From: Chloroflexota bacterium
Lineage (GTDB): Bacteria; Chloroflexota; Dehalococcoidia; Bin125
Assembly: GCA_028873865.1 (NCBI GenBank)
Contig: JAPPNI010000027.1
Span: 124,001-188,000, forward strand
Reading direction: 5' to 3'
Length of the DNA stretch: 64,000 nucleotides
The notes beneath the pieces were generated by a model. It saw only the letters and a list, made by a program, of their open reading frames with translations, was not told the origin of the DNA and made no database searches. This document shows, piece after piece, positions 1 through 64,000 of the stretch. The position numbers and the translations under genes were made by a program. Numbering within the stretch: position 1 is the first letter of the stretch; every line of letters starts with the position of its first letter.

Positions 1-2
1 CC

Positions 3-977
3 GAGGAGCAGTACACCATCCTGGACGGGCTCAAGCTGCTCACCGACGAGTCGTTCCGTCTGGACGTGCTGACCAGGCTGCGCGACCCCTACCTGCTCCA
101 GTGGTGGGCCAACGACTTCGGCAAGTGGCGGCGCGAGTACCGGTCCGACGCCCTCGCTCCGGTGCAGACCCGGCTCAACTACTACGCCTCCTCGACCCAC
201 GCCCGCGCGATCCTTGGTCAATCCCGTTCGACCGTCGATCTCAGGCGGACGATCCTCGAAGGCGGCGTCCTGCTGGTCTCGACCGCGCAGGGCTCGGTCG
301 GCCGCGACGTGGCCGCGCTGGTCGGGGCCTCGCTGCTCAACCTCGTCGATTCGGTGATCCGCGAACAGGAGCGGTTGCCCCAGCACGAGCGCCGCGGCGC
401 CTTGGTCGTGGTCGACGAGATGCAGACCATCCCGGGGGTCGAGTTCGAGTCGATGCTCTCAGAGCTGGGCAAGTACGGCGCTTCGTTCGTGCTCGCCACC
501 CAGAGCCTGGCCAAGCTGGACCAGCTCTCGCCCACGATGCGCCACACGCTGCTGGCCAACGTCGGCTGCCTGGCGGTCTTCCAGGTCGCCGGCGACGATG
601 CCCGCGAACTGGTCTGGGAGTTCAACCGTGAGCGGGTCTCGGAGGAGGACATCGTCTCCCAGCCCGTGCACCACTGCTACGTGAGGGCCACGGTTGGGAC
701 CGAGCGCACGCCCGTGTTCTCGATGCGCGTGCGCAAGCCCGAGCTGGGCTCACCCGAACGGGCCGCAGAGATCCGCCGGGCCGCATCCGAGTACCTCACG
801 CCCGCGCACCGGTTGGAGGCGCAGGAGATGGAGCTGAAGCGGCAGCTCGACCTGTACCAGGACGGCGCAGATGCGCTGCGCAACGGCAAGGAACCCAGGC
901 CGCCGAAACCGGATGACTCGCCCAAGCCGAAGAGAGAGGACCGCCAGGCCAGGCGCGACGAGGACGCCGACGCATGA
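3..977 (+). CDS. VirD4/HerA-like conjugative coupling ATPase, C-terminal part
   Basis: Open at the left window edge; only the last ~324 residues are visible. It matches the C-terminal half of the complete 864-residue protein encoded at 37724-40318. Visible are the Walker B-like ALVVVDEMQTIPG segment (DNA 400-440) and the ATQSLAKL sensor-like segment typical of VirD4/HerA/TraG-type ATPases that feed DNA to a type IV secretion channel at the inner membrane. The 3' end overlaps the next gene by 4 bp (ATGA), as in the other copy. DNA 66-349 is identical to the other copy; further downstream the two diverge. Family-level call is confident; the transported substrate is inferred to be element DNA. 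Confidence 0.8.
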   Translation, partial: EEQYTILDGLKLLTDESFRLDVLTRLRDPYLLQWWANDFGKWRREYRSDALAPVQTRLNYYASSTHARAILGQSRSTVDLRRTILEGGVLLVSTAQGSVGRDVAALVGASLLNLVDSVIREQERLPQHERRGALVVVDEMQTIPGVEFESMLSELGKYGASFVLATQSLAKLDQLSPTMRHTLLANVGCLAVFQVAGDDARELVWEFNRERVSEEDIVSQPVHHCYVRATVGTERTPVFSMRVRKPELGSPERAAEIRRAASEYLTPAHRLEAQEMELKRQLDLYQDGADALRNGKEPRPPKPDDSPKPKREDRQARRDEDADA

Positions 978-2614
978 GAACGGGTGATCCGGCGGTCAGC
1001 ATCCTGAACTGGTTGAGCCGGTTGCCGCTGCTCGACCGGCTCGAACTGGCGGCGCTCTCGGGCTGGTCGCGCAGCGCCGTTTACCGCGCGGTTGCGGCGC
1101 TGGAGCGGGAGCGGTTCGTCGACCCCGTCGCCCACGCCTCCGAGCTGATCGCGCCGACCAGGCGCTACACGCTCACGGCCGCCGGTCTGCGCCGTTTGGC
1201 ACAGTCGGGGGACATCGCGGTGGATCGGCTGCTGCGTGAGCGTCCCGTCTCCGACCAGGCGCGGCGGCTGATGTTCGGCCGGATCGATGCGCTCGCCGCG
1301 CTTTACCGGCTCAGCTGCGCCGTCGCCGACATCGCCTTCCCGGTCCAGGCCCGCAGTTACCGGGCGCTGCCGTTCGACCTCTGCCTGCGGCTGGCGGACG
1401 GGCGCACGATCGCGCTCGTCCGCCTGGGCAAGATCAACGAACGCCGGTCCCTCGCCAGGCGGCTCGCCCGGCTGCGCGACGGCGCGGCGTTCGCCGCCGT
1501 GCTGCTGCTCGCGCCCGATGAGTTCAGGCTGCGCGACGCCGCTCGGCGGTTACGGACCATGCCGCAGCCCTGCTTCCTCGCCCTCGAGCGGGACGCCGTC
1601 GAGGCGGGACCCGACGCAAGGATCTGGCGCGCGCCGTCGGCTGCGGCCGTGCTCAGCCTGCGCGAGGCGCTGGGACTCGCTGGGCCTCATAACAGCTGGC
1701 CGGTCGAGCGCCCACTCTCCCGCGTCGCAGCGCCTGCTGAGAGCGGTCCCACCGGCGCCCGATCCGACTGGATGCTGCCCGCCACATTGCATCCTTCGGA
1801 GAAGCGCTGTCTCGACCTGATCGGCGACTGGCCCTGGCTGCGGCTCGATCACATCGCCGCGCTGCTCGGCGTTGGCCGCGTGCGCCTGCGCGAACTCCTG
1901 CGGCGAGCCGCCGAGTGGGGGTTGATCGTCCGCCGCGCCGTCCTCGGCCGCCCTCGCCTGGCGCTTTCGGATCGCGGTCTGGCGCTCCTCGCCCGCCGCG
2001 ACCGCGCTTCGGTCGGCGAGATGCGCAAGCGCTGGAGCGTCGAACTCACCGAGTCGTCGGCCGGGTTCGGTTGGCGCAACGTCAGGGGAACCAGGAGCCG
2101 CCAGTTGCTGCGCAATCTCGCCCACACCGAAGCCGTGCACGGATTTCTGGCAATGGTGGCCGAACAGTGTCGATCCGACGGCTGGATGCTGATGCAGCTT
2201 GACCCGCCACAGCGAGCCTCGCGGTACTTCCATTTCGACGATCGCCTGCGCTCAGTCCAGCCTGACGCGTTCGGGGTGTTGCGACGGGAGGGGTGCCACC
2301 AGCAGTTCTTCCTCGAGTGGGAACGCCGCGCGATCCGGCCCTCGACGATGGCCCGACGGCTCGCCCCCTATCTGCGCTACTACTCGTCCAAGCGGCCGCT
2401 AGAGGATCACGGAGTCCCTCCGCTCGCCCTGATCGTGTTCGACGACGCGCTCGCGGCTGATCACTTCCAGCGGGTTGCGCGCGAAGAGATGGACCACGCC
2501 GGCGTCGAGTTGCCGGTGTTCGCCTCGGACAGACGAGTCCTCACGCAGCATGGCCCTCTCGGCCGCGTCTGGACCATGCACGGCGAACGCCATGCACGTG
2601 CTGTGTTTGCCTAG
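974..2614 (+). CDS. Replic_Relax-like winged-helix protein (ICE-L copy)
   Basis: 546 residues. Residues ~8-75 read as a winged helix-turn-helix (LDRLELAALSGWSRSAVYR), and a second HTH-like region lies near 285-330 (LRLDHIAALLGVGRVRLREL). This plan resembles the replication-relaxation family (Replic_Relax, PF13814) found on conjugative elements of Gram-positive-type bacteria. The start overlaps the ATPase stop by 4 bp, giving translational coupling. The paralogue at 36090-37727 has the same position and length but is clearly more diverged than the ATPase pair. The stop is 9 bp before an IS21 element, which spared the frame. Role in DNA processing is inferred from family and context; no relaxase motif is visible. 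Confidence 0.6.
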   Translation: MRTGDPAVSILNWLSRLPLLDRLELAALSGWSRSAVYRAVAALERERFVDPVAHASELIAPTRRYTLTAAGLRRLAQSGDIAVDRLLRERPVSDQARRLMFGRIDALAALYRLSCAVADIAFPVQARSYRALPFDLCLRLADGRTIALVRLGKINERRSLARRLARLRDGAAFAAVLLLAPDEFRLRDAARRLRTMPQPCFLALERDAVEAGPDARIWRAPSAAAVLSLREALGLAGPHNSWPVERPLSRVAAPAESGPTGARSDWMLPATLHPSEKRCLDLIGDWPWLRLDHIAALLGVGRVRLRELLRRAAEWGLIVRRAVLGRPRLALSDRGLALLARRDRASVGEMRKRWSVELTESSAGFGWRNVRGTRSRQLLRNLAHTEAVHGFLAMVAEQCRSDGWMLMQLDPPQRASRYFHFDDRLRSVQPDAFGVLRREGCHQQFFLEWERRAIRPSTMARRLAPYLRYYSSKRPLEDHGVPPLALIVFDDALAADHFQRVAREEMDHAGVELPVFASDRRVLTQHGPLGRVWTMHGERHARAVFA

Positions 2615-2618
2615 TGCG

Positions 2619-2623
2619 AGTGG
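2619..2623. repeat. IS21 target-site duplication, left copy
   Basis: AGTGG immediately left of the IS terminus at 2624 is repeated at 5060-5064. IS21 elements typically duplicate 4-8 bp. Removing the element and one copy restores GTGCGAGTGGACTTCGCAC, a hairpin with 6-bp arms. Confidence 0.9.
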
Positions 2624-2710
2624 TGTTTTGATCGCTCTTGATCTAGACCAGTTGATCGGTCTAAGACTAGGCCACCTGGAGGCGGGCATAGTCTCTCCCG
2701 TTGGTGGTTG

Positions 2711-3496
2711 CTAGGCCTCACCTCCCGCCTGCTGCGGCGGCGACGCGGTTGGTGTTCGCGCGTGCCGAGTCCGGTAGGACTGACCGCGGGTGGTGAGGAT
2801 GTGGGCGTGGTGGCCGAGCCGGTCGAGCAGGGCGGTCGCCAGCTTCTCGTCGCCGAAGACCTGGGCCCACTCGGAGAACGCGAGGTTGGTGGTGACGATC
2901 GTGGAGCGCCGCTCGTAGCGGTCGGCGAGCAGGTTGAAGAGCAGTTCGCCGCCGGCCCGCTCGAAGGGCACGAAGCCGAGTTCGTCGACGATCAACAGGG
3001 CGACGCGCGAGTAGCGCTGGTGCAGGCGCGAGAGCGTGTGTTCGTCGCGGGCCTCGACCAGTTCGCGCACGAGGTCGGCGGCGCGGATGAAGGCCACGCG
3101 CTGGCGGCGCTGGACGGCTTCGACCCCGAGTGCGATCGCGAGATGCGTCTTGCCGGTGCCGATCGGCCCGGCGATCACGACGTCCTCGCCGCGCTCGAGG
3201 TAGTCGCAGGCGGCGAGTTGGGCGAGCTGCGGCCGCTCGATCCCGCGCAACGCGTCCCAGTCGAGCTGGTCGAGGGTCTTGTGGTCGGGGAAGCGCGCCC
3301 CGCGCAGCAGCCGGGCGACGGCGCCGTCGCGGCGGGCCAGGACCTCGGCTTCGAGCAGCTGCAGCAGGAACGCCTCGTAGTCCCAGCCGTCGTGCGCGGC
3401 CTGACGGACGAGCTCGGGGTACTGGCGGCGCACGGTGGGCAGCCTGAGTTCACGGCAGTGGGCCTCGAGCACGGCCCGGCGCGCGGCGTCGCTCAC
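2711..3496 (-). CDS. istB: IS21 transposition helper ATPase IstB
   Basis: 261 residues from a GTG that overlaps the istA stop (GTGA), which is the classic istA-istB coupling; the longer upstream frame would run into istA and was not used. It is an AAA+ ATPase with Walker [12 protein letters not shown], Walker [13 protein letters not shown] and sensor segment [10 protein letters not shown]. IstB oligomers load on target DNA and stimulate the IstA transposase. Length and motifs are complete, so it is probably functional. Confidence 0.95.
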
Positions 3497-4950
3497 GATG
3501 CACCTCGTTCCAGCAGACGGTCGTAGTCGGCCAGCGAGGCGCACTCAACGCGGTAGCCGCGCAGCCGTTCCGGCACGGTCACCTCGCCCGGCGCCTGGGC
3601 TGCGGCCAAAGAACGCCGGATCGCCAACTCGTCGAAGCCGCCTTCGGCGAGACCGGCCTCCAGCGCCACCCGCACCCGCTCCTCGCCGTGTTCGGCGGCC
3701 GCCTGCAGGAGCCGCGCCAGGGCGCGGGCCGCCTCGTGACCGCCGCGTTCCTCCTCCAGCAGCGTCCACAGCCGGTCATAGGGCCCGCCCAGTTCGTCGA
3801 TCAGCTCCGGCGCCACCTGGCGCAGGGCCTGCGGCTTGCGCGAGAGCTCGCCCAGGTAGTGGCGGTAGCGCACCCGCCGGCCGCCGAAGCGCTGGCGCGG
3901 ATGGCTGACCTGCTCCGCGCCGCGCTCGAAGGCGACCTCGGAGACGCCGACCCAGGCGGTCACCCTGAGGCCCGCCCAGCGCTCCGGGACCGAGTACCAG
4001 GCTCCCTCCAGCCGGACCATGGCGCTGCGGTTGACCGAGACCGGCTGCATCCGCCGCGGCTCGAACGCGACTGCCGGCAGCGGACGCAGCAGCGGCCCCT
4101 CCGTGGCGAAGCGCGCCCAAACCTGCTCGGGCGCCAGCCGGTCGACCTCGGCTTGCATCTCCGCGGAGATCTGTTCCAGCGAGTCGCCGCGCGGCAGCGG
4201 TGTCAGCACCTGCCAGCGCACGCCCCGGCCGCGGCCCTCGACGCCGCCCTTGTCGTGACCCTCGCCGGGACGGGCGAAGCTGGGCTCGAAGGCGTAGTGA
4301 CTGGCCAGCGCGGCGAAGCGCTGGGTCAGCTGGCGGCGCGGGAACTGCACCCGGCGCACGGCCGCCGAGAGGTTGTCGTAGACCATCCGCCGGGGCACGC
4401 CGCCGAAGTGTTCGAGGGCGCGCACGTGCCCATCGAGGAAGGCGAGCTGGTCCTGGCGTTCATAGAGCCGGACGTAGTCGCGGCCCGAATGCATCAGCCG
4501 GAAGACGAGCAGCCAGACCGGTCGCCGCTCGCCGGCCAGGTCGACCCAGACCTCGAAGAAGTCGACCTGGGCGCTCTCGGCCGGGCGGTGGACCAGCGGC
4601 ACGTAGACCTCGGCCCGCCGCCGGCGCCACTCGCGCAGCTCGGCCAGGACCAGGGTCAGGCCGACCTCGTAACCCTCCTCGCGCAGCTGGCGGTGCAGCC
4701 GGCGTCCCGTGATCCGCTGCTTGGCCGTGGTCCGGTGCGACCACTCCTCCAGCAGCTGCTCCAGCCGCGGCCGGACCCGGTCCAGGACCGGGCTGGCGCG
4801 TTGCCGCTCTTGCCGCTCGGGCACCGGCGTCGCCAGGTAACGGCGCACCGTGTCCCGCGCCAGCCCCATCTCGCGGGCCACCATGCGTTGACTCTGGCCC
4901 TCGACCAGCACCTTGCGCCGCAGCGCATAGATATCCATCACTCCGAGCAT
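3493..4950 (-). CDS. istA: IS21 transposase IstA
   Basis: 485 residues. The N-terminus has an HTH (residues ~18-40, [20 protein letters not shown]), followed by an rve-type DDE core. The acidic triad is visible as the D of [10 protein letters not shown], the D of VYDNLSAAV and the E of [14 protein letters not shown]. It binds the IS ends and catalyses cut-and-paste/circle transposition with IstB. The frame is intact and of usual IS21 length. An ATG three codons in (MDIYALRRK) is an alternative start. Confidence 0.95.
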
Positions 4951-5059
4951 CCCTCTCTCCCAACCGGCGTCGGCTCACGCCGATCACAGGTTGGAGCTTG
5001 GCCCCCAAGTGGCCGAGTTTTAGAGCGATCACTGGACGACTTTTAGAGCGATCAATACA

Positions 5060-5064
5060 AGTGG
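5060..5064. repeat. IS21 target-site duplication, right copy
   Basis: AGTGG directly after the right IS terminus, identical to 2619-2623. Confidence 0.9.
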
Positions 5065-5463
5065 ACTTCGCACGCGTCGGCGCGCGCGATGAGCACATCG
5101 TTGGCAGTTGCCTCTGAAGCGTCAGTGAGTGTCGTCGTCCTCTGCTTCCCTAGCGGGGCGCCTTGCGACCTTAGCAAGTGTTCTCCTCATTTCCCAGGTA
5201 CGGCTAGGGATACACCAGGCAGCGCGGGTCTTCCCGTCAGACCAGTTCAGTGAGTTCCCAGGACGCCGGCCGACCTCGGCGCTTCGTGTTCTTCGATCTC
5301 GTGGGTTATCTCTAGACAGCGCTCTAAGACAACGTCCACTGCAGCTAATCCGCCGAAGAGATCGCTAGAGAACACGTGTTTACAGCCCAAGAGGTCAAGC
5401 GTCGTCCTCGCAGATGGTGCCGCCAAGTGGAAGGTCCATGGCCAAGCGGCGATCCGACTTCAA
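5065..5463. other. Intergenic stretch without a recognisable gene
   Basis: About 400 bp between the IS and the 3' end of the membrane-protein gene. Only short frames without family resemblance are present. The first bases (5065-5073) form the right arm of the hairpin split by the IS. Confidence 0.5.
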
Positions 5464-8154
5464 CTACGAATCATCCTCATTACCGTCACCATCATCCGAG
5501 CCCACTCGAATGATCCAAGCTGCCTCGGGTTCTTCGACTTCGAATCTCGAGCGTTCCCCCGTTCGGATACGCACTAACAGTCGCAGCTGGCGTACCCGCT
5601 CCGACCGGGCGTCTTCTTGGCTTGCACCAGGAAAGTCCTTCTGCGCCTGCTGTACCGCGGTCTCCTGATCAACATCCTCCACCCTGACTGCGAAGTCGTC
5701 GTATCTGATCGGTGCACGATCAAGCCATCCCCAACGGTCAACATCGACTACGAGAATTGCGGATTCATCATCGCTGGGAAACCAAACTGCCGACCGTCTC
5801 TTGTACGCACCAAGCGACTGGCGAAATCCACGTGCACGAGGGGCAAGGACCTCATCTCTGTGACCTGCGGCCAGACTGCGGAAGCTCGAGATGATCTCTC
5901 TTGACCAGTTCCCAAAGAACACAATCAACAGTTTCCCGCCGTCAAGCTCGCTCAGCGCGACATCGACTGCTGCGAGCAGTTCCTCAAGGGTGGCGTTTTG
6001 GACTGGGTGCACTGCCGATGATGCTTCGACCTCCCTTGTCAGCGCCGCAGCGAGGCTCTGCTCGAATCCAAACACGCTCCGCTTGTTGGTGAATTCCCCA
6101 TAAGTCGTGGAGCGAACCACGTCGCCGACAAACGACGAGCGTGGCCACGTCCACGTCAAGCGGAAGTGACTCTCATCCAGCCACTCGTCATCGTCCAAGC
6201 GCCGCACCCGGCCCACCTGTTCAAAGCAGTCCTGCAGCACGCGGTCCCGTTCTCGCCACGACCTCAAGTTCTGTTTCAGTCGCAACACTCGCTCTTGGTC
6301 GAGAGCCGCCGCGATGTGCAAGTCGTCAACCTCTCGCGTTTCGGCTGATTTCGCCGTCTCAAGGCGCCGCTCGAAACGCGCTATTGCCTCCTCCCTATCC
6401 TGCGGTTGCACACCTGCCAACTCCAAGATGATGTCTCTGTGCCGAGTCCATGTCTCAACGAGTCTATGCGCGTGGCCACCGAGTGACGGCAGCGGTTGGT
6501 CAGTCCCCGTCCTCAGAAGATCCACCAACAGCGGGAGCAATGGATATCGCCAGGTGGTATCCCACGAGAAAATGGGCACACTGCTGCTCTCACCGCTGCT
6601 CTCCCAGCGAGACCACTGCCTGTGCAAAGGTGAATCCGCCTTGTCGCAGGCAGCAGGTACTAGTCTCTCAATCTGCGTGGATTGATCGACCATTTCATTG
6701 ACCAAGTCCAAGTATGGACCGCCTTCCCTGAGCTCACCTTGCTCTTTCAGCGAGATTGCTCGTCCGGCGAGAGCTAGTAACGCCATCACCGCGTACTCGA
6801 AGTTTGACAGCGGCGAATACCGGTCCACGATGCGCGACTCGTATGTCCAACGGTGTTGCTCGTCGTCATAGAACGACTCGCGAAACTCAGACAGCAAATC
6901 GCGGAATGAGTCTGCGTCATCGATCTCCAGAAGCGTGTTTCCGCACTCTTCGAGGTGTTCAATCAGCCTTCGAACGTAAGGTCCTGCTGTTGGATCGATC
7001 TCGCCGTTGTCTGTTTCGCGTAGCTGCCACCAGGCCGAGAAGCCGAGATTCGACCACGCGTGACGAGTATGGTCGCTAGAGCGTCCCGCCTCCCGTGCGG
7101 CCTGGTCGCCGATCAGGCCCGACCTCAGTCCGACCTCCAAGAGCTCCCCTGATCTTCGCTCGGCGCCCGTCAGCAGGAGCCAATCCCCAAGCGCCCTCAT
7201 TTCAATCTCGAACTCGAATCCTTGCCGGGCGAACGCAGCTCGCCACAACTCGTCCAATCGCTCGTGCAAGGCGTTCAGGGGGAACCAATATCCGTACCTC
7301 GGTTCACCAGGAGCCTGAAATCCAATGTCGCTCTCGGCGACCTGATCGGCGGAGTTCTCGATCAGTTTTCTCAATCGCCCCAGCGCCCCGCTAAATCGCG
7401 CGGCTTGCCCGCTCTGTAGTGCGTCTTCCACTTCGGCGAACAGACGCTCGGTCGCCGTCAAACCCATAGGCCGGTAGGGCAAGAGGAGCCGCTCAAATGG
7501 GCTGAGCATGGGGAACTCATCGAGCGCATTCGATATGTACTGCGCAACTTCCTCTCGCCGTTGTCGATCATTTGCCCGGAATCGGTATTCGATCACTCCG
7601 GTAGGCCGCAATACGTAGACGGTGCGAAGGACGGTCCAAAGGAGCACAACGCCCACGCCGCCTGTGAGTAGATACGCGCACAGCAACAAGTTCGCGGTAC
7701 GAGTTTCTTGGAGGACCACAGAAAAGTCCGCAATCGCCAGACACAACAGTGTCGCCAGCAGCGCCGCGAGCGCAAAGGTGAACATCGGTCGAATCCAAGA
7801 GGCGCGCAGCATGATCTCGTAGACCGTGTCGTCGCGGTCTTCCTGGCGTCGCGCCAACTCCACCGCGAGCACCAATGCGATGAGCGAAAGGCCGGTGACC
7901 GCGCCTTGCACTGCGGCAATCGCGCCGATCGACGCATCCGAGCGCAGAACCACAGGAACCACTGGTCCTCGCACGAGAACGTCGAGAAGCACGAAGGGCG
8001 CAGCCGCCGCCAGAGTCTCGCGGTGCCAGTCGCGAGCTAGGCGCAAGCCGAGGACAGCCAGCCATGTGCCGAATTCGCGCCCGCGCTGCGACGCGGAGAT
8101 CAGGCCCCGTCTGAGGGCAGCACCGCAGTCGTGTAATGCCAATAGAGCGCTCAA
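5464..8154 (-). CDS. Large membrane-anchored protein of unknown function
   Basis: 896 residues. There are probably three or four N-terminal membrane segments (about 47-70, 76-100, 122-145, 154-178), followed by a ~700-residue soluble part rich in charged residues and Trp, and an acidic C-terminus. The topology recalls DUF2254-like proteins but I see no firm family motif. The start is uncertain: the frame opens with TTG and has no early ATG. It is divergent from the nuclease-like gene at 8746 and lies in the ICE-L cargo interval, which suggests an accessory, perhaps defence-related, role. That is inference. Confidence 0.6.
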   Translation of the reverse strand: MSALLALHDCGAALRRGLISASQRGREFGTWLAVLGLRLARDWHRETLAAAAPFVLLDVLVRGPVVPVVLRSDASIGAIAAVQGAVTGLSLIALVLAVELARRQEDRDDTVYEIMLRASWIRPMFTFALAALLATLLCLAIADFSVVLQETRTANLLLCAYLLTGGVGVVLLWTVLRTVYVLRPTGVIEYRFRANDRQRREEVAQYISNALDEFPMLSPFERLLLPYRPMGLTATERLFAEVEDALQSGQAARFSGALGRLRKLIENSADQVAESDIGFQAPGEPRYGYWFPLNALHERLDELWRAAFARQGFEFEIEMRALGDWLLLTGAERRSGELLEVGLRSGLIGDQAAREAGRSSDHTRHAWSNLGFSAWWQLRETDNGEIDPTAGPYVRRLIEHLEECGNTLLEIDDADSFRDLLSEFRESFYDDEQHRWTYESRIVDRYSPLSNFEYAVMALLALAGRAISLKEQGELREGGPYLDLVNEMVDQSTQIERLVPAACDKADSPLHRQWSRWESSGESSSVPIFSWDTTWRYPLLPLLVDLLRTGTDQPLPSLGGHAHRLVETWTRHRDIILELAGVQPQDREEAIARFERRLETAKSAETREVDDLHIAAALDQERVLRLKQNLRSWRERDRVLQDCFEQVGRVRRLDDDEWLDESHFRLTWTWPRSSFVGDVVRSTTYGEFTNKRSVFGFEQSLAAALTREVEASSAVHPVQNATLEELLAAVDVALSELDGGKLLIVFFGNWSREIISSFRSLAAGHRDEVLAPRARGFRQSLGAYKRRSAVWFPSDDESAILVVDVDRWGWLDRAPIRYDDFAVRVEDVDQETAVQQAQKDFPGASQEDARSERVRQLRLLVRIRTGERSRFEVEEPEAAWIIRVGSDDGDGNEDDS

Positions 8155-8745
8155 ACCAGCACCGTTTCTTCGGCGTGCGCGGCGTCGCCTCCCACTGTTG
8201 CGATCCTACGTGCGTTCACTGTCATGCTTCCTCAGCGTGTCGCGATCTGCGAAGGCCAGTGTCGGCAGGCGCGGTGTCTTGCGAGAGAACCCCGTGTGGC
8301 GTCTCCCGGCGTCGCACCGTGAGGCCAGGGGAAGCGTTCGATTGACTGGTCAGACGCAACCGTACCGCAGCGCGGCCTTCGCCACGGTTGCCGTTCGGTG
8401 TTGGGAAGCGGCTGAGAGCCTCCTCAATGCAATCTACCGCCACGCCCACATCGCCATGGTTAGCAGCAGCCTGCCCGCCACGGTCTGGGGGTGACATTGG
8501 GTCCACCCGGCATCGGTCGCCACCTTTCCATCCGTCGTAACCGGAACTCCCGCCTTGCGGTGGGCGTACTGCCTGCTGGCCACGACGGCCGATGGTGTGT
8601 CTCGGGCTCGCCAAGGAGAGATCACGATGAGCAGTGCACGACCTCTTGCAACGACGTACGCCCTGCAGCCGCGAACGAGGTCGAGGTAGCCCTATGCCAG
8701 AATGGAGACCTTGAGCACTGATGAGACTCGTGACGGAAACACAAC
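8155..8745. other. Divergent intergenic region, no clear gene
   Basis: About 590 bp between two divergent accessory genes, so it should hold both promoters. A 20-codon frame at 8627-8689 begins with ATG after a good ribosome-binding site (AAGGAGAG), but has no recognisable product. No RNA gene was seen. Confidence 0.45.
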
Positions 8746-11700
8746 GTGAGCGTTGCACAGGAATCGGCAGGAGATGTCCCGCCACCGACAGCTACTTCCG
8801 AGTCTGTCCTTCCATTCGGTTTCATCGGCTCGGAACCCTTTGAGCGGCTCTGTCAAGACATCGCAAAGAGGATCGGATACACAGCCGTGTACCGGTTCGG
8901 AAAGAAGGGGCAGAAGCAAGACGGCATCGACTTCCACGGAATAGATCGAGAAGGCTCGCCCATCGCTTGGCAGTGCAAGTGCGTGAGCACGTTCACCGGT
9001 GACGACCTTCGGAGCGCCGTTCGAAAGTTTGCCGAGGGTCCCAGAGCAGAGGCGTACGCGGCCTTTGTCGTCTGCATCGCGTGCGAGGGAAATGACAGGA
9101 GTCTCCAACTCGAACTCCCGAGCATTAGGGAACAGCACGAGTTCAGGATCGAACTGTGGGACTCTCCCTGGCTCACTGACCGACTCGTCGATCTGCCGAA
9201 TCTCGTACAGCGCTACTTCGGTCCTCATTGGCGGGACAAGTTCATTGCTCCCTATCGAGCCGACTCGCGGCATCTCGGCGCCAAAGCGCTCTTGTATGGC
9301 CCGGTCGAGGCTCATGGGCTCACCACGAAGGTCGAAGAAGCGGAGCGGCTCGCAGAATCGTCGCCGGCTGAGGCCGTTGAACTCTTCGAGGAGATCGAGC
9401 AGGAGCTGCGAGAGCACTCCCCGCGTCACGCCGACCGTTTCCGCGAGAAGCGAGCTTTTGCGCTGATCGACGCCGTTGGGCCGAAGGCTGGCCACGATGA
9501 ACTCATGCGACTGGCCGTGCGGGACCTGTTCGGCAGGGCTGAGCCTGAGCTCTCGCCGGAAGTAGCGCGCGGCTTGAGCAAACTTGGCGATCAAGTTGAT
9601 CCGTTAAGAAGGGCGCGCGGGCAGGCTCTGTTCCATTTCCGCTGGACACACGAGGATCCCGAGGATCTCTCAGACCTAGCGGACTGCTTCGACGCTTTGC
9701 CATTCGATGATGAGTACGCGCCTCACATCGCCGTCTTGCTGACTGAGGTCGCCGTCGCAACCGGAGATCATCAGATCGTCAATGACAGACGGCTGCAACT
9801 TCAGCAGACGGCCGACCATGCCGATGGTGACTTGGCTCTACGGTTGCGAGCCGCGCTCGCCGATTGTGACGAAGGCGGGGTGTGGCTCAATCTGATCGCC
9901 GATGCGGAGGGACCCCGTGTTCGGCCGCGTGAGGCGGCATTCATTTGCATGCGTGCGGCGCGTTGGTCCGCGTGGAGCGGCGAAGACGAGCGGGCCGAGT
10001 CGCTCTACCGCCAAGCGATGAGATTCGCCGCGGACGCCCGGCTAGACCTCGACGTCAAGAGTGCCCTGCGTTCGCTCTTGTCGTTTTACGGCTCGCCCGA
10101 GCGATATGACGATTTCGTCGAGGCGCATCAGCTCATGTTGGCAGTTGACGGCAGCGATTCATTCATTTCTCAGAGTGCTCAGACAGCGCGGTACTCGTAT
10201 CAATACTTGGCGACCGGGAAACTGCCCGGCGCTCATAAGTTGAGCAGATATCGAGTGCTCGAAGGAGTTCGGAGTGGCTGCCTCTCTGATGAGATCGAGG
10301 CCCATAGTGTTCTTGCACGTGTCTACATGGAGTCGGGTGAGCCGAATGACGCTCTTGAGCACGCAATGCTCGGCGGCGACCCGGAACTGACGAAGAAAGC
10401 GGCCTCCCAGATCGACGATTGGCCAGTGGTTCTGGATGCGATGGTCGGCGCTACAGCGCCCTGGGTGCGACTCGCGGCGCTGCATGCACTTGAACATCTA
10501 GGTGACCTCGCCCCACCTCAGGTGGCGAAGAGACTCGCTCACGAGCTGATTCGGGACATCCTCGCCGATCCGGATGACGCGTCAGTAACTCGAGCTCTCT
10601 ACGAGGCTCTCTCGGCAGTGGTCCTTGAGGCGACTGATGAGGACATCAATGAACTCATGCCGGTGATGAGGCAAGCAGTCGTTCGGGAACCGGGCGGCTA
10701 CCGTTGGACCGATCCTGGAGTAGTCACCCTGGCAATTCTCCTGTATCGCTTCCGGGACAGGTGGCGAGCACAAGCCTCCGAGATCCTTGCTGAGCGACTG
10801 ATCGGGGCGAGGACGAACGATTGGTGGGAGGTGACCAGCGAGTGCGGCCCTGAAACAGAAGCTCTAGTCGAGGCGATCGAACGAGTCGCGGATCGAACCT
10901 CAGTCAACTTGGATGAAGCCCTTGCCAACCTGAACCGCCTGAGTGAGTCGACTCGGGTCTTTTGGTTGAAGCGCCTGGAGTATGTGGCAGAGCATCCTGT
11001 AGGCCCCCTGAAGAGTCAGAAGATTGGTGATGACTTCGAGGTGCCGAGGCCGTTCCTCGAAGAGCAGAACGTGGAGGCGATTGTCCAGTATGTCCGCAAG
11101 CTCGTGGCGCTGGCGAATTGCTTGCACGTTCATGCTACGAACAGGGCCGGAGCGCTCCGTGTTGGAGGAAACGTCGTGGACATGTTGCCCGAGGAACAGC
11201 GCCTCAGCCTCTTCGAAGCAGTCAAGCCGCTGGTTGGACCCGATGTGGAGTTGTCCGAACACGAGCGCCACGATGCAGAAACCGACCACCCACTGAGCCG
11301 AATCCGGATCAGCATGGGAGGCGCCGACGGATTGCGCCTCGCCGCCGGCTGGTTTCTCGCTCGGGCCGCGGCAACTGATGAACAGCGTGCAATCGTGATC
11401 TCGCTTGCGAAGGAATGGCTCTGGTCAGCTGAGCAACAGTTTCAATACCGAGGTGCCGTCCTGCTCAGCCAGCGGAACCTTGCGGGCCACGGTATCCATG
11501 GAGCTGAATTGGCGAAGCATCCCAATTCGATGGCTCGCTGGATGGCGCCGTTCATGCCTGATGTAGTGGAAGCGCCCGACATCCGGCTGGCGCTAGAACT
11601 GGCCACCGACCCAAGCCGCAACGTGCGTCTCTCAGTGATCGATACTCTGAGGTCATTCGACCCCGAGGCAAGACAGCAACTCCTCTCGATCTTTGCCGAG

Positions 11701-11754
11701 GACAAGAGCGCCATCGTGAGGCACGCTGCGGCCGACGCCGTGTTAGACGACTAG
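8746..11754 (+). CDS. Mrr-like nuclease domain fused to helical repeats (putative defence protein)
   Basis: 1002 residues from a GTG. Residues ~22-160 look like a PD-(D/E)XK restriction-endonuclease fold of the Mrr type: PFERLCQDIAKRIGY, then QDGIDFHG (D62) and AWQCKC (Q76-x-K78). The rest is alpha-helical with TPR/HEAT-like character and ends in a HEAT-like segment (IRLALELATDPSRNVRLSVID). No P-loop is visible, so it is not an obvious STAND ATPase. Nuclease-plus-repeat architectures are common in anti-phage proteins, and it sits next to the ICE-L recombinase. Defence function is inferred. Confidence 0.6.
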   Translation: MSVAQESAGDVPPPTATSESVLPFGFIGSEPFERLCQDIAKRIGYTAVYRFGKKGQKQDGIDFHGIDREGSPIAWQCKCVSTFTGDDLRSAVRKFAEGPRAEAYAAFVVCIACEGNDRSLQLELPSIREQHEFRIELWDSPWLTDRLVDLPNLVQRYFGPHWRDKFIAPYRADSRHLGAKALLYGPVEAHGLTTKVEEAERLAESSPAEAVELFEEIEQELREHSPRHADRFREKRAFALIDAVGPKAGHDELMRLAVRDLFGRAEPELSPEVARGLSKLGDQVDPLRRARGQALFHFRWTHEDPEDLSDLADCFDALPFDDEYAPHIAVLLTEVAVATGDHQIVNDRRLQLQQTADHADGDLALRLRAALADCDEGGVWLNLIADAEGPRVRPREAAFICMRAARWSAWSGEDERAESLYRQAMRFAADARLDLDVKSALRSLLSFYGSPERYDDFVEAHQLMLAVDGSDSFISQSAQTARYSYQYLATGKLPGAHKLSRYRVLEGVRSGCLSDEIEAHSVLARVYMESGEPNDALEHAMLGGDPELTKKAASQIDDWPVVLDAMVGATAPWVRLAALHALEHLGDLAPPQVAKRLAHELIRDILADPDDASVTRALYEALSAVVLEATDEDINELMPVMRQAVVREPGGYRWTDPGVVTLAILLYRFRDRWRAQASEILAERLIGARTNDWWEVTSECGPETEALVEAIERVADRTSVNLDEALANLNRLSESTRVFWLKRLEYVAEHPVGPLKSQKIGDDFEVPRPFLEEQNVEAIVQYVRKLVALANCLHVHATNRAGALRVGGNVVDMLPEEQRLSLFEAVKPLVGPDVELSEHERHDAETDHPLSRIRISMGGADGLRLAAGWFLARAAATDEQRAIVISLAKEWLWSAEQQFQYRGAVLLSQRNLAGHGIHGAELAKHPNSMARWMAPFMPDVVEAPDIRLALELATDPSRNVRLSVIDTLRSFDPEARQQLLSIFAEDKSAIVRHAAADAVLDD

Positions 11755-11967
11755 CAACGTCGAGCCGGGCGAGTCGCGGAGGGCATGAACGCGAGCTATC
11801 CATGAAGACTGAAACGCACTCGGCACCCGGCGCCATTGGTGCCGCAGACGACACTCCCACGCACTGACCAGTTGATCCGCTGTACGATGTTTCGAACATA
11901 GCTGAGGTGGACCGAACACCTCACGAGCGTCGTCTGACGGTACTGGACGTATGCAGAGGAGCCATCG

Positions 11968-13686
11968 ATGAATGACGACCTGAATCACACCCCCGCCGCC
12001 CTCTATGCTCGCGTCTCCTCGGACCGGCAGGATGTCGACCTCTCCGTCGCTGCACAGCTCAGAGCGCTGCGCGACTACGCCGAGCGCAACGGCTACATCG
12101 TCGCCCGCGAGTACATCGACGAAGCCGAGTCAGGACGTGTCGCCGACCGACCGCAGTTCACGAAGATGCTGGACGAGGCCGCGCAGCCGGATGCGCCGTT
12201 CCAGGAGATCCTGGTCTGGAAGTTCTCCCGCTTCACGCGCAAGCGCGAACACGCCGTCGCCTTCAAGTCGATGCTGCGCCGGCGCGGGATCCGGGTCACT
12301 TCGATCACCGAGCACGCCGACGACACTCCGACCGGCAAACTGATGGAGGCGATCATCGAGTCGGTCGACGAGTTCTATTCCGAGAACCTCGCCCAGGAGG
12401 TCACGCGCGGCATGCGCGAAGCCGCCTCAAGAGGCTTTTGGGTGGCCAGCCGGCCGCCCTACGGGTACAAGCGGGTCAAGGTCCAGGACGGCGGCAAGGA
12501 GCGTCCCACGCTGGTGCTCAACCCGCCCGTCGATGAGGTCGTGCGGCGCATCTTCGAGATGGCCTCCTCAGGCCAGAGCGTGCTCGACATCACCCGCACG
12601 CTCAACTCAGAAGGCATCCCCACCACCACCGGCAAGCCCTGGCTCAAGACGACCGTGCACCGGCTGCTGACCAACGAGGCCTACACCGGCACGCTGGTCT
12701 GGGGCCACAACGCCAAGGACGGTTCCGAGCCGGTGCGGGTCGAGGACGCCTTCCCGGCGATCGTCACGCGCGACGAGTTCCAGTACGTGCAGCGGCTGCT
12801 CAAGTCGCGGGCGCCCAGGAAAGCGAACCCGCGGCGCGTCTCCAGCCCCTACCTGCTCTCGGGCCTGGTCGGCTGCGAGCCCTGCGGCGTGAGCATGTCG
12901 GCGGCCGAAGCCAAGGGCGGCCGCTACAGCTACTACGTCTGCCAGTCGAAGATCAAGAAGGGCTCCGAGACCTGCCCAACGCCCAGGCTCAACGCGCGCG
13001 ACTTCGAGCGCACGATCATCGAGCAGCTGCGCGGCCACATCCTGACCGAGCGCAACATCCGCGAACTGGTCAAGATGGTCGATGAGGAGCTGGACGGTCT
13101 GGCCCATGAGCAGCGGCGCAAGCTGGAGACGGTCGAGCACGAGCTGGGTGAAGTCAACCGGGCGCTCGACCGCATCTGGCGGCTGGTCGAGACCACCGAC
13201 CTGGAGATGGCCGACGCCGCCGACCGCATCCGCGAGCACAAGCAGCGCAAGCAACAGCTTGAACAGGCGGTGGATGAGTCGAGGCGGATGCTGGCCGAGC
13301 GGCGCGAGCTGCTCGACTCGGCCGAGCTGGTCGCCGCGTTCGCCGCGGAGATGGGCGAGTTCCTCGCGACCAGCGAGCTGACCGAGACCCGCGCCTTCCT
13401 GCGCACGTTCATCCAGGGCATCGAGGTGAGGCCCGGCCGGGCCCTGATCCGCTACACGATCCCGATGCCCGAGGACAGCCCGATCGGACGCTCAGACCGC
13501 GCCGAAGTGGGGTTGGAGCGCGGAGTTCGCAAATCGGTACGTGTTGGTGGAGCCGAGGGGATTCGAACCCCTGACCTCTGCCGTGCAAGGGCAGCGCTCT
13601 CCCAACTGAGCTACGGCCCCGGAGACCTCAGCCTAGCGCCATTGGGCGCGAATCCGGCTAGCGCGACGGGCTCGAATCCCGACTGA
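11968..13686 (+). CDS. Large serine recombinase (ICE-L integrase); C-terminus runs through tRNA-Ala
   Basis: 572 residues from an ATG preceded by GAGGAG. The N-terminal resolvase domain has ALYARVSSDRQ with the nucleophilic Ser, EYIDEAESGR and KFSRFTR. It is followed by a recombinase domain (~150-250), a zinc ribbon (C-x2-C GCEPCG, later CQ...C), a coiled coil (~380-450) and the IRYTIPMP motif also found in the second recombinase. After that motif the frame enters the tRNA-Ala gene in antisense (giving EGIRTPDLCRARAALSQLSYGP) and the end of cobU. The tail beyond ~13490 therefore probably reflects integration-site sequence rather than a conserved domain. The enzyme is expected to integrate and excise ICE-L. 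Confidence 0.88.
   Translation: MNDDLNHTPAALYARVSSDRQDVDLSVAAQLRALRDYAERNGYIVAREYIDEAESGRVADRPQFTKMLDEAAQPDAPFQEILVWKFSRFTRKREHAVAFKSMLRRRGIRVTSITEHADDTPTGKLMEAIIESVDEFYSENLAQEVTRGMREAASRGFWVASRPPYGYKRVKVQDGGKERPTLVLNPPVDEVVRRIFEMASSGQSVLDITRTLNSEGIPTTTGKPWLKTTVHRLLTNEAYTGTLVWGHNAKDGSEPVRVEDAFPAIVTRDEFQYVQRLLKSRAPRKANPRRVSSPYLLSGLVGCEPCGVSMSAAEAKGGRYSYYVCQSKIKKGSETCPTPRLNARDFERTIIEQLRGHILTERNIRELVKMVDEELDGLAHEQRRKLETVEHELGEVNRALDRIWRLVETTDLEMADAADRIREHKQRKQQLEQAVDESRRMLAERRELLDSAELVAAFAAEMGEFLATSELTETRAFLRTFIQGIEVRPGRALIRYTIPMPEDSPIGRSDRAEVGLERGVRKSVRVGGAEGIRTPDLCRARAALSQLSYGPGDLSLAPLGANPASATGSNPD
13545..13620 (-). tRNA. tRNA-Ala (anticodon UGC)
   Basis: 76 nt including an encoded CCA. The acceptor stem pairs GGGGCCG with CGGCTCC, then A and CCA; the D-arm is TAGCTCAGTTGGGAGAGC, the anticodon loop CTTGCAC gives UGC, and the T-arm is GGGGTTCGAATCCCC. 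All arms pair, so the gene looks functional. Its 3' end faces the ICE-L recombinase, the usual geometry for integration at a tRNA 3' end. It follows cobU by 37 bp on the same strand; a TAGGCT -10-like box about 10 bp upstream could give it its own promoter. Confidence 0.97.
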
Positions 13687-14203
13687 GCGCCTTCAGATTC
13701 AGCGGCAGACCCGCCGCCACGAACCAGACCTCATCCGCCGCCGAGGCCACCAGCTGGTTCACCCGCCCCAGCCGGTCCGCATAGTCCCGCCCCAGCTGGG
13801 TCATCGGAACAATCCCCAACCCCACCTCATTCGAAACCAGGATCCACGAAGCCTCCTGAGCCCGATAAAGCTCTAGCAACCGCCCCGCCTCAGACAGCAC
13901 ATCCCGCTCCCCCTCCGCATGCATCAGGTTGCTCACCCAAAGCGTCAAGCAATCGAGCAGCACCGTGTCATACTCCCCCACGACCGGCCGCAGGACCTCA
14001 ACCAGGTCAAGCGGCTCCTCCAGGGTGTCCCAACCAGCCGGCCGGTCGGACTGATGCCGACGAATCCGAGCCGCCATATCCGCATCACCCGCCTCCGCCG
14101 TCGCCACAAACAACACCCGCGCACCCCGCTCCGCCAACTGCTGCGCATACGTGCTCTTGCCCGCCCGCCGACCGCCAAGGATCAAAGTCAACGACTTGCT
14201 CAC
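13658..14203 (-). CDS. cobU: Adenosylcobinamide kinase / adenosylcobinamide-phosphate guanylyltransferase
   Basis: 181 residues starting with GTG 3 bp after cobC. P-loop GGRRAGKS (residues 10-17), then the CobU signature RIRRHQSDRPAGWDT and NEVGLGIVP. It phosphorylates adenosylcobinamide and transfers GMP to give AdoCbi-GDP in nucleotide-loop assembly. It is the last protein gene of the B12 operon. Its final ~29 bp overlap, in antisense, the tail of the ICE-L recombinase frame. Length is normal. Confidence 0.95.
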   Translation of the reverse strand: MSKSLTLILGGRRAGKSTYAQQLAERGARVLFVATAEAGDADMAARIRRHQSDRPAGWDTLEEPLDLVEVLRPVVGEYDTVLLDCLTLWVSNLMHAEGERDVLSEAGRLLELYRAQEASWILVSNEVGLGIVPMTQLGRDYADRLGRVNQLVASAADEVWFVAAGLPLNLKALSRDSSPSR

Positions 14204-14206
14204 GCG

Positions 14207-14866
14207 CTACCCACCCTCTTCCATCGCCAGATGACCGGTCTCATTCCAGGACTCCAGCACGGCCCCATCATCAAACGTTCTGACCATCGACAGTCCGGAG
14301 GGACGAAGCCTGAACCGCAAAAGAGACTCGGTCGGCAGATCCAGCAAACAGACCAGCAGAGCCGTCAACGACCCGCCATGCCCAACCACCAGCACCTGCT
14401 CCCCCGAACCATGCCGCGCCCGCACCGAGTCATGAAAGCGCCGCACACGATCAACCACCTCACCGACGCGCTCACCGCCCGGCGGCGAGTATCGCTCGTC
14501 CCGACGCACCACGCGCTCGGCGAATCCCGCCGGATCACGAGCCTCCACCTCGGCAAACGTCAGCCCTTCCCACTCGCCATAGGCAACCTCGCGCAACTCC
14601 GGGACGGCAACGACCTCCGGCCCCGACTCGCCAACCACCAGCCGCGCCGTCTCCATACAGCGCGTCAGGTCGCTGGCGTAAACCGCCGAGAAGCTCACGC
14701 CGGCAAGCCGCTGTCCCAACGACGACGCCTGAACCTCTCCCTGCCGGCTGAGCGGCACGTCCGACTGCCCCTGGATCCGGCCCTCCCGGTTCCAGTCCGT
14801 CTCGCCGTGCCTAACTAGATACCAGGCACTCCCCGCATCCCCCGGGTAGACCCGTTGGTCACTCAT
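14207..14866 (-). CDS. cobC: Histidine phosphatase, probable alpha-ribazole phosphatase
   Basis: 219 residues from the ATG at 14866, which has a clear AGGAG site; the longer frame upstream overlaps cobS and was rejected. Phosphoglycerate-mutase-like fold with catalytic RHGE (LVRHGETDWN), the second-His segment VVGHGG and the GEWEG loop. In this operon it most likely removes the 5' phosphate of alpha-ribazole or adenosylcobalamin phosphate. The family also contains unrelated phosphatases, so the substrate rests on context. Confidence 0.88.
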   Translation of the reverse strand: MSDQRVYPGDAGSAWYLVRHGETDWNREGRIQGQSDVPLSRQGEVQASSLGQRLAGVSFSAVYASDLTRCMETARLVVGESGPEVVAVPELREVAYGEWEGLTFAEVEARDPAGFAERVVRRDERYSPPGGERVGEVVDRVRRFHDSVRARHGSGEQVLVVGHGGSLTALLVCLLDLPTESLLRFRLRPSGLSMVRTFDDGAVLESWNETGHLAMEEGG

Positions 14867-14876
14867 TCGAGCACTC

Positions 14877-15635
14877 CTACCAGAACGGCGAGTCGAACAG
14901 CTCGGGCAACACCGGCGCGAGCGCAAGACCGATCATCAACACCGACACCTCGCCCATCTCGTTCACCGCGCCATACGCGTCCCCAGTCATCCCACCCAGT
15001 TTGCCGGTCATCCACCAACCCAGGCCAAGCGCCACCGTCGTCGCCACGCCAAACAGGATCAGCCCGCCCGGGCCAAGGAACAGCCCCGCCGCCAGCGCCG
15101 CTGTCACGAGACCGGCGCCAACTTGCCACCAGCGTCCGCCCTCCAGGAACGCCGTGCCCAGCCCCTGTGCTCGCGCATACGGGAAGACCGACATCGTCGC
15201 CAGCATGCCAAACCGCGACAGGCAGGGAAACACCAGCAACAACCCGACGCGCCCCTCATCTGGCAAGCTGGCCAGCAAGCTCCACTTGGTCACGATCAGC
15301 GCCGCGCCACCGACCACCGCGAACGCGCCGACGTGCGTATCGCGCAGGATGCGCAGCCGGTCCTCCGGCGTATAGCCGCCAAAGAGACCGTCGCAGCAGT
15401 CGAGGAATCCTTCCGTGTGCAATGCGCGAGTCAGGATCAGGAGCGCGGCGATCAACAGAGCGCCGACCACGATCGCCGGCAACCCTTCGCGAGCCGCCGC
15501 ATCGAGTCCGACGAGGCACGCGCCCAACACGAGTCCGACCAGAGGAAACCAGGCCCGATCGGCGCCGGTCGGCGCGCGATTGGCGGACATCGGCAGAATC
15601 GTGAGGAAGCCAATCGCCGCGCGCGGGTCGCTCAC
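14877..15635 (-). CDS. cobS: Adenosylcobinamide-GDP ribazoletransferase (cobalamin synthase)
   Basis: 252 residues, polytopic membrane protein. It carries the family motifs FLTILPM near the N-terminus and HTEGFLDCCDGLFGG, the metal-binding region, plus GMTGDAYGAVNE near the C-terminus. It joins AdoCbi-GDP to alpha-ribazole (phosphate) at the membrane. It overlaps cobT by 4 bp and precedes cobC by 10 bp, so it is translationally coupled. Confidence 0.95.
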   Translation of the reverse strand: MSDPRAAIGFLTILPMSANRAPTGADRAWFPLVGLVLGACLVGLDAAAREGLPAIVVGALLIAALLILTRALHTEGFLDCCDGLFGGYTPEDRLRILRDTHVGAFAVVGGAALIVTKWSLLASLPDEGRVGLLLVFPCLSRFGMLATMSVFPYARAQGLGTAFLEGGRWWQVGAGLVTAALAAGLFLGPGGLILFGVATTVALGLGWWMTGKLGGMTGDAYGAVNEMGEVSVLMIGLALAPVLPELFDSPFW

Positions 15636-16693
15636 GGCGACGCGCCCTGGTCCGACACGCCGGCCTCCGCGAACGTGGCCATCTCATTCAGACAGGCCGC
15701 CGCCGCGTCGACGATGCCCATCGCCAGCACCGCACCCGTGCCTTCGCCCAGCCGCATGTCGAGGTCGAGCAGCGGCTCGAGGCCCAGGTGTTCAAGCGCG
15801 ATGCCATGACCGAGCTCCGCCGAGCGGTGACCGGCGATCAGATAGTCCCGGCTCAGCGGCACAATCGCCTGTGCGATCAACGCCGCCGCAGCCGTGATGA
15901 ACCCATCCAGGATGACCGGTGTCCGACGCGAGGCTGCGCCCAGCACGACGCCGGCCAGGACGCCGATCTCGAAGCCGCCCAGCGTGCGCAGCACGTCCAT
16001 CCCATCTGTCGGGTCGGGCTCGTTGACGCCGATTGCCCGCTTCACCACATCAACCTTCCTAGCGAGCTGCTCGTCGCTGCGAGACGCGCCCCGACCCGTC
16101 ACCGCTTCCGGCGGACGCCCGCACAGCACCGAAACGATCGCGGCGGCCGAGGTCGTGTTGCCGATCCCCATCTCTCCGATACCGATGATGTCGTCGTAGG
16201 CCGCCGCAGCGCGGGCAATCTTGGCGCCCGTGTCGAGCGAGACTTCGGCCTGCTCCAGGGTCATCGCCGGACCTTCGGCAATGTTCTCCGTCCCGAATCC
16301 GAGGCGCACCGAAACCAGGGCGTCCGACGGACCCACCGGCACGGCGACTCCCGCGTCGACGATGGTCAGATCAACGCCGGCTCGTTCGGCGAGCGCGTTG
16401 ACGGCCGCCCCGCCTTCCAGGAAGTTCTGCACCATCTGAGCGGTGACCTCCTGGGGATAACTGCTCACGCCGCTCGCCGCGACGCCGTGGTCCCCGGCCG
16501 CGAGGATGAGCTGCTTGCGGTAGCCGCGCGGACGCTCATCGCCCTGCATGCCGGCCAGCAGGATCGAGAGTTCCTCCAGCCGTCCCAGGCTGCCGGGCGG
16601 TTTCGTCAGTTGCTGCTGGCGCCGTTCCGCCGCCGCCATCGCTTCGCGGTCGAGTGGTTCGATAATCCGGAGGATGTCGTCGAGCATGATCAT
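15632..16693 (-). CDS. cobT: Nicotinate-nucleotide:dimethylbenzimidazole phosphoribosyltransferase
   Basis: 353 residues, normal length. Signatures include LTKPPGSLGRLE, LAAGDHGVAASGVS with YPQEVTAQMV, and EMGIGNTTSAAA. The general-base Glu region near the C-terminus (LGEGTGAVLAM) is present. It activates the lower-ligand base to alpha-ribazole phosphate for CobS. It lies 18 bp downstream of cobO in the same operon. Confidence 0.95.
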   Translation of the reverse strand: MIMLDDILRIIEPLDREAMAAAERRQQQLTKPPGSLGRLEELSILLAGMQGDERPRGYRKQLILAAGDHGVAASGVSSYPQEVTAQMVQNFLEGGAAVNALAERAGVDLTIVDAGVAVPVGPSDALVSVRLGFGTENIAEGPAMTLEQAEVSLDTGAKIARAAAAYDDIIGIGEMGIGNTTSAAAIVSVLCGRPPEAVTGRGASRSDEQLARKVDVVKRAIGVNEPDPTDGMDVLRTLGGFEIGVLAGVVLGAASRRTPVILDGFITAAAALIAQAIVPLSRDYLIAGHRSAELGHGIALEHLGLEPLLDLDMRLGEGTGAVLAMGIVDAAAACLNEMATFAEAGVSDQGASP

Positions 16694-16711
16694 CTGAACG
16701 GCCCGTGCTCT

Positions 16712-17293
16712 CTAGAACTCGATGCCCGGCTGCGCCTTGATCCCCTGCTCTTCATAGGGATGCTTGATCAGCTTCATCTCGGTGACCAAGTCTGCGAAAT
16801 CGATCAGCTCCTGCGGTGCATAGCGACCCGTAATGATCACGTGCATCGACTCCGGCCGCCGCTTCAGCGTCTCGATCACATCCTCAACCGGAATCCACCC
16901 ATAGTGCATCGCATAGGTGAACTCGTCCAGCACGATGATGTCTTCATCCCCGCGCAGGATCGCCTCTCGGCAGCGCTCCCACTGCTCCACGGCCAGCGCC
17001 GTCGTCTCATCCATGTCCTTGGACAGCCAGGTGAAACCGTCTCCCAACGACTCGATCTCCAGCCCGATCTTCTTCGCCGCCCGATGCTCGCCGAACCTGG
17101 CCGTCGAGTGCTTGATGAACTGGAACATGCGCACATTGAAGTCGCGCCCCCAGGCGCGGAACAGAACACCCAGCGCGGCCGTCGTCTTGCCCTTGCCGTC
17201 GCCCGTGTTGACGATCACCAGTCCGTGTCGCCGCCGCGGGCCGACATTCCCGGGAGCTGTCGGGCGTTCGCTAGGGTCGTTAGCGGGCGGCAC
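16712..17293 (-). CDS. cobO: Cob(I)alamin adenosyltransferase, CobA/CobO/BtuR type
   Basis: About 193 residues from a GTG at 17293, which overlaps the btuD stop by 14 bp and gives the family's usual length; the longer frame to 17395 lies inside btuD. P-loop NTGDGKGKTTAALG near residue 27, Walker B-like IIVLDEFTYAMHYG and the ITGRYAPQELIDFADLVTEM signature. It adenosylates corrinoids using ATP. No in-frame ATG is available, so the exact start is a judgement. Confidence 0.92.
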   Translation of the reverse strand: MPPANDPSERPTAPGNVGPRRRHGLVIVNTGDGKGKTTAALGVLFRAWGRDFNVRMFQFIKHSTARFGEHRAAKKIGLEIESLGDGFTWLSKDMDETTALAVEQWERCREAILRGDEDIIVLDEFTYAMHYGWIPVEDVIETLKRRPESMHVIITGRYAPQELIDFADLVTEMKLIKHPYEEQGIKAQPGIEF

Positions 17294-18182
17294 TGGTCGC
17301 CTCGCTACTCCGTACTGAACCAGACGGGCTGGACAGAACCGGTACCGGCTGGTCGGGAATCTCCGCCTCAGCCGCTGTGTCCCCCGCAGGACCAATCAGG
17401 CTGATCGCCAGCGCTCCTGTGACCGGCTCCCGATAGATTGCGGACTTCACTCCGAATGCCGACTCGATCATCTCGGGCGTCAGCACGTCATTTGGTGAGC
17501 CGTCTGCCGCGACGCGGCCCTCGGAGAGCAGGACCAGCCGGTCGCAGTAGCGCGCCGCCAGGTTGAGGTCGTGAATGGCGGCGATTGCCGTCAAACCGTC
17601 ATCGACCAGTTGGCGGACCAACGTCAGAATCTTCAGTTGGTGCAAGACGTCGAGGTTCGAGGTCGGCTCGTCCAGCAGTAACACCTGTGGCTGCTGAGCC
17701 ACAGCGCGGGCCAGGAAGACGCGCTGGCGCTCCCCGCCCGACAGGGTCTCAATCGTCCGAGTGGTGAAATCGTCGGTCTCGGTCAGCCGCATCGCATCTC
17801 GCGCGATCCGGTCGTCGTCCTGGCCTTCCACCTGGAATCGCCCCAGATGCGGATAACGCCCCATCAGAACCAGCTCGAAGGCCGTGAAGCCCTGCGTGTA
17901 CGGAGCGATCTGTGGCACCAGCGCCAGCAGCTCGGCGACCTCTCTCGCAGCGAGGGATTTCAGATCAGCGCCCAGAACCGAGACCGAGCCTTCCTGATAG
18001 TTCAGTACGTTCGAGATCGCCCGGAGCAAGGTCGACTTGCCCGCGCCATTCGGTCCGATCAGGCCGACGAACTGGCCTCGCTCGGCGCTCACATCGACGC
18101 GGTCAAGCAGTGTCGCTGCCTCGACGCTGAAGCTCAGCGACCGGGCGTCGACGGCTGGCAGCCGGCCATTGCGCTCATTCAC
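17280..18182 (-). CDS. btuD: Cobalamin/corrinoid ABC transporter ATPase
   Basis: 300 residues. Walker A GPNGAGKST, Q-loop PQIAPYT, signature LSGGERQR, Walker B VLLLDEPTSNLD and switch His AAIHDLN are all present. It is a FecE/BtuD-type ATPase that powers BtuC. A C-terminal extension of ~45 residues (rich in Pro, Ser, Ala) follows the core. Corrinoid specificity is inferred from the riboswitch and the cob genes. No btuF-type binding protein is present in the window. Confidence 0.92.
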   Translation of the reverse strand: MNERNGRLPAVDARSLSFSVEAATLLDRVDVSAERGQFVGLIGPNGAGKSTLLRAISNVLNYQEGSVSVLGADLKSLAAREVAELLALVPQIAPYTQGFTAFELVLMGRYPHLGRFQVEGQDDDRIARDAMRLTETDDFTTRTIETLSGGERQRVFLARAVAQQPQVLLLDEPTSNLDVLHQLKILTLVRQLVDDGLTAIAAIHDLNLAARYCDRLVLLSEGRVAADGSPNDVLTPEMIESAFGVKSAIYREPVTGALAISLIGPAGDTAAEAEIPDQPVPVLSSPSGSVRSSEATSAAR

Positions 18183-18206
18183 TGATGACTCCCCTCAGTG
18201 GCCCGC

Positions 18207-19241
18207 TCACAGCGAGTAGACTTGTCGTTTGTTCTTGATCAGCAACAGAATGAAGAACGGCGCGCCGACAAACGCTGTCAGGATCCCGACCCGGAATTCG
18301 GCTGGTTGGATGACCGTTCTGGCCACGGTGTCGGCGAGGATCACAAACGCCGCCCCGCCCAGCGCGCTCATCGGGATCAGGACACGGTTGTCCGGCCCCA
18401 GGATCAGCCGCAGGGTGTGCGGCACCACGAGCCCAACGAATGCGATCGTGCCGCTCACCGCGACCGCCGCGCCGGTCGCCAGCGAGGCGGCCAGCAACAT
18501 CGTCACCCGCGTCAGACCGACCCGGACGCCCATCGACCGCGCCTCGTCGTCGCCCAGCATCAGCAGATTCAGATCACGTGCGAGCAACAGCAGGACCGCG
18601 GCGCTGCCAAGGATCAACGGTCCGGCGATCCGAACGTGTTCCCACGAGCGGGAGTCGAGACCACCCGCGAGCCAGAACAGGATCTCTCGCAGGGCTTCGT
18701 TGTCCGGCAGGACAATGATGATCGCCGACACGATCGCCCCGAGAAACGCATTCACGGCCACACCCGCGAGCAGCAGCGTCGCCATCGAGAAATGTCCGCC
18801 CACCACCGCGATCCCGTAGACCAGCAGCGCCGCGCCCAGCGCGCCCACAAAGGCAAACACCGGCAACGCCAGGAAAAACAGGCCGGCCAAGCCGGCGGCG
18901 ATCGCGACGACCGCGCCCAGCGCGCCGCCGGCCGAGACACCGATGATCCCCGGGTCGGCCATCGGGTTTCGGAACAGACCCTGCATCGTCGCACCGGCCA
19001 CGCCCAGCGCCATCCCCACCGCCGCGCCGACCACGATCCGCGGTAGCCGGATCTGGTCAATCACCAGCTGCTCGGTCCGCCCGAATTCCGGAACATCGAT
19101 GCCGATCGCGGACAAGGCAATCCAGGCGACGTGACTGATCGGGATATCGACCGGACCGAGGCTCAGAGAGATCAGGCCGACCACCACGACGAGCAACAAC
19201 AGGATCGACATGCCAAGCACCAGGCGCGTCGTCACGCCCAT
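18207..19241 (-). CDS. btuC: Cobalamin/corrinoid ABC transporter permease (FecCD family)
   Basis: 344 residues from the ATG at 19241. The frame could be read up to 19379, but that would pass through the terminator hairpin and into the riboswitch, so the downstream ATG is chosen. Multiple membrane helices with FecCD motifs: LPRIVVGAAVGMALGVAGATMQGLFRNPMADPGIIG (key residues only the LPR and RNP turns) and GxxxPHxxR as GLVVPHTLR. First gene of the riboswitch-controlled operon; forms the import channel with BtuD. Confidence 0.92.
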   Translation of the reverse strand: MGVTTRLVLGMSILLLLVVVVGLISLSLGPVDIPISHVAWIALSAIGIDVPEFGRTEQLVIDQIRLPRIVVGAAVGMALGVAGATMQGLFRNPMADPGIIGVSAGGALGAVVAIAAGLAGLFFLALPVFAFVGALGAALLVYGIAVVGGHFSMATLLLAGVAVNAFLGAIVSAIIIVLPDNEALREILFWLAGGLDSRSWEHVRIAGPLILGSAAVLLLLARDLNLLMLGDDEARSMGVRVGLTRVTMLLAASLATGAAVAVSGTIAFVGLVVPHTLRLILGPDNRVLIPMSALGGAAFVILADTVARTVIQPAEFRVGILTAFVGAPFFILLLIKNKRQVYSL

Positions 19242-19282
19242 CTGCCGGTAGCCACGCAGTGACTGGATGCCCGCGACCAAAG

Positions 19283-19309
19283 AAAAACCTCCAGCGGCTC
19301 CGCTGGAGG
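19283..19309 (-). terminator. Rho-independent terminator of the riboswitch leader
   Basis: A 10-bp perfectly complementary stem (CCTCCAGCGG with CCGCTGGAGG) is followed on the minus strand by TTTTTCTTT. It lies between the riboswitch and btuC, 42 bp before the btuC start. This is the expected expression platform: ligand binding would favour termination. Confidence 0.88.
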
Positions 19310-19383
19310 GATGGTGTACGACCTGGCCGGATTTGACGCCCGGAGATCGGTGGACCTCTCTGAAGCGGAGAGTTGTCACCTCT

Positions 19384-19581
19384 CGTCCAGGCAGGTCTCC
19401 TGGCTCGCGGGTGGATGCTGCGCTGGACCCTTCCCATCGACCTCACGTCGGTCGACAGTGGGTGTCAGCTCTCCGTTCTGCCCCGACCGCATCGACTGCT
19501 GGTACGGGCCCCGCTTACAGTGGCGCTACCGCGTCGGAATCTCACCGACTTCCCTATTCTCCCGGGACGGGCACCTGGACG
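19384..19581 (-). ncRNA. Cobalamin riboswitch
   Basis: Read on the minus strand: the P1 arms CGTCCAGG and CCTGGACG enclose the element. The conserved GGTGCCC start, GGGAAGTCGGTGAGATTCC core, GCCACTGTAA box and AGCCAGGAGACCTGCC B12 box (19390-19405) are all present in order. It precedes btuC and a terminator, so it senses adenosylcobalamin to shut off import and salvage genes. Confidence 0.96.
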
Positions 19582-19596
19582 AAGTTTGCTGCACGA

Positions 19597-19626
19597 AGCC
19601 TAACAGCGCCATCCGACGGCAAACAA
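19597..19626 (-). promoter_or_regulatory. Possible promoter of the B12 operon
   Basis: Minus strand TTGTTT, 18-bp spacer, TAGGCT, about 15 bp upstream of the riboswitch. The TAG of the -10 box is at the same time the stop codon of the second recombinase. The match to consensus is weak and the call depends on position. Confidence 0.4.
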
Positions 19627-21258
19627 GCGACGCGCCGCCAGAATCGGTGCGCCAGAAAGCTGCACTGAGTGGGTAAGGGATACCGGCGGTGATGGTGGGC
19701 CGGACTGGACGAAATCGAGAACTGATTCCCGGTCCTGGGTTGCGCCATCGGAGGGCATGGGGATGGTGTACCGGATCGATACTTCATCCCCGTCGATCTT
19801 GACCCCCTGGACGAAGTTGCGGATCAGCGCCTTGCGCTCCGGGATGGTCCCGGTCTGGAGGAACTCGCGGAAGTCGGCGACGTAGCGCTTGATCTCGGGC
19901 GTTGAAGGTAGGTCGGCGCGGCGCTGCTCCAGCTGGCGGACGGCGTCGTCGCGGGCCGCTGCCAGCTGATCCTCCTGCTGGCGCAGCTTGAGGATGCGCG
20001 GCGAGAGCGCATCATAGGTCAGCTCGCTGTTCTCAATGGCGTCGTAGAGCTTCTCCAGGCGGCGGCGGACATCGTCCAAGTCCGACTCGATGATCGCCAG
20101 GTCCGAGGCCCGCTCCTGGGCCAGCGCGTCGACCTCCTCGGCCACCAGCTGGACCAGTTCCGTGATCGTCTCCTCGTTGAGGATGCGCTGCATGATCTTG
20201 GCGACGACCTGGTCCTCCATCCTTCCGGCGTTGAGGTAGCGTCCGTCACAGGCGCCTGCGCCCTCGCGCAGAAGCTTGTTGCAGACGTAGTAGGCGAACT
20301 GACCGCTCTTGGCGCTTTGCCCGGTGTACGGCTTACCGCAGACGCCGCAGCGCAAGAGACCCGAGAGCAGGAACTTGCTGCCCACGCGGGCCGGCGCCTG
20401 GATCTTCGGCGCCCGGGCTCGGAGCCCCGCCTGCACCGCGTCGTACAACTCCCGCGAGACGATGGCGGGCCAGGCGTCGGCGACTCGCACCGGGTCGGGA
20501 GTCTGTCCATCCCTAGCCGTCTTGCCCCAGACCGCGGTGCCGGTGTAGGCCTCGTTGGTGAGCACGTAGTGCAGCATGTTCTTCTGCCAGCGCTTGCCGC
20601 CCTTCGTGATTCCGCGCTCGTGCAGGTCCTGGCAGATCTCCTTGAGCCCCTGACCCCGGGCCGAGCGCTCGAACATCTCCTTGACGATCGGCACGGTCGC
20701 CGGGTCGATCTCCAGCGTGGGACGCTCCTTGCCGCCGTCCTGCACCTTGACCCGCGTGTATCCGTAGGGCGCGCGCGAGCCGAGGAAGAACCCGCGCGAG
20801 GCGGCCTCGCGCATCCCGCGCGTGACCTCCTGAGCCAGGTTCTCCGAGTAGAACTCGTCGACCGACTCGATGATCGCCTCCATCAGCTTGCCGGTCGGAG
20901 TGTCGTCGGCGTGCTCGGTGATCGAGGTGACGCGGATGCCGCGCCGCCTGAGCATCGACTTGAACGCGACGGCGTGCTCGCGTTTCCTCGTGAAGCGGGA
21001 GAACTTCCAGACCAGGATCTCCTGGAAGGGGGCGTTTGGACCGGAGGCCTCGTCCAGCATTTTGCGGAACTGAGGCCGGTCGGCCACTCTGCCGCTCTCG
21101 GCCTCGTCGATGTACTCGCGGGCAACGACGAAGCCGTTGCGCTCGGCGAAGTCACGCAGCGCGCGCAGTTGTGCGGCCACCGAGAGGTCGACATCCTGGC
21201 GGTCGCTGGAGACACGGGCGTACAGAGCGGCTGGGACGCGGTCGGGCTGGTGTTTCAT
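19600..21258 (-). CDS. Large serine recombinase (ICE-R integrase)
   Basis: 552 residues from the ATG at 21258, preceded by CAGGAGCGGCACC; the longer frame to 21294 lacks this site. Resolvase domain with ALYARVSSDRQ, EYIDEAESGR and KFSRFTR, recombinase domain, zinc ribbon (RCGVCG and later CNK...C) and coiled coil. Its first ~150 residues are nearly identical to the ICE-L recombinase, whereas the DNA-recognition half differs strongly. After IRYTIPMP the last 50 residues have no counterpart and run through the apparent promoter of the B12 operon, so this tail is probably target-site sequence. Expected to integrate ICE-R next to the riboswitch. Confidence 0.88.
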   Translation of the reverse strand: MKHQPDRVPAALYARVSSDRQDVDLSVAAQLRALRDFAERNGFVVAREYIDEAESGRVADRPQFRKMLDEASGPNAPFQEILVWKFSRFTRKREHAVAFKSMLRRRGIRVTSITEHADDTPTGKLMEAIIESVDEFYSENLAQEVTRGMREAASRGFFLGSRAPYGYTRVKVQDGGKERPTLEIDPATVPIVKEMFERSARGQGLKEICQDLHERGITKGGKRWQKNMLHYVLTNEAYTGTAVWGKTARDGQTPDPVRVADAWPAIVSRELYDAVQAGLRARAPKIQAPARVGSKFLLSGLLRCGVCGKPYTGQSAKSGQFAYYVCNKLLREGAGACDGRYLNAGRMEDQVVAKIMQRILNEETITELVQLVAEEVDALAQERASDLAIIESDLDDVRRRLEKLYDAIENSELTYDALSPRILKLRQQEDQLAAARDDAVRQLEQRRADLPSTPEIKRYVADFREFLQTGTIPERKALIRNFVQGVKIDGDEVSIRYTIPMPSDGATQDRESVLDFVQSGPPSPPVSLTHSVQLSGAPILAARRLFAVGWRC

Positions 21259-21514
21259 GGTGCCGCTCCTGTCTGCTCGGTGTTTCGTTACCATGCATTC
21301 TTTGTTCGAAACATCTTATCGCACTGTCGCAGGCGCGGGAGGTGTGATTCGTTCGTCGCAAAAGCTCCTAGATGGCGTTGGGCGGGTACCAAAGGAAATC
21401 GCAGCGGCACCAGTGGCTCTGCCACGCGGGAGTCGACATCGCTTGCGCGAAGGTCAAGGCTCGCGCTCAGCGCCGTTCGGGTGCTCCAGCATCCATCCGG
21501 GATATCCTCGATGT

Positions 21515-21793
21515 ATGATTCTGCGCATTCGGCATCGCGGTTTGCGGCGTTTCCACCGCCGCGGCGACGCAAGCGGTTTGGTACCTCATGAAGTCCGCAA
21601 GATTCGGCGTATCATGACAGCACTCGAAGGAGCATCTGGAGCAAAGGACTTGGACGCGCCAAGCTACCGAATGCATCCGCTCAAGGGCGACCTGGCGGGC
21701 TACTGGGCCGTTGACGTCAGCGCGAACCGGCGCATCATCTTTCGCTTCGACGAGCAGGATGTCACTGACGTCGAGCTACTGGACTACCACTGA
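21515..21793 (+). CDS. higB: HigB-like (RelE superfamily) toxin
   Basis: 92 residues from an ATG at 21515. The sequence has the HigB pattern of a basic helical N-terminus, HPLKGDLAGYWAVDVSANRRIIFRF and a final DVELLDYH, fitting a ribosome-dependent mRNA interferase. It is followed 12 bp later by its HigA antitoxin. The toxin-first order is typical of higBA. It may stabilise ICE-R. The frame is complete. Confidence 0.9.
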   Translation: MILRIRHRGLRRFHRRGDASGLVPHEVRKIRRIMTALEGASGAKDLDAPSYRMHPLKGDLAGYWAVDVSANRRIIFRFDEQDVTDVELLDYH

Positions 21794-21805
21794 GGGAGAG
21801 ACCCG

Positions 21806-22096
21806 ATGCCGATGAAGAACCCTTGTCATCCAGGTGAGCTCATCCTTCACGACTGGATTGGTGGACTCGATCTGACCGTGGAGGCCGCGGCGAAGCATAT
21901 GCAAGTGCCCCCAGAATCTCTTGAGGACATCTGTCAGGGCAACGCGCCTGTCACGACGGATATGGCTGTGCGCCTATCAAAGGCGCTCGGTAGCACGCCT
22001 CGCTTCTGGATCCAGGTGCAGGCCAACTATGACGCCGCTCAGGCCGAACAAATGCTTGACCAGATCGATATCAAGCGCATCGAACGGGCGGCGTGA
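21806..22096 (+). CDS. higA: HigA/VapI-type antitoxin
   Basis: 96 residues with a good GGGAGAG site. Begins with the HigA signature NPCHPGELILHDWI and has an Xre-type HTH at about residues 24-60 (LTVEAAAKHMQVPPESLEDI, NAPVTTDMAVRLSKALG), then FWIQVQANYD. It neutralises HigB and represses the operon. Complete. Confidence 0.93.
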   Translation: MPMKNPCHPGELILHDWIGGLDLTVEAAAKHMQVPPESLEDICQGNAPVTTDMAVRLSKALGSTPRFWIQVQANYDAAQAEQMLDQIDIKRIERAA

Positions 22097-22202
22097 TGCA
22101 ACGGACAACGACTCATGCGGTTAGCTATTCCCATTGAGCAGCTAATCGTGGCTTGAGCCTCTCCCAGACACAACTCGGAAAGCACGCGAAGAGAAGGATC
22201 TT

Positions 22203-23339
22203 GTGGAAGACGTTCCCAGAGGGACTCGCGGGGCAGGTGAAGATCACCTCTTCAACCAACCCAATTCCGATCCCTCGATAACATCGGACACGATTTCGGC
22301 TGCGGTGGAAGGGTACTTCCGCTTTCCCCCGATTTGGCTTGGAGAAGCTCCTGATGAAGTTCTAGTGGCGCGACTAAATCCTGAGGTCCATCACGCTGAA
22401 GTACTTGCCAGGGACTTGGACTGCGGCATCGTTGTGCGTGCCTTACGCGACGGCACATTCCTGTTTGACTTTACAAACTGGCCACTGGCCGGAAGGGTTC
22501 TGATTCCCGGATACAAGATTCCAGTTGCCCACCAGCCTCACTACGCGTCTAGGGAGCACGTCGAGGAATACGAGCGCGCTGAACGGATCGCCGTTCTCCG
22601 AGCACAAGTGATGAACGTTCACCAAGCATGCCTGGAGACATCGCAGTGGCTTCTTCGAGGCAGTAGCAGTGGTATTGGACGTCCGCTGACCTCCGCTGAC
22701 ACTCTCAAAGGCCGGAGTTTCCAGGATGCGCTCCGGTACCACTACGATGCTGGTAGCAGCCGGGGCATCGCGCGAAGTGTCGCGAACAGTAATGCGCTCC
22801 TGCCAGACACTCCAAGCATTGCTCGTCATGTCATTGATGCCGATGTCGTCGACCATGCCTCCGCCTTACTCGATCAAATCCTGAGCCTAGAGGGAATTGC
22901 AATAGTCCAGATCGTCGAGGCGATCTATCTCTCCGCTGCTCGGTGCCAAGAGGGCAGGTTTGGCGAAGCGATTGTCTTGGTTTGGGGTGTTTGCGAGCAG
23001 TTGCTGAACACTGCCTGGGACAGGCTGTTGGATAGCCGTGACATCTCCCCCAGTCGGAAGAAGAAGCTGAAGGACCGTGACTACACCACGTCGATCAGAA
23101 CGGAGGCACTAGAGCTCACCGGCACAATTGGGCCAGGCATCTACCAGAAATTGGAGCGCGCTAGGAGAGCTCGCAACAGATGGGCGCATAAGCTGGTCGA
23201 GCCGGTGGTTGTGGATACAATGAGCGGCGTTGAGGCTGCTCAAGGGCTTCTTGCATGGCTCTACGACATCCGCCTCGCTGTTCCAGTCACGGAACAAACG
23301 CCGAGCGTTCCCGCCTGGTTCATATGGAACGACGGATAG
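22203..23339 (+). CDS. Protein with C-terminal HEPN-like domain
   Basis: 378 residues, GTG start with AGAAGGA upstream. The N-terminal ~230 residues match nothing I recognise. The C-terminal ~130 residues are helical and contain ARRARNRWAHK, an R-x4-H motif like those of HEPN RNases, preceded by a segment typical of abortive-infection/HEPN proteins (FGEAIVLVWGVCEQLLNTAWDR). It lies 106 bp after higA and overlaps, tail to tail, a dead toxin gene. An RNase role in defence is inference. Confidence 0.6.
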   Translation: MEDVPRGTRGAGEDHLFNQPNSDPSITSDTISAAVEGYFRFPPIWLGEAPDEVLVARLNPEVHHAEVLARDLDCGIVVRALRDGTFLFDFTNWPLAGRVLIPGYKIPVAHQPHYASREHVEEYERAERIAVLRAQVMNVHQACLETSQWLLRGSSSGIGRPLTSADTLKGRSFQDALRYHYDAGSSRGIARSVANSNALLPDTPSIARHVIDADVVDHASALLDQILSLEGIAIVQIVEAIYLSAARCQEGRFGEAIVLVWGVCEQLLNTAWDRLLDSRDISPSRKKKLKDRDYTTSIRTEALELTGTIGPGIYQKLERARRARNRWAHKLVEPVVVDTMSGVEAAQGLLAWLYDIRLAVPVTEQTPSVPAWFIWNDG

Positions 23340-23620
23340 CAGGGAGACGCTGTCGGTCCGAGCTGGCCAGGCAGTATGTCTTCGGTGCGGACTTGAAGGG
23401 CCATCGGACCACGCCCGCGTAAGAATGCGAGCATCGTGCCGAGATCCAGATCGTGCGTGAACACGACGTATGCCTTGGCGAGCGCCCAGACCATGATCTC
23501 TCGGTCAGAAGCCGGCTGGTCTCCAACATCGGACCAATGCGCGTCTTCCCAACCTTCCCCCGATAGCGACTCGAATCATTCGAGCGAGAGATTTGGGTCG
23601 ATCAGGAGCTTCGGTCTCAT
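23261..23620 (-). pseudogene. DUF5615 PIN-like toxin, inactivated
   Basis: The ATG at 23620 overlaps the stop of the DUF433 gene (ATGA). The frame reads MRPKLLIDPNLSLE, then TGA (23576-23578), then continues without frame change into the recognisable DUF5615 body (SDREIMVWALAKAYVVFTHDLDLG) up to DILPGQLG, after which similarity is lost. The stop stands where a Trp is usual. The 3' end also collides with the HEPN gene. So the toxin is broken twice. An internal ATG at 23494 could express a fragment, but without the N-terminal acidic residues. Confidence 0.8.
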
Positions 23621-23853
23621 TGGACCGACAACGGTACCTTGCGCTCCACTAGTCGCCAGGCGGCGTAGGCGAGCGCCTGGTCAATGTCCTCGGGTTCGAG
23701 GCAGGGATAAGCGCTCAGGATGTCGGCCGACGACTGGCTGGCGGCTAACAGTCCGATGAGCGTTCCGCCGGTGACGCGCGAGCGGCTGATGCAGGTTTTG
23801 CCGCCCATGACCTCAGGATGGAATGTGTTCCGGTCAAGTTGTGCTGTGCGCAT
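23617..23853 (-). CDS. DUF433 antitoxin
   Basis: 78 residues. Clear DUF433 pattern: DRNTFHPEVMGGKTCISRSRVTGG, a helix-turn-helix-like middle and CLEPEDIDQALAYAAWRLVER. DUF433 proteins pair with DUF5615 toxins as VapBC-like modules. Here the partner is a pseudogene, leaving an orphan antitoxin or DNA-binding repressor. Confidence 0.88.
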   Translation of the reverse strand: MRTAQLDRNTFHPEVMGGKTCISRSRVTGGTLIGLLAASQSSADILSAYPCLEPEDIDQALAYAAWRLVERKVPLSVQ

Positions 23854-24107
23854 CGCGGACTCGTAAAGCAGCGGGTATCCTGTTCCTTAAGGCTGTCTCA
23901 ACTCAGCGTCGGTTTACTCGCCTTAGTCAAGGCCGTGGATCTGCGGTGCAATGTCCTCCTTGGTCAGCACACGCCTTTCAACGAGGTGTTGTCGGTTGTA
24001 ATCGTCGCGCGAGTCTGGGATGAGGACTCGGCGTGACTGGGCAGGGGCGTAGGTCGAAGAGTGTGCCATTCCCTAAGCGCGTCGCTTCCATGTCCCGGAC
24101 TTAGCGC

Positions 24108-27100
24108 TCATACATCTGATTGCCCGGTCCAAGCGGCCGATAGCGACTCGGCTTGTTCAAGCACGGTCAGCGTCGCTTGTTCTTGCTTGTCTGGCGGATA
24201 GCCGTGTTTGCGGAGGATGCGGCGTACGAGAACGCGGAGCCGTGCGCGAACGTCCTCACGCAGAATCCAGTCGATCGTCGTGCTCCCGCGGACTGTTTCG
24301 ACCAACTCGCGAGCGATGTCTCTCAGGGTGTCGTCACCGAGGACTTGGACCGCGCTGTCATTGGTCTCGAGGGCGTCGTAGAAGGCCAACTCGTCATCCG
24401 ATAGGCCGAGTTCCTCACCTCGAGCGCTCGCCTCCCGCATCTGTCGGGCTAGCTCGATCAGTTCTTCGATGACCTGCGCCGCTTCAATCGCGCGGTTCTG
24501 GTAACGCAGGAGCGATCGCTCCAGCATCTCCGCGAACGAGCGGGCTTTGACCACGTTCTGGTGCCGCCTTGTCGCGATCTCGCCTCTGAGGAGTTTCTGT
24601 AGCAGCTCGACGGCGAGATTGCGGTGCGGCATGCTCTGGACTTCGGCGAGGAACTCCTCGGAGAGCACGGATATGTCCGGCTTGTCGAGCCCCGCGGCCG
24701 CGAATATGTCGATCACGCCCTCGGGAGCCACGGCGCGGGAGATGATCTGGCGGACGGCGAGCTCTAGTTCCTCCTCCGAGCGCGACTCGCCTGCGGTTCG
24801 CTCGGCCAGCGAGGCGCGCACGGCTTGGAAGAAGGCGACGTCGTCGCGAATGCGCAGCGCTTCTTCGTGCGGCACAGCGAGTGCGAATGCCTGGGTAAGC
24901 GCCCTCACGGCGTCGAGACAACGCTCTTTACCGTCGTCTTGCTTGAGGATGTGTTCCTGCGCGGGTGGGAGGAGCGCCAAACGCTCAGACGGCGTGCCGT
25001 TCACCCATTGAGACCAATCGAAGCCGTGGAAGAGACCGAGACAGACCTCGTACTTCTCCTGCAGCACCGCCACGGCTTCGTCCTGATCGATCGTCGTCTT
25101 GCCGAGGCCGCCGCTCTCGGTGTACGTGGCGAGCGCACGCTTGAGTTCGTGGGCCAGGCCGAGGTGATCGACCACGAGGCTGCCCGGTTTGTCCTTGAAT
25201 ACTCGGTTGACGCGCGCGATGGCCTGCATCAGACCGTGGCCGCGCATCGGCTTGTCGACGTACATCGTGTGCAGGCTTGGCGCGTCGAAGCCTGTCAGCC
25301 ACATGTCGCGGACTAGGACGACCTGGAGCGGATCGTTGGCGTCGCGGAAGCGGTTGGCGAGGGCCTCGCGCCGGGGCTTGTTGCGGATGTGGGGCTGCCA
25401 ATCGAGTGGGTCCGAGGCGGAGCCGGTCATCACCACCTTGATCGTCCCCTTGTCGTCGGCATCGTCATGCCAGTCCGGCCGGAGCTGCACCAGCTCCCTG
25501 TAGAGATCGACGCAGATGCGTCGGCTCATGCAAACGATCATCGCCTTTCCTTCGAGGACCTCCAGCCGCTTCTCGAAGTGATCGACGATGTCCTGGGCGA
25601 CGAGCTTGATTCGCTTCTCGGACCCGACGATCGCTTCGAGCTGCGCCCACTTGGTCTTCAGGCGTTCCTTGCGCTCGACTTCCTCCCCTTCCGTGGCCTC
25701 GTCGAAGTCGGGGTCGATGTCCGGACGTTCATCCTCATCAAGGGCCAGCCTCGCAAGGCGACTCTCGTAGTAGATCGGAACCGTCGCCTCGTCCGCGACG
25801 GATCGCTGGATGTCGTAGATGCTGATGTAGTCGCCGAAGACCGCCCGAGTGTTGGCGTCTTCCGTCTCAATTGGAGTGCCGGTGAAGCCGACGAACGATG
25901 CGTTGGGTAGCGCGTCGTGCAGATGCCGTGCCAGGCCGTCAATGAAGTCGTACTGGCTCCGATGCGCCTCGTCGGCGATGACGACGATGTTTCGGCGATC
26001 CGACAGCAGCGGATGACGATCTCCCTTGTTGTCGGGGAGGAACTTCTGGATTGTGGTGAACACGACTCCGCCGGACTGCACGTTGAGCTTCGCGCGGAGG
26101 TCAGCCCGCGTCTCGGCCTGTTGTGGCGGCTGTCGGAGCAGGTCCTGACATCGGGCGAACGTGTCGAAGAGCTGGTTGTCAAGGTCGTTGCGGTCGGTGA
26201 GCACGACGATGGTTGGATTCTCCATCGCCCGTTCGCGCACCACGGCGCCGGCGAAGAACGCCATCGTCAGGCTCTTACCGGAGCCTTGCGTGTGCCAGAC
26301 GACGCCGACCCTTTGGTCGCCCGGGAGGCCTCCCGACATCGGCCTCGTCTCGTAGCGGCCTCGGCTTTCCTCGCGGACCTCGCGCAAGCGCTGGCCAGTC
26401 GCGCGGAGCGTCTCGTCGACAGCCATCCGGGCGGCGTGGAACTGGTGGTAGCCGGCCATCTTCTTGGCGAGTGAACCACCGGTGTCCTCGAAGACGATGA
26501 AGTCGCGGATGAGCGGAAGTAGCCGGTCTGGGTGACAGATGCCGGCGAGCATCACCTGAAGCTGGGGAATGTGGTCGTCGACGGGATCCTGCCCGGTAAT
26601 CGTGCGCCAGGGCTTGAACCACTCCCAGCCGGCGGTGAGCGAACCGACCCTACCCAACGTGCCATCCGACACCATGAGCAACTCATTGAAGGTGAAGAGC
26701 GAGGGGATGTGTGCCTTGTAGGTCTGTAGCTGCTGCCAGGCGCTCTTGATGGTGGCGTTCTCGTCGGTCGGGTTCTTGAGTTCGGTGACGCCAAGCGGGA
26801 GGCCGTTGACGAACAGGACGATGTCAGGTCGGTGGTTGTGGTCGCGCTCGGTGACCGTGAACTGGTTGACGGCGAGGTAGTCGTTGGTAACAGGATCGTT
26901 GAAGTCGATGACTTTGACCTGGCCGCCGCGGACGCGGTCTCCGTCGCGGTACTCCACCTCGACGCCCCAGACGAGCATTCGATGCAGCGCTCTGTTACGA
27001 GTTTCGAGGCTGGAGCCCTCGGGTTGGGTCAGCTTGCGGAAGGCGCTTTCCAACGCGTCATTGGGCAGATTGGGATTGAGATCGGCGAGCGCAGCGCGGA

Positions 27101-27227
27101 GGCGGTCCTCGAAGTAGACCTGCGAGTAGTCGCGCTCGATGTCGGGACCGTAGGCGGTGTCCCAGCCGAGATCGCGGAGGTGGCTGAGCGCGATCTCCTC
27201 GACATCGGCCTCGCTGATGGTGGTCAC
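24108..27227 (-). CDS. hsdR: Type I restriction enzyme, R (motor/nuclease) subunit
   Basis: 1039 residues. N-terminal PD-(D/E)XK nuclease with [20 protein letters not shown] (D and ExK). SF2 motor with Walker [17 protein letters not shown] box [13 protein letters not shown], motif III VGFTGTP and a C-terminal helical domain. It translocates DNA and cuts unmethylated DNA when bound to M2S. Last gene of the operon 33840-24108; overlaps the upstream gene by 4 bp. Complete and of usual length. Confidence 0.95.
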
Positions 27228-28003
27228 TGTGGTTGGAGAATCTGCTCAAGCTGGTCTGGCCGCGACCACAAGGCGATCTCGGAGTGGGCTTCTACTAGCC
27301 TGAAGTCCTCTTCTCGCCAGACGTTCTCAGTGTCATCAAACAGCGAGACGAACACGAGGCCTGCTTGCTCCGCCCGGAGGTGACTCAGATCTACACAACC
27401 TGCCAACACATGCTCGGCAATGCGGCGGGTTGCATTCCGGGAGCCGGTACTGAGGAGGAACACCATCGACGTTCGCGCATCGACCGACACCCGATAATCG
27501 ACAGTCCACTCTTTGTTCGAGCGGCCATGCAGTCTGAGTCCTCGGTCGTACTTGAAGGCGCGATCTCGGAGCCAGTGATCGACCTCGTCGGCCACCGAAC
27601 CTCGCATCCGTGATGTGAAAGTGATGGAGATGTCGGCAATTCGAACAGCTGCCAACGCGACTCGCTGGACTGCGTCTGCCACTTGGGCTGCGCTCTCACA
27701 GCGGAAAACGAGCCTCCCACGTTCCACAGCTACGCCCTGGGTTTCGCATATCTCGGAGATCAGGGAGCGAGTTCTCTCAGACAATCGCTCTGCAACCGAC
27801 TGCATCCGCAACCAACCGATCGCTGCTCCATGATCCGTCACCACAGGCAACTCTTCGCGCTCCAGGACGAACACCGCGACGGTCCCTCCATCGGGATAAA
27901 GCATCGGTGTGCTGACGTGTACCCCCTCACGTGGTGCTGGCCCACATTCGAATAGCTCGGGCAGGGTCAGACGGAGAGTGTCGCACAGCAACTCCGGTTT
28001 CAT
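27224..28003 (-). CDS. DUF1828/DUF1829-like protein
   Basis: 259 residues from the ATG at 28003, overlapping the previous stop (ATGA). The N-terminal half has the DUF1828 pattern ([32 protein letters not shown]) and the C-terminal half resembles DUF1829 ([21 protein letters not shown]). Function is unknown; such proteins occur beside defence genes. Its place, coupled to both neighbours directly before hsdR, suggests it is expressed with the restriction complex. Confidence 0.6.
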
Positions 28004-28485
28004 ATCTCCAGTTCCCCCTGCCATTCAGGTGCGGCCAGTGTACCCAGATGCTCGATGCGGACTTCTTCACAGAACTGCCGCCAGACGGACACCGGATCGT
28101 CCCAGGACGCTGATATGTCGGCGGGGACGTATGCCACGCGCATTTGATGCTGCTCCGAGTGGACTTGCTTGTGCGTGCCCCTCGGACACGCACAAGTCGT
28201 GCGCCTGCGTCTCCGATTGCAGTCAGGATTGTGGTGAATCAACCGGTCTCCCAGATCGAGTCCAACGATTCGACCATCCCTTAGGTGGAGCAGGGAGTAG
28301 GACAGCTGACCAATCTGGTCGTTGAACCAGCCGTAGACCTGGAGCGGCCAATCCGCCTCAGACCAGACCCCGACGCGGAACTCCTGGGCGCCTGAGTGAT
28401 CCTCGTCCTTGTCCCAGAAGATGTTCTGGCTGATCGTCTTCGTGTTGTCGGACAGAATCGCCGCGAGGTCCTGGTCGATGAGCAT
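28000..28485 (-). CDS. Small unknown protein with His/Cys-rich centre
   Basis: 161 residues, no family I recognise. The middle has HHNPDCNRRRRRTTCACPRG, a cluster that could bind metal, followed by HKQVHSEQHQMRVAYVP. It is coupled to the DUF1828-like gene by a 4-bp overlap, so the two are probably partners. Lies 45 bp after the deoxyribosyltransferase-like gene. Confidence 0.55.
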   Translation of the reverse strand: MLIDQDLAAILSDNTKTISQNIFWDKDEDHSGAQEFRVGVWSEADWPLQVYGWFNDQIGQLSYSLLHLRDGRIVGLDLGDRLIHHNPDCNRRRRRTTCACPRGTHKQVHSEQHQMRVAYVPADISASWDDPVSVWRQFCEEVRIEHLGTLAAPEWQGELEI

Positions 28486-28530
28486 GCGCCCGATCGTATC
28501 TCAGCATTCGGATTCTCTGGCCAGAACTGA

Positions 28531-29547
28531 TCAGGATGGCGTGATTGGCCCTTCGCCGATCATTGCGAGGATGCGATTCCTCAGCGCCTCCCGAAGCTCT
28601 TCGGGCGACTCCCAGACGATGTGGTAGTACTGGCGAGTGTCGAACGCGACTTTGTCGATGCAGTCCATTCTGCACGTTCGAATCACCTCCAAGCCGAGGC
28701 CGGAAGCAAACCCATCTTCCCAGTAAACGCCGCCACGTGCGCCGCTCTCGCCCTGAGTGAAGTCGGCCACGAGGAACCTTGAGTTGCGAATCTCAGCGAA
28801 GATTTCGTCATCGATCTTGTTGACATCTTCCTTGCGATCGATGCGCATAGCAGTGTAGCCAGCCTGCTCGATCGCAGGTTGAATGCCTTGGTCGAACGCA
28901 TCATCCGTTTCGTCGTTGAACCACATCGCGACGAATGCCTGCGAGCGACCTACATTGACGCGCGATTCCTCAATGTGGGCATAGCCTTCAACGGTGACGG
29001 ACACCGAGTCCGGTTGTTTCAGACCATTGCGCTTCAGCCACCCATTCTCAACCAGGTAGTCAACCAGGAAGATGACCTCGCCGATCGTCGTAGATTCCGA
29101 CCACGCCATAGCTCGCCACAAGTTGCAAACGAGCTCAGGCACATCGTCAATCGCGCCGTATCGGTTTGGATTGACCGACTCGTCGTCCGGGAGGGCGATT
29201 GAGACCTGCTGCCCGATGGTGCCCGAGCGCCCTGCCAACAGGGTCAGCAGTCTGTGCGCGCGGTCACCGATCTGTAGCGGATTGAGCTTCTCCAGAAGTT
29301 GGTGCGAGCCGAAGAGTGTGATGCGAGGGTATGGGTTGCCCTGCCTTCTCTCGTCGATGAGCCAGGTTGTCAGCAATGCCTTCTGTTGGTCGTCGAGTCC
29401 ATGAAGGTCGGTTCCAACGAATCCGTCGGTCTCATAACCACCGCCGGCCCGCGGAGAGTCGTCGATCCACCTGGGCCTGGCGTCTGTCCACGCGGGAGCG
29501 CTGATTGAGATGGGAGTGTTCCAAATGAAGCAGGTTGGGGTTGTCAC
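28531..29547 (-). CDS. Nucleoside 2-deoxyribosyltransferase-like protein
   Basis: 338 residues. The first ~200 are of unknown type. Residues ~203-300 show the deoxyribosyltransferase-like Rossmann pattern: QAFVAMWFNDETDDAF, then IDDEIFAEIRNSRFLVADFT and GVYWEDGFASGLG (acidic residues of the active-site loop). Related domains act as NAD- or nucleotide-cleaving effectors or sensors in immune proteins. It is 41 bp downstream of a TIR gene inside the hsdM-hsdR operon. Effector function is inferred. Confidence 0.68.
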   Translation of the reverse strand: MTTPTCFIWNTPISISAPAWTDARPRWIDDSPRAGGGYETDGFVGTDLHGLDDQQKALLTTWLIDERRQGNPYPRITLFGSHQLLEKLNPLQIGDRAHRLLTLLAGRSGTIGQQVSIALPDDESVNPNRYGAIDDVPELVCNLWRAMAWSESTTIGEVIFLVDYLVENGWLKRNGLKQPDSVSVTVEGYAHIEESRVNVGRSQAFVAMWFNDETDDAFDQGIQPAIEQAGYTAMRIDRKEDVNKIDDEIFAEIRNSRFLVADFTQGESGARGGVYWEDGFASGLGLEVIRTCRMDCIDKVAFDTRQYYHIVWESPEELREALRNRILAMIGEGPITPS

Positions 29548-29588
29548 AGTAGGCTGATTCCGGAACCTAACGGATCGTGTCTACCTGA

Positions 29589-30389
29589 TCAGCGAACGCT
29601 AGGCTCGGGCGGCCCAAACGGCCACAGGGCATCCAACTCGCGCGTAGATCCGAGCATCACGCCTCCTCCGGGACCTGGGAAAAGCCTGTACTCCTCGCCG
29701 GTGATTCGTGTCAGATGCTGCGCTAAACCGCCACTGAAACCGTGCCGCTGACTACCTTTGAATCCGAACGAGCCACTTACCTCTCCGTTGAGGTTGTACG
29801 CCTCCACAAGAGTCTGTGCTTGGGCAGAAGTTAGGCTACGAATGCTAGGCAGGAACTGAGCCAAGGCGTTGGACGTGATCCAATTGGGCGAGTTGCGAAC
29901 GGCGTTGACATACATGTTCTTCATCGATTCCTTGATGCCCTCGGTCTCAAGCATTGCTGAGAAGATGTCATACGCAACGCGGTCCACACTTGGCCAGTCA
30001 GCCAACGATCCTGAGATTGCCTGATACTTCGCGATGAAGCCGTAGGGATCGTGTCCCAATCGGACCGGGATGACCGGAATGCCGCGACCGATCGTGACTC
30101 CGACCTCTTGATCCGTCCAATCGCTCTGTGGGAAGTCGGGCGTCAGCAGGGCAACGAGAGCATGTGCGCTGAGCAGTGCTCGGCGTATCTCCAACTCCCA
30201 TTCGGCCATCGGCTCGATGTCGATATGAGAGACGAACGTGGCAACGCCGTAACCCCGCAGGTGTTCCTGAATTCGAGTGGCAGCCCACCTGTGAGCGGAG
30301 GTGTGGCTAATGAAGACGCGAACATGTCCATCGCCCCACAGTCGCTCCAAGCCGGTGGAAGCATCGCCTTTCATGTCAGGCGGCATCAC
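29589..30389 (-). CDS. TIR-domain protein (putative NADase effector)
   Basis: 266 residues. TIR domain at ~22-150: VRVFISHTSAH (strand A), FVSHIDIEPMAEWELEIRRAL with the Glu expected to be catalytic (about E65-E67), LVALLTPDFPQSDWTDQEV and IPVIPVRLG. The C-terminal ~115 residues are unassigned and Gly-rich. The start overlaps the 3' end of the MNT-HsdS gene by 14 bp, so it is co-translated. Bacterial TIR domains often deplete NAD or make signalling nucleotides; which applies here is unknown. Confidence 0.8.
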   Translation of the reverse strand: MMPPDMKGDASTGLERLWGDGHVRVFISHTSAHRWAATRIQEHLRGYGVATFVSHIDIEPMAEWELEIRRALLSAHALVALLTPDFPQSDWTDQEVGVTIGRGIPVIPVRLGHDPYGFIAKYQAISGSLADWPSVDRVAYDIFSAMLETEGIKESMKNMYVNAVRNSPNWITSNALAQFLPSIRSLTSAQAQTLVEAYNLNGEVSGSFGFKGSQRHGFSGGLAQHLTRITGEEYRLFPGPGGGVMLGSTRELDALWPFGPPEPSVR

Positions 30390-31851
30390 TATCCCTATCG
30401 TCTTTCGTGATCAGGTAGGGCAACAGAGTATCCCTGACTCGCGTCGTGGCGTCGCTCTCCGCGGCCATGGCTGCGATCTTGTCGTCGAAAGAGCGGTTGA
30501 AGGCGCCGACAAGCGCTGCAGGCGGTTCCACCACCGGCAATGTCCCGAACTGGCCCTTATTGATCGCTCCGAACACAGTCCCGGTGTCGTTGTAGCTCTT
30601 GAGTCGCTCTCGCAAAGCACGGGCGGCGTGGTAGGTGTACGACGAGGATCTCGCTTTGTGACGCAAGGCTGCGAGCCCGCGGCCGATGCAGCACTTCTCC
30701 GAAGCCATGTTGATGTCGCCAACGGGCGCTCGCACACTGACAAGCGTGTCTCCCGCGTTCGCAATCCGCTTGGGCTCCGTGCAGAACTTTCGGTAAGTCG
30801 GGTAGCGAAAGCCGAAGTCGGTGCTTCCCTGGAAGAAAGGCAAACCCTCACCGTCCTCGTTGTAGGTGCTGCCAGGGGGTGACTGCCCCATCGTTAGGTC
30901 GAAGTAGTCCCCCAATCCCCCAACATCCCAATCCTCAGGAATCTCGCCCAACTCCGAGTCTCGGAACGAGTCGGGGAAGAGGGGGTCGAGGTCCGGTGGG
31001 AGGCCGATTGGGCGGCCCTCGGCCTTGGCTCGGACGGGGTCGAAGTCGACGAACCAGGACTTGAAGAGGGCCTGGGCCATGGCTTCGAGGGTCTCGCTCA
31101 TGCGCTGGTTGAGTTCGATCTTGTCGTCGAGCGTTCCGAGGATGTGGGCAATGCGCCGCTGCTCGTCGAGGGGTGGGATGCGCACCGGCGCCGTATGTAG
31201 GTGGTTTCGATTCACGCCTGGTACGGCGGCCTTGTCCGAGTAGGCGAAGAAGTCGAGGCTCTTGAGGAAGTAGCTGATGAACCTCGGGTCGTTCCCCTTG
31301 AAGTCGCTGACGTAGAGTGTCGTGTTCAAAGGCCAGAAATCGTCTTCGATGTAGAAGACCTCGCCTAGCGTGCCATAGCGCCCCGTTACGACTCCCGGAC
31401 CCGGCACCTTGGCCTCGGAGTGTGTGTCCGTGATCCCAGAAGACGAAACCAGGGGCACAGACCCGGATGCGCGGTCTCGCTTCGGAAGGTCATAGCCACG
31501 CTTCAACTCAAGGACCTCGCCCAAGGTTGTATCGTGCCAACCGGCAGGTGATTCTGCCTCTTGCAAGACCACACAGTCATCATCTACTGCCTTACGGAAG
31601 CCGTCAGACAGGCTCGCCCAATCGACGACATCGACGCGGATGGGCAGCGTGGACTCTTCGAACGACTCGCGCAGTCGTGACAGCAAGGACGCACCCACGG
31701 ACGCCGTGCCCACGACGGCGAGGTCCAGATCGGAGTAGTCCTTAGCCGTCCACGTCGCCCGAGAGCCGAAGGCGCGCACTTCATGGTCCGGCACGTGTTC
31801 CGCCAAGATTCGCTGAATCTCTTCCAGATGCGCAGGAGCGAGATCAATCAT
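30376..31851 (-). CDS. hsdS: MntA-like nucleotidyltransferase fused to type I specificity subunit (HsdS)
   Basis: 491 residues from the ATG at 31851, which overlaps the HEPN gene stop by 8 bp; the frame reaching further upstream is not used. Residues 1-100 are a minimal nucleotidyltransferase: GS (29-30), ten residues, D41-L-D43, then VDVVDW, matching GSx10DxD. Residues ~103-300 and ~300-490 are two HsdS target-recognition halves with linking helices (PPLDEQRRIAHILGTLDDKIELNQR; ALFKSWFVDFDPVRAK). The fusion puts the antitoxin-like enzyme on the DNA-recognition subunit. The DNA gives one continuous frame with no stop between the domains. Confidence 0.85.
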   Translation of the reverse strand: MIDLAPAHLEEIQRILAEHVPDHEVRAFGSRATWTAKDYSDLDLAVVGTASVGASLLSRLRESFEESTLPIRVDVVDWASLSDGFRKAVDDDCVVLQEAESPAGWHDTTLGEVLELKRGYDLPKRDRASGSVPLVSSSGITDTHSEAKVPGPGVVTGRYGTLGEVFYIEDDFWPLNTTLYVSDFKGNDPRFISYFLKSLDFFAYSDKAAVPGVNRNHLHTAPVRIPPLDEQRRIAHILGTLDDKIELNQRMSETLEAMAQALFKSWFVDFDPVRAKAEGRPIGLPPDLDPLFPDSFRDSELGEIPEDWDVGGLGDYFDLTMGQSPPGSTYNEDGEGLPFFQGSTDFGFRYPTYRKFCTEPKRIANAGDTLVSVRAPVGDINMASEKCCIGRGLAALRHKARSSSYTYHAARALRERLKSYNDTGTVFGAINKGQFGTLPVVEPPAALVGAFNRSFDDKIAAMAAESDATTRVRDTLLPYLITKDDRDSDAA

Positions 31852-32284
31852 TCCGCGCCTCCAGCGACTCAAGCAGTCGGCCAGCATCTGAAGCGAACGC
31901 GCGTGTGGCGAGGTAGACCCGCATGGCCTGCTCGCGGTCGTACATGTGGGCGGTCCGATTGCGCGCCTGGTGGTGCTCCATCCAGCGGTCGACATCGGCG
32001 ATGAGCCCATATTCGGCAGCAAGGCGAAACAGATGTCTGCGGGTCACGCCGTCAGCGATGCCGACGCTGACGTTCGTGTTCAGCCAGCGGACAATCAGCT
32101 TCCAGGACAACTCGTAGGTGACTTCGAAGTTCTGAATCACGCCCGCTCGAATGCCGTTGCGCTCGACATCCGAGAACTGCGACATGCGCGCGTCGTTCTC
32201 CGCGACCGCCAAAAGTTCGGTCAGCGATTCCAGCGAGTCGCGAAGGTGGCCGAGTTCCAGCGGCATCCGGCGGTTGTCCGTCAC
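31844..32284 (-). CDS. HI0074/HepT-like HEPN protein (MNT partner)
   Basis: 146 residues. The HI0074-family segment [20 protein letters not shown] and the motif R108-NRTA-H113-M-Y115-D give R-x4-H-x-Y, the HEPN RNase motif with the Tyr that MntA-type partners can modify. It overlaps hsdM by 4 bp and the MNT-HsdS gene by 8 bp. By analogy with HepT/MntA it would be a toxin restrained by the nucleotidyltransferase; here the restraint would sit on HsdS. Confidence 0.87.
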
Positions 32285-33840
32285 TTATCTCGGTTGGCGA
32301 CTTCGCCAAACCCCAGCGCTTCCAGATTAGCTGCGATCTCCTTGTCCAGCCGTGCCGCCTCACCTTGCTGCTCGCGCCATTGCGCGGCGAGGCGCGTCAT
32401 CTTCTCCTCGAACGGCTCGCCGTCGTCGGGCTGCGGTTCTGCGCCGACATAGCGACCCGGCGTGAGCACGAAGTCGCGCTTGGCGACTTCCTCGAGAGTG
32501 GCGGCCTTGCAGAATCCGGGAACATCGTCGTATTCGTCGCTACTGTCTCGCCAGGCGTGGTAGGTCTCGGCGATGCGGGCGATCTCGTCTTTGGTGAGCT
32601 CGCGGTGGGTGCGGTCGGTCATGCGCCCGAGCTTGCGGGCGTCGATGAAGAGCAGTTCGCCTCGACGTTTGCGTCGGTTGCGCGCCAGGAACCAGAGACA
32701 GACAGGAATCTGGGTCGAGTAGAAGAGCTGTCCCGGCATTGCGACCATGCAGTCGACCAGGCCTGCCTCGATCAGCTTCTTGCGAATTGCGCCCTCGCCA
32801 GACTGATTGGACGACATGGAGCCGTTGGCGAGCACGAAGCCGGCGACGCCGTTCGGCGCGAGGTGGTGCGCCATGTGTTGGACCCAGGCGAAGTTGGCGT
32901 TGCCCGCCGGCGGGGCGCCGTACTGCCAGCGCTGGTCGTCGCGCAGCCGCTCGCCGCCCCAGTCGGAAATGTTGAAGGGCGGGTTGGCGAGGATAAAGTC
33001 AGCTTTGAGGTCGGGGTGGCGGTCGTTGTGGAAGCTGTCGCCGTGGGCGATCTGCCCCTCGATGCCGCGAATGGCGAGGTTCATCTTGGCGAGCCGCCAA
33101 GTCGTGTGATTCGACTCCTGGCCGTAGATGGAGATGTCGGACTTCACCTTGCCGCCGTTGCCGTTTCCGGTCGTGTGGGCGCTGACGAACTCGGCCGATT
33201 GGACGAACATCCCAGATGAGCCGCAGCAGGGGTCGTAGACGCGGCCTCGGTACGGCTCGATCATCTCGACCAGCAGCCGGACGACCGAGTTCGGGGTGTA
33301 GAACTCGCCGCCGCCCTTTCCCTCCGCACTGGCGAATCGGGAGAGGAAGTACTCGTAGACGCGCCCGAGGACATCGCGGGACCGGGACTCCTGATCGCCG
33401 ACCTGAATGTTGCTGATCATGTTGATCAGCTGTCCGAGCCGCTGCTTGTCGAGCGCGGGACGCGAATAGTCCTTCGGCAAGATGTCCTTTAGAGAGGGAT
33501 TGTCGCGCTCAATGGCGGACATCGCGTCGTCCACGAGTTGGCCGATCGTGGGCTGCGGGGCCTGGTGTTGGAGGTGTTCCCAGCGAGCCTCGGGCGGCAC
33601 CCAGAAGATGCTCTCGGCGCGGTACTCGTCCGGATCCTCGGGGTCCGCGAAATCGACCTTTTGCAGTCGCCGGTGCTGCTCTTCGAAGGCGTCGGAGATG
33701 TACTTAAGGAAGATCAAGCCGAGGACGACGTGTTTGTACTCGGCGGCGTCCATGCTGCCGCGCAGCGCGTCGGCCATTTCCCAGAGCTGAGCCTCGTACC
33801 CGGTCGTCGCCGTGTTTGCGGTCTGTGTGGATGTCCTCAT
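32281..33840 (-). CDS. hsdM: Type I restriction-modification enzyme, M (methyltransferase) subunit
   Basis: 519 residues. Helical N-terminal domain ([35 protein letters not shown]), AdoMet motif [14 protein letters not shown] and catalytic motif ILANPPFN (N6-adenine type). It methylates host sites as M2S and is needed for restriction with HsdR. First gene of the composite defence operon; the promoter must lie in 33841-34057. Complete. Confidence 0.95.
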
Positions 33841-34057
33841 ATGACGATCTTAGTTGGCGCCACCCAAGGAGCGACATTGCCCAAGCAATGCGATTCGAAG
33901 CGGCCATGAAGTACGAACCACGAAGGCAAGAGTCTCGATTCACTTGTGGCCTCTCCACTGTCCTTGAATCTGACCTACTCCAACGGAGATCCAGGACCAG
34001 GATCACTCGTTGAAATCGAATACCGTACGCATGACCAACGCGGAAAAGGAGCCCTAG

Positions 34058-34819
34058 GTGTCGGTTCGTGTCTCAGGATTCGCCAAGGGCCTGGTCCGCT
34101 GTCTCGACTTCGAGTCGGTCTCGGTCGAGCAGTTGGACCGAGTGCTCGTTGGCGCGGCCGAGACGCTGGAGATGGACTACATCGATCCTTCCGCCGACGT
34201 GCCCTTCATCCAGTCGGGTTCGCCGTTTGCGGACCTGGTCTTCGTCCAGCACGGCACGGCAGTGCCCTGGCAATCCCCCCACTCCGAACTCGGCGCGCCG
34301 TTTCTGATCGGCGTGCATGAGTTCCTGATGGACGCGGAACGCTGGGTGGCCAGCTACTCAGCAATCACCGAGGCGGTCGTGGTCAGGATTCCGAAGGGGG
34401 TGATGGCGCGCGTGGTGGGCGAGCTGCCGTCGGTGCGCGAGCGGATGCACGAACTGGTCATGCGCCGGCTGGCCCGCTACTACTGGGTCTCGCTCGCGAC
34501 CAGCGGCGCGCCCGGCTCGCGGGTGGCGGCGGCGCTAGTCTCACGGCTGGCGCTGGAAGACCAGGACTTCGGCGTCGATCGCCGTATCGCCGTGCGCCAG
34601 ACGGACATCGCGCGGCTGACCACGATGTCGCGTTCCGGTGTCGCGGTCGGCCTCGCCGAACTGGTCAGGGAGCAAGTCGTGCGCTATGGCGACCGACCGG
34701 GCGCGCGATTCCGAGGCGAAGTACTGGTGCCCGACGTGGACCTGCTGAAGGACTACGCCTTCCTCGACATGCGCACGCGCGAGATCCGGCCGCTGCTGGC
34801 CGGCGACGGGGACGAGTGA
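34058..34819 (+). CDS. Crp/Fnr-family transcription regulator
   Basis: 253 residues from a GTG with AAAAGGAG upstream. Cyclic-nucleotide-binding-like beta-barrel in the first ~140 residues, a long dimerisation helix (ELPSVRERMHELVMRRLARYYWV) and a C-terminal HTH (IAVRQTDIARLTTMSRSGVAVGLAELVREQVV). The usual effector-contact motif of Crp is not evident, so the ligand is unknown. It is divergent from hsdM across ~217 bp and may regulate the defence operon; that is inference. Confidence 0.8.
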   Translation: MSVRVSGFAKGLVRCLDFESVSVEQLDRVLVGAAETLEMDYIDPSADVPFIQSGSPFADLVFVQHGTAVPWQSPHSELGAPFLIGVHEFLMDAERWVASYSAITEAVVVRIPKGVMARVVGELPSVRERMHELVMRRLARYYWVSLATSGAPGSRVAAALVSRLALEDQDFGVDRRIAVRQTDIARLTTMSRSGVAVGLAELVREQVVRYGDRPGARFRGEVLVPDVDLLKDYAFLDMRTREIRPLLAGDGDE

Positions 34820-35226
34820 TTCGGTCGGCAGACCAGCGACACCGTCCTGCCGGGTAACGGTCCATGCACGAATTCAAGGCCGATTGAACGCGGCTCGTCA
34901 GGTCGCGGCCGGCTCCCCCGCAGGACGGCTTCCACCTTCGAACTCAGGCCGACCTATCGCGAGCCGTCGCCAACGGTTTCGGGACCCGCTGCGGCTTGAG
35001 TTGGTCGCTGACCGGATAGAACTCGAGTCTGCATCGCAATGATCAGATGCAGAGATTAGGTTGTCCACAGCATCAGTGATGCACTTCAACAGACATTGAC
35101 AACACTTGCAGAAAAGCGATACATTCGACCAAACACAGAACACATGTACCGACGAAGAGATGTGCGTCATGACCCTGCCGGCCTCCGATCTGTTTGAGAT
35201 TCCCGTTCACACGAGAGACGGACGTA
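34820..35226. other. Intergenic region upstream of the HTH gene trio
   Basis: About 400 bp, noticeably less GC-rich towards its right end. It holds the promoter listed at 35096-35125. No gene with family resemblance is seen. Confidence 0.5.
35096..35125 (+). promoter_or_regulatory. Sigma70-type promoter for the HTH trio
   Basis: Perfect -35 TTGACA (35096-35101), 18-bp spacer, -10 TACATT (35120-35125), in a locally AT-richer stretch about 100 bp before the first start codon at 35227. Confidence 0.65.
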
Positions 35227-35412
35227 ATGCGTATGCGGGAGATGACGGAGGACGAACAGCAAACCCTGCGGGCCGGGTTGCGGATCGTCGCGCGGATGAT
35301 CGCGCGGCGTCACCTGGCCCGGCAGGCGGCCGAGGCCGCAACAGCAACCGAGCCTGAGGACGACGCGGCGAGCCCTGGCCCCAGCGGCGTTCAGGGCGGG
35401 GTCGAGCGATGA
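35227..35412 (+). CDS. Small unknown protein
   Basis: 61 residues from ATG 35227. A basic amphipathic helix (TLRAGLRIVARMIARRHLAR) is followed by an acidic, Ala/Pro-rich tail. The stop overlaps the next start by 4 bp (ATGA), so it is coupled to two HTH genes. No family recognised. Confidence 0.6.
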   Translation: MRMREMTEDEQQTLRAGLRIVARMIARRHLARQAAEAATATEPEDDAASPGPSGVQGGVER

Positions 35413-35705
35413 GCAGCAGAGGACGGGGGAGAAGGTTGGAGTTCGCGCCAGGCGAGGCCCAGTTGCCAGGCGATTTCGGCGAGCGGCTGACCGCGCTCAA
35501 GCGGCGCGCCGGCCTGACCTGGGAAGAGATGGCCGAAGCGCTGGGCGTGGACGACCGCCAGCTCTTGCGCTGGCGGCGCGGGTCCTGTCCCTCAGGCGGC
35601 TCGATGCTCTCGCTGATCCGGCTGGCGGCACAGATGCCGGGCGGGCTGAACGAACTCTTGGGCCACGACCCCTGCGCGGCTCCACGAAATGAGCGCCGGC
35701 GATGA
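35409..35705 (+). CDS. Xre-like HTH protein, copy 1
   Basis: 98 residues. HTH at about 22-62: LPGDFGERLTALKRRAGLTWEEMAEALGVDDRQLLRWRRG (key feature LTWEEMAEALGV turn LLRWRRG). It is a paralogue of the next gene, with which it overlaps by 4 bp. Likely regulator of element functions. Confidence 0.75.
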   Translation: MSSRGRGRRLEFAPGEAQLPGDFGERLTALKRRAGLTWEEMAEALGVDDRQLLRWRRGSCPSGGSMLSLIRLAAQMPGGLNELLGHDPCAAPRNERRR

Positions 35706-36067
35706 TGCCCGCCCAGCAGTCCGATTGCCGGCCCCGAGGGACTGATTTTCCCGACGACTTCCCGCAGCGCCTGGAGCGCCTGCGGGAGGCGTCGGGTCTG
35801 ACCTGGCGCCGGCTGGCGCGAGAACTGGGCGTCGGGGTGCGCTCGCTTTACCGCTGGCGGACCGGCACTCGTCCGGACGCGGCGCACATGCTGGCGATCG
35901 TGGAGTTCGCCACGGAGCGGGAGCTGTTGGACTGCTTGCTGACCGGCACGAACGAAGGGGAAGCGGACGAGCGCCAGGCGCGGTTGTTCGGGGAGGATGT
36001 GTGGGCGGGGTTGTGCGGCGGCGGCGAGGCGAGCGATGGATCCCAGGACATCAGGCGGGCGGCCTAG
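35702..36067 (+). CDS. Xre-like HTH protein, copy 2
   Basis: 121 residues. The HTH region (FPQRLERLREASGLTWRRLA, then VGVRSLYRWRTGTRPD) aligns with the preceding protein, indicating tandem duplication. The C-terminal ~40 residues differ. It converges on the end of the transfer operon with a 22-bp gap. Confidence 0.75.
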   Translation: MMPAQQSDCRPRGTDFPDDFPQRLERLREASGLTWRRLARELGVGVRSLYRWRTGTRPDAAHMLAIVEFATERELLDCLLTGTNEGEADERQARLFGEDVWAGLCGGGEASDGSQDIRRAA

Positions 36068-36089
36068 CCAGAGCGGCTCGAGCTGACGC

Positions 36090-37727
36090 TCAGTCCAGGC
36101 CGCGCGGCGCACGGTGCTCAATCGAGCGCCAGGCGCGGCCCAGGGGATTGTGCTCCTGGAGCCTCAGGCGATCCGAGACCAGCAGCGGCAGGGGCACCTC
36201 GGCCCGGGCGACGGCGTCAGCAGCGATACGGAGGAAATGGTCGGCCGCCAGCTCGTCTTCGAACACGACCAGCACCTTGGGAATCAGGCCGTGGTCCTCG
36301 AGCGGACGGCTGGTGGCGTAGTAGCGCAAGTAAGGCGCCAGCCGCGCAGCCATCGTGGCGGGACGCACGGCGCGCCGCTCCCATTCGAGGAAGAATGCCC
36401 GCTCGCCCGAGGGCGTCTCCAGGAGCGCGTGGGCGTCGGGCTGGATCGAACGCATCCGCTCGTGCGAACGGAAGTAGCGCGAGGCGCGGTGAGGCGGATC
36501 GAGCTGGACGACGCTGGTGCCCTGCTCGCGCGCCTGGCGGGCCAGCAACGTGTTGAACCAGTGCACCGACTCGGTGTGCTCCAGGTTGCGCAGGAGCTGG
36601 CGCGAGCGAATCCCTGAGACGTTGCGCCAGTCGAAGACTTGGCCCGGCCAGCGCGGCTCGGGGCTCCAGCGCTTGCGCGCGATGCCGACCGAGGTCCGGT
36701 CGCGGCGGGCCAGGTAGGCGAGGCCGCGGTCTGAGAGCGCGAGCCGCGGCGCGCCTGCACACGTGTGCCTAACGATCAGACTCGGTGCCTCCAGCCGTGC
36801 GAGCAACTGCGTCAGCCGGCGCCGGCCGACGCCCAGCAGCGCGGCCAGGTGGCCGGGCCTGAGCCAGGGCCAGTCGCCAACCAGATCGAGCGCGCGTTTC
36901 TCGGCTGTGGTGAGCGCGGCGGGCAGCATCCACGAGGCTCGGAAGCACTCAGGATTCAGCGGTTCGGGCATCGAGACGCGGACCAGAGGCCGCTCGGGCC
37001 GCGCGCCCGAAGCCGGCAGCGCGTAAGCGAGCGCCTCGCGCAGGGCGAGTTGAGAGGCGCCCGTGGGACCGCGCCAGACGGCAGTCTCGGCGCCGGCCAG
37101 GGCGACATCGCGTTCGAGCGCGAGGAAGGCAGTCGCAGGCGGCCCCGCGACCAGCCGGCGCGCGTGGCGCAGTCGGGTCTCGTCGGGGCAGATGATGAGC
37201 ACCGCGCCGTGGCCGTGCGTCTCCTTGAGCCGGCGGACGCGCTTGGCGAACCCGGTCCGGTCCGCCGTCCGGCCCTGGCGCACCACGGCCGCGCGCAGCT
37301 CCCCGGGCCATTCCAACAGGGCATCCATCGGCGCGGCCCTGAGCCAGCGCAGACCCAATGGGAAGGCGAACTGGGCGGCCTGCTCGGCCAGCCGGTAGAT
37401 CACGGCGGCCGCGTCCAGGCGTTCGAGCAGCAGCCGGCGCCACTGCTCGGAGACCGGCCGAGTGCGCAGCAGCTGCGCAACCGGGACGCTCTCCTCCGCG
37501 GCCAGCCGACGCACGCCGCGGGCGCTGACGCAGAACCGGCGGGTCGGCGTGACCAGCTCCGAGGCCTGGCCGACCGATTCGACCAGGCCTGCGTCGAGGA
37601 AACGGTCAACCCGCTGGTAGACGGCGGCGCGCGAACGGCCCGAGAGCGCGGCCAGCTCCAGCCGGTCGAGGAACGGCATCCGGGCCAGCGTCGCGAGCAG
37701 CTCGACGTCGCCTGGGTAGAGCCTCAT
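36090..37727 (-). CDS. Replic_Relax-like winged-helix protein (ICE-R copy)
   Basis: 545 residues. Same architecture as the ICE-L copy: N-terminal wHTH (LDRLELAALSGRSRAAVYQ), second HTH (LRPGHLAALLGVGRRRLTQLL) and a conserved C-terminal part (RSRQLLRNLEHTESVHWFN; AFFLEWERRAVRPATMAARLAPYLRYY). It overlaps the coupling-ATPase gene by 4 bp. Last gene of the transfer operon. Proposed role in relaxosome or replication of the element is family-based inference. Confidence 0.62.
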   Translation of the reverse strand: MRLYPGDVELLATLARMPFLDRLELAALSGRSRAAVYQRVDRFLDAGLVESVGQASELVTPTRRFCVSARGVRRLAAEESVPVAQLLRTRPVSEQWRRLLLERLDAAAVIYRLAEQAAQFAFPLGLRWLRAAPMDALLEWPGELRAAVVRQGRTADRTGFAKRVRRLKETHGHGAVLIICPDETRLRHARRLVAGPPATAFLALERDVALAGAETAVWRGPTGASQLALREALAYALPASGARPERPLVRVSMPEPLNPECFRASWMLPAALTTAEKRALDLVGDWPWLRPGHLAALLGVGRRRLTQLLARLEAPSLIVRHTCAGAPRLALSDRGLAYLARRDRTSVGIARKRWSPEPRWPGQVFDWRNVSGIRSRQLLRNLEHTESVHWFNTLLARQAREQGTSVVQLDPPHRASRYFRSHERMRSIQPDAHALLETPSGERAFFLEWERRAVRPATMAARLAPYLRYYATSRPLEDHGLIPKVLVVFEDELAADHFLRIAADAVARAEVPLPLLVSDRLRLQEHNPLGRAWRSIEHRAPRGLD

Positions 37728-40318
37728 TGGTCGGCTCCGTCCTGCTCGGCCGGCGTGGACTCACCGGGGTGCTGCCGCTCCCGCGTCTTCGGCTCGGGCC
37801 GGACGGCCTTGGGCTTTTGCTTCTTCTTCTGTTGCTGCTGTGCCGTTCTGTCCGCTTTGTGCCGGGCTTCCATCTGCTCGCGGAACTCGGTCACCGACCG
37901 CTGGCGCTCGGCCTGCTGCCGCTCCAGCTCCGGCGCCGGAGTGACGTAGGCTGAGGCCGCCTCGCGGATGCGTGCGGCTCGCAAGGGGTCGCCCGGTTCG
38001 GGCTTGCGCACCGTCATCGAAAAGACCGGCATCCGCTGGGTGCCGACCGTGGCCCGCACGTAGCAGTGATGCACGGGTTGGGAGACGATGTCTTCTTCGG
38101 AGACCCGCTCGCGGCCCAGCTCCCAGAGCAGGTCGCGCGCGTCCTCGCCGGAGACCTGGAAGACGCAGAGGCAGCCGACGTTGGCCATCAGCGTGTGACG
38201 CATCGTGGGCGAGAGGTCCTGGAGCTTGGCCAGGCTCTGGGTGGCGAGCACGAACGAGGCGCCGTACTTGCCCAGCTCGGAGAGCATCGACTCGAACTCG
38301 ACCCCGGGGATCGTCTGCATCTCGTCGACCACGACCAGTGCGCCCCGGCGCTCGCCCTGCGGCAAGCGCTCTTGCTCGCGGATGACAGAGTCGACGAGGT
38401 TGAGCAGCGAGGCCCCGACCAGCGCGGCCACGTCGCGGCCGACCGAGCCCTGCGCGGTCGAGACCAGCAGGACGCCGCCTTCGAGGATCGTCCGCCTGAG
38501 ATCGACGGTCGAACGGGATTGACCAAGGATCGCGCGGGCGTGGGTCGAGGAGGCGTAGTAGTTGAGCCGGGTCTGCACCGGAGCGAGGGCGTCGGACCGG
38601 TACTCGCGCCGCCACTTGCCGAAGTCGTTGGCCCACCACTGGAGCAGGTAGGGGTCGCGCAGCCTGGTCAGCACCTCGGAGCGGAACGACTCGTCGGTCA
38701 GCAGCTTGAGTCCGTCCAGGATGGTGTACTGCTCCTCGGGCTTGGTCGCGGGATGGCTGTTGGCCTCGTGCAGGGTCTTGACCGTCTGCTCGAGGATCGA
38801 CTGCATCCGCGGACCCCACTGCTCCCACAGGCCGCGCGCGACGCGTACGACCGCGTCGGCGGTCCGGTCGCGGTCGGTGAACACATGGGCGTCGAGCAGG
38901 TTGACGCCGACCGCGCCGCGCTCGTCGGCCAGGTCGATCAAGCGCACTTCGGAGACCAGCTGCTCCGGCACCAGCTCGAGGATGTCTGCGACCAGGTCGG
39001 CGTGCGGGTCGATCACGACGATGGCGTCGCGGTCGCGGCCCTCGGCCTTCTCCTGGAGCTTGTGCTCGACCAGGTGGCGCATCAGGGTCGACTTGCCCAT
39101 CCGGGTGCGGGCCACGTAGAGGTGGTGGCGGCCAAGCAGGTCGTCGGGGAAGTGGACCGGTTCGCGGTCGGCCTCGCTGGTCGTCCCGACCTCGGCCCCG
39201 CCGGCCAGTTCGCCGACCGCAGGCGGCAGCGCCCGGGCGCCGGCGCGGGCCACGAGCGGCGATTCGTCCGCCGCCGAGGGCGGATGCCAGAGCGCCGCCG
39301 CCTCGCGCACGCCCAGGACGCTGCGCCGGCGGAACATGCCCGGAGGACGGGGATGCAGGCGCGGCGGCCCAGGTTCGAGCGGCCCGACCTTGCCCGACTC
39401 GAACTGCGCCCCGGAAGGATGGTCGTAGTGGCGGTAGGCCGCGGCCAGCCGCTCCAGCAGCTCCTCGGCCCGCTCTTCCTGCGAGCCCTCCGGCAGCACC
39501 GCGACCAGCTCCAGCTCGGCCTCGAACGCGCCGCGCGAGATCTTCTCCTTGACCAGCTGCGGATCGAAGTAGCAGTCGCGCGACTTCTTCCACTTGCGCC
39601 AGGCCCAGCCGCCGCCGATCAGGAGGACGGCCGCCCCGGCGCAGAGCGCGGCCAGGTTCCAGATCTCGCCGGCTTGCAGCCATGTATAGCCCTGGTAGAA
39701 CCCGAAACCAGCCGGGATAAGCACGGCCAACGCCAACGGATCAGGTCCGGACGACACCGGTTGGCCAGGGGCCGGCCTGGGTTGGCTCTGGATCTGCACC
39801 GGCTGTGCCTTCTCCTGGTAGTGGCGCGACCACTGGGGGCCGAGCGAGCGCAACAGCAGGCGCGAGACCAGCCGCTCGCCTTCCTTGAGCCCGGTGAGCG
39901 CGCCCAGAGGCGCGAGCAAGGGGTCTGAGCCGGGGTCGACCAGGTCCTGGTCGCGGAACACGCGTAGGGGCGCGTACTCGGGGCCCGAGGCGCGCAGCAC
40001 CAGCGACCAGGCCTGCTCATCCTCGTCCAGGCGCATGTAATCGCGCTCAGAGGGCACGTCGCGGATGCGGGCCTGCGGGTAGTGGACGCCGACCTGTCCG
40101 CGCACGATCTGGTCGCCCGCGCAGCGGACGAAGAGGCCGATCGAGCGCTCGTCGGCCGCCAGCTCCAGCGCGAACGGTTCCGGCGCCGCGATCGAGCCGA
40201 GCAGGTTCTCGACGCCCAGCAGCGTGCGCTGTCCGGTGCGCGGCGGCGTGACCGCCAGCAGCGCCGGCCCTGGCGGGCTGGCAGCGCGCCTGAACCATCG
40301 GAGTGGGTTGAACTTCAT
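37724..40318 (-). CDS. VirD4/HerA-like conjugative coupling ATPase, complete copy
   Basis: 864 residues, AAAGGA site upstream. Two membrane segments at ~197-240, Walker A ARTRMGKST (403-411), Walker B AIVVIDPHADLV, a second acidic segment ALVVVDEMQTIPG and ATQSLAKL. The N-terminal ~190 residues are a soluble domain; the C-terminus is a Gln/Lys-rich tail. It would connect the DNA-processing complex to the secretion channel at the inner membrane. The segment 38391-38674 is identical to 66-349 of the ICE-L copy. Confidence 0.82.
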   Translation of the reverse strand: MKFNPLRWFRRAASPPGPALLAVTPPRTGQRTLLGVENLLGSIAAPEPFALELAADERSIGLFVRCAGDQIVRGQVGVHYPQARIRDVPSERDYMRLDEDEQAWSLVLRASGPEYAPLRVFRDQDLVDPGSDPLLAPLGALTGLKEGERLVSRLLLRSLGPQWSRHYQEKAQPVQIQSQPRPAPGQPVSSGPDPLALAVLIPAGFGFYQGYTWLQAGEIWNLAALCAGAAVLLIGGGWAWRKWKKSRDCYFDPQLVKEKISRGAFEAELELVAVLPEGSQEERAEELLERLAAAYRHYDHPSGAQFESGKVGPLEPGPPRLHPRPPGMFRRRSVLGVREAAALWHPPSAADESPLVARAGARALPPAVGELAGGAEVGTTSEADREPVHFPDDLLGRHHLYVARTRMGKSTLMRHLVEHKLQEKAEGRDRDAIVVIDPHADLVADILELVPEQLVSEVRLIDLADERGAVGVNLLDAHVFTDRDRTADAVVRVARGLWEQWGPRMQSILEQTVKTLHEANSHPATKPEEQYTILDGLKLLTDESFRSEVLTRLRDPYLLQWWANDFGKWRREYRSDALAPVQTRLNYYASSTHARAILGQSRSTVDLRRTILEGGVLLVSTAQGSVGRDVAALVGASLLNLVDSVIREQERLPQGERRGALVVVDEMQTIPGVEFESMLSELGKYGASFVLATQSLAKLQDLSPTMRHTLMANVGCLCVFQVSGEDARDLLWELGRERVSEEDIVSQPVHHCYVRATVGTQRMPVFSMTVRKPEPGDPLRAARIREAASAYVTPAPELERQQAERQRSVTEFREQMEARHKADRTAQQQQKKKQKPKAVRPEPKTRERQHPGESTPAEQDGADQ

Positions 40319-40368
40319 CTGAGGGTCCTTTCGTTATGTAGACGTGTGAGCGCGGCGCATCGGGCGGC

Positions 40369-42681
40369 TCAGTGCCGGCCCGGACGCCACTCGATCAGTT
40401 CGGTCTCCTCGGGAGTCGCCTCGATCCGGATCGGGAAGCGCTCGCCCTTAGCCAGCAGCAGCCCGTCGCCGCGCGGGCAGGAGATCAGCCAGCGCTGCAG
40501 GTCCTCGGGCAGGTCAAACGCGTCAGCGACCGTCGAGATCGCGGCTGCATCCTGCTGCAGGAGCAGCTTGAACGCCGCGTTCTGCAGCAGCGCCCGTCCC
40601 GAGTGCCCGGTGATCGTGCGCGAGTGGTCCTCGGAAAGGAGGTCCTGCACGTCCTGGGTGATGAACTGCAGGCCCAGCCGGTGCTTGCGCGCGCGCTTGG
40701 CCATCGAGACCATGAACGCCGCGCCCTCGGGGTGCTGCATGATCGACCAGACTTCGTCGACCACCAGGAGGCGCGGACGCGGATCGCGGGCGGCCGCCGC
40801 CCAGACGGTCTCGGTGCAGACCATCGCCGCCGCCGGCCGCAGCTCCGGCTCCAGCAGCCTCAGGTCGAACACTGTGACCAGCGCCTCGTTGTGCAGCAGG
40901 TCGTCGCCCTCGTCCGAGAGCAGGTGCCGGAGGCTGCCCGAGGCGAACGGCCGCAGGAGCTTGGCCAGCCCCTCCGGGTCGTCCCCTTCCAGGAAGCGGT
41001 AGAAGTCGCGGAAGCCGGTGCGACCTGAGGGCCGCGCGTAGTAGCTGGCCAGGGCGTGGTCGAGCGCGGCCCGGCGTTCGGCGCTCAAGCGCTCGCCCAC
41101 CATCACGTCGATCAGGCGGCGGAGCGAGCCGATCCGCTGGAGCAGCTCCTCCGGATCCGAGCGATCCAGCACGAACGGGTTCATGCCCTGCCCGGCGACG
41201 CCGGGCGACAGCACTCGGCCGCCGGCCGAGCGGGCCATGTCGGCGTACTCGCCCTCCGGATCAATGACGTAGCCGACCACGCCGCGGCACAGCCCCCTGA
41301 GCACGCCCAGCTTGGTCGCGAACGACTTGCCCGAGCCGGAGCGGGCCAGCACGGCCGTGTTGGCGTTCAGATGCGTCCCGTCCCAGGGGTCGTAGACAAT
41401 CGGCGCGCAGGCGCGCATGTCGATCCCGTAGAGCGCGCCCGAGCGGGTGTCGAGGTCGGGCGGCGAGAAGGGGAAGCAGCGGGCGACCGAGGACGTGTCC
41501 AACGTGCGCCAGTGGGCGACTGCGTTCAAGGACAGTGGTTGGGTCGAGAGCAGGCCCTCGCGCTGGCGGAAGGGCAGCGGGTCGAGTTGGCCCAGGGCGG
41601 CGGCGAAGTGCGCCGAGGCGCGCTGGGTCAGTTCATCCAGGGTGTCAGGGTCGTCAGCGTGCAGAGTCAGCGAGAGCGAGGCGTGGAACAGCCGCTCGCG
41701 GCCGCGCTGCACGTTGTCCCTGAGCCGGCTCACGTCCTCGAGCGCGATCTCGGCCTCGGGCGACATCGTCTTGCCACGCCTGAGCGAGAGCGAGCGGGCC
41801 GACTCGAAGCGCACCTTCTGCCACTCCAGTTGGCGCGCCGCCTGCTCGGAGGGAATCGGCCCCAGGTGCAGGGCGATGTCCATCGGCGCGCCGGTCGCCA
41901 TCAGCTGCTGGAGGAATCCGGGCGCGAGCGAACGCGGCCACTTCGAGAGGTGCAGCGAGCGGGCCAGTCGTCCGCCGAGTTTGATGCTGCGCTGGTTGAG
42001 CTGGACCTCGACCGGCCCATCCCGGGTGGTGCGGGCCGGCGAACCGCCCAGCGCCGCAGCGATCACGAGGCGCTGGAGCGGTTCACCTTCTAACGGATGG
42101 ATCGAGAGACCGGAACGGGCCAGCAGGCCGCGCAGCTCCTGCGCGTGCTCCTCCTCGCAGACGGCGTAGAAGCGCCGGTCGAGAATGCCCTCGCGCGACT
42201 CCAGCTCGGCCAGCAGGCGCCGCTGCGAACGAGCCGCTTCGCGGGTCTGGTCGGGCAGGTCAACGGGCTGGACATCCTCCAGTTCGCGTCGCATCCGTTC
42301 AAGATCGGGAGGGTGCTGGCGGACCAGGAGCTGGAGGGGGAAGTCACAGGCGTTGAGCAGCCCGGCGAAGGCGCCCAGCTTGGGCGCGTCCAGTTCGAGG
42401 CCCATCAGCTCGGTCAGCGCGAGCTTGACCCCGTCCAGGCGGACCGGGCCGTCCGGCTCGACATGCGAGAGCATGAAGCAGAGCGGCAGCTCGGGCAACG
42501 GCTTCGCACGTCGTTCCGGCTCGACCGGCGACTCGGCAAGGTCGGCAGCAGCTTTGATCTGGCCCTTGACCGGCGATTCGGGAATAGAGACGGCTGGTTC
42601 GAGGGGCAGCTCTTGAACGGCGGCGTCGGCCTCCGACGGGGATTCCGCCGGAGGGTTGATCTTGGGTAACAGTCTTCGCAT
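40369..42681 (-). CDS. VirB4-like type IV secretion ATPase
   Basis: 770 residues from the ATG at 42681, which has CAAGGAG upstream; the longer frame to 43023 overlaps two genes. Walker A LARSGSGKSFATK (446-454), VIDPEGEYADMA, Walker B LLVVDEVWSIM and a Gln-rich motif FITQDVQDLL. Assembly and energising ATPase of the transfer channel. N-terminal ~60 residues are Pro/Glu-rich and unlike the family core. Confidence 0.9.
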   Translation of the reverse strand: MRRLLPKINPPAESPSEADAAVQELPLEPAVSIPESPVKGQIKAAADLAESPVEPERRAKPLPELPLCFMLSHVEPDGPVRLDGVKLALTELMGLELDAPKLGAFAGLLNACDFPLQLLVRQHPPDLERMRRELEDVQPVDLPDQTREAARSQRRLLAELESREGILDRRFYAVCEEEHAQELRGLLARSGLSIHPLEGEPLQRLVIAAALGGSPARTTRDGPVEVQLNQRSIKLGGRLARSLHLSKWPRSLAPGFLQQLMATGAPMDIALHLGPIPSEQAARQLEWQKVRFESARSLSLRRGKTMSPEAEIALEDVSRLRDNVQRGRERLFHASLSLTLHADDPDTLDELTQRASAHFAAALGQLDPLPFRQREGLLSTQPLSLNAVAHWRTLDTSSVARCFPFSPPDLDTRSGALYGIDMRACAPIVYDPWDGTHLNANTAVLARSGSGKSFATKLGVLRGLCRGVVGYVIDPEGEYADMARSAGGRVLSPGVAGQGMNPFVLDRSDPEELLQRIGSLRRLIDVMVGERLSAERRAALDHALASYYARPSGRTGFRDFYRFLEGDDPEGLAKLLRPFASGSLRHLLSDEGDDLLHNEALVTVFDLRLLEPELRPAAAMVCTETVWAAAARDPRPRLLVVDEVWSIMQHPEGAAFMVSMAKRARKHRLGLQFITQDVQDLLSEDHSRTITGHSGRALLQNAAFKLLLQQDAAAISTVADAFDLPEDLQRWLISCPRGDGLLLAKGERFPIRIEATPEETELIEWRPGRH

Positions 42682-42698
42682 CTTGGGAACTCCTTGGC

Positions 42699-43025
42699 TC
42701 AGGGAATCGGGATCGGGATCACGCCGGCCGAGATCAGCGCCGCCAGGCCCTTGGCCGAGAGCGCCACGCCCAGCCCGGCGGTCGTGAGGAAGACGGCCGA
42801 GCGGGCGCGTGTGCCGCGTCCCTCCGCTCCGTCCGCCATCAGGAGGAACCCGGCCCAGACCAGGCCGAACAGGGCCAGGCCGGAGGCGGCGTAGGCGACC
42901 GCGGTCAGCGCCGCGTCGAAGGCGTCGAGCATCGCCTGCTCGGCCGCCTCCACATCCGGATCGGCGGCGGTGGTGACCAGCGCCGCCGCGCCCAGCGAGA
43001 TGATCGCGGTGAGTCGGCGCCACAT
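42699..43025 (-). CDS. Small two-helix membrane protein of the transfer operon (pilin-like)
   Basis: 108 residues; the start codon overlaps the previous stop (TGATG). N-terminal signal-like helix (LTAIISLGAAALVTTAA), then two further hydrophobic segments. Size, topology and position next to virB4 resemble VirB2/TrbC-type components, but sequence similarity is not decisive. Confidence 0.6.
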   Translation of the reverse strand: MWRRLTAIISLGAAALVTTAADPDVEAAEQAMLDAFDAALTAVAYAASGLALFGLVWAGFLLMADGAEGRGTRARSAVFLTTAGLGVALSAKGLAALISAGVIPIPIP

Positions 43026-44842
43026 CACGGCCCCCATCCCAGGATCTGGAACAGCTCGTCCAACTCCGCCTGCGAGAGCCGGGTCTGGATCGAAACGGGA
43101 CGCTCCGTCTCCTGCTCCACGATCAGCGCGCGGTAGGCGTCGTCGGAAGCGATCGCGGACGCCAGCAACAGCGACTCCGAACGCGTCTTGCTCAGATCGG
43201 GACGCTGGACCAGCTCGGCCCTCACGTGCTCGTCGTGCACGATCTCGAGGGTCACCTGCTTCTGCACCTGGGCCGAGGGGATCGACAGGTGGGCGGAGAT
43301 CGTGTGCGAGCTGGTGTTGCCTTCCGAGTCGGTCAGCGTGACCGTCTCAGAGACGGTCTGGCTCGTACCCGGCCGGGTCAGGGTGACGGTCTCGGTGCGC
43401 CGCTCGACCCGGCGCGGGTGATGCGTCAGCTGGACCACCGGCGGCAGCGGGATGCGCAGGTCTGCGCTCAGCGCGGCTGCGATCTCGACGGCCTGGATCC
43501 CGCTTTCGGCCGGCAGCGCCATGGTGAACCGGGTCTCGCCATCGGGGACGAACACAGCCGTGGTCTCGTGCCCGCCCACCGAGACGGTGAGCGTGCCGGA
43601 CACGAGCGTGACCTGCGCCTCGAGCAGCGCCGTCTGGCTCAGTGCGCGGTGACCAGCTGCGGTCTGCAGTTCGACCCGCTCCTCGAGCGTCGCCACGCAG
43701 CCTGGGCGCACGCCGCCCTCGATCCGATCCGCCCGCCAGACGAGCGAGACCAGCTGCAGGTCGCAGAGCTCGCCCTCGACCGCAGGAAGCGGATAGGGCA
43801 GCTGATCGCCCGAAAGCGAGATCGCCCCGGCCTGGCCGTGCTCGTCCCGCCAGGCGAAGGTGAACGAGGGGACGGGACCGTCCAAGGGCAGCAGGTAGCT
43901 CGAGCGCCCACCCCGGCCCAGCGTGTTCTCGCGATGGAACGTAGGCTCGCGGCCGTCCGCGCCGCCGAAGGCGCGCACCTCGACTTCGAGGTTCGTAGCC
44001 GCCTTGAGCACGACCGTGGCCGCCGATTGGGTCACGGTCAGGCGCTCGATGAACAGCCGCCGACCGGAGATCACGGGCGGCGGGTCGAACTCGATCTCGT
44101 CCGAGGTCCAGCGCTCCTCCTCGCCCTCATCGGCCGATGCCAGGGGCGGGCAGCAGAGCACGACCGAGGCCCCAACCGCCAAGGCCGCGGCCCCGCCCAG
44201 GAGCGCGGGCCACCGAGTAGATCGGTGTTCCCGCTGCTCCCGGGCGATGACTTGCCGAGCGTCGTCGTACTCTCGCTTCGATTCGTTGCGCCGGTCGCGC
44301 TTGCGGAACCAGTTGCGCGGCCGCAGCGGCATCCGCTCGCCGCGCGTCCTGGAGCGCGTCGAGCGCTTCAAGTTGACCAGCTTGCGCGCGCCACGGCGGA
44401 GCGCTGCCGAACCCGAAGCAGCTAGCTGCGTGACGGCCTCGGCTGCCCTCTCCGCGCGAGCGGTCTGCCGAGCAACGCTGCCGCCCGCTTCGCCCTCCGG
44501 CTCCGCCGCACGTTGCTTGACAGCGGGCGCGGGCGGTTCCGCCCGGACCAACTGAACAGGCGGCCCGGCGAAGTGCCGGGGACCGAAACCGAAGCGCATC
44601 AGGTCGGCCGCCACAGCCGGCAACCGGCGTCCGCCGACCCGGCCCACGACCAGCGCGACCCCAACCAGGGCGAAGACCAGGCCCAGCCCCACTCGCACCG
44701 CCTCCGGTCCAAATGGGGCGACCTGGTAGACGCCGTAGGCCAGCGCCGCGACCGCGGTCAGGGCCACGATCTGGGGGAAGGTGAACCAGAGCAGGACGCG
44801 GTCCTCGGCCTGCACATGAGTGGGCACCTCGTGTTCATCCAT
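43025..44842 (-). CDS. PrgI-like membrane protein fused to large extracellular domain
   Basis: 605 residues. The N-terminus is PrgI/VirB3-like (VPTHVQAEDRVLLWFTFPQI) with membrane helices ~22-40 and 49-68. A basic linker and a third membrane helix (~211-232) lead to a ~370-residue beta-rich, Thr/Ser-rich exported region. PrgI proteins are normally only ~100-130 residues, so this is a fusion or composite protein, perhaps adding a surface part to the channel. Frame is continuous throughout. Confidence 0.7.
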   Translation of the reverse strand: MDEHEVPTHVQAEDRVLLWFTFPQIVALTAVAALAYGVYQVAPFGPEAVRVGLGLVFALVGVALVVGRVGGRRLPAVAADLMRFGFGPRHFAGPPVQLVRAEPPAPAVKQRAAEPEGEAGGSVARQTARAERAAEAVTQLAASGSAALRRGARKLVNLKRSTRSRTRGERMPLRPRNWFRKRDRRNESKREYDDARQVIAREQREHRSTRWPALLGGAAALAVGASVVLCCPPLASADEGEEERWTSDEIEFDPPPVISGRRLFIERLTVTQSAATVVLKAATNLEVEVRAFGGADGREPTFHRENTLGRGGRSSYLLPLDGPVPSFTFAWRDEHGQAGAISLSGDQLPYPLPAVEGELCDLQLVSLVWRADRIEGGVRPGCVATLEERVELQTAAGHRALSQTALLEAQVTLVSGTLTVSVGGHETTAVFVPDGETRFTMALPAESGIQAVEIAAALSADLRIPLPPVVQLTHHPRRVERRTETVTLTRPGTSQTVSETVTLTDSEGNTSSHTISAHLSIPSAQVQKQVTLEIVHDEHVRAELVQRPDLSKTRSESLLLASAIASDDAYRALIVEQETERPVSIQTRLSQAELDELFQILGWGP

Positions 44843-44869
44843 GGCACTGCCTCCTTTCTCTCCGCGGAC

Positions 44870-45196
44870 TTAGCTGCCGCCCGTGTTGCCGCCCGTGTTG
44901 CCGCCCGTGTTGCCGCCGCCGCCGAGCGCCGCCGGATCAGGCGGGGTGTCGATCGTGACGACCGGGTTGGAGACCGCGTCGATCACCAGTTCGACCACGC
45001 CGAAGGCGACCAGCGCGAGCACGATCCCGGCCAAAGCCGTGAGCATCGCCGTCTTGCCGCGCTCCATCTGATGGGGCGCGCCGGAGGCGGTCAGGTACTG
45101 GTAGGCGCCGAAGACGAAGTAGGCCACGCCGACGCCGCCGACCACGCCCAACAGAATCCCGACCAAGTTCGAGATCGTCTGGGTCAGGTCATCCAT
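44870..45196 (-). CDS. VirB2/TrbC-like two-helix membrane protein with Gly-Asn-Thr tail
   Basis: 108 residues from the ATG at 45196 with AAAGGAACG upstream. Two membrane segments (LVGILLGVVGGVGVAYFVFGAYQYL; MLTALAGIVLALVAFGVVELVI) separated by a short basic loop, a pilin-like layout. The C-terminus is GGGG followed by NTGG repeats encoded by a perfect 3 x 12-bp tandem repeat. Confidence 0.68.
   Translation of the reverse strand: MDDLTQTISNLVGILLGVVGGVGVAYFVFGAYQYLTASGAPHQMERGKTAMLTALAGIVLALVAFGVVELVIDAVSNPVVTIDTPPDPAALGGGGNTGGNTGGNTGGS
44879..44914 (-). repeat. 3 x 12-bp tandem repeat in the pilin-like gene
   Basis: Three perfect copies of GCCCGTGTTGCC (plus strand), encoding (GNTG)n on the minus strand at the C-terminus of the pilin-like protein. 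In-frame units allow length variation. Confidence 0.9.
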
Positions 45197-45223
45197 GAGT
45201 TGCGTTCCTTTCCCGGAACTTGT

Positions 45224-45240
45224 CCCGCACTTGATGCGGG
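45224..45240. repeat. Dispersed palindromic repeat, copy 1
   Basis: CCCGCACTTGATGCGGG, a hairpin with 6-bp arms. With flank (45218-45240) it matches 61707-61729 at 22 of 23 positions in inverted orientation. A related CCCCGCAGCAGGTGCGGGG hairpin follows at about 45246. Confidence 0.75.
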
Positions 45241-45350
45241 ACTCGCCCCGCAGCAGGTGCGGGGCGCTTGCTGTGGCGGTGTCCCTTAGGGGGACGAGAT
45301 GTTGATCAGCACATGGCGCACCTCCTTCTGATGCGGGACTCGCAGGTCCG

Positions 45351-46322
45351 CTACTCGTTCTGGCTCCGGGGGCCGCGGCCGGACGGCTCCGCGCCGCCCT
45401 GGGGCGTCGAGAGCTCGGCCGCCGAGCGGGTCGCCCCGCCCACACCCGAGGAACCAGCGGTTCCTCCGCTGGACAAGGCTTTGCCCGCGGCCGCGCCGCC
45501 TGCGCCGATTGCGGCGACGGAAGCGACGGAGCGGACCATCGTGGCCGGCAGCGAGAGACCGAACCAGAGCGTCTGCAGCCAGGCGTCGAAGGGACTGGAG
45601 TTGCCCAGCATCGACGGCACCCGGGTGGCCAGGTAAATGAAGGCGAGCGACATCAAGAGCTTCCAGATCAGATCGCGGACCGGTTCGAAGACGCCGATCG
45701 GGGCCAGCTCTGCGAGGAAGCCGATGCCCAGGGCGAGCGCGATCAGCTGGACCGCCTGCTGGAAGACCGTGGTCACGAAGAGGCGCAGCCAGTGGCGGCT
45801 CCAGCCCGAAGAATGCGGCAGGATCCAGAGACCCATAGCCGCCGGCGCCAGGACCAGCAAGAGATCGATCAGGGCGAGGCGGAGCACCATCTGCACGAGC
45901 AGGTAGATGCAAAAGAACGCGTAGATGAGGTAGATCAACGCCAGCAGCAGAGCGAGCCCTACCGAGCCGCCCTCGACCGCCGTGATCAGGGTCTCGACGG
46001 GGGCGCGGAGCAGGTCGGAGGGGGTGACGTCTAGGGTGACGGCGATGAACCCGGAAACCGCGTGCGCGACATCAATGACGAGTGCGCACCACCAGAGCGA
46101 GGCGGCCGCCGCGACCACGCCCAGCACCAGCCTCGGGATCAGTTCGCGCCAGCCGGCCTGTCGTGCGCCCAGCGGTTCCTGGGTGATCAGCGAGAGGCCG
46201 ATCCAGCCGATGATGAACGCCAGCGCGGCCGAGGTCACGACCCAGACCGCGAGCCAGGCCTCCTGGACTAGGAGATGTCCGTAGGTCAGATCAGCGGGCG
46301 TGCCGGTGATGATGTCCGACAT
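45351..46322 (-). CDS. VirB6/TrbL-like polytopic transfer protein
   Basis: 323 residues with about seven to eight hydrophobic segments, including the core LALLLALIYLIYAFFCIYLLVQMVLRLALIDLLLVLAPAAM region (key feature VLRLALIDLLL), typical of VirB6/TrbL channel components. The C-terminal ~60 residues are Gly/Ala/Ser-rich and soluble. It sits between the secreted protein and the pilin-like gene in the transfer operon. Confidence 0.82.
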   Translation of the reverse strand: MSDIITGTPADLTYGHLLVQEAWLAVWVVTSAALAFIIGWIGLSLITQEPLGARQAGWRELIPRLVLGVVAAAASLWWCALVIDVAHAVSGFIAVTLDVTPSDLLRAPVETLITAVEGGSVGLALLLALIYLIYAFFCIYLLVQMVLRLALIDLLLVLAPAAMGLWILPHSSGWSRHWLRLFVTTVFQQAVQLIALALGIGFLAELAPIGVFEPVRDLIWKLLMSLAFIYLATRVPSMLGNSSPFDAWLQTLWFGLSLPATMVRSVASVAAIGAGGAAAGKALSSGGTAGSSGVGGATRSAAELSTPQGGAEPSGRGPRSQNE

Positions 46323-46326
46323 CCGG

Positions 46327-46944
46327 CTACTCCTCGTCCCGGCAGCTGACGGGCTCTTCCGCCGTCAGCGCGGTGAGCACGCCGCAGAGCGTGCCGTGCA
46401 CGCCCTCGATCACCCAGCGCGCCGCCGCCTTGGCCCAGCCGTCCGGGTCCAAGGCGCGCAGGAGGCTGCCCAGGAGGCCGCCCGGCTGGTGCAGAGGGAC
46501 GACGGCGTAGAACGTGGTCGGGGTCGGCTGGCGGCCGGTGGCGGCCAGCATCACCATGAGATAGGTCCTGTCCGGGTCGAGCGGCGTCTGTTCGTCCAGG
46601 GCGGGGTAGTCGAACTCGTACTCCCAGCCCTCGTCGCGCGCCGTCTCGCCGCCTGAGACGCGGTACATCGAGGTCAGCCACTCGCCCGTGTCGGCGTCGC
46701 GGATGCCGTAGTAGAGGGTCGTCAGTTGCTGGCTGAAGATCGGACGGGCGCGGAACTGGCCGTGCTTCTTGCGTTCGATCCAGTCCTCGTCCTCGTTGAC
46801 CCATTCGATCTGGGTTCCCGAGGGCGGCTGCTGGGCGTCCGCGATCTGCCAGGCGGCCAGCGCGAACACGACCGCCGCCAGGGCCAGGACGGCTGCGGCC
46901 AGGCGCTTGGCCCGCTTGCGCGTCCGCCGGATTCGTTGCCTCAT
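46327..46944 (-). CDS. Exported protein of the transfer operon
   Basis: 205 residues from ATG 46944, with TTGAGGAGAAACCC upstream. A strongly basic N-terminus followed by a hydrophobic helix (~15-35) is a signal anchor or signal peptide; the rest is soluble with a Trp/acid-rich middle (EWVNEDEDWIERKKHG). Two Cys lie near the C-terminus. First gene of the minus-strand transfer operon. No family recognised. Confidence 0.65.
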   Translation of the reverse strand: MRQRIRRTRKRAKRLAAAVLALAAVVFALAAWQIADAQQPPSGTQIEWVNEDEDWIERKKHGQFRARPIFSQQLTTLYYGIRDADTGEWLTSMYRVSGGETARDEGWEYEFDYPALDEQTPLDPDRTYLMVMLAATGRQPTPTTFYAVVPLHQPGGLLGSLLRALDPDGWAKAAARWVIEGVHGTLCGVLTALTAEEPVSCRDEE

Positions 46945-47449
46945 GGGTTTCTCCTCAACCGCACAGTTGTTCGTAGGAGTGAGAGTGTGCAGGGCGCGGA
47001 AGGCCGGCAACAGGGCGCGCGCGCCATGACACGCGTGACACGGCGTCCGCGCCCTGTTCTGGCCAGGCATGTCCGTGGTGTCATGGGCGTGTACAGGAAT
47101 CCCCGTCCTGTGGCAGTTGGCTATACAGGCACGATCTCCAGTCCAGGACTGAACGAACGCTGTTCCAGGCCAGGTGGATTTGGAGGGGCGGGGTGGAAGG
47201 GCCAGTTCCGGAGTATTGGGGCAGAACGGGCGGCAAATGGGGCAGTTGGAACACGCGGGACGGGGTGGGGCGGCCCCCTACCGGACCCCTGCCGCCCTGT
47301 CCGCGGAAGCCTCTGTGAACCAGGCCACACTACCCGGGGGTGGTGCTGCTGGGGACCGGGGGGCTTCGGGCGACGGGGTGGGTTCTTCCACCGTCCACCC
47401 AATCAACAGGCCGGCTGGCTCCCCTCAATGAAGAACGAAGGAGGCTGCT
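46945..47449. promoter_or_regulatory. Divergent control region between transfer operon and HTH gene; possible oriT
   Basis: 505 bp without a gene. An 11-bp perfect inverted repeat, CAGGGCGCGGA (46990-47000) and TCCGCGCCCTG (47046-47056), surrounds an extra CAGGGCGCG (47011-47019) and the alternating ACACGCGTGACAC. It precedes both the transfer operon (minus) and a HTH protein (plus). It could be an operator or an origin of transfer; no nic consensus was identified. Confidence 0.4.
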
Positions 47450-48376
47450 GTGGATAACCCGACGCGAGACTCTCAAGGCTCGCCGGTGAACGATTCCAAC
47501 TCAGGGGAAGCTCCACCCGACCGCAGAACGGAGGCTGCCGTGGATGAATCTGGCAGCGACGCGGATGAACCGCAGATCAAGGACTCCGACTCTGGAGCCG
47601 CTCCACCCGACCGCCCGGCAGGAGATGGTGCTGGTCAGGACCAGGACCCGCTGATCGAGTTCCTCCGGCGGCTGATCAAGGAACGAAACATCACCAAGAC
47701 CGCCAAACTGCTGGGCGTCGACCGCAAGACCATCTGGCGGGCGCTGGACGCGGGTCGGTTGACGCCGAGACTGAGGGATGCCCTAGAACGGGAACAGAAG
47801 GCAATTGAGAAGGAGGAGGCGGGCGACGACCGGCTGGAATTGCGGGTGGCGGGGCTGCAGCGGCGCCTACAGGACGTAGAAGAGCAACTGGCGAGTGGTC
47901 TCTCGGGGTTGCGCGAGGAACTGGAGGGTGTGTGTGATGAGGTTCGGACGCTGAACTGGACGCGACCAGGCGGGGCTGGGACAGAGGCAGCGACCGCTTC
48001 AACGCTTCGCAGTCCCCACCGCACCTACCCCCAGGTGGTCACGGTGGAGGCGTTGCCGAACGACGGGCAGATCTTCGGCGATGCGATGCCGCTCATCGCC
48101 GAGTGGCGGTACCAGCGGGCTCGGTTCAAGGCGCATTGGCCCTCGGTCGAGGGGCTGGAAGCCGAGGTGCGAATGCTGGAGTTGGAACTGCAGCTGATCG
48201 AGGAACGCCGCCTCACCCTGCCGCCCGGCCAGCTGCCCTGGGAGTGGGACCAACGAAGACGGGAGGCACGGCGACGGGAGCAGCGGCTGGGGAACGCGCG
48301 GTCGAAGCTGCGCCGGGCGCGGCGGCGACGCGTTGTAGCAACAGCATTGACGTTTGGACTGTGGAAACACCGCTAG
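47450..48376 (+). CDS. HTH/coiled-coil protein, probable regulator of transfer
   Basis: 308 residues, GTG start with AAGGAGG. The acidic, disordered N-terminus contains two copies of an SGxAPPDR repeat; HTH at ~79-100 (NITKTAKLLGVDRKTIWRALD, a Fis-like helix-turn-helix), then a coiled coil ~113-165. The C-terminal third is Arg-rich with another coiled coil. It is divergent from the transfer operon, so it is a good candidate regulator or DNA-architectural protein. Confidence 0.65.
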   Translation: MDNPTRDSQGSPVNDSNSGEAPPDRRTEAAVDESGSDADEPQIKDSDSGAAPPDRPAGDGAGQDQDPLIEFLRRLIKERNITKTAKLLGVDRKTIWRALDAGRLTPRLRDALEREQKAIEKEEAGDDRLELRVAGLQRRLQDVEEQLASGLSGLREELEGVCDEVRTLNWTRPGGAGTEAATASTLRSPHRTYPQVVTVEALPNDGQIFGDAMPLIAEWRYQRARFKAHWPSVEGLEAEVRMLELELQLIEERRLTLPPGQLPWEWDQRRREARRREQRLGNARSKLRRARRRRVVATALTFGLWKHR

Positions 48377-48918
48377 CCGGCGATGGCAGAGCGCCAAGCT
48401 CGGGCGCACACAGCCGGATGGGAGGGTACCGTCGCGCGCCTCTGGACCGCGCCGGAAGTTGAGAGGCTTGATCCGGAGTGCTCGAGCGAGACCCAGAACC
48501 AGACGCCAACCGGAGAGGTCGGGCTTCGCCTATTGGACGATTCGGAGAGCGGCGTCGGCGCTCGCCCACGTTCAGACAACAGCGCCCGGAGTTACTGAGG
48601 CAGCAGAGAGGCGGAGCACCGACCGGCCTGGCGGCCCCGAACCTGCCCGGCGCAGCGCTGAGCATGTTCCCGCTCGCGCTCCGCGCGTCCGCCGACCAGA
48701 GAGATTCGAGGACAGATCGTGACTGTTCGTGACTGTTCGTGACCGATTCATGATCGATTGGTTCACGATCCTCATCATGACGTTCACGTACGTTCGATAT
48801 CCTGAACCCGCCGAGAGCAGCGCCGCATCCTGCTGCGGCTTGAGGCAATCGGCGACGGCGGGGGTAGGTCATCGGGGCCGGGCTCCAGCTGAGACCACTG
48901 GAACCTGTGGAGGTCCTC
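48377..48918. other. Intergenic region upstream of the binding-protein gene
   Basis: About 540 bp. Most of it codes for nothing recognisable. At 48718-48770 there are two direct CGTGACTGTT copies followed by the imperfect palindrome CGTGACCGATT...GGTTCACG, which could be an operator of the following gene. Confidence 0.45.
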
Positions 48919-50484
48919 ATGCAGCGTTCTCGGATCACAGGTGTGATGTTGGTCGGGCTGGGCGTGTTGATCGGCTCGCTCACGTTTGGCGCGGTCTGGG
49001 CCGCGACGCAGATCGGCACGACGGACGTGCGGATCACGGCTGAGCGACTCGAGGACGGCCGCGTCGAACTCGGCTTGCAACAGCTCGGCGGGGGCGGCGT
49101 CTGGGGCGAGACGCAGCGGCCTGAGAACCGCTTTCTGGCGCCAGATGCCGAGGTCGGTGCGCTGCACCAGAGCGAGCCGATCACGATCGAGGTCGAGGTG
49201 GCGTCCCGCGAGGAGCGCGCCGCAACTGTCTACTACGACTATCTCGTTGACGCCGGCGCCGGCATCGGCGAGCGCTACAATTCCCGGTTCACCGACCCCG
49301 ACCACCCCGAACTCGTACCGGGGCGCTTCCTCTGCGTGATCGATCCGAACGACGAGGGCATCGAGGCGCTCTGCGACGGACTCGAATCGAGCTATCGCGG
49401 ACCAGTGGTACGGGTCGAACACGACGACTGGGACGACCTGCGCTCGGAGCTGCGGGCGCGAATGGCGGTGCAGGCGCCCGTCGCGATGCTGACCACGAGC
49501 GTGCCGACGACCATCCTGGCGCTCGAGGTGCGTGAGCAGGCCCGCAACCGGCCCTGGGTCACCTACTGGATCGAGTTGCTCGACCAGCACGTGGCGCCGA
49601 GCGTTGCGCCATTCTGCCAGGTCACGCACAGCGGCACCCTGTTCGAGAACGAAGAGGACCTGTTCTGGGGTCTCTCGTCCGAAATCAGCGCAGCGGCCGC
49701 CGCACAACTCGGCGTCAGCCTCGACTTCAGTTCGCACAGTGAGGTCGCTGGCCAGGCAGCAGCGATCCGCGAATGCGTGGCCAGCGGCGCATCGGTGATC
49801 ACGACCACCCTGGTCGAACCCGAGGTGCTGCTGCCAGCGATCGAGGAGGCGCTCGCCGCCGACATCCCGGTCGTCTCGTTCAACTCCGGCGTCAACGCGG
49901 CCGACCAGATCGGCACCGTGCTGCACATCGCGCTCGACGACCACGAGGCGGGCCGGATCGCGGGCGAGGAGTTCAACCGCCGCAAGATCAGGGGCACGGC
50001 GCTCTGCGTGATCCACGAGCCGAACAACATCGGCCTGCACGAGCGCTGCGAGGGCTTCGAGGAGACCTATCGAGGCGATGTCGAACGATGGTCGGCGGAG
50101 GATCCCGCGGCGGCGCGCAGCGAGCTCGCGGCTCGGCTGGACGAGGGCGACGTCAGGGCCACGCTGACGCTCTCCGTGCACAGCGCCTGGGACGCGCGGA
50201 TCGTCAACAACCGCCGAGCTGAGCCCGTGCCGCTCGCGGCCTTTGGCTTCAGCGTCGGCCTGGCGCGTGGCGTGCTCGACGGCTCGGTGATGTTCACGAT
50301 CCTCGATCACCCGGAACTGCAGGCCTACATGTCGACGGTCGCCGCGGTGATGACCGAGCGCTGGCGCCTCGACCCTGTGACCTACTTCAACGGCATGTCT
50401 CTGCTGATCCGCCCGCAAATCGCGGACGCCGACTACATGCAGCGAGTCGTTGACGCGATGTACGCGGAACCTACCGGCGAGTGA
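48919..50484 (+). CDS. Periplasmic/extracellular sugar-binding-like protein (type 1 fold)
   Basis: 521 residues from ATG 48919, with GGAGG five bases upstream. Hydrophobic N-terminal segment (~8-30) for export. An unusual ~110-residue beta-rich insert precedes a Peripla_BP_4/RbsB-like domain (LCVIDPNDEGIEALCDGLE; ASVITTTLVEPEVLLPAIEEALAADIPVVSFNSG; ALDDHEAGRIAGEEF). There is no ABC permease or ATPase beside it, so it is an orphan receptor whose ligand is unknown. Confidence 0.75.
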   Translation: MQRSRITGVMLVGLGVLIGSLTFGAVWAATQIGTTDVRITAERLEDGRVELGLQQLGGGGVWGETQRPENRFLAPDAEVGALHQSEPITIEVEVASREERAATVYYDYLVDAGAGIGERYNSRFTDPDHPELVPGRFLCVIDPNDEGIEALCDGLESSYRGPVVRVEHDDWDDLRSELRARMAVQAPVAMLTTSVPTTILALEVREQARNRPWVTYWIELLDQHVAPSVAPFCQVTHSGTLFENEEDLFWGLSSEISAAAAAQLGVSLDFSSHSEVAGQAAAIRECVASGASVITTTLVEPEVLLPAIEEALAADIPVVSFNSGVNAADQIGTVLHIALDDHEAGRIAGEEFNRRKIRGTALCVIHEPNNIGLHERCEGFEETYRGDVERWSAEDPAAARSELAARLDEGDVRATLTLSVHSAWDARIVNNRRAEPVPLAAFGFSVGLARGVLDGSVMFTILDHPELQAYMSTVAAVMTERWRLDPVTYFNGMSLLIRPQIADADYMQRVVDAMYAEPTGE

Positions 50485-51292
50485 CTCGCAGACCGGCTCC
50501 GGCGGCCCAGCGCGGCGGCCGGAGCCGGCGCACGCGACGGAGATCTTCCCGCACTTCAAGCGCGAGTGCCGCCGATTGGCCCGCCGACCCGCAATCGACA
50601 CCTGACTGCTTCGCTCCATGGGGGCTTCGATCACTTCGTGTCCACGCCAGGCCGGCACCCGGCGGATTGAGTGCACGTGTTCTCCGTGCCACCTGCCTCA
50701 GCCGTTCCTCCCTCCTCCTTACTGGACCTCCAGGTCCCCGCAGCCCGATGATCGCTCCTCTGACGAGCTCCGCCGGCGGACCGAACTGCACGTGATCAGT
50801 CAAGCCCTCGCGTGGGTAGTGGCGCGACCCGCCCCGTGCGTAGGCCGTACATTGGCGGCTGTGGCTTCCACGGCCGCTGACGCCGGAAGATTGGAGCCGT
50901 GAACCCAGCCGAAGATCACGCTGCGAGTGAGCTCCTGCGGAAGCGCTCTGGACGACTAGGTCAGAAGACCGCAGCGGCCGACAGGGACGTGCCCTGACCC
51001 GGCGACGGACGCAGCGGCTGGGGACGGCACGATCAAACCTGCGGCGGGCGCCGTGGCGGTGCTGGGTGGTTCGCATCTTCAGCTTGGGGCTGAGAGGCCG
51101 ATGAGGAACGACAGATTACGGACGCGTGACCGGAGACGACCGGACCGATCGCCCAGCGTCGATGCTGTCCAGTGCAAGACTCAGCGATCTGCCCGACCAA
51201 CCCTCCGGCCCCAAGATTCGTGCAACGTGGGGTGCTCGACCGACAGATATCATCGCGCTAGCAGCGAGGTACGCTGAGGAAGCGGAGGACCG
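50485..51292. other. Non-coding or decayed stretch with a repeat shared with 59.2 kb
   Basis: About 800 bp without a convincing gene. 50601-50690 resembles 59160-59255 (shared GACACCTGAC, TTCGTGTCC, GGATTGAG/CGATTGAG blocks). A protein-like frame at 51162-51292 (IRATWGARPTDIIALAARYAEEAEDR) ends at the mcrB start and may be a remnant or a missed N-terminal piece. Confidence 0.45.
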
Positions 51293-53674
51293 ATGGGCTC
51301 CCGACAGGTCAACGCCGAACCGGTCTATGCGGCGGCCGCCGAGTGGGTCGAACGCTGTCTCCAGCGGGATGACTCACTTTTCACTCCCGGTCGCGAGATC
51401 TGGTCCGCTCGCTTGCTCAGCGAACTGCGGTCGCGCTTCGGTGATCAGCCGGACGAGACGCCGGGGAGGGCGTTTCTGGAGAAGCTGTCGCGACAGCTCG
51501 AGGGCGCGCCGGCGCCCGTGGTGCAGTTGATGGGCGAAGCGCTCTACGTGCACTTCCTGATCGTCTGGACGCAAGACGCGACGACGGAGCGCCGGCGTAT
51601 CGAGGAGGTCCTCAGCTTGTCGCCCGAACCGGTGCAGATCCCGCCGCAGCTGGTTGACGGCCTCACACCCGGCCTGGCCGGGGTTGGCCAGGCCTATCAT
51701 CGCCAGCGCCCGTTCGGACTCGCGGTGATCATCGAGTTCGCCGAGCAACTCAAGCAGCGGACCCCAGGCGAACAACAACGATTGCTCGCCGACCCCTGGG
51801 CGTTCAAGGACTTCTTGCTGAGCCTCGAACCCCGGAGTCAACTCCTGCGCGAACGACCCCACTGGGGAGGCGCCCAGCGGCATGCGCTGCTGCATCTCGT
51901 CCACCCAGACTCGTTCGAGCCGATCGTCAGTCTCAATCACAAGCAGATGATCGCCTCGGCCTTCAGTCGGTCGCACGAGGTCCCGGTTGAGGATGTCGAC
52001 CGCCGGCTCGGCGAGATCCGCGCTCGTCTGGAGGCCTCAACCCACGGCGAGAGCTTCGACTTCTACCGTCGCGACATCCGCCAGCGCTGGGACGACGACT
52101 ACCAGGCCGACCAGTGGGATGAGTTGGTCGCAAGGGCTCGCTCCTTCCTCGATTCCGGCAGGCTGGAACTCGACGAGAACGACTACAAGCTTGCCATCGC
52201 CGCCCGGCTCGCCGACGCGCGGGCAGCGGTGCTGGCGGGGTCGAACGACTGGCCGAAGCGGGTCAAGACCGGCATCGGCAAGGACAACAACTTGATCTTC
52301 CGTTTGCAGCTCGCCAGATTCCGAGACTGGGTGGACGAGTCCCCGGAGCAGGCGCTCAGCGCACTGGAGGCGCTCTGGACCGGCGTCGACGTTGCCGCGC
52401 CAGATCGGATCCGGCGGTTCGCGGAGTTGCTGCCCGGCTCGGCCAGCGGCGGCGTGGCGGTCCGGACGACACTGGCCTCGGTGCTGTTGATGGGTCTCGA
52501 TGCCCGCAACTATCCGCCCTACCAGAAGACCTTGTTCGCCAAGGCCTACGACATTAGCGGATACGATCCGCCGGAAGGCGATCAGGACGAGGCCGCGCAG
52601 TACCACCATGCGCTTGGATTCCTCGACCGGTTCATCGAAGCGGCGTCCGAGCGCGGCCTCCAGTTGCGCCACCGGCTCGATGCGCAGTCGGTTGTCTGGG
52701 GTGTCTTTCGTTCGACCGAGCAGCCGCCGGGCACGCCCGAACCCGTCGGGCCGGCAGATCTTGAGGAGCTGGCCGACCAGTTGAACCTGCCTCGCGAGTT
52801 CCTGGAGGAGATCGAGCTGCTGCTTGAAGACAAGCGTCAGGTGATCTTCCAGGGACCGCCCGGCACCGGCAAGACCTTCGTCGCGCAACAACTAGCGCAC
52901 TGCCTCGCCGGGGCGGAAGAGCGCGTGACGCTGATCCAGTTCCACCCGTCCTATGCCTACGAGGACTTCGTCCAGGGCTACCGTCCGGCATTGGTCAACG
53001 GACAGCCGAGCTTTGAGCTCAGAAGCGGTCCCCTGCTGCTGGCCGCCGAGGCGGCGCGCGCTGAGCCCGAGGCGAAGCACTTCCTGGTCATCGATGAACT
53101 CAACCGCGGCAACCTGGCCAAGGTGTTCGGAGAGCTCTACTTCCTCCTGGAGTACCGCGATCGGGACATTCGCCTGCAGTACTCAAGCGATGCAGCGGCG
53201 CGCTTCTCACTGACCGAGAACCTCTACATCATCGGCACGATGAACACCGCCGACCGCTCGATCGCGCTGGTCGATCTCGCCCTGCGCCGCCGCTTCCACT
53301 TCGTAGAGTTCCATCCGGACCGCTGGCCGATCCAGGGACACCTGCGTCGCTGGCTGGAGCGCCACGATCTCGCCAACATGAGCTGGGTGGCGGATATCGT
53401 CGACCTCGCGAACGAGCGGCTGAGCGACGACCGCCACGCGGCGATCGGACCAAGCCACTTCATGAAGCCTGGCCTCGACAACGAGGCGGTCGAGCGCACC
53501 TGGAGGCACAGCGTCCTGCCCTACCTGGAGGAACGGCTCTTGGGCAGCGCCGAACGGATCGACGAGTTCGCGCTCAACCGGCTGCGTGACCAGGCCGCTC
53601 GGCGCGCGACGGCTGAGCCGGATCCGGCATCGACACCGGAGGAGCAGGCTGCGGCAGCCGACGCCGCCGAATGA
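51293..53674 (+). CDS. mcrB: McrB-like AAA+ GTPase of a McrBC modification-dependent restriction system
   Basis: 793 residues, AGCGGAGG upstream of ATG. The first ~480 residues are an unusual long DNA-recognition region. The AAA+ core has Walker A QGPPGTGKTF (~521), VIDELNRGNLAKVFGE (Walker B and McrB signature) and MNTADRSIALVDLALRRRF (sensor/NTAD signature). It would translocate to activate McrC at modified sites. It overlaps mcrC by 4 bp. Confidence 0.9.
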   Translation: MGSRQVNAEPVYAAAAEWVERCLQRDDSLFTPGREIWSARLLSELRSRFGDQPDETPGRAFLEKLSRQLEGAPAPVVQLMGEALYVHFLIVWTQDATTERRRIEEVLSLSPEPVQIPPQLVDGLTPGLAGVGQAYHRQRPFGLAVIIEFAEQLKQRTPGEQQRLLADPWAFKDFLLSLEPRSQLLRERPHWGGAQRHALLHLVHPDSFEPIVSLNHKQMIASAFSRSHEVPVEDVDRRLGEIRARLEASTHGESFDFYRRDIRQRWDDDYQADQWDELVARARSFLDSGRLELDENDYKLAIAARLADARAAVLAGSNDWPKRVKTGIGKDNNLIFRLQLARFRDWVDESPEQALSALEALWTGVDVAAPDRIRRFAELLPGSASGGVAVRTTLASVLLMGLDARNYPPYQKTLFAKAYDISGYDPPEGDQDEAAQYHHALGFLDRFIEAASERGLQLRHRLDAQSVVWGVFRSTEQPPGTPEPVGPADLEELADQLNLPREFLEEIELLLEDKRQVIFQGPPGTGKTFVAQQLAHCLAGAEERVTLIQFHPSYAYEDFVQGYRPALVNGQPSFELRSGPLLLAAEAARAEPEAKHFLVIDELNRGNLAKVFGELYFLLEYRDRDIRLQYSSDAAARFSLTENLYIIGTMNTADRSIALVDLALRRRFHFVEFHPDRWPIQGHLRRWLERHDLANMSWVADIVDLANERLSDDRHAAIGPSHFMKPGLDNEAVERTWRHSVLPYLEERLLGSAERIDEFALNRLRDQAARRATAEPDPASTPEEQAAAADAAE

Positions 53675-54903
53675 CGACCAGGCTCGATCTCAAGGAGTAT
53701 GCGCCGGTCGACTGCACGCTGGCGCCGGAGCAGCTCGACCTGCTGCTCCGGCATCAAAGCGAGCTTGATCTCTCGATCGAACTCACCCAAAACGACGGCG
53801 GCGCCGTTCGGCTCACGGCCGGCTCGACGGTCGGCGCCGTGGAGATCGGCGACCTGTCCATCTCGATCGAGCCGAAGATCGGCATCGACCAGCTGCTCTC
53901 GCTGGCCTGCTACGCGATCGGCGTGGTCAAGCCCCAGGACCAGCGACTCTTCGACTTCGAAGAGCGCCGATCGCTACCCGACACCCTCGCGCTGGCATTG
54001 GCCTCCGCCGCGCGGCGAGCCTTCGATCAGGGACTGCTGCACGGCTACCGGACAGAAGAGCAAGCCCTGCAGACGGTCCGCGGCCGCATCCGGATCGCGG
54101 AGCAACTGCGCCGGCGCTTCGGCGCGGGGCTGCCGGTCGAGCTGCGCTTCGATGAGTTCACCGACGACATCCTCGAACACCAACTCGTGCGCGCGGCCGT
54201 CGTGCGGCTCGGCGCGATGCGGCTCCGCGCCCCTGAGTCGCGCCGGGAGTTGGGCTGGGTGGCGGCGATGTTGGAGCAGGTCTCGGCGGTCGAGTTCAGA
54301 CCGAACGACGTGCCCGATGTCCGCTTCGACCGCCTCAACGGGCACTACCGCGCCGTGGTCGGGCTGGCCCGCCTCATGCTGCGTCACGGCGCCTACGAAT
54401 CCGGCCGCGGACGCGTCCGCGCATCAGGCTTCCTGGTTGACATGAACCGGCTGTTTCAGGAGTTCCTGACCGTCGCCTTGCGTGAATCGCTCGGGGTATC
54501 CGAGCAGGCGCTCCGCGCCGATCGCCAGCTGCCCGAGATCTGGCTGGACGAGGGTGACCAACTACGGCTCAAGCCGGACCTGTCCTGGTGGGACGGCCCG
54601 ACCTGCAGCTTCGTCGGCGACGCCAAGTACAAGCGGCTCGCCGACTCGTCCGCCCCCAACGCCGACCTCTACCAGCTGCTGGCCTACGCCACGGCGCTCG
54701 ATCTGCCGGGCGGCCTGCTGGTCTACGCCGCCGGCGAAACGGAGCCGGCGTCGTTTCACATCCGGCATGCGGCTCGGCGCCTTGAGGTCGTCTCGCTCGA
54801 CCTGTCCGGGTCGCTGGAAACGGTGCTCGAGCGAGTCGGCCAGGTGGCCGAGCGAGTGCGCGTGCTGCGCGAGGAGGCGCGCCGACAGCGGTGTGCCGCG
54901 TAA
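53671..54903 (+). CDS. mcrC: McrC-like nuclease subunit
   Basis: 410 residues. N-terminal McrB-binding region and C-terminal PD-(D/E)XK nuclease: KPDLSWWDG then VGDAKYKRL (residues ~301-318, D and DxK). Partner of McrB. Coupled by ATGA. Complete. The pair is an intact type IV restriction system on ICE-R, probably guarding against phage with modified DNA. Confidence 0.92.
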   Translation: MTTRLDLKEYAPVDCTLAPEQLDLLLRHQSELDLSIELTQNDGGAVRLTAGSTVGAVEIGDLSISIEPKIGIDQLLSLACYAIGVVKPQDQRLFDFEERRSLPDTLALALASAARRAFDQGLLHGYRTEEQALQTVRGRIRIAEQLRRRFGAGLPVELRFDEFTDDILEHQLVRAAVVRLGAMRLRAPESRRELGWVAAMLEQVSAVEFRPNDVPDVRFDRLNGHYRAVVGLARLMLRHGAYESGRGRVRASGFLVDMNRLFQEFLTVALRESLGVSEQALRADRQLPEIWLDEGDQLRLKPDLSWWDGPTCSFVGDAKYKRLADSSAPNADLYQLLAYATALDLPGGLLVYAAGETEPASFHIRHAARRLEVVSLDLSGSLETVLERVGQVAERVRVLREEARRQRCAA

Positions 54904-55725
54904 CGAGCCCGGCGTCGCTCCGAGTCGAACACAGGAACCATGGCCCCGCGTTCAGTCTGCCTCCGACCGCGCGAGCAGCACTGGCTGCGAGACCTGGCAG
55001 GTCTCGCATCAGAAGGCGCAGCAGAGTACGACGGGGTCACCAAAGAAGGTCCGCCCGCTCCAGCGTGACCGTGTGGCCCCAGGCACCGAGTTCGCCTTTG
55101 GCGCGTACGGCCAACAGCGACAGGCCGTTCGGCCGGCACGCGGTCTGCGGTTCCGCCCGGGCCAACGCCGTGTCGACGTGATCAGCCGCGATCATCATCG
55201 CGCCTCTGGCGACGGAGTCGAGGTCGCCGCTGGAACGGGGCCAAGCAGGCTGAGCGGAGTTCGCGACCGAGTCCTGCAACTGAGCGAGTGAGCTCCAGCG
55301 TCGGCTCCTGCGTCAGAGGCCGGTTGGGGCAGTTCGGCCGGGCGGGTGCGGTTGTCGGCGGCGGTCGGTTCAAGTCAGAACTGGTTGCCGGCCCGGCCGG
55401 GGTCGCCGTGGGCGGTAGCTTCGCCACCCCGGCCGGGCCAGTCACACTGCGCTTGCGCGTGGCCCGGGCCGCCTCACGTTGAGCGTCGCCGCCTGCCCTG
55501 GCGTGAGCGGGGTCGGCCTCGGTCAGCATCAACGTCGCCCGCCGCTCCCAACCGCCGTGCACCCAGACCTCCCTCGCCTATCGGACCAATGCTCCTCCAT
55601 GATCACACCACCACTGCTCAGCAGGCCGGGAGAGGGATGCCATGCCGTGACAGCCTCGGCCTCTTGGTGGGTTGGTAGGGTTGAACGGGAAGCGGCCCGC
55701 GCCGATATCGGAAACGAGGCCGACG
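54904..55725. other. Degenerate region between mcrC and the LRR gene
   Basis: Contains the decayed small Cys-motif gene (54952-55198), then at 55267-55330 a segment repeated at 57790-57860 (TGAGCGAGTGAG, CCTGCGTCA, GGCCGG blocks). Nothing else recognisable. Confidence 0.5.
54952..55198 (-). pseudogene. Decayed copy of the small CxCxxC-type protein
   Basis: Read from ATG 55198: MMIAADHVDTALARAEPQ, PNGLSLLAVRAKGELGAWGH and VTLERADL match the intact protein at 58526-58783. A one-base frameshift then gives FFGDPVVL in the next frame, followed by a TGA where the intact copy has Trp, then CETCQVSQPVLLARSEAD. Two lesions, so it is a pseudogene. Confidence 0.75.
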
Positions 55726-57558
55726 GTGCATTGGCCCGCTCCATGGTTCGCTGCGCTCCTGCTCTGCGTCCTGGCGCTCGCCGCCTGCGCTGACGAGATC
55801 GAAACCTGGCACCCGCCGCCAGAACTCGGCATCTGCGCGCGCACGCCGGCGCTGCGCGACGCCATCGTTGCTCAGATCGACGGCGTACACAGCTGCGCCG
55901 ACATTGATGCGGACGACCTCGCCGCAATCCGACAGCTCGACCTCAGCGATCGCGGGATCGCGGCGCTCCGGGCCGACGACTTCTCGGGATTGACCCGCCT
56001 GCGCGAGTTGCGTCTCAACGGAAACGCGCTGCGCTCGTTGCCCAACGGCCTCTTCGAAGGGCTGGCGCTGCTGCGTGTGGTGCACCTGCACGACAATCCG
56101 GGTTCGCCGTTCGCGCTGCCGGTCGAGCTCCGCTTGGTACAGCGCGAAGGGGAACGACTGCTCTATCTCGGCCTGCCGCTGCGCCCGCCCTCGCGGGTCG
56201 TTGCGCATCTTGAGGGCGAGGGCGTGGTGCTCGCGCACTTCGCCGCCGTGATCGAGGCAGGCAACTACGTCAGCGCCGAGACCACGGTCGGGCCCCGCCG
56301 CGGCTCAGCGGGGACGGTGCGGGTCCAGCGCGTCGCCGCCGATCGGGAGTCGCGCGACTGCGGCCGTGAACCGTGCTGGACCGGGATCCGGCTCGTTCCC
56401 GACAGCGCTCCCGTAGCGGTGGCCGCGCTGCCCGGCGACGGTGAACCGCCCGAGGGTCTGCCGACCCTGGTGCTGCGCGTTGATTCCCAATCGTTCACGC
56501 TCGACGCCGTGGTCGAACGGGGCGTGATCACCGGCTCGGGCGGGTGGCGCTACTACCTGTACGCCGAACGCCCCGATGACTCCAAGCTCAGCGGAACATG
56601 CACCGTGACTGAGTACACGACGGTGACACATGGCGGACGCGGGACGAGCGGGTCGCATGACTACGAAGGTCAATGCCGGCTGGCGATAGGCAGCGGATCG
56701 AGCACTCCCGCGTACCAGCTGCCGCTGCACCGGATCGGGGCGGGCGCGGGACACGAACCCGGCTCGAAGCCACGCAGCGGGAACCCATGCGGGGCTCCAG
56801 CCGATCTGCGGCTCGTGGCCGACGCCGTCAGCTTCGCTGAGGCCGAGCGGGTCGACGTCGTGTCGTTTGATGCCGAGCGCCGCTGCTACTACTACCTCAC
56901 GGTCGCACAGGATCCCAACCGCGACGCGCCGTTCCGCTTCGCTGATGGCGATTCCTGCGTCGTCGAGGCGGTCGACCGCCGGGTGTCCGCGAGGGGCTGC
57001 GCGGAACTGGTCTGGTGGGGCGGTTGGGGCTTCGGCGGGATCAACTCGTTGGCCGAGGCGCGCGCCGACGCAATGCTCAGTCGTCCGTACGTGACCGGCG
57101 AGGAGGACCGCAAGCGCCTGGCGACGATCGCCGCCTGCGCGACCCTGCCGGACGTGTCGCTGGCGCTGGACGAGGAATCGTTCCGCGAGTCCCCCATCCA
57201 CTACCGCTCTGTGAGCGATGCACAAGGACTCTGCGAACTGACGATTACGGCCCTCGCCCCACCGGACGCGCTCGCCACGGGCGAGCGCTGCATGGTCTCC
57301 GCCGAGTTTGCTCTGGTCAGTTCCTTCAATGCGGTGCCGACTCGGCGGTCGGGCGCCTGCGAGCGGATTGCGCACTCGGCCAGCTGGTCGCAGGCGAGCG
57401 GAGACCGCTGGAGCAATGAAGAGGTGAGCCTCGCCTGGGCGAGCTACGTTGCCTACCTGGAATCCCTCAGCGAGGCTGACTGGCAGCGGCTGCTTGACGA
57501 TCACTTCTGCATCGACGATGTCTGCTCGCAGCTGCCCCCCAACCCGCGCGGCGAGTAG
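55726..57558 (+). CDS. Leucine-rich-repeat lipoprotein
   Basis: About 610 residues from GTG 55726; a TTG 54 bp upstream is possible. The N-terminus HWPAPWFAALLLCVLALAAC is a lipoprotein signal ending in a lipobox Cys. Residues ~65-130 carry LRRs (LRELRLNGNALRSLPNGLF; LRVVHLHDN). The remainder has several Cys-containing repeats of a DLRLVADAVSFAEAE / DVSLALDEESF type with paired Cys, suggesting tandem disulfide domains. Likely surface-exposed; binding partner unknown. Confidence 0.75.
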   Translation: MHWPAPWFAALLLCVLALAACADEIETWHPPPELGICARTPALRDAIVAQIDGVHSCADIDADDLAAIRQLDLSDRGIAALRADDFSGLTRLRELRLNGNALRSLPNGLFEGLALLRVVHLHDNPGSPFALPVELRLVQREGERLLYLGLPLRPPSRVVAHLEGEGVVLAHFAAVIEAGNYVSAETTVGPRRGSAGTVRVQRVAADRESRDCGREPCWTGIRLVPDSAPVAVAALPGDGEPPEGLPTLVLRVDSQSFTLDAVVERGVITGSGGWRYYLYAERPDDSKLSGTCTVTEYTTVTHGGRGTSGSHDYEGQCRLAIGSGSSTPAYQLPLHRIGAGAGHEPGSKPRSGNPCGAPADLRLVADAVSFAEAERVDVVSFDAERRCYYYLTVAQDPNRDAPFRFADGDSCVVEAVDRRVSARGCAELVWWGGWGFGGINSLAEARADAMLSRPYVTGEEDRKRLATIAACATLPDVSLALDEESFRESPIHYRSVSDAQGLCELTITALAPPDALATGERCMVSAEFALVSSFNAVPTRRSGACERIAHSASWSQASGDRWSNEEVSLAWASYVAYLESLSEADWQRLLDDHFCIDDVCSQLPPNPRGE

Positions 57559-58143
57559 CGTCGCTCCCGCTCCCTGCCGCGCCGCGTGCACTCGCATCTC
57601 GGTTGCTGGTCCGTCTGCCAGCAGGGCTCGGTGAGGCTGGCGAACGGCACGGACCGCTGCCGCCGGACGAGAGTCGTCAGCCAGGCGTGCGGGGACCATT
57701 GTCCCTGGCGGCCTGCAGACCGGACGGAAGGGACACGACCAGGCCATGCTCGACGAGCAGGCGCGGGCTGAGCGCGGACCTGGACCGGCTCCTGCGGCTG
57801 AGCGAGTGAGTCGCCGAGCGTTGGTTCCTGCGTCAACGGCCGGGCGGGGCCGGTTCGGCTATGCGGCGGCCGCATCGAGGTTGGCGGGCTGGGCTGCCGG
57901 AGAGGACATGGACATTGGCGGATGTGCGCGACGATGTCGGGACACCGACCAAGGACCGAGCACTGGGACCGGGACCGCCTCCATGGCTCCGTTGGCGCCG
58001 GAAGGTTCCCGCCGCACCCATCCCCGGGTGATCACGGTCGACGCATGGCCCAGACTCAGGACTTCAGCTACAGGTAAACGAACAACTGACCCGCCCCTGG
58101 GCCCTGTCCTGGCGGAACTCGACCCTGTCCGATCTCGACTTGA
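57559..58143. other. Non-coding stretch with repeat
   Basis: About 585 bp after the LRR gene. 57790-57860 resembles 55267-55330. Short frames only; no gene or RNA recognised. Confidence 0.45.
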
Positions 58144-58452
58144 TCATCTGTGAGAGCTGCTTGTACCCGTGGATGCGGTTTCGAAGGCCGGATCCAACGG
58201 CCGCAGCGCATCGCCGACCGCGCCGAGGAATGCCCAACCGTCGTCCGGTATCGTCCGGTCCTCGGCGGGCTCCACGACCGCGGTCCAATCGCCGGCGTGC
58301 GCATGCAGCGCGCGCTTCCCACCCGACAGCTCCGGCCTGGTCCAGTAGCCAGAGATGCGTCGCGTCGTCAGCACGCCGTACTTGGCCGCTTCGGCGAGCA
58401 CCTGTTCCAGCAGGGCCGGTTCGCCATCGTCGCCGCCAACCAGCAAGGCCAT
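58144..58452 (-). CDS. Small unknown protein
   Basis: 102 residues. Begins MALLVGGDDGEPALLEQVLAEAAKYGV; a middle of mixed strand/helix character with HAHAGDW. It follows the small CxCxxC gene by 73 bp on the same strand, so they may form a two-gene unit. No family recognised and the ribosome-binding site is weak. Confidence 0.5.
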   Translation of the reverse strand: MALLVGGDDGEPALLEQVLAEAAKYGVLTTRRISGYWTRPELSGGKRALHAHAGDWTAVVEPAEDRTIPDDGWAFLGAVGDALRPLDPAFETASTGTSSSHR

Positions 58453-58525
58453 GGGTCTTGGACTCAGGCGTCACCGATCGCAGCCGATCTGAAGGCTACG
58501 ACGTGGCCGCGTGCGTTCTCGACGC

Positions 58526-58783
58526 TCACACAGCCTCCGGCCGCGCCAGCAGCACCAACTGCGAGACGTGACAGGTCTCGCACCAACAGTGCCAGGACAG
58601 CACGCCGGGGTCGCCGAAGAACGGCAGCACCCGCTCCAGGGTGACCTCGTGACCCGCGTGCCCCCAGGCGCTGAGTTCGCCGTTGACCGCTTCGGCCATC
58701 AGCGCCAATCCGTTCGGCCCATCGCTGCAGGGAGGCTCGACCCGGGCTATGGCCAGCTCGACCTGGTTCGCCGTAATCGTCAT
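58526..58783 (-). CDS. Small protein with C-terminal CxCxxCH motif
   Basis: 85 residues from ATG 58783 with GGAGG eight bases upstream. Ends in LSWHCWCETCHVSQLVLL, a cluster of three Cys and two His that could bind zinc or be redox active. A decayed homologue lies at 54952-55198, so the family was duplicated inside the element. Similarity of the copies across the reading frame supports real coding. Confidence 0.65.
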   Translation of the reverse strand: MTITANQVELAIARVEPPCSDGPNGLALMAEAVNGELSAWGHAGHEVTLERVLPFFGDPGVLSWHCWCETCHVSQLVLLARPEAV

Positions 58784-59456
58784 CGCGCCTCCACCCATGG
58801 AGCGGCAACCGCTGCCCAAGCAGGCTAGGCAAACCTCGGCGACGCCCGACCGACCGAGGCACATAACGAGTTTCCAGAACCCGACGCCCGCGCCCTGTTC
58901 ACCTCTATTGGACGGGCGTACTACTGGAGATGGTTTCAGGCTTTGCCAGCATTTCCCGCCCAGAAACGCTGGAGGATTCGTCTCTGATCCGAGACCGGCA
59001 AGTTTGGATGAGGTCTGCTCTCCCACGTCCGGTCTCACCGAGGGACAGAAGCGCTCCCGCAGCGCGAACGAGCCAAGGGATGAGGATTGCTCTCCCCCAC
59101 GCTGGTTCAGGAAGCGGAATCGACACGGGCGGACGCCGTATGGCTCCAGGGCCCCGAACTGACACCTGACCGAGCCGCTCCCAGGGCAGTTCGGTTGCTT
59201 CGTGTCCGCGCCCATAGATCGAGCCTGGCCGATTGAGCACACCTGCTCTCAGGCGCGCTTCGGCCGCACCGCCCACCCCCTCTTCAGCGCACTCCGACTC
59301 CCGCCGGTCACGGCATCCGCCAACGGGAGCAGTGCGTCCATCAGCCAGTCTCATTCGCCAACTGCAAAGACCAGCGCCTCCGGATGCCGGCGCCGGTCGC
59401 CAATCACCCACGTCACACACCACCCACTGAACGCAGGAACACGAAGGGAGTTCCAG
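58784..59456. other. Intergenic stretch upstream of the replication module
   Basis: About 670 bp. 59160-59255 is the second copy of the repeat at 50601-50690. No gene recognised; the promoter of the 59457 gene should be near its right end. Confidence 0.45.
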
Positions 59457-60002
59457 ATGGAGAACGTCAAGCACGCCACAGGCACCAGGGCCCGCTACGT
59501 CGGTCCCACAGCCGCGCGGATCGCCGAGCTGATCGCGCCCCGGCAGCGGGTCCGCTTCGAGCGCGGCTGGTTCTGGACCACCGCCGTCTGCCACGGCTCG
59601 CAGCAGAACCAGCTGAGTTTCCGCCAGCGGCCGGACGGCGACGGGATCGATGTCCGCTGCCGCTCGGCCGGTTGCGCACGCGAGCGGGTGATCCGCTCGC
59701 TGGAGCAACTGACCGGCAAGTCGATCTGGTCGGCCTACTCGACCCAACACAGCACCTCTGCTTCGACGACGACGCAAGCTCAGGTTCACCAGACCGGCGG
59801 GAACGACAGGACCGGCGGCCGCTCATCGGGCCTCGCCCTGGCGTCGTTCATCGTCCTGCTGCTGGCCGCGCCGCTGGTGTTCGGCTACGACCTCCAGGTC
59901 GTCGCCCTGAACGCATGCGGCCTTGCCTGGGTCGGTTGGCTGGCGCGTCGTGCGCTGGTAGGTCGCCGCCGGGCCGCAGCGAAAGGAGGCCGACCGCGCT
60001 GA
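59457..60002 (+). CDS. Zinc-finger/membrane protein
   Basis: 181 residues from ATG 59457 (GAAGGGAG upstream). Residues ~40-95 resemble a CHC2/primase-type zinc finger (TTAVCHGS, VRCRSAGCARERVIRSLEQLTG). A Ser/Thr/Gln linker and two membrane helices (~124-165) follow, ending in a basic tail. Pairing a primase-like finger with membrane anchoring is unusual. First gene of the module. Confidence 0.55.
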   Translation: MENVKHATGTRARYVGPTAARIAELIAPRQRVRFERGWFWTTAVCHGSQQNQLSFRQRPDGDGIDVRCRSAGCARERVIRSLEQLTGKSIWSAYSTQHSTSASTTTQAQVHQTGGNDRTGGRSSGLALASFIVLLLAAPLVFGYDLQVVALNACGLAWVGWLARRALVGRRRAAAKGGRPR

Positions 60003-60112
60003 GCCATCTGCACACAGTCCATCCACCTCAAGGGCCGTCTCTCCGGAGGCGGCCCTGCTTCGTTGCCCCAGGGCAACACGCAGTCGCACGTCCTCAACGA
60101 AAGGAGACACCC

Positions 60113-60571
60113 ATGACTGCAGCCACCACGACCATGACCGCTCCCCGGCCGACGCTGGAGGAACTGGTCGACCGGATCATCGACGCCATCTTCGGCCTGG
60201 ACGAAACGGTCCAGCCGCTGACCTCCCCGGCCCGGGGCATCCACGAGGCGCGCCGCCTGAGACAGACGGGCGACCTCGACCGAGCGCTCGCCGCGTTCAC
60301 CGATCTCGACCTGTCCGAGGCGACCGAGGGCGAGCGGCGCTGGGCGCACAGCGAGTTCCTCGACCTCGCCCGGCGGCGGTTCCGCGATGACGAGGCCTTG
60401 GTCTATCGACCCGGCACGGGCCGCGCCGCGGTGCTGACCGCCGACGCCCTTGGCGACGATGGAACGCTCGAAGTCCGAGCCGTTCTGGGCATGCGCTGGC
60501 GGCCGGGCAAACTCGTCTCGCAGCGCAGCCTCAGGGGGCTCAGACCTCTGGCGAGAAGCGGTGCACGGTGA
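60113..60571 (+). CDS. Unknown protein upstream of primase
   Basis: 152 residues from ATG 60113 with AAGGAG. Contains helical, TPR-like stretch (GIHEARRLRQTGDLDRALAAFTDLD). It overlaps the primase gene by 4 bp (GTGA), so the products are probably made together. Function unknown. Confidence 0.65.
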   Translation: MTAATTTMTAPRPTLEELVDRIIDAIFGLDETVQPLTSPARGIHEARRLRQTGDLDRALAAFTDLDLSEATEGERRWAHSEFLDLARRRFRDDEALVYRPGTGRAAVLTADALGDDGTLEVRAVLGMRWRPGKLVSQRSLRGLRPLARSGAR

Positions 60572-61614
60572 GTTCCGCCCTTGCCAAGGTCGACATCGCC
60601 GCGCTCAAGCGACGCCATCCGCTCGGCGATGTGGTCGAAGCGGCCGGCGTCGAACTGCGCGGTCGGGGCCGGGTCCGCCAGGGCCTCTGCCCCTTCCATG
60701 AGGAACGGGAAGGCAGTTTCACCGTCTACACCGACACGCAGAAGTTCCATTGCTTCGGCTGTGGGCTGGGCGGCGACGTGCTGGACTTCATCCAGCGCAC
60801 AGACCGCGTCGACCTGCCGGAGGCGATCCGCCGGCTGGAGACCGCTCCGCCGACCCGGCTACCCGCCAGCACGGCCGGTCAGACTTCCGCACCTCAAGCG
60901 TTGCCGGCCAACAGGGACCCGGCCCTGTTGACGGCAGCGATGCGCTGCTACCAGCGGCAGCTCGGGCTCAGCCAGGATGCCCAGGCATATCTCGCTTCGC
61001 GCGGCATCGATTCCGAGGCCGCCCGACGCCTGGGACTCGGCTACGCCAGCGGTCGCGGGCTGCGCGACTGGCTCGTGCAGGCGGGCTTCGACGACCGGCG
61101 AATCCTCGATAGCGGTCTCGCCTCGGGCGGCCGGGAGCGCTTCCGCGGGATGATCGTCGTTCCCGAACTGGTCGGGAACCAGGTCCACTGGCTCGCCGGC
61201 CGCGCCGTCTGGCCCCAGCTTCGGCCGAGGTTCCAGGCGCTGCCCGGCCCCAAGCCGGTGCTCGGACTCTCGCGGCTGCCTGCATCGGCGCCATGGATCG
61301 TGGTCGCCGAGGGGCTGTTCGACTGGCTCGTACTCAGTGCCTGGGGCCTGCCCGCCGTGGCCGCGCTCGGCACACAGGGGATGGACAAGCTGGCTTCCTC
61401 GCTCCGGGGACAACCGCGCGTCTTGCTCGCCTTCGACGCCGATGACGCTGGCCGCGAAGCCACCCACCAGCTCAGGGCACTGCTGGGACTGCACCGCGCC
61501 CGGGTCGTGACGATGCCCTCAGGGGTCGGCGATGTCGCGGAACTGGGCGCTCGCCCGGATGGGCGCTCCATCTTCCTCGACTCGCTCCGGAACGCGGCGC
61601 CGCTAGCTCGGTAG
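60568..61614 (+). CDS. DnaG-type primase, short form
   Basis: 348 residues, GTG start. CHC2 zinc finger C41-PF-H44...C62-FG-C65, a primase core, then TOPRIM acidic residues (VVAEGLFDWL; LAFDADDAGREAT). It lacks the C-terminal helicase-interaction domain of housekeeping DnaG (~600 residues). It would prime replication of the element after transfer or during excision. Confidence 0.85.
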   Translation: MSSALAKVDIAALKRRHPLGDVVEAAGVELRGRGRVRQGLCPFHEEREGSFTVYTDTQKFHCFGCGLGGDVLDFIQRTDRVDLPEAIRRLETAPPTRLPASTAGQTSAPQALPANRDPALLTAAMRCYQRQLGLSQDAQAYLASRGIDSEAARRLGLGYASGRGLRDWLVQAGFDDRRILDSGLASGGRERFRGMIVVPELVGNQVHWLAGRAVWPQLRPRFQALPGPKPVLGLSRLPASAPWIVVAEGLFDWLVLSAWGLPAVAALGTQGMDKLASSLRGQPRVLLAFDADDAGREATHQLRALLGLHRARVVTMPSGVGDVAELGARPDGRSIFLDSLRNAAPLAR

Positions 61615-61706
61615 CCGGTCCGACCCGCCGGACTTGTCCCGCTCCACCCATCAACCACCCAGTCACTGAATGGAGGGCCAGCTTATGGCCTTTGTCCGAC
61701 CGTGCC

Positions 61707-61723
61707 CCCGCATCAAGTGCGGG
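61707..61723. repeat. Dispersed palindromic repeat, copy 2
   Basis: CCCGCATCAAGTGCGGG, the inverse complement of 45224-45240, in the 187-bp gap between the primase and the Rad52-like gene. Followed by ACAAGC. Confidence 0.75.
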
Positions 61724-61801
61724 ACAAGCTCCGCACGGCCACACGGCTGCTGGACTCGGCAGCCGCACCCACCCAAACACACCCCTGAACAGGAGCACGA
61801 G

Positions 61802-62731
61802 ATGAACAACGGAGCACACAGCAATGGCAACGGGACCGTCACAGCGGTCCGGCGCAACCCGAACGGCCGGGGCCCGACCCAGTCCACCTACGGCAACGGC
61901 AAAGGAGCCAGAGGCCATGGCAACTCTCAGGCGAACACCGAGCCCCAGCCGTCCCTGTCCGCACCGGAGGCGCTGCACTGGGATGCCCTGGCGCCGCGCG
62001 TGACCGAAGCGCTGGCGCAGCCGCTCGACCGGCAGCTGGTCTCCCAACGCAAGGGCCGCGGCGGGCGCGTCTTCGATTACATCGAAGGCCACACCGCCAT
62101 CGACCAGGCGAACCGCATCTTCGGATTCGGGGGCTGGGGGTATGACTTGGTCGGCGATGTGAACCTGCACCGGATTGAGCAGACCGACTCGCGCACCGGC
62201 GAGGTGACGACCACGGCCGCCTACTCCGCGGTCGTCAGGGTCAGCGTCCCCGGCACGCCCTCGCGCATCGACGTCGGCTTCCAGCCCGTCGCCGACGAGA
62301 CGCCCGAAGGTCACGAGACCGCGTTCAAGGGCGCGGTGACCGACGGGCTGAAGCGCGCCCTGCGCAGCTTCGGCGACCGCTTCGGCAACGGCCTCTACGG
62401 CGACCCGCCGACCAATGCCCACCGGCACCGCGACACCCAACCCGCGCCACGCCGCCAGCAGCCTGAGGCTCGGCGAGGGAGCCAGCCTCAGCGCCGCGTC
62501 GTGCAGCCCGCCTCCGACGCAGCACGAGGCGACGCCCTCGACGCGCAGAACCTGCGCGCCCAGCTCATCGAGCTGAGCGCCGAACAAGGGTTCACCGACG
62601 AGCAGGTCCGCTCGGCCGTCCAGGCCAAGACCGGCCGTGCGCTTGACGATCTTGGCCCGGCCGAGCTCAACCCGCTGGTCGCCTCGGCCGCCGACAAGCT
62701 GGAACGGATGCAGCGGACTCCGGCCGACTAG
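61802..62731 (+). CDS. Rad52/Rad22-like single-strand annealing protein
   Basis: 309 residues from ATG 61802 (CAGGAGCACGAG upstream). The Rad52 core spans ~60-200: FDYIEGHTAIDQANRIFGF, GGWGYDLVGD, HETAFKGAVTDGLKRALRSFGDRFGNGLYG. The N-terminus is Asn/Gly-rich and the C-terminus helical. It would anneal single strands in element recombination together with the nuclease downstream. Confidence 0.88.
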   Translation: MNNGAHSNGNGTVTAVRRNPNGRGPTQSTYGNGKGARGHGNSQANTEPQPSLSAPEALHWDALAPRVTEALAQPLDRQLVSQRKGRGGRVFDYIEGHTAIDQANRIFGFGGWGYDLVGDVNLHRIEQTDSRTGEVTTTAAYSAVVRVSVPGTPSRIDVGFQPVADETPEGHETAFKGAVTDGLKRALRSFGDRFGNGLYGDPPTNAHRHRDTQPAPRRQQPEARRGSQPQRRVVQPASDAARGDALDAQNLRAQLIELSAEQGFTDEQVRSAVQAKTGRALDDLGPAELNPLVASAADKLERMQRTPAD

Positions 62732-62818
62732 CGCTCACATCCATCCTGGCGAAGCGGGGTCGTCCGCCCAACGGGCCGCCCCGCTCCCCCTCTATCGGAC
62801 CCTCTGAAAGGAGCCGTT

Positions 62819-63922
62819 ATGACCACCACCGCAACCACGTCCACGAACGTGTTCAGCCGACCCGCCGCCCGCTTCGTCGCGGGTGGGCTCAACATCCGCG
62901 CCTCGGCCCTTGGCCAGTGCCGCCGCGCGCTCTGGTACACGGCCACCGAGCAGCCGGTCACCAATCCACCCGAGTCCGAGTCGCTGACCCTGCTCGAGGC
63001 GGGCAACGCGCTCGAACCGGTCGTCGTCCGCGCCATGCGCCGCGCCGGCTGGCGCGTGACTCCCGCCGACCGCGCCGATCCTCAGTCGGTCACGGTCGAG
63101 GCGAGCCCAGGATTGACCGTGACCGGCCATCCCGACGCCACTGGCTGTCCTCCTTCCGAGGGAGGAGCCGCCGCAGCCGTCGAGCAGTTCCTGTTCGGCG
63201 ACGCAGAACCGAACTCTCCAAACGAGGACATCGTGATCGAGGTCAAGACGCGCGGGCCGGAGGCGTTTAAGCGCTGGCGCACGCTGGGCGCCGAACGCAG
63301 CCACCCCGAGTCGGTCGCCCAGGCGGCCTGCTACTCGCTGGGCGTGTTCGGTGAGTGCCGCGACGTGGTGATCGCCACGCTCGACACCGGCTCGCGCACG
63401 TGGGACTACGAGGAGATTCCCGCCGCACGGGCCGAGCGCGCCTGGCGTAACGCCTCGGTGCGCATCGAGGCGTTGGCAGAGCATCACGCGCTCAACGGGC
63501 CGGACCCCGAAGCGTTGCCGGAACGCGACTTCACCGCCTTGGACTGGCAGTGCAAACGCTGCCCCTACCTCAACCTCTGCCAGCCCGGCGGAGCGGGCGA
63601 GGCTCAAGACGACGGCGAACAGACCGAGCCGGTCTCGGACGGACAGGCGCGCCAGGCGCTGCGCGAGTACGAACAGGCCCAGGCACGGATCAAGTCGCTC
63701 GAAACGGACAAGCGCGGCGCCCTCAAGACCCTTCAGCACTGGCTCCAGCGGAAAGGAGAGACCAAGGCAAAGCTGGAGGGGTCCGACAAGACGCGCACGG
63801 TCGGCATGGTCACAAGCCGCCGCTACTCGGTCGACCACACGCGGCTCAACGCGCTGCTCGGACCCGAACAGCGCGCCGAGATCGTGACCGAGCAAGTCTC
63901 GGAGTACCTCCGGGTCAGCTGA
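62819..63922 (+). CDS. Cas4/RecB-like PD-(D/E)XK nuclease with probable Fe-S cluster
   Basis: 367 residues, GAAAGGAG upstream. C34 (LGQCRRALWY), D106 (GHPDAT), E141-V-K143 (IVIEVKTRG), Q169-xx-Y motif and C245, C248, C254 (WQCKRCPYLNLC). The four Cys fit the iron-sulfur staple of Cas4/AddB-type nucleases. No CRISPR genes are near; with the Rad52-like gene it forms a recombination pair. A coiled coil follows the Cys cluster. Confidence 0.85.
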   Translation: MTTTATTSTNVFSRPAARFVAGGLNIRASALGQCRRALWYTATEQPVTNPPESESLTLLEAGNALEPVVVRAMRRAGWRVTPADRADPQSVTVEASPGLTVTGHPDATGCPPSEGGAAAAVEQFLFGDAEPNSPNEDIVIEVKTRGPEAFKRWRTLGAERSHPESVAQAACYSLGVFGECRDVVIATLDTGSRTWDYEEIPAARAERAWRNASVRIEALAEHHALNGPDPEALPERDFTALDWQCKRCPYLNLCQPGGAGEAQDDGEQTEPVSDGQARQALREYEQAQARIKSLETDKRGALKTLQHWLQRKGETKAKLEGSDKTRTVGMVTSRRYSVDHTRLNALLGPEQRAEIVTEQVSEYLRVS

Positions 63923-64000
63923 CCACCCAATCCTTGGAGTCGACGCCCGCTCGACCGGGCGCCACACAGCCCCGCGCTCCCAGAAGGGACGCGAGGCTGC

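Follow-up and report, generated by a model that had tools for sequence, protein, structure and literature searches.

Two coupling-protein genes of a bacterium from the Dehalococcoidia (Chloroflexota) share a stretch of 284 identical nucleotides, in inverted orientation and about 38 kb apart. We consider it likely (with a probability of about 83%) that this identity arose by recent gene conversion, without crossover, between the coupling genes of two integrated elements (A and B), and that the converted tract lies inside an older exchange. By its sequence, the gene of element B (gene B) is a mosaic, in which about 0.8-0.9 kb was replaced by sequence from the lineage of gene A and of a third copy in the genome (gene C). 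The window that we analyzed is a stretch of 64,000 nucleotides from a draft genome (G000; 2.8 Mb in 41 contigs, around 95% complete), and the relatives that we name are mostly metagenome-assembled genomes from Chloroflexota/Dehalococcoidia. Positions refer to the window unless a contig is given (the window lies on contig C41).

The inverted tract and the genes that contain it

66..349, + strand: 284-bp tract, copy in gene A (residues 549-643), an exact match to the reverse complement of 38391-38674
38391..38674, - strand: 284-bp tract, copy in gene B (residues 549-643)
-1578..977 (G000:C41:122422-124977; the 3' part is at 1..977), + strand: gene A, TrwB/VirD4-like coupling protein, 851 aa
37724..40318, - strand: gene B, TrwB/VirD4-like coupling protein, 864 aa, mosaic
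G000:C5:139-2694: gene C, third copy in the same genome, 94% identical to the tract
974..2614, + strand: partner of gene A, Replic_Relax-like (PF13814, MobC relaxase family), 546 aa
36090..37727, - strand: partner of gene B, Replic_Relax-like, 545 aa
40369..43023, - strand: VirB4/TraG-like ATPase of element B; no other was found in the genome
45351..46322, - strand: TrbL-like conjugal transfer protein, just under the Pfam cut-off

In a base-by-base comparison of the two loci, 66-349 equals the reverse complement of 38391-38674 at 284 of 284 bases, and neither end can be extended by one base, so the perfect inverted repeat that was claimed in the first-pass annotation is exact. The tract is the core of a longer inverted match, between 1-749 and 38739-37991, that is 91.9% identical; if the part of gene A to the left of the window is included, the match covers about 1.57 kb at 86% identity. 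The same annotation described the sequence on both sides as clearly different. This holds for the outer parts of genes A and B (about 37% different) and for the neighboring genes, but not for the immediate flanks of the tract, which differ by only about 8-14%.

Both genes are TrwB/VirD4-like, in keeping with their earlier description as coupling ATPases: the coupling proteins match PF10412 and PF12696 over the cut-off in a profile search. An AlphaFold2 model of the gene B product (built from 35 family members; mean pLDDT of 81) has a membrane hairpin (residues 194-247), Walker A (404-411), an all-helical block (483-612), and Walker B (near 661-667), which places the hairpin, the Walker A/B motor, and the all-alpha domain in the order of TrwB. 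The best match to this model among solved structures, using Foldseek, was TrwB of R388 (1e9s; E ~1e-14), with a TM-score of about 0.67 (by target length). Given this predicted fold, genes A, B, and C encode coupling proteins of the VirD4/TrwB type, and a role in coupling the relaxosome to a type IV secretion system (T4SS) is putative.

Directly downstream of each coupling gene is a gene with a match to PF13814, which is listed as the MobC relaxase family (PMC5357655). These matches are weak and lie around the cut-off: the partner of gene C (P0006) was over it and P0004 and P0005 were just under it, while in the scan of the genome all three were slightly over. The partner of gene B is 72-75% identical to its A and C counterparts in the matching stretches (at the nucleotide level). 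A search of this ~95%-complete genome found no second VirB4 near gene A or gene C; the sole VirB4 adjoins gene B.

We also noticed several repeats around genes of the A type. Genes A and C share an identical run of 310 bp upstream of the core (in the comparison of G000:C5:139-2694 with C41:122422-124977), which is probably another conversion tract. Upstream of gene A, three related stretches of about 310-370 bp (C41:112115-112445, 117594-117921, and 121041-121410) all match one and the same stretch of the relatives L060/L061. A-type genes with 93-94% protein similarity are found in drafts that are labeled as Terriglobia, Gemmatimonadetes, and Gammaproteobacteria (L059, L067, and L135); these are either misbinned contigs or cases of cross-phylum transfer. 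Three A-type copies (L059, L067, and L113) start 431-445 bp from the end of a contig, as if at the boundary of a repeat.

Two separately integrated elements flank a B12 operon

11968..13686, + strand: large serine recombinase, right edge of element A
13548..13620, - strand: tRNA-Ala(TGC), whose 3' end is the joining site of element A (right junction ~13545)
14877..19379, - strand: B12 operon, with CobS-like (below the cut-off), CobT, corrinoid-type ABC ATPase, and BtuC/FecCD permease genes
19373..19593, - strand: cobalamin riboswitch RF00174
19600..21294, - strand: large serine recombinase (CcrB-like), left edge of element B (junction ~19693)

In four relatives (G011, G005, G009, and G014), the sequence to the left of C41:84902 joins position 13545 directly. 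Because the left site is empty in these relatives, gene A must lie inside an insertion of about 52.6 kb. This insertion has a serine recombinase and junctions at the tRNA-Ala(TGC) as well as the empty site in four relatives, as expected for an integrative element. Its cargo genes encode, among others, a UvrD/PD-(D/E)XK protein, a C5 methylase, and two Mrr-type nucleases. With its own coupling-protein and Replic_Relax genes but no T4SS channel, the gene content of element A fits an integrative mobilizable element.

The start of element B, at about 19693, corresponds to a tRNA-Ala(CGC) in G011; the matching tRNA-Ala(CGC) of our genome is on another contig (at C13:26101). For element B we found the left junction and the VirB4 and TrbL-like genes, and the right end, which is unassembled, is not on C41. 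It is probably on another contig near C13:26101. The B12 block (13620-19593) is chromosomal and lies between the elements, so the operon is indeed flanked by two elements, as had been proposed, and these were integrated separately.

Some other features of the elements are worth recording. An insertion sequence (2623-5060; rve integrase core and Mu-type C-terminal domain) lies directly behind the partner of gene A and is 87-88% identical to copies in other genomes. The N-terminal parts of the large serine recombinases form a second inverted pair (11991-12525 and 20701-21235; 84.8% identical over 538 bp), and both recombinase frames cross the junctions between element and chromosome by about 100-140 bp. 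In the frame at 30376-32022, a type I specificity domain (PF01420) occurs together with a nucleotidyltransferase domain (PF01909); the frame is part of a type I restriction locus, as is a TIR-domain gene (29589-30389).

Gene B contains a probable older import

38276..39071 at minimum (outer limits 38221-39133), - strand: imported A/C-type core of gene B, residues ~416-681, includes the all-alpha domain

Outside of this core (which corresponds to -331 to 464 in the coordinates of gene A), gene B is orthologous to L029 and L030, from which it differs by 5% and about 11%, respectively. Within the core, it differs from L029 by 15.7% and from gene A by 7.4%. Sites that are diagnostic of the two lineages switch accordingly: to the left of the core, 275 are B-type and 3 are A-type; in the core itself, 61 are A-type and 1 is B-type; and to its right, 71 are B-type and 3 are A-type. 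In trees from IQ-TREE, the core of gene B falls within the A/C clade and its flanks group with L029/L030, and AU tests rejected the alternatives for the core (p = 3.9e-5), for the core without the 284 bp (p = 4.9e-6), and for the flanks (p = 2e-16).

The import runs from Walker A, or a point just past it, to just beyond Walker B, and all of the all-helical block (residues 483-612) lies within it. In that block, the B protein differs from A at just 2 of 130 residues and from its orthologs at 25-26 of 130. Conversely, its membrane part matches that of L029 at every residue, whereas 37 of 61 residues there differ from A. Outside of the 284 bp, the core is about equally distant from A, from C, and from the A-type genes of other genomes. 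Since the older core is about 7-10% different from every A-type gene that we compared, its donor was not gene A as it is now, and the older import could have taken place in another cell, before element B arrived. Among 44 testable genes, only B (and its mirror, L029) stood out for a swap of the all-alpha domain, so recurrent adaptive shuffling of this domain is not supported.

The 284-bp identity is probably a younger layer

At 66-349, A and B are identical and C differs from both at 16 consecutive informative sites (a pattern found in 0 of 200,000 permutations), whereas in the rest of the imported core the three genes are all at about the same distance from one another. This implies that the 284 bp are a younger layer on top of the older replacement. 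Also, none of the other genes among the 61 that we compared is identical to A or B over the tract.

We ruled out chance identity in two ways. Among 1,663 pairs from different genomes with flank divergence above 0.3, the longest identical run had a median of 26 bp, a 99th percentile of 56 bp, and a maximum of 84 bp. And when the 55 differences between A and B in the surrounding 796 bp were placed at random, none of 200,000 trials gave a gap of 284.

Constraint on the nucleotides was ruled out as well: third codon positions in the tract vary freely (21% differ among A-type genes, with a median of 44% over the 61 genes), so the DNA of the tract is not under such constraint. The A, B, and C proteins are identical over its 95 residues, and the orthologs of B differ at 16 of these. 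The younger layer is therefore silent at the protein level, with no residue changed relative to C. The tract encodes part of the conserved motor and the all-alpha region, but given the 16 nucleotides at which C departs from A and B, the variable third positions, and the divergence of the orthologs of B, we see practically no chance that strong selection on DNA or protein kept it identical without exchange.

A similar case occurs in a finished chromosome, OX638292 (OX638292.1). Two of its coupling genes (L080 and L083) diverge by 14.6% overall and share an identical tract of 419 bp (gene nucleotides 1897-2315), in the same part of the gene as the 284-bp tract.

Overall, the genes show identity beyond their divergence, a tract whose history is unlike that of its flanks, and outside markers that remain parental. 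The recent gene conversion that was suggested at first is thus well supported, and it turns out to be larger and layered, with an imported core of about 0.8-0.9 kb beneath the tract.

Alternative explanations

Another account is that the exchanges happened elsewhere: element B (or A) might have arrived already recombinant, so that the present neighborhood of the elements is coincidental. The elements are mobile, A-type copies are also found in other genomes, and the core of gene B outside the 284 bp is about as far from A as it is from C and from foreign A-type genes, which indicates that the older donor was not A. On the other hand, only the copy on the same contig, and no other of the 61 genes, is identical over the 284 bp. 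Arrival in recombinant form is plausible for the older layer and unlikely for the recent one, and overall we find it doubtful.

The identity might instead be false, if the assembler or a polishing step merged two similar copies. Our genome is a draft in 41 contigs, and A-type copies are often at contig ends in other drafts. A short-read assembler could merge two copies that are ~7% different over the stretch, as the differences between A and C leave shared exact words of 21-36 bp there. However, a single contig of 221 kb spans both copies, and a tract of this kind (419 bp) is also present in the finished chromosome. Furthermore, a collapse cannot explain the older mosaic of about 0.8 kb, which is at least 7% different from every copy compared. 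Even for the 284-bp layer alone, an artefact is unlikely.

The first-pass annotation also raised the possibility that the repeat allows the ~38 kb with the B12 operon to invert. The repeats are inverted, lie 38 kb from each other, and have a length sufficient for homologous recombination. If a crossover had taken place within the tract, we would expect chimeric genes and a reversed operon. But genes A and B are each bordered on both sides by sequence of the parental type and followed by their own relaxase-like partner, and the orientation of the operon relative to its left neighbor is the same as in the four relatives with an empty site, from which we conclude that the interval is not inverted in the assembly. 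It may have flipped an even number of times, or be inverted in a rare subpopulation, so inversion stands only as a possibility. As the operon also has its own riboswitch, we consider it very unlikely that the repeat flips this interval recurrently or as a form of regulation.

A proposed history

Under gene conversion in two layers, about 0.8-0.9 kb of gene B, from around Walker A to just after Walker B, would first have been replaced by sequence of the A/C lineage. Strand invasion by RecA-type machinery of the host may have occurred at the conserved P-loop and post-Walker-B motifs, the places where A-type and B-type genes are most alike. In the younger step, a homologous exchange without crossover between A and B would have given the 284-bp identity. 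There was no match to a RecT-type recombinase in the genome, so recombination encoded by the elements is not indicated.

What might the older exchange have changed? According to reviews, it is the all-alpha domain that recognizes the cognate relaxosome (PMC7434980, PMC12624023), and there are known mobilizable elements that carry a coupling protein and a relaxase of their own (PMC11389934). The exchange gave protein B, which is of the helper type and adjoins the only VirB4, the all-alpha domain of proteins of the A/C hitchhiker type, and so may have changed which relaxosomes the channel accepts. A more specific and quite speculative idea is that the coupling protein of the helper (VirB4-bearing) element kept the parts that face the membrane and the channel and took the all-alpha domain of the hitchhikers, so that the channel would accept their relaxosomes. 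Conserved motifs at the edges of the import are also simply where homologous recombination is easiest.

Comparison with known systems

CloDF13-type mobilizable elements have their own coupling protein (MobB) and relaxase (MobC) (PMC7431656, PMC11389934). Elements A and C are similar in that a coupling protein is followed by a PF13814 gene, with no VirB4 found with them. Unlike the CloDF13 type, element A is chromosomal, is about 52.6 kb long, has a large serine recombinase and defence-type cargo, and resides in a Chloroflexota host; its match to PF13814 is weak, and its mobilization is putative.

The coupling proteins resemble TrwB/VirD4 in their fold, their Walker motifs, two predicted membrane helices, and an all-alpha block between Walker A and Walker B. 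In the fold alignment, however, they are just 16-17% identical to TrwB, and they have a long N-terminal part ahead of the membrane helices as well as an extension at the C-terminus.

As with known tandem integrated elements, related elements in one cell appear to exchange segments by homologous recombination and become mosaics. In the tandem elements, the exchanges are large and are helped by recombination genes that the elements encode, whereas here the elements are at separate sites and in inverted orientation, the tracts are short with parental flanks, and there was no match to RecT.

Our literature search turned up no directly relevant report of gene conversion in coupling proteins. More generally, there is precedent both for paralogs that undergo gene conversion and for mosaic integrative elements. 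Ectopic gene conversion between bacterial paralogs leaves a short identical tract with diverged flanks and no crossover, and the 284-bp tract shares these features. Unlike in that precedent, the genes here belong to mobile elements, of which some have a transfer channel and others do not, and the older layer comprises a whole substrate-recognition domain. Our case contributes a clean two-layer example in an uncultured member of the Dehalococcoidia, with breakpoints in conserved ATPase motifs, in which one exchange moved that entire domain between the lineages of VirB4-bearing and VirB4-less elements. If the exchange is functional, it would show how hitchhiking elements can, in a simple way, come to use the same transfer channel as their helpers. 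Overall, the mechanism is ordinary, with one interesting consequence.

Follow-up and report, generated by a model that had tools for sequence, protein, structure and literature searches.

Among the closest described systems, and according to the accessible parts of the sources cited here, DsiB of the Dehalococcoides ssrA islands, the nearest of them, is a CcrB-like serine recombinase whose 3' end always overlaps the att site (McMurdie et al. 2011, PMC3146451). In these islands, which occur in tandem, the stop codon of dsiB is found only outside the island, either in ssrA, of which about 70 bp are read antisense, or in the next island, and the authors proposed that full function of dsiB might be limited to the circle or to a position next to an island with 'the requisite 3' gene fragment' (PMC3146451). 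In the serine integrases of streptococcal ICEs inserted in rumA, attR also lies inside the integrase gene, whose product changes in length and C-terminus upon excision (PMC4701971). The integrase gene of the Myxococcus phage Mx8 contains attP, and integration replaces 112 residues by 13 (PMC6070905, PMC4701971), giving an altered enzyme described in one account as not inactivated and changed in specificity (PMC6070905) and in another as less active (PMC4701971). The archaeal suicidal (SSV-type) integrases keep the recombination target in their own gene as well, and their directionality has been proposed to derive from gene integrity (PMC8371274). Serine recombinases acting at tRNA genes, such as those of Mycobacterium AICEs (tRNA-Leu) and the Ralstonia phage phiRSM1 (tRNA-Ser), have been called rare (PMC3218068).

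The locus analysed here lies in a window of 64 kb (C41:124,001-188,000 of a 2.80-Mb, 41-contig draft genome) and is built around a recombinase gene, A, whose reading frame runs uninterrupted from ATG to TGA over 572 codons. Pfam searches found in A the Resolvase (PF00239, 2e-32), Recombinase (PF07508, 1.4e-24) and zinc-ribbon (PF13408, 2.5e-13) domains, a content that makes it a large serine recombinase and not a tyrosine one. The features of this junction, in window positions, are the following:

1 to 13544, no strand, right-hand part of element 1, which extends left to C41:84,891 (window position -39,109)
2708 to 4950, IS21-type istA/istB pair inside element 1
11968 to 13686, plus strand, large serine recombinase A in its integrated-state reading, 572 aa
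13525 to 13544, plus strand, right att arm GTTCGCAAATCGGTACGTGT, the last element-supplied codons of A
13545 to 13550, plus strand, core TGGTGG, common to attL, attR and four empty sites
13545 to 13620, minus strand, complete tRNA-Ala(TGC), the insertion target (ARAGORN; Rfam agrees with 13548-13620)
13546 to 13686, plus strand, host-derived tail codons of A, GGAEGIRTPDLCRARAALSQLSYGPGDLSLAPLGANPASATGSNPD followed by the stop
13658 to 14203, minus strand, chromosomal cobU (Pfam CobU; syntenic in four empty-site relatives)

The initial annotation had the frame of A passing antisense through an entire tRNA-Ala, which is borne out by both tRNA predictions and by the open frame from 11968 to 13686. 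It also took everything after the residues IPMP as antisense tRNA up to a stop inside cobU. The tRNA and the stop were read correctly, and the final 29 nt of cobU are overlapped antisense by the frame of A, but IPMP corresponds to residues 498-501 and is followed by 25 element-encoded codons that are shared by the family, with counterparts in relatives. The tRNA antisense starts at the final base of codon 526, so that residues 1-526 are encoded by the element and the 46 residues past this point (527-572) by the host. The gene upstream of A encodes a 1002-aa HEAT-repeat protein.

The limits of the element were obtained by comparing the tRNA-Ala(TGC) locus in 12 of the 14 other genomes of the genus. 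Four of them (L052, L053, L054 and L058, in G014, G003, G008 and G006) keep an empty tRNA-Ala/cob site, and a search of the 4.4-6.0 kb at each showed no recombinase of type A or B; cobU lies 0.7-1.3 kb from the tRNA in two further relatives, and was not found near it in six of the 12. The flank of the empty tRNA in G008 matches C41:84,271-84,890 of the window genome with 82% identity, and this match stops precisely at the expected tRNA start, where the chromosome gives way to TGGTGGGCCTAGCGATACCGAACTGCGAAC. Because this relocated flank abuts the left end of the element, element 1 can be placed at C41:84,891-137,544, a length of 52,654 bp. A second copy of the tRNA 3' end was not found inside the 64-kb window, since the other end of the element is 39 kb outside. 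At this far end, the inverted counterpart of the right arm is GATACCGAACTGCGAAC. The core TGGTGG is the antisense of the tRNA 3' CCACCA, and its presence in attL, attR and the four empty sites places the crossover somewhere within these 6 nt. In this way, the mapping of att junctions proposed in the initial annotation yielded a common core and both limits of the element. When the site is reconstructed by joining the two element ends, 14 of the 20 arm positions pair, a value that random joins from the window attained 16 times in 20,000, in a rough test that allows offsets. As for the contents of element 1, conjugation genes were represented, in the part of its genes scanned, by two hits below the Pfam cut-offs (PF13814, 5.7e-5; PF01935, 2.1e-4), and the label ICE, used in the initial annotation, stays tentative. 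Its cargo looks defence-like, comprising a UvrD/PD-(D/E)XK fusion, two C-5 cytosine methylases with a Vsr nuclease, and a NOV-domain protein (L165 1336-11588).

Strong matches to A were found in 13 of the 15 genomes of the genus (E 8.7e-110 or better), with distant matches only in G006 and G007, and close copies (93-97% protein identity) occur elsewhere in the same and sister genomes. A collection scan confirmed 199 related stretches, whose source assemblies are mostly labelled Chloroflexi/Chloroflexota or Dehalococcoidia; in phage and plasmid collections, relatives appeared only below 60% identity. The best 80 of these 199 stretches, together with loci from the genus and from long-read genomes, gave 96 distinct 3' ends of A once identical 120-nt contexts were dropped; near-identical contexts were kept, so these counts do not represent independent events. 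Sixty of the 96 ends enter the 3' (CCA) end of a tRNA antisense, 17 meet a B gene tail to tail, four continue into the native tail segment described below, two fall at a contig end, and 13 have no called tRNA, B gene or tail segment. Among these last 13 there are remnants and broken tRNAs, and part of them perhaps correspond to secondary sites. On two contigs of one MAG (L139 and L142), copies of A adjoin GTCGAACCACG, a T-arm motif-like sequence where no tRNA was called and a possible secondary target.

The 60 target tRNAs correspond to Ala, Ile, Met, Glu, Arg, Gln, Val, Leu and Tyr, with 17 anticodon types. In 58 of them, 30 nt separate residue 516 of A from the tRNA end given by ARAGORN; the other two, with 32 nt, are tRNA-Ile genes whose calls are shorter by two bases than the rest, so that the offset is probably the same in all 60. 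Judged by these positions, the fusion of A with tRNA genes is more than chance. The core sequence varies with the type of tRNA and the tail of A does likewise, in agreement with the earlier proposal that the place of insertion determines the C-terminus: tails are alike at the same tRNA type and differ between tRNAs, and identical tails were not seen on homologues at other sites. Integrated tails measure from 3 to 154 residues in the 59 readable tRNA-fused genes, which reveals no visible constraint on their length, and the stop falls no more than about 76 nt from the tRNA end in 31 of the 60, farther away in 28, and is unreadable in one. The residues RT appear near the core in 52 of the 60 tRNA-made tails because the T-loop and the arm share CGAAC. 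Several relatives keep only remnants of A, and the old degenerate copies in long-read genomes gave no clean ends. A PDB search returned nine partial matches, none of them reaching the C-terminal end.

The initial annotation had also predicted that the free element would encode a different tail, and such a tail is indeed present at the left end of element 1. Read across the core into this end, A continues as RKSVRV-GGPSDTELRTFEWALDI and terminates at a stop, so that its final 17 codons and stop lie in frame at the opposite end of the element:

C41:84,892 to 84,945, native tail codons of A, on the left edge of element 1

With these codons at the other end, A is whole only when both ends are joined, and integration joins residue 526 to the 46-residue tRNA-antisense tail instead. 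Searches with the left-end DNA gave matches in 12 of the 15 genomes of the genus, the window's own included, and over all the loci scanned the segment is present as 39 distinct DNA copies. In 32 of the 39 the frame stops at the same codon (index 16), through TAG in 16 cases, TGA in 12 and TAA in four, and seven copies have no stop at this codon. For the 32 segments, and with the tree ignored, pN was 0.303 against a pS of 0.678 beyond the arm, and 0.211 against 0.215 within it. Beyond the arm, third codon positions are variable and the F, W, V and L residues are mostly kept. Over the stretch read, frame +1 is free of stops in 35 of the 39 copies and frame +2 has early stops in 21, a uniform terminal stop being present in frame 0 only; moreover, the sole length change between core and arm is of 3 nt, which keeps the frame. 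The frame of A is continuous into the tail segment in L205 (where the contig begins inside A), L136 and L074, and into another, third type of tail in L107, junctions that would represent either circles or tandem insertions. We conclude that the left-end segment is coding and constitutes the native C-terminus of A. When a native-tailed relative was folded with AlphaFold2, its tail showed a pLDDT below 50, and the model thus predicts no structural role for it.

The same arrangement can be followed outside the genus. Matches to the dehalogenase family were found in 17 of 393 genomes of the class, and relatives of A were present in all ten single-contig genomes chosen among those 17. Their 30 loci provided 28 recombinase 3' ends (three of them from distant relatives, with 25-28% identity): 21 lie at a tRNA (Val, Ile, Ala, Met, Asn or Asp), one beside tmRNA, and six at neither. 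Opposite arms with an in-frame tail such as GGAGVSIGRTGQDFEVSFGLSL and a stop occur in eight of the 30 loci, and further in-frame tails were read by eye in L289, L299 and L300. By these sequence features, the A-type design is present in dehalogenase-rich Dehalococcoidia. At L282 (G196), the frame of a distant serine recombinase (26%) enters tmRNA antisense, which may be an ssrA insertion of the DsiB kind.

Past the chromosomal cob operon with its cobalamin riboswitch, a second element is marked by a paralogue of A, recombinase B:

19373 to 19593, minus strand, cobalamin riboswitch (Rfam) leading the chromosomal cob operon, in the interval that separates the elements
19600 to 21294, minus strand, serine recombinase B, the paralogue of A, on the left edge of the second element
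19693 to 19698, plus strand, core TGGTGG marking the left limit of the second element, a boundary inferred from its signature

B is about 58% identical to A, and its frame likewise leaves the element and stops in host DNA. Its tail segment, PP-NWTKSRTFELRFRLDV followed by a stop, occurs in inverted orientation at the ends next to a tRNA (tRNA-Ala in L065 and L195) in 19 distinct versions, 16 of which stop at one codon (TAG 8, TGA 7, TAA 1), with a pN of 0.275 against a pS of 0.567 in these 16 when the tree is ignored. None of the 34 ends of B falls at a tRNA, which would put B at the tRNA-distal end; in sequence terms, its arrangement is the mirror image of that of A. Segments of B and A meet at many junctions, and an A or B gene was present in the flanks of about 1.5 kb only in L205, among 45 loci. 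In this line, a mini-element of about 0.95 kb at a tRNA-Ala(GGC) of the window genome (L242, G000:C39:115000-119000, about 1270-2218) has a tail segment at each end and no space for a recombinase gene. It is the only one observed with a segment at both ends, and its B segment is without the usual stop. Elements of this kind point to the existence of non-autonomous forms.

The right end and the tRNA of the second element were looked for and none could be placed with certainty. The C13 arm beside tRNA-Ala(CGC) was rejected as its right end because about 7.1 kb of other DNA lie there, together with the flank seen in G006 (L239). The tail segment of G009:C22 and its A|tRNA-Ile junction were rejected as the limits of a single clean second element because another arm junction lies between them; a flank search there did not put the flank beside tRNA-Ile. 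To the right of B there is a type I restriction HsdR (window 24108-27227). Sister genomes do not agree in the DNA that lies downstream of a given tRNA (L176 in G014, L177 in G006, L238 in G000:C13 and L239 in G006:C8), and the region of the cob riboswitch lies beside tRNA-Ala(CGC) in G014 and beside tRNA-Ile in G006, which suggests chromosome rearrangements between att sites located at tRNAs.

Compared with the systems described above, A is like DsiB a serine recombinase gene left open across the att site, with its stop only in the flanking DNA. However, the target of DsiB is tmRNA (ssrA), with an insertion in the T-loop that was inferred, whereas A enters many tRNAs at their CCA end, and the neighbour of DsiB is DsiA, a second serine recombinase of about 200 aa, instead of a 1002-aa HEAT-repeat protein. 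The 3' fragment of DsiB was not identified in the accessible text of the 2011 account; here, such a fragment was found, and is conserved, for both A and B. A literature search confined largely to freely accessible papers found no description of the missing fragment. The rumA integrases share with A an attR inside the gene and a C-terminus that differs upon excision, which for A is read from sequence, but their target is a protein gene with which 3' ends are exchanged and not a tRNA. Both A and the Mx8 integrase have attP inside the gene and acquire a new 3' end upon integration, although the latter is a tyrosine enzyme with a long native tail and A a serine one with a short tail. By analogy, Mx8 offers an experimental parallel for the altered activity of a tail-swapped enzyme. 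The SSV-type integrases have in common with A the recombination target within their own gene, but they are tyrosine enzymes in which integration separates the catalytic part. Finally, AICEs and phiRSM1 share with A a serine recombinase and a tRNA target, each with one tRNA and with no gene split described in the accessible text of that survey (PMC3218068), in contrast to the many tRNAs of A. An att site inside the recombinase's own gene was thus already known, and what appears to be new is a serine clade at many tRNAs and a 3' segment identified, and conserved, for two paralogues.

Altogether, we favour, with a probability of about 0.78, that this locus is the right att junction of a 52.65-kb element whose attP lies inside the recombinase gene, so that A exchanges a native tail for a tRNA-derived one and would change its activity. 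The element sits at the 3' end of tRNA-Ala(TGC), with the crossover assigned to TGGTGG, and the A family could use many tRNAs as targets, presumably owing to the similarity of their 3' CCA ends and T-arms. Upon excision, the ends would join and restore the native tail GG(P/R)xxT(E/V)LRTFxWEVxL. The free circle would then make a full-length A, most likely the form tuned for integration, and the integrated element a tRNA-tailed A that may differ in activity or direction; recombinase B would follow the reverse layout, its tail segment being placed on the tRNA side. A functional switch by tail swap can be inferred from this arrangement. Points against this reading are the spread of integrated tail lengths, the poorly defined native tail in the model, the seven tail segments with no stop at the usual codon, and the 13 of 96 ends of A that adjoin none of the three expected features.

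The tail swap might instead be a harmless by-product, the overlap of attP with the gene saving space or coupling site and enzyme, any tail working equally well and the native one being kept only for modest reasons of stability. This is quite possible, though short of even odds: integrated tails as different as 3 and 154 residues, stops lying within the tRNA length in 31 genes and past it in 28, and the low-confidence native tail of the predicted model all fit with it, but in the tail segments of both A and B the sequence and the place of the stop are preserved and, outside the arm, pN is lower than pS. Tails related to these are also present in distant Dehalococcoidia. That the conserved left-end segment is a non-coding DNA site, a second recombinase arm, seems very improbable. 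Its start does contain the inverted arm CCGAACTGCGAAC, almost invariant in DNA and with a pN close to pS, yet outside this arm most F, W, V and L residues are retained despite changes at third codon positions, TAG, TGA and TAA replace one another at a single site, the other frames have no common terminal stop, and the 3-nt change between core and arm preserves the frame. We also find it improbable, if slightly less so, that element 1 is a fixed fossil with an accidental open frame through the tRNA and cobU, as the IS21 pair within it and the relatives that keep only remnants of A could indicate, because the frame of A, both ends and the core are all intact and 93-97% identical copies of A lie elsewhere in this genome and its sisters. 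An assembly artefact or chance overlap is hardly credible: the draft genome has 41 contigs and multiple copies of A, but like fusions recur in assemblies made independently, among them single-contig genomes and contigs 2.30 and 2.69 Mb long.

Beyond the favoured reading of an attP within the gene and a swapped tail, the gene could act as a sensor of its own state throughout a widespread clade of bacterial serine recombinases, with only the joined form making the native enzyme and the integrated form an enzyme whose tail is supplied by the host tRNA, direction controlled without a separate directionality factor, any core-matching tRNA serving as target, and elements reduced to tail and arm moving in trans; as a whole, we regard this extension as doubtful. 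For a set of DsiB-related recombinases, these results answer at the sequence level the question raised in 2011 of where the stop and the missing 3' fragment are. They also describe a clade of serine recombinases that targets many tRNA genes, which the Islander paper of 2014 described as not known and the survey of 2011 as rare. Whether the tail swap controls the direction of recombination is now a testable question. If the tail is indeed a switch, it would offer a compact route to one-way integration tools, and recombinase genes annotated from integrated elements can bear the wrong C-terminus.
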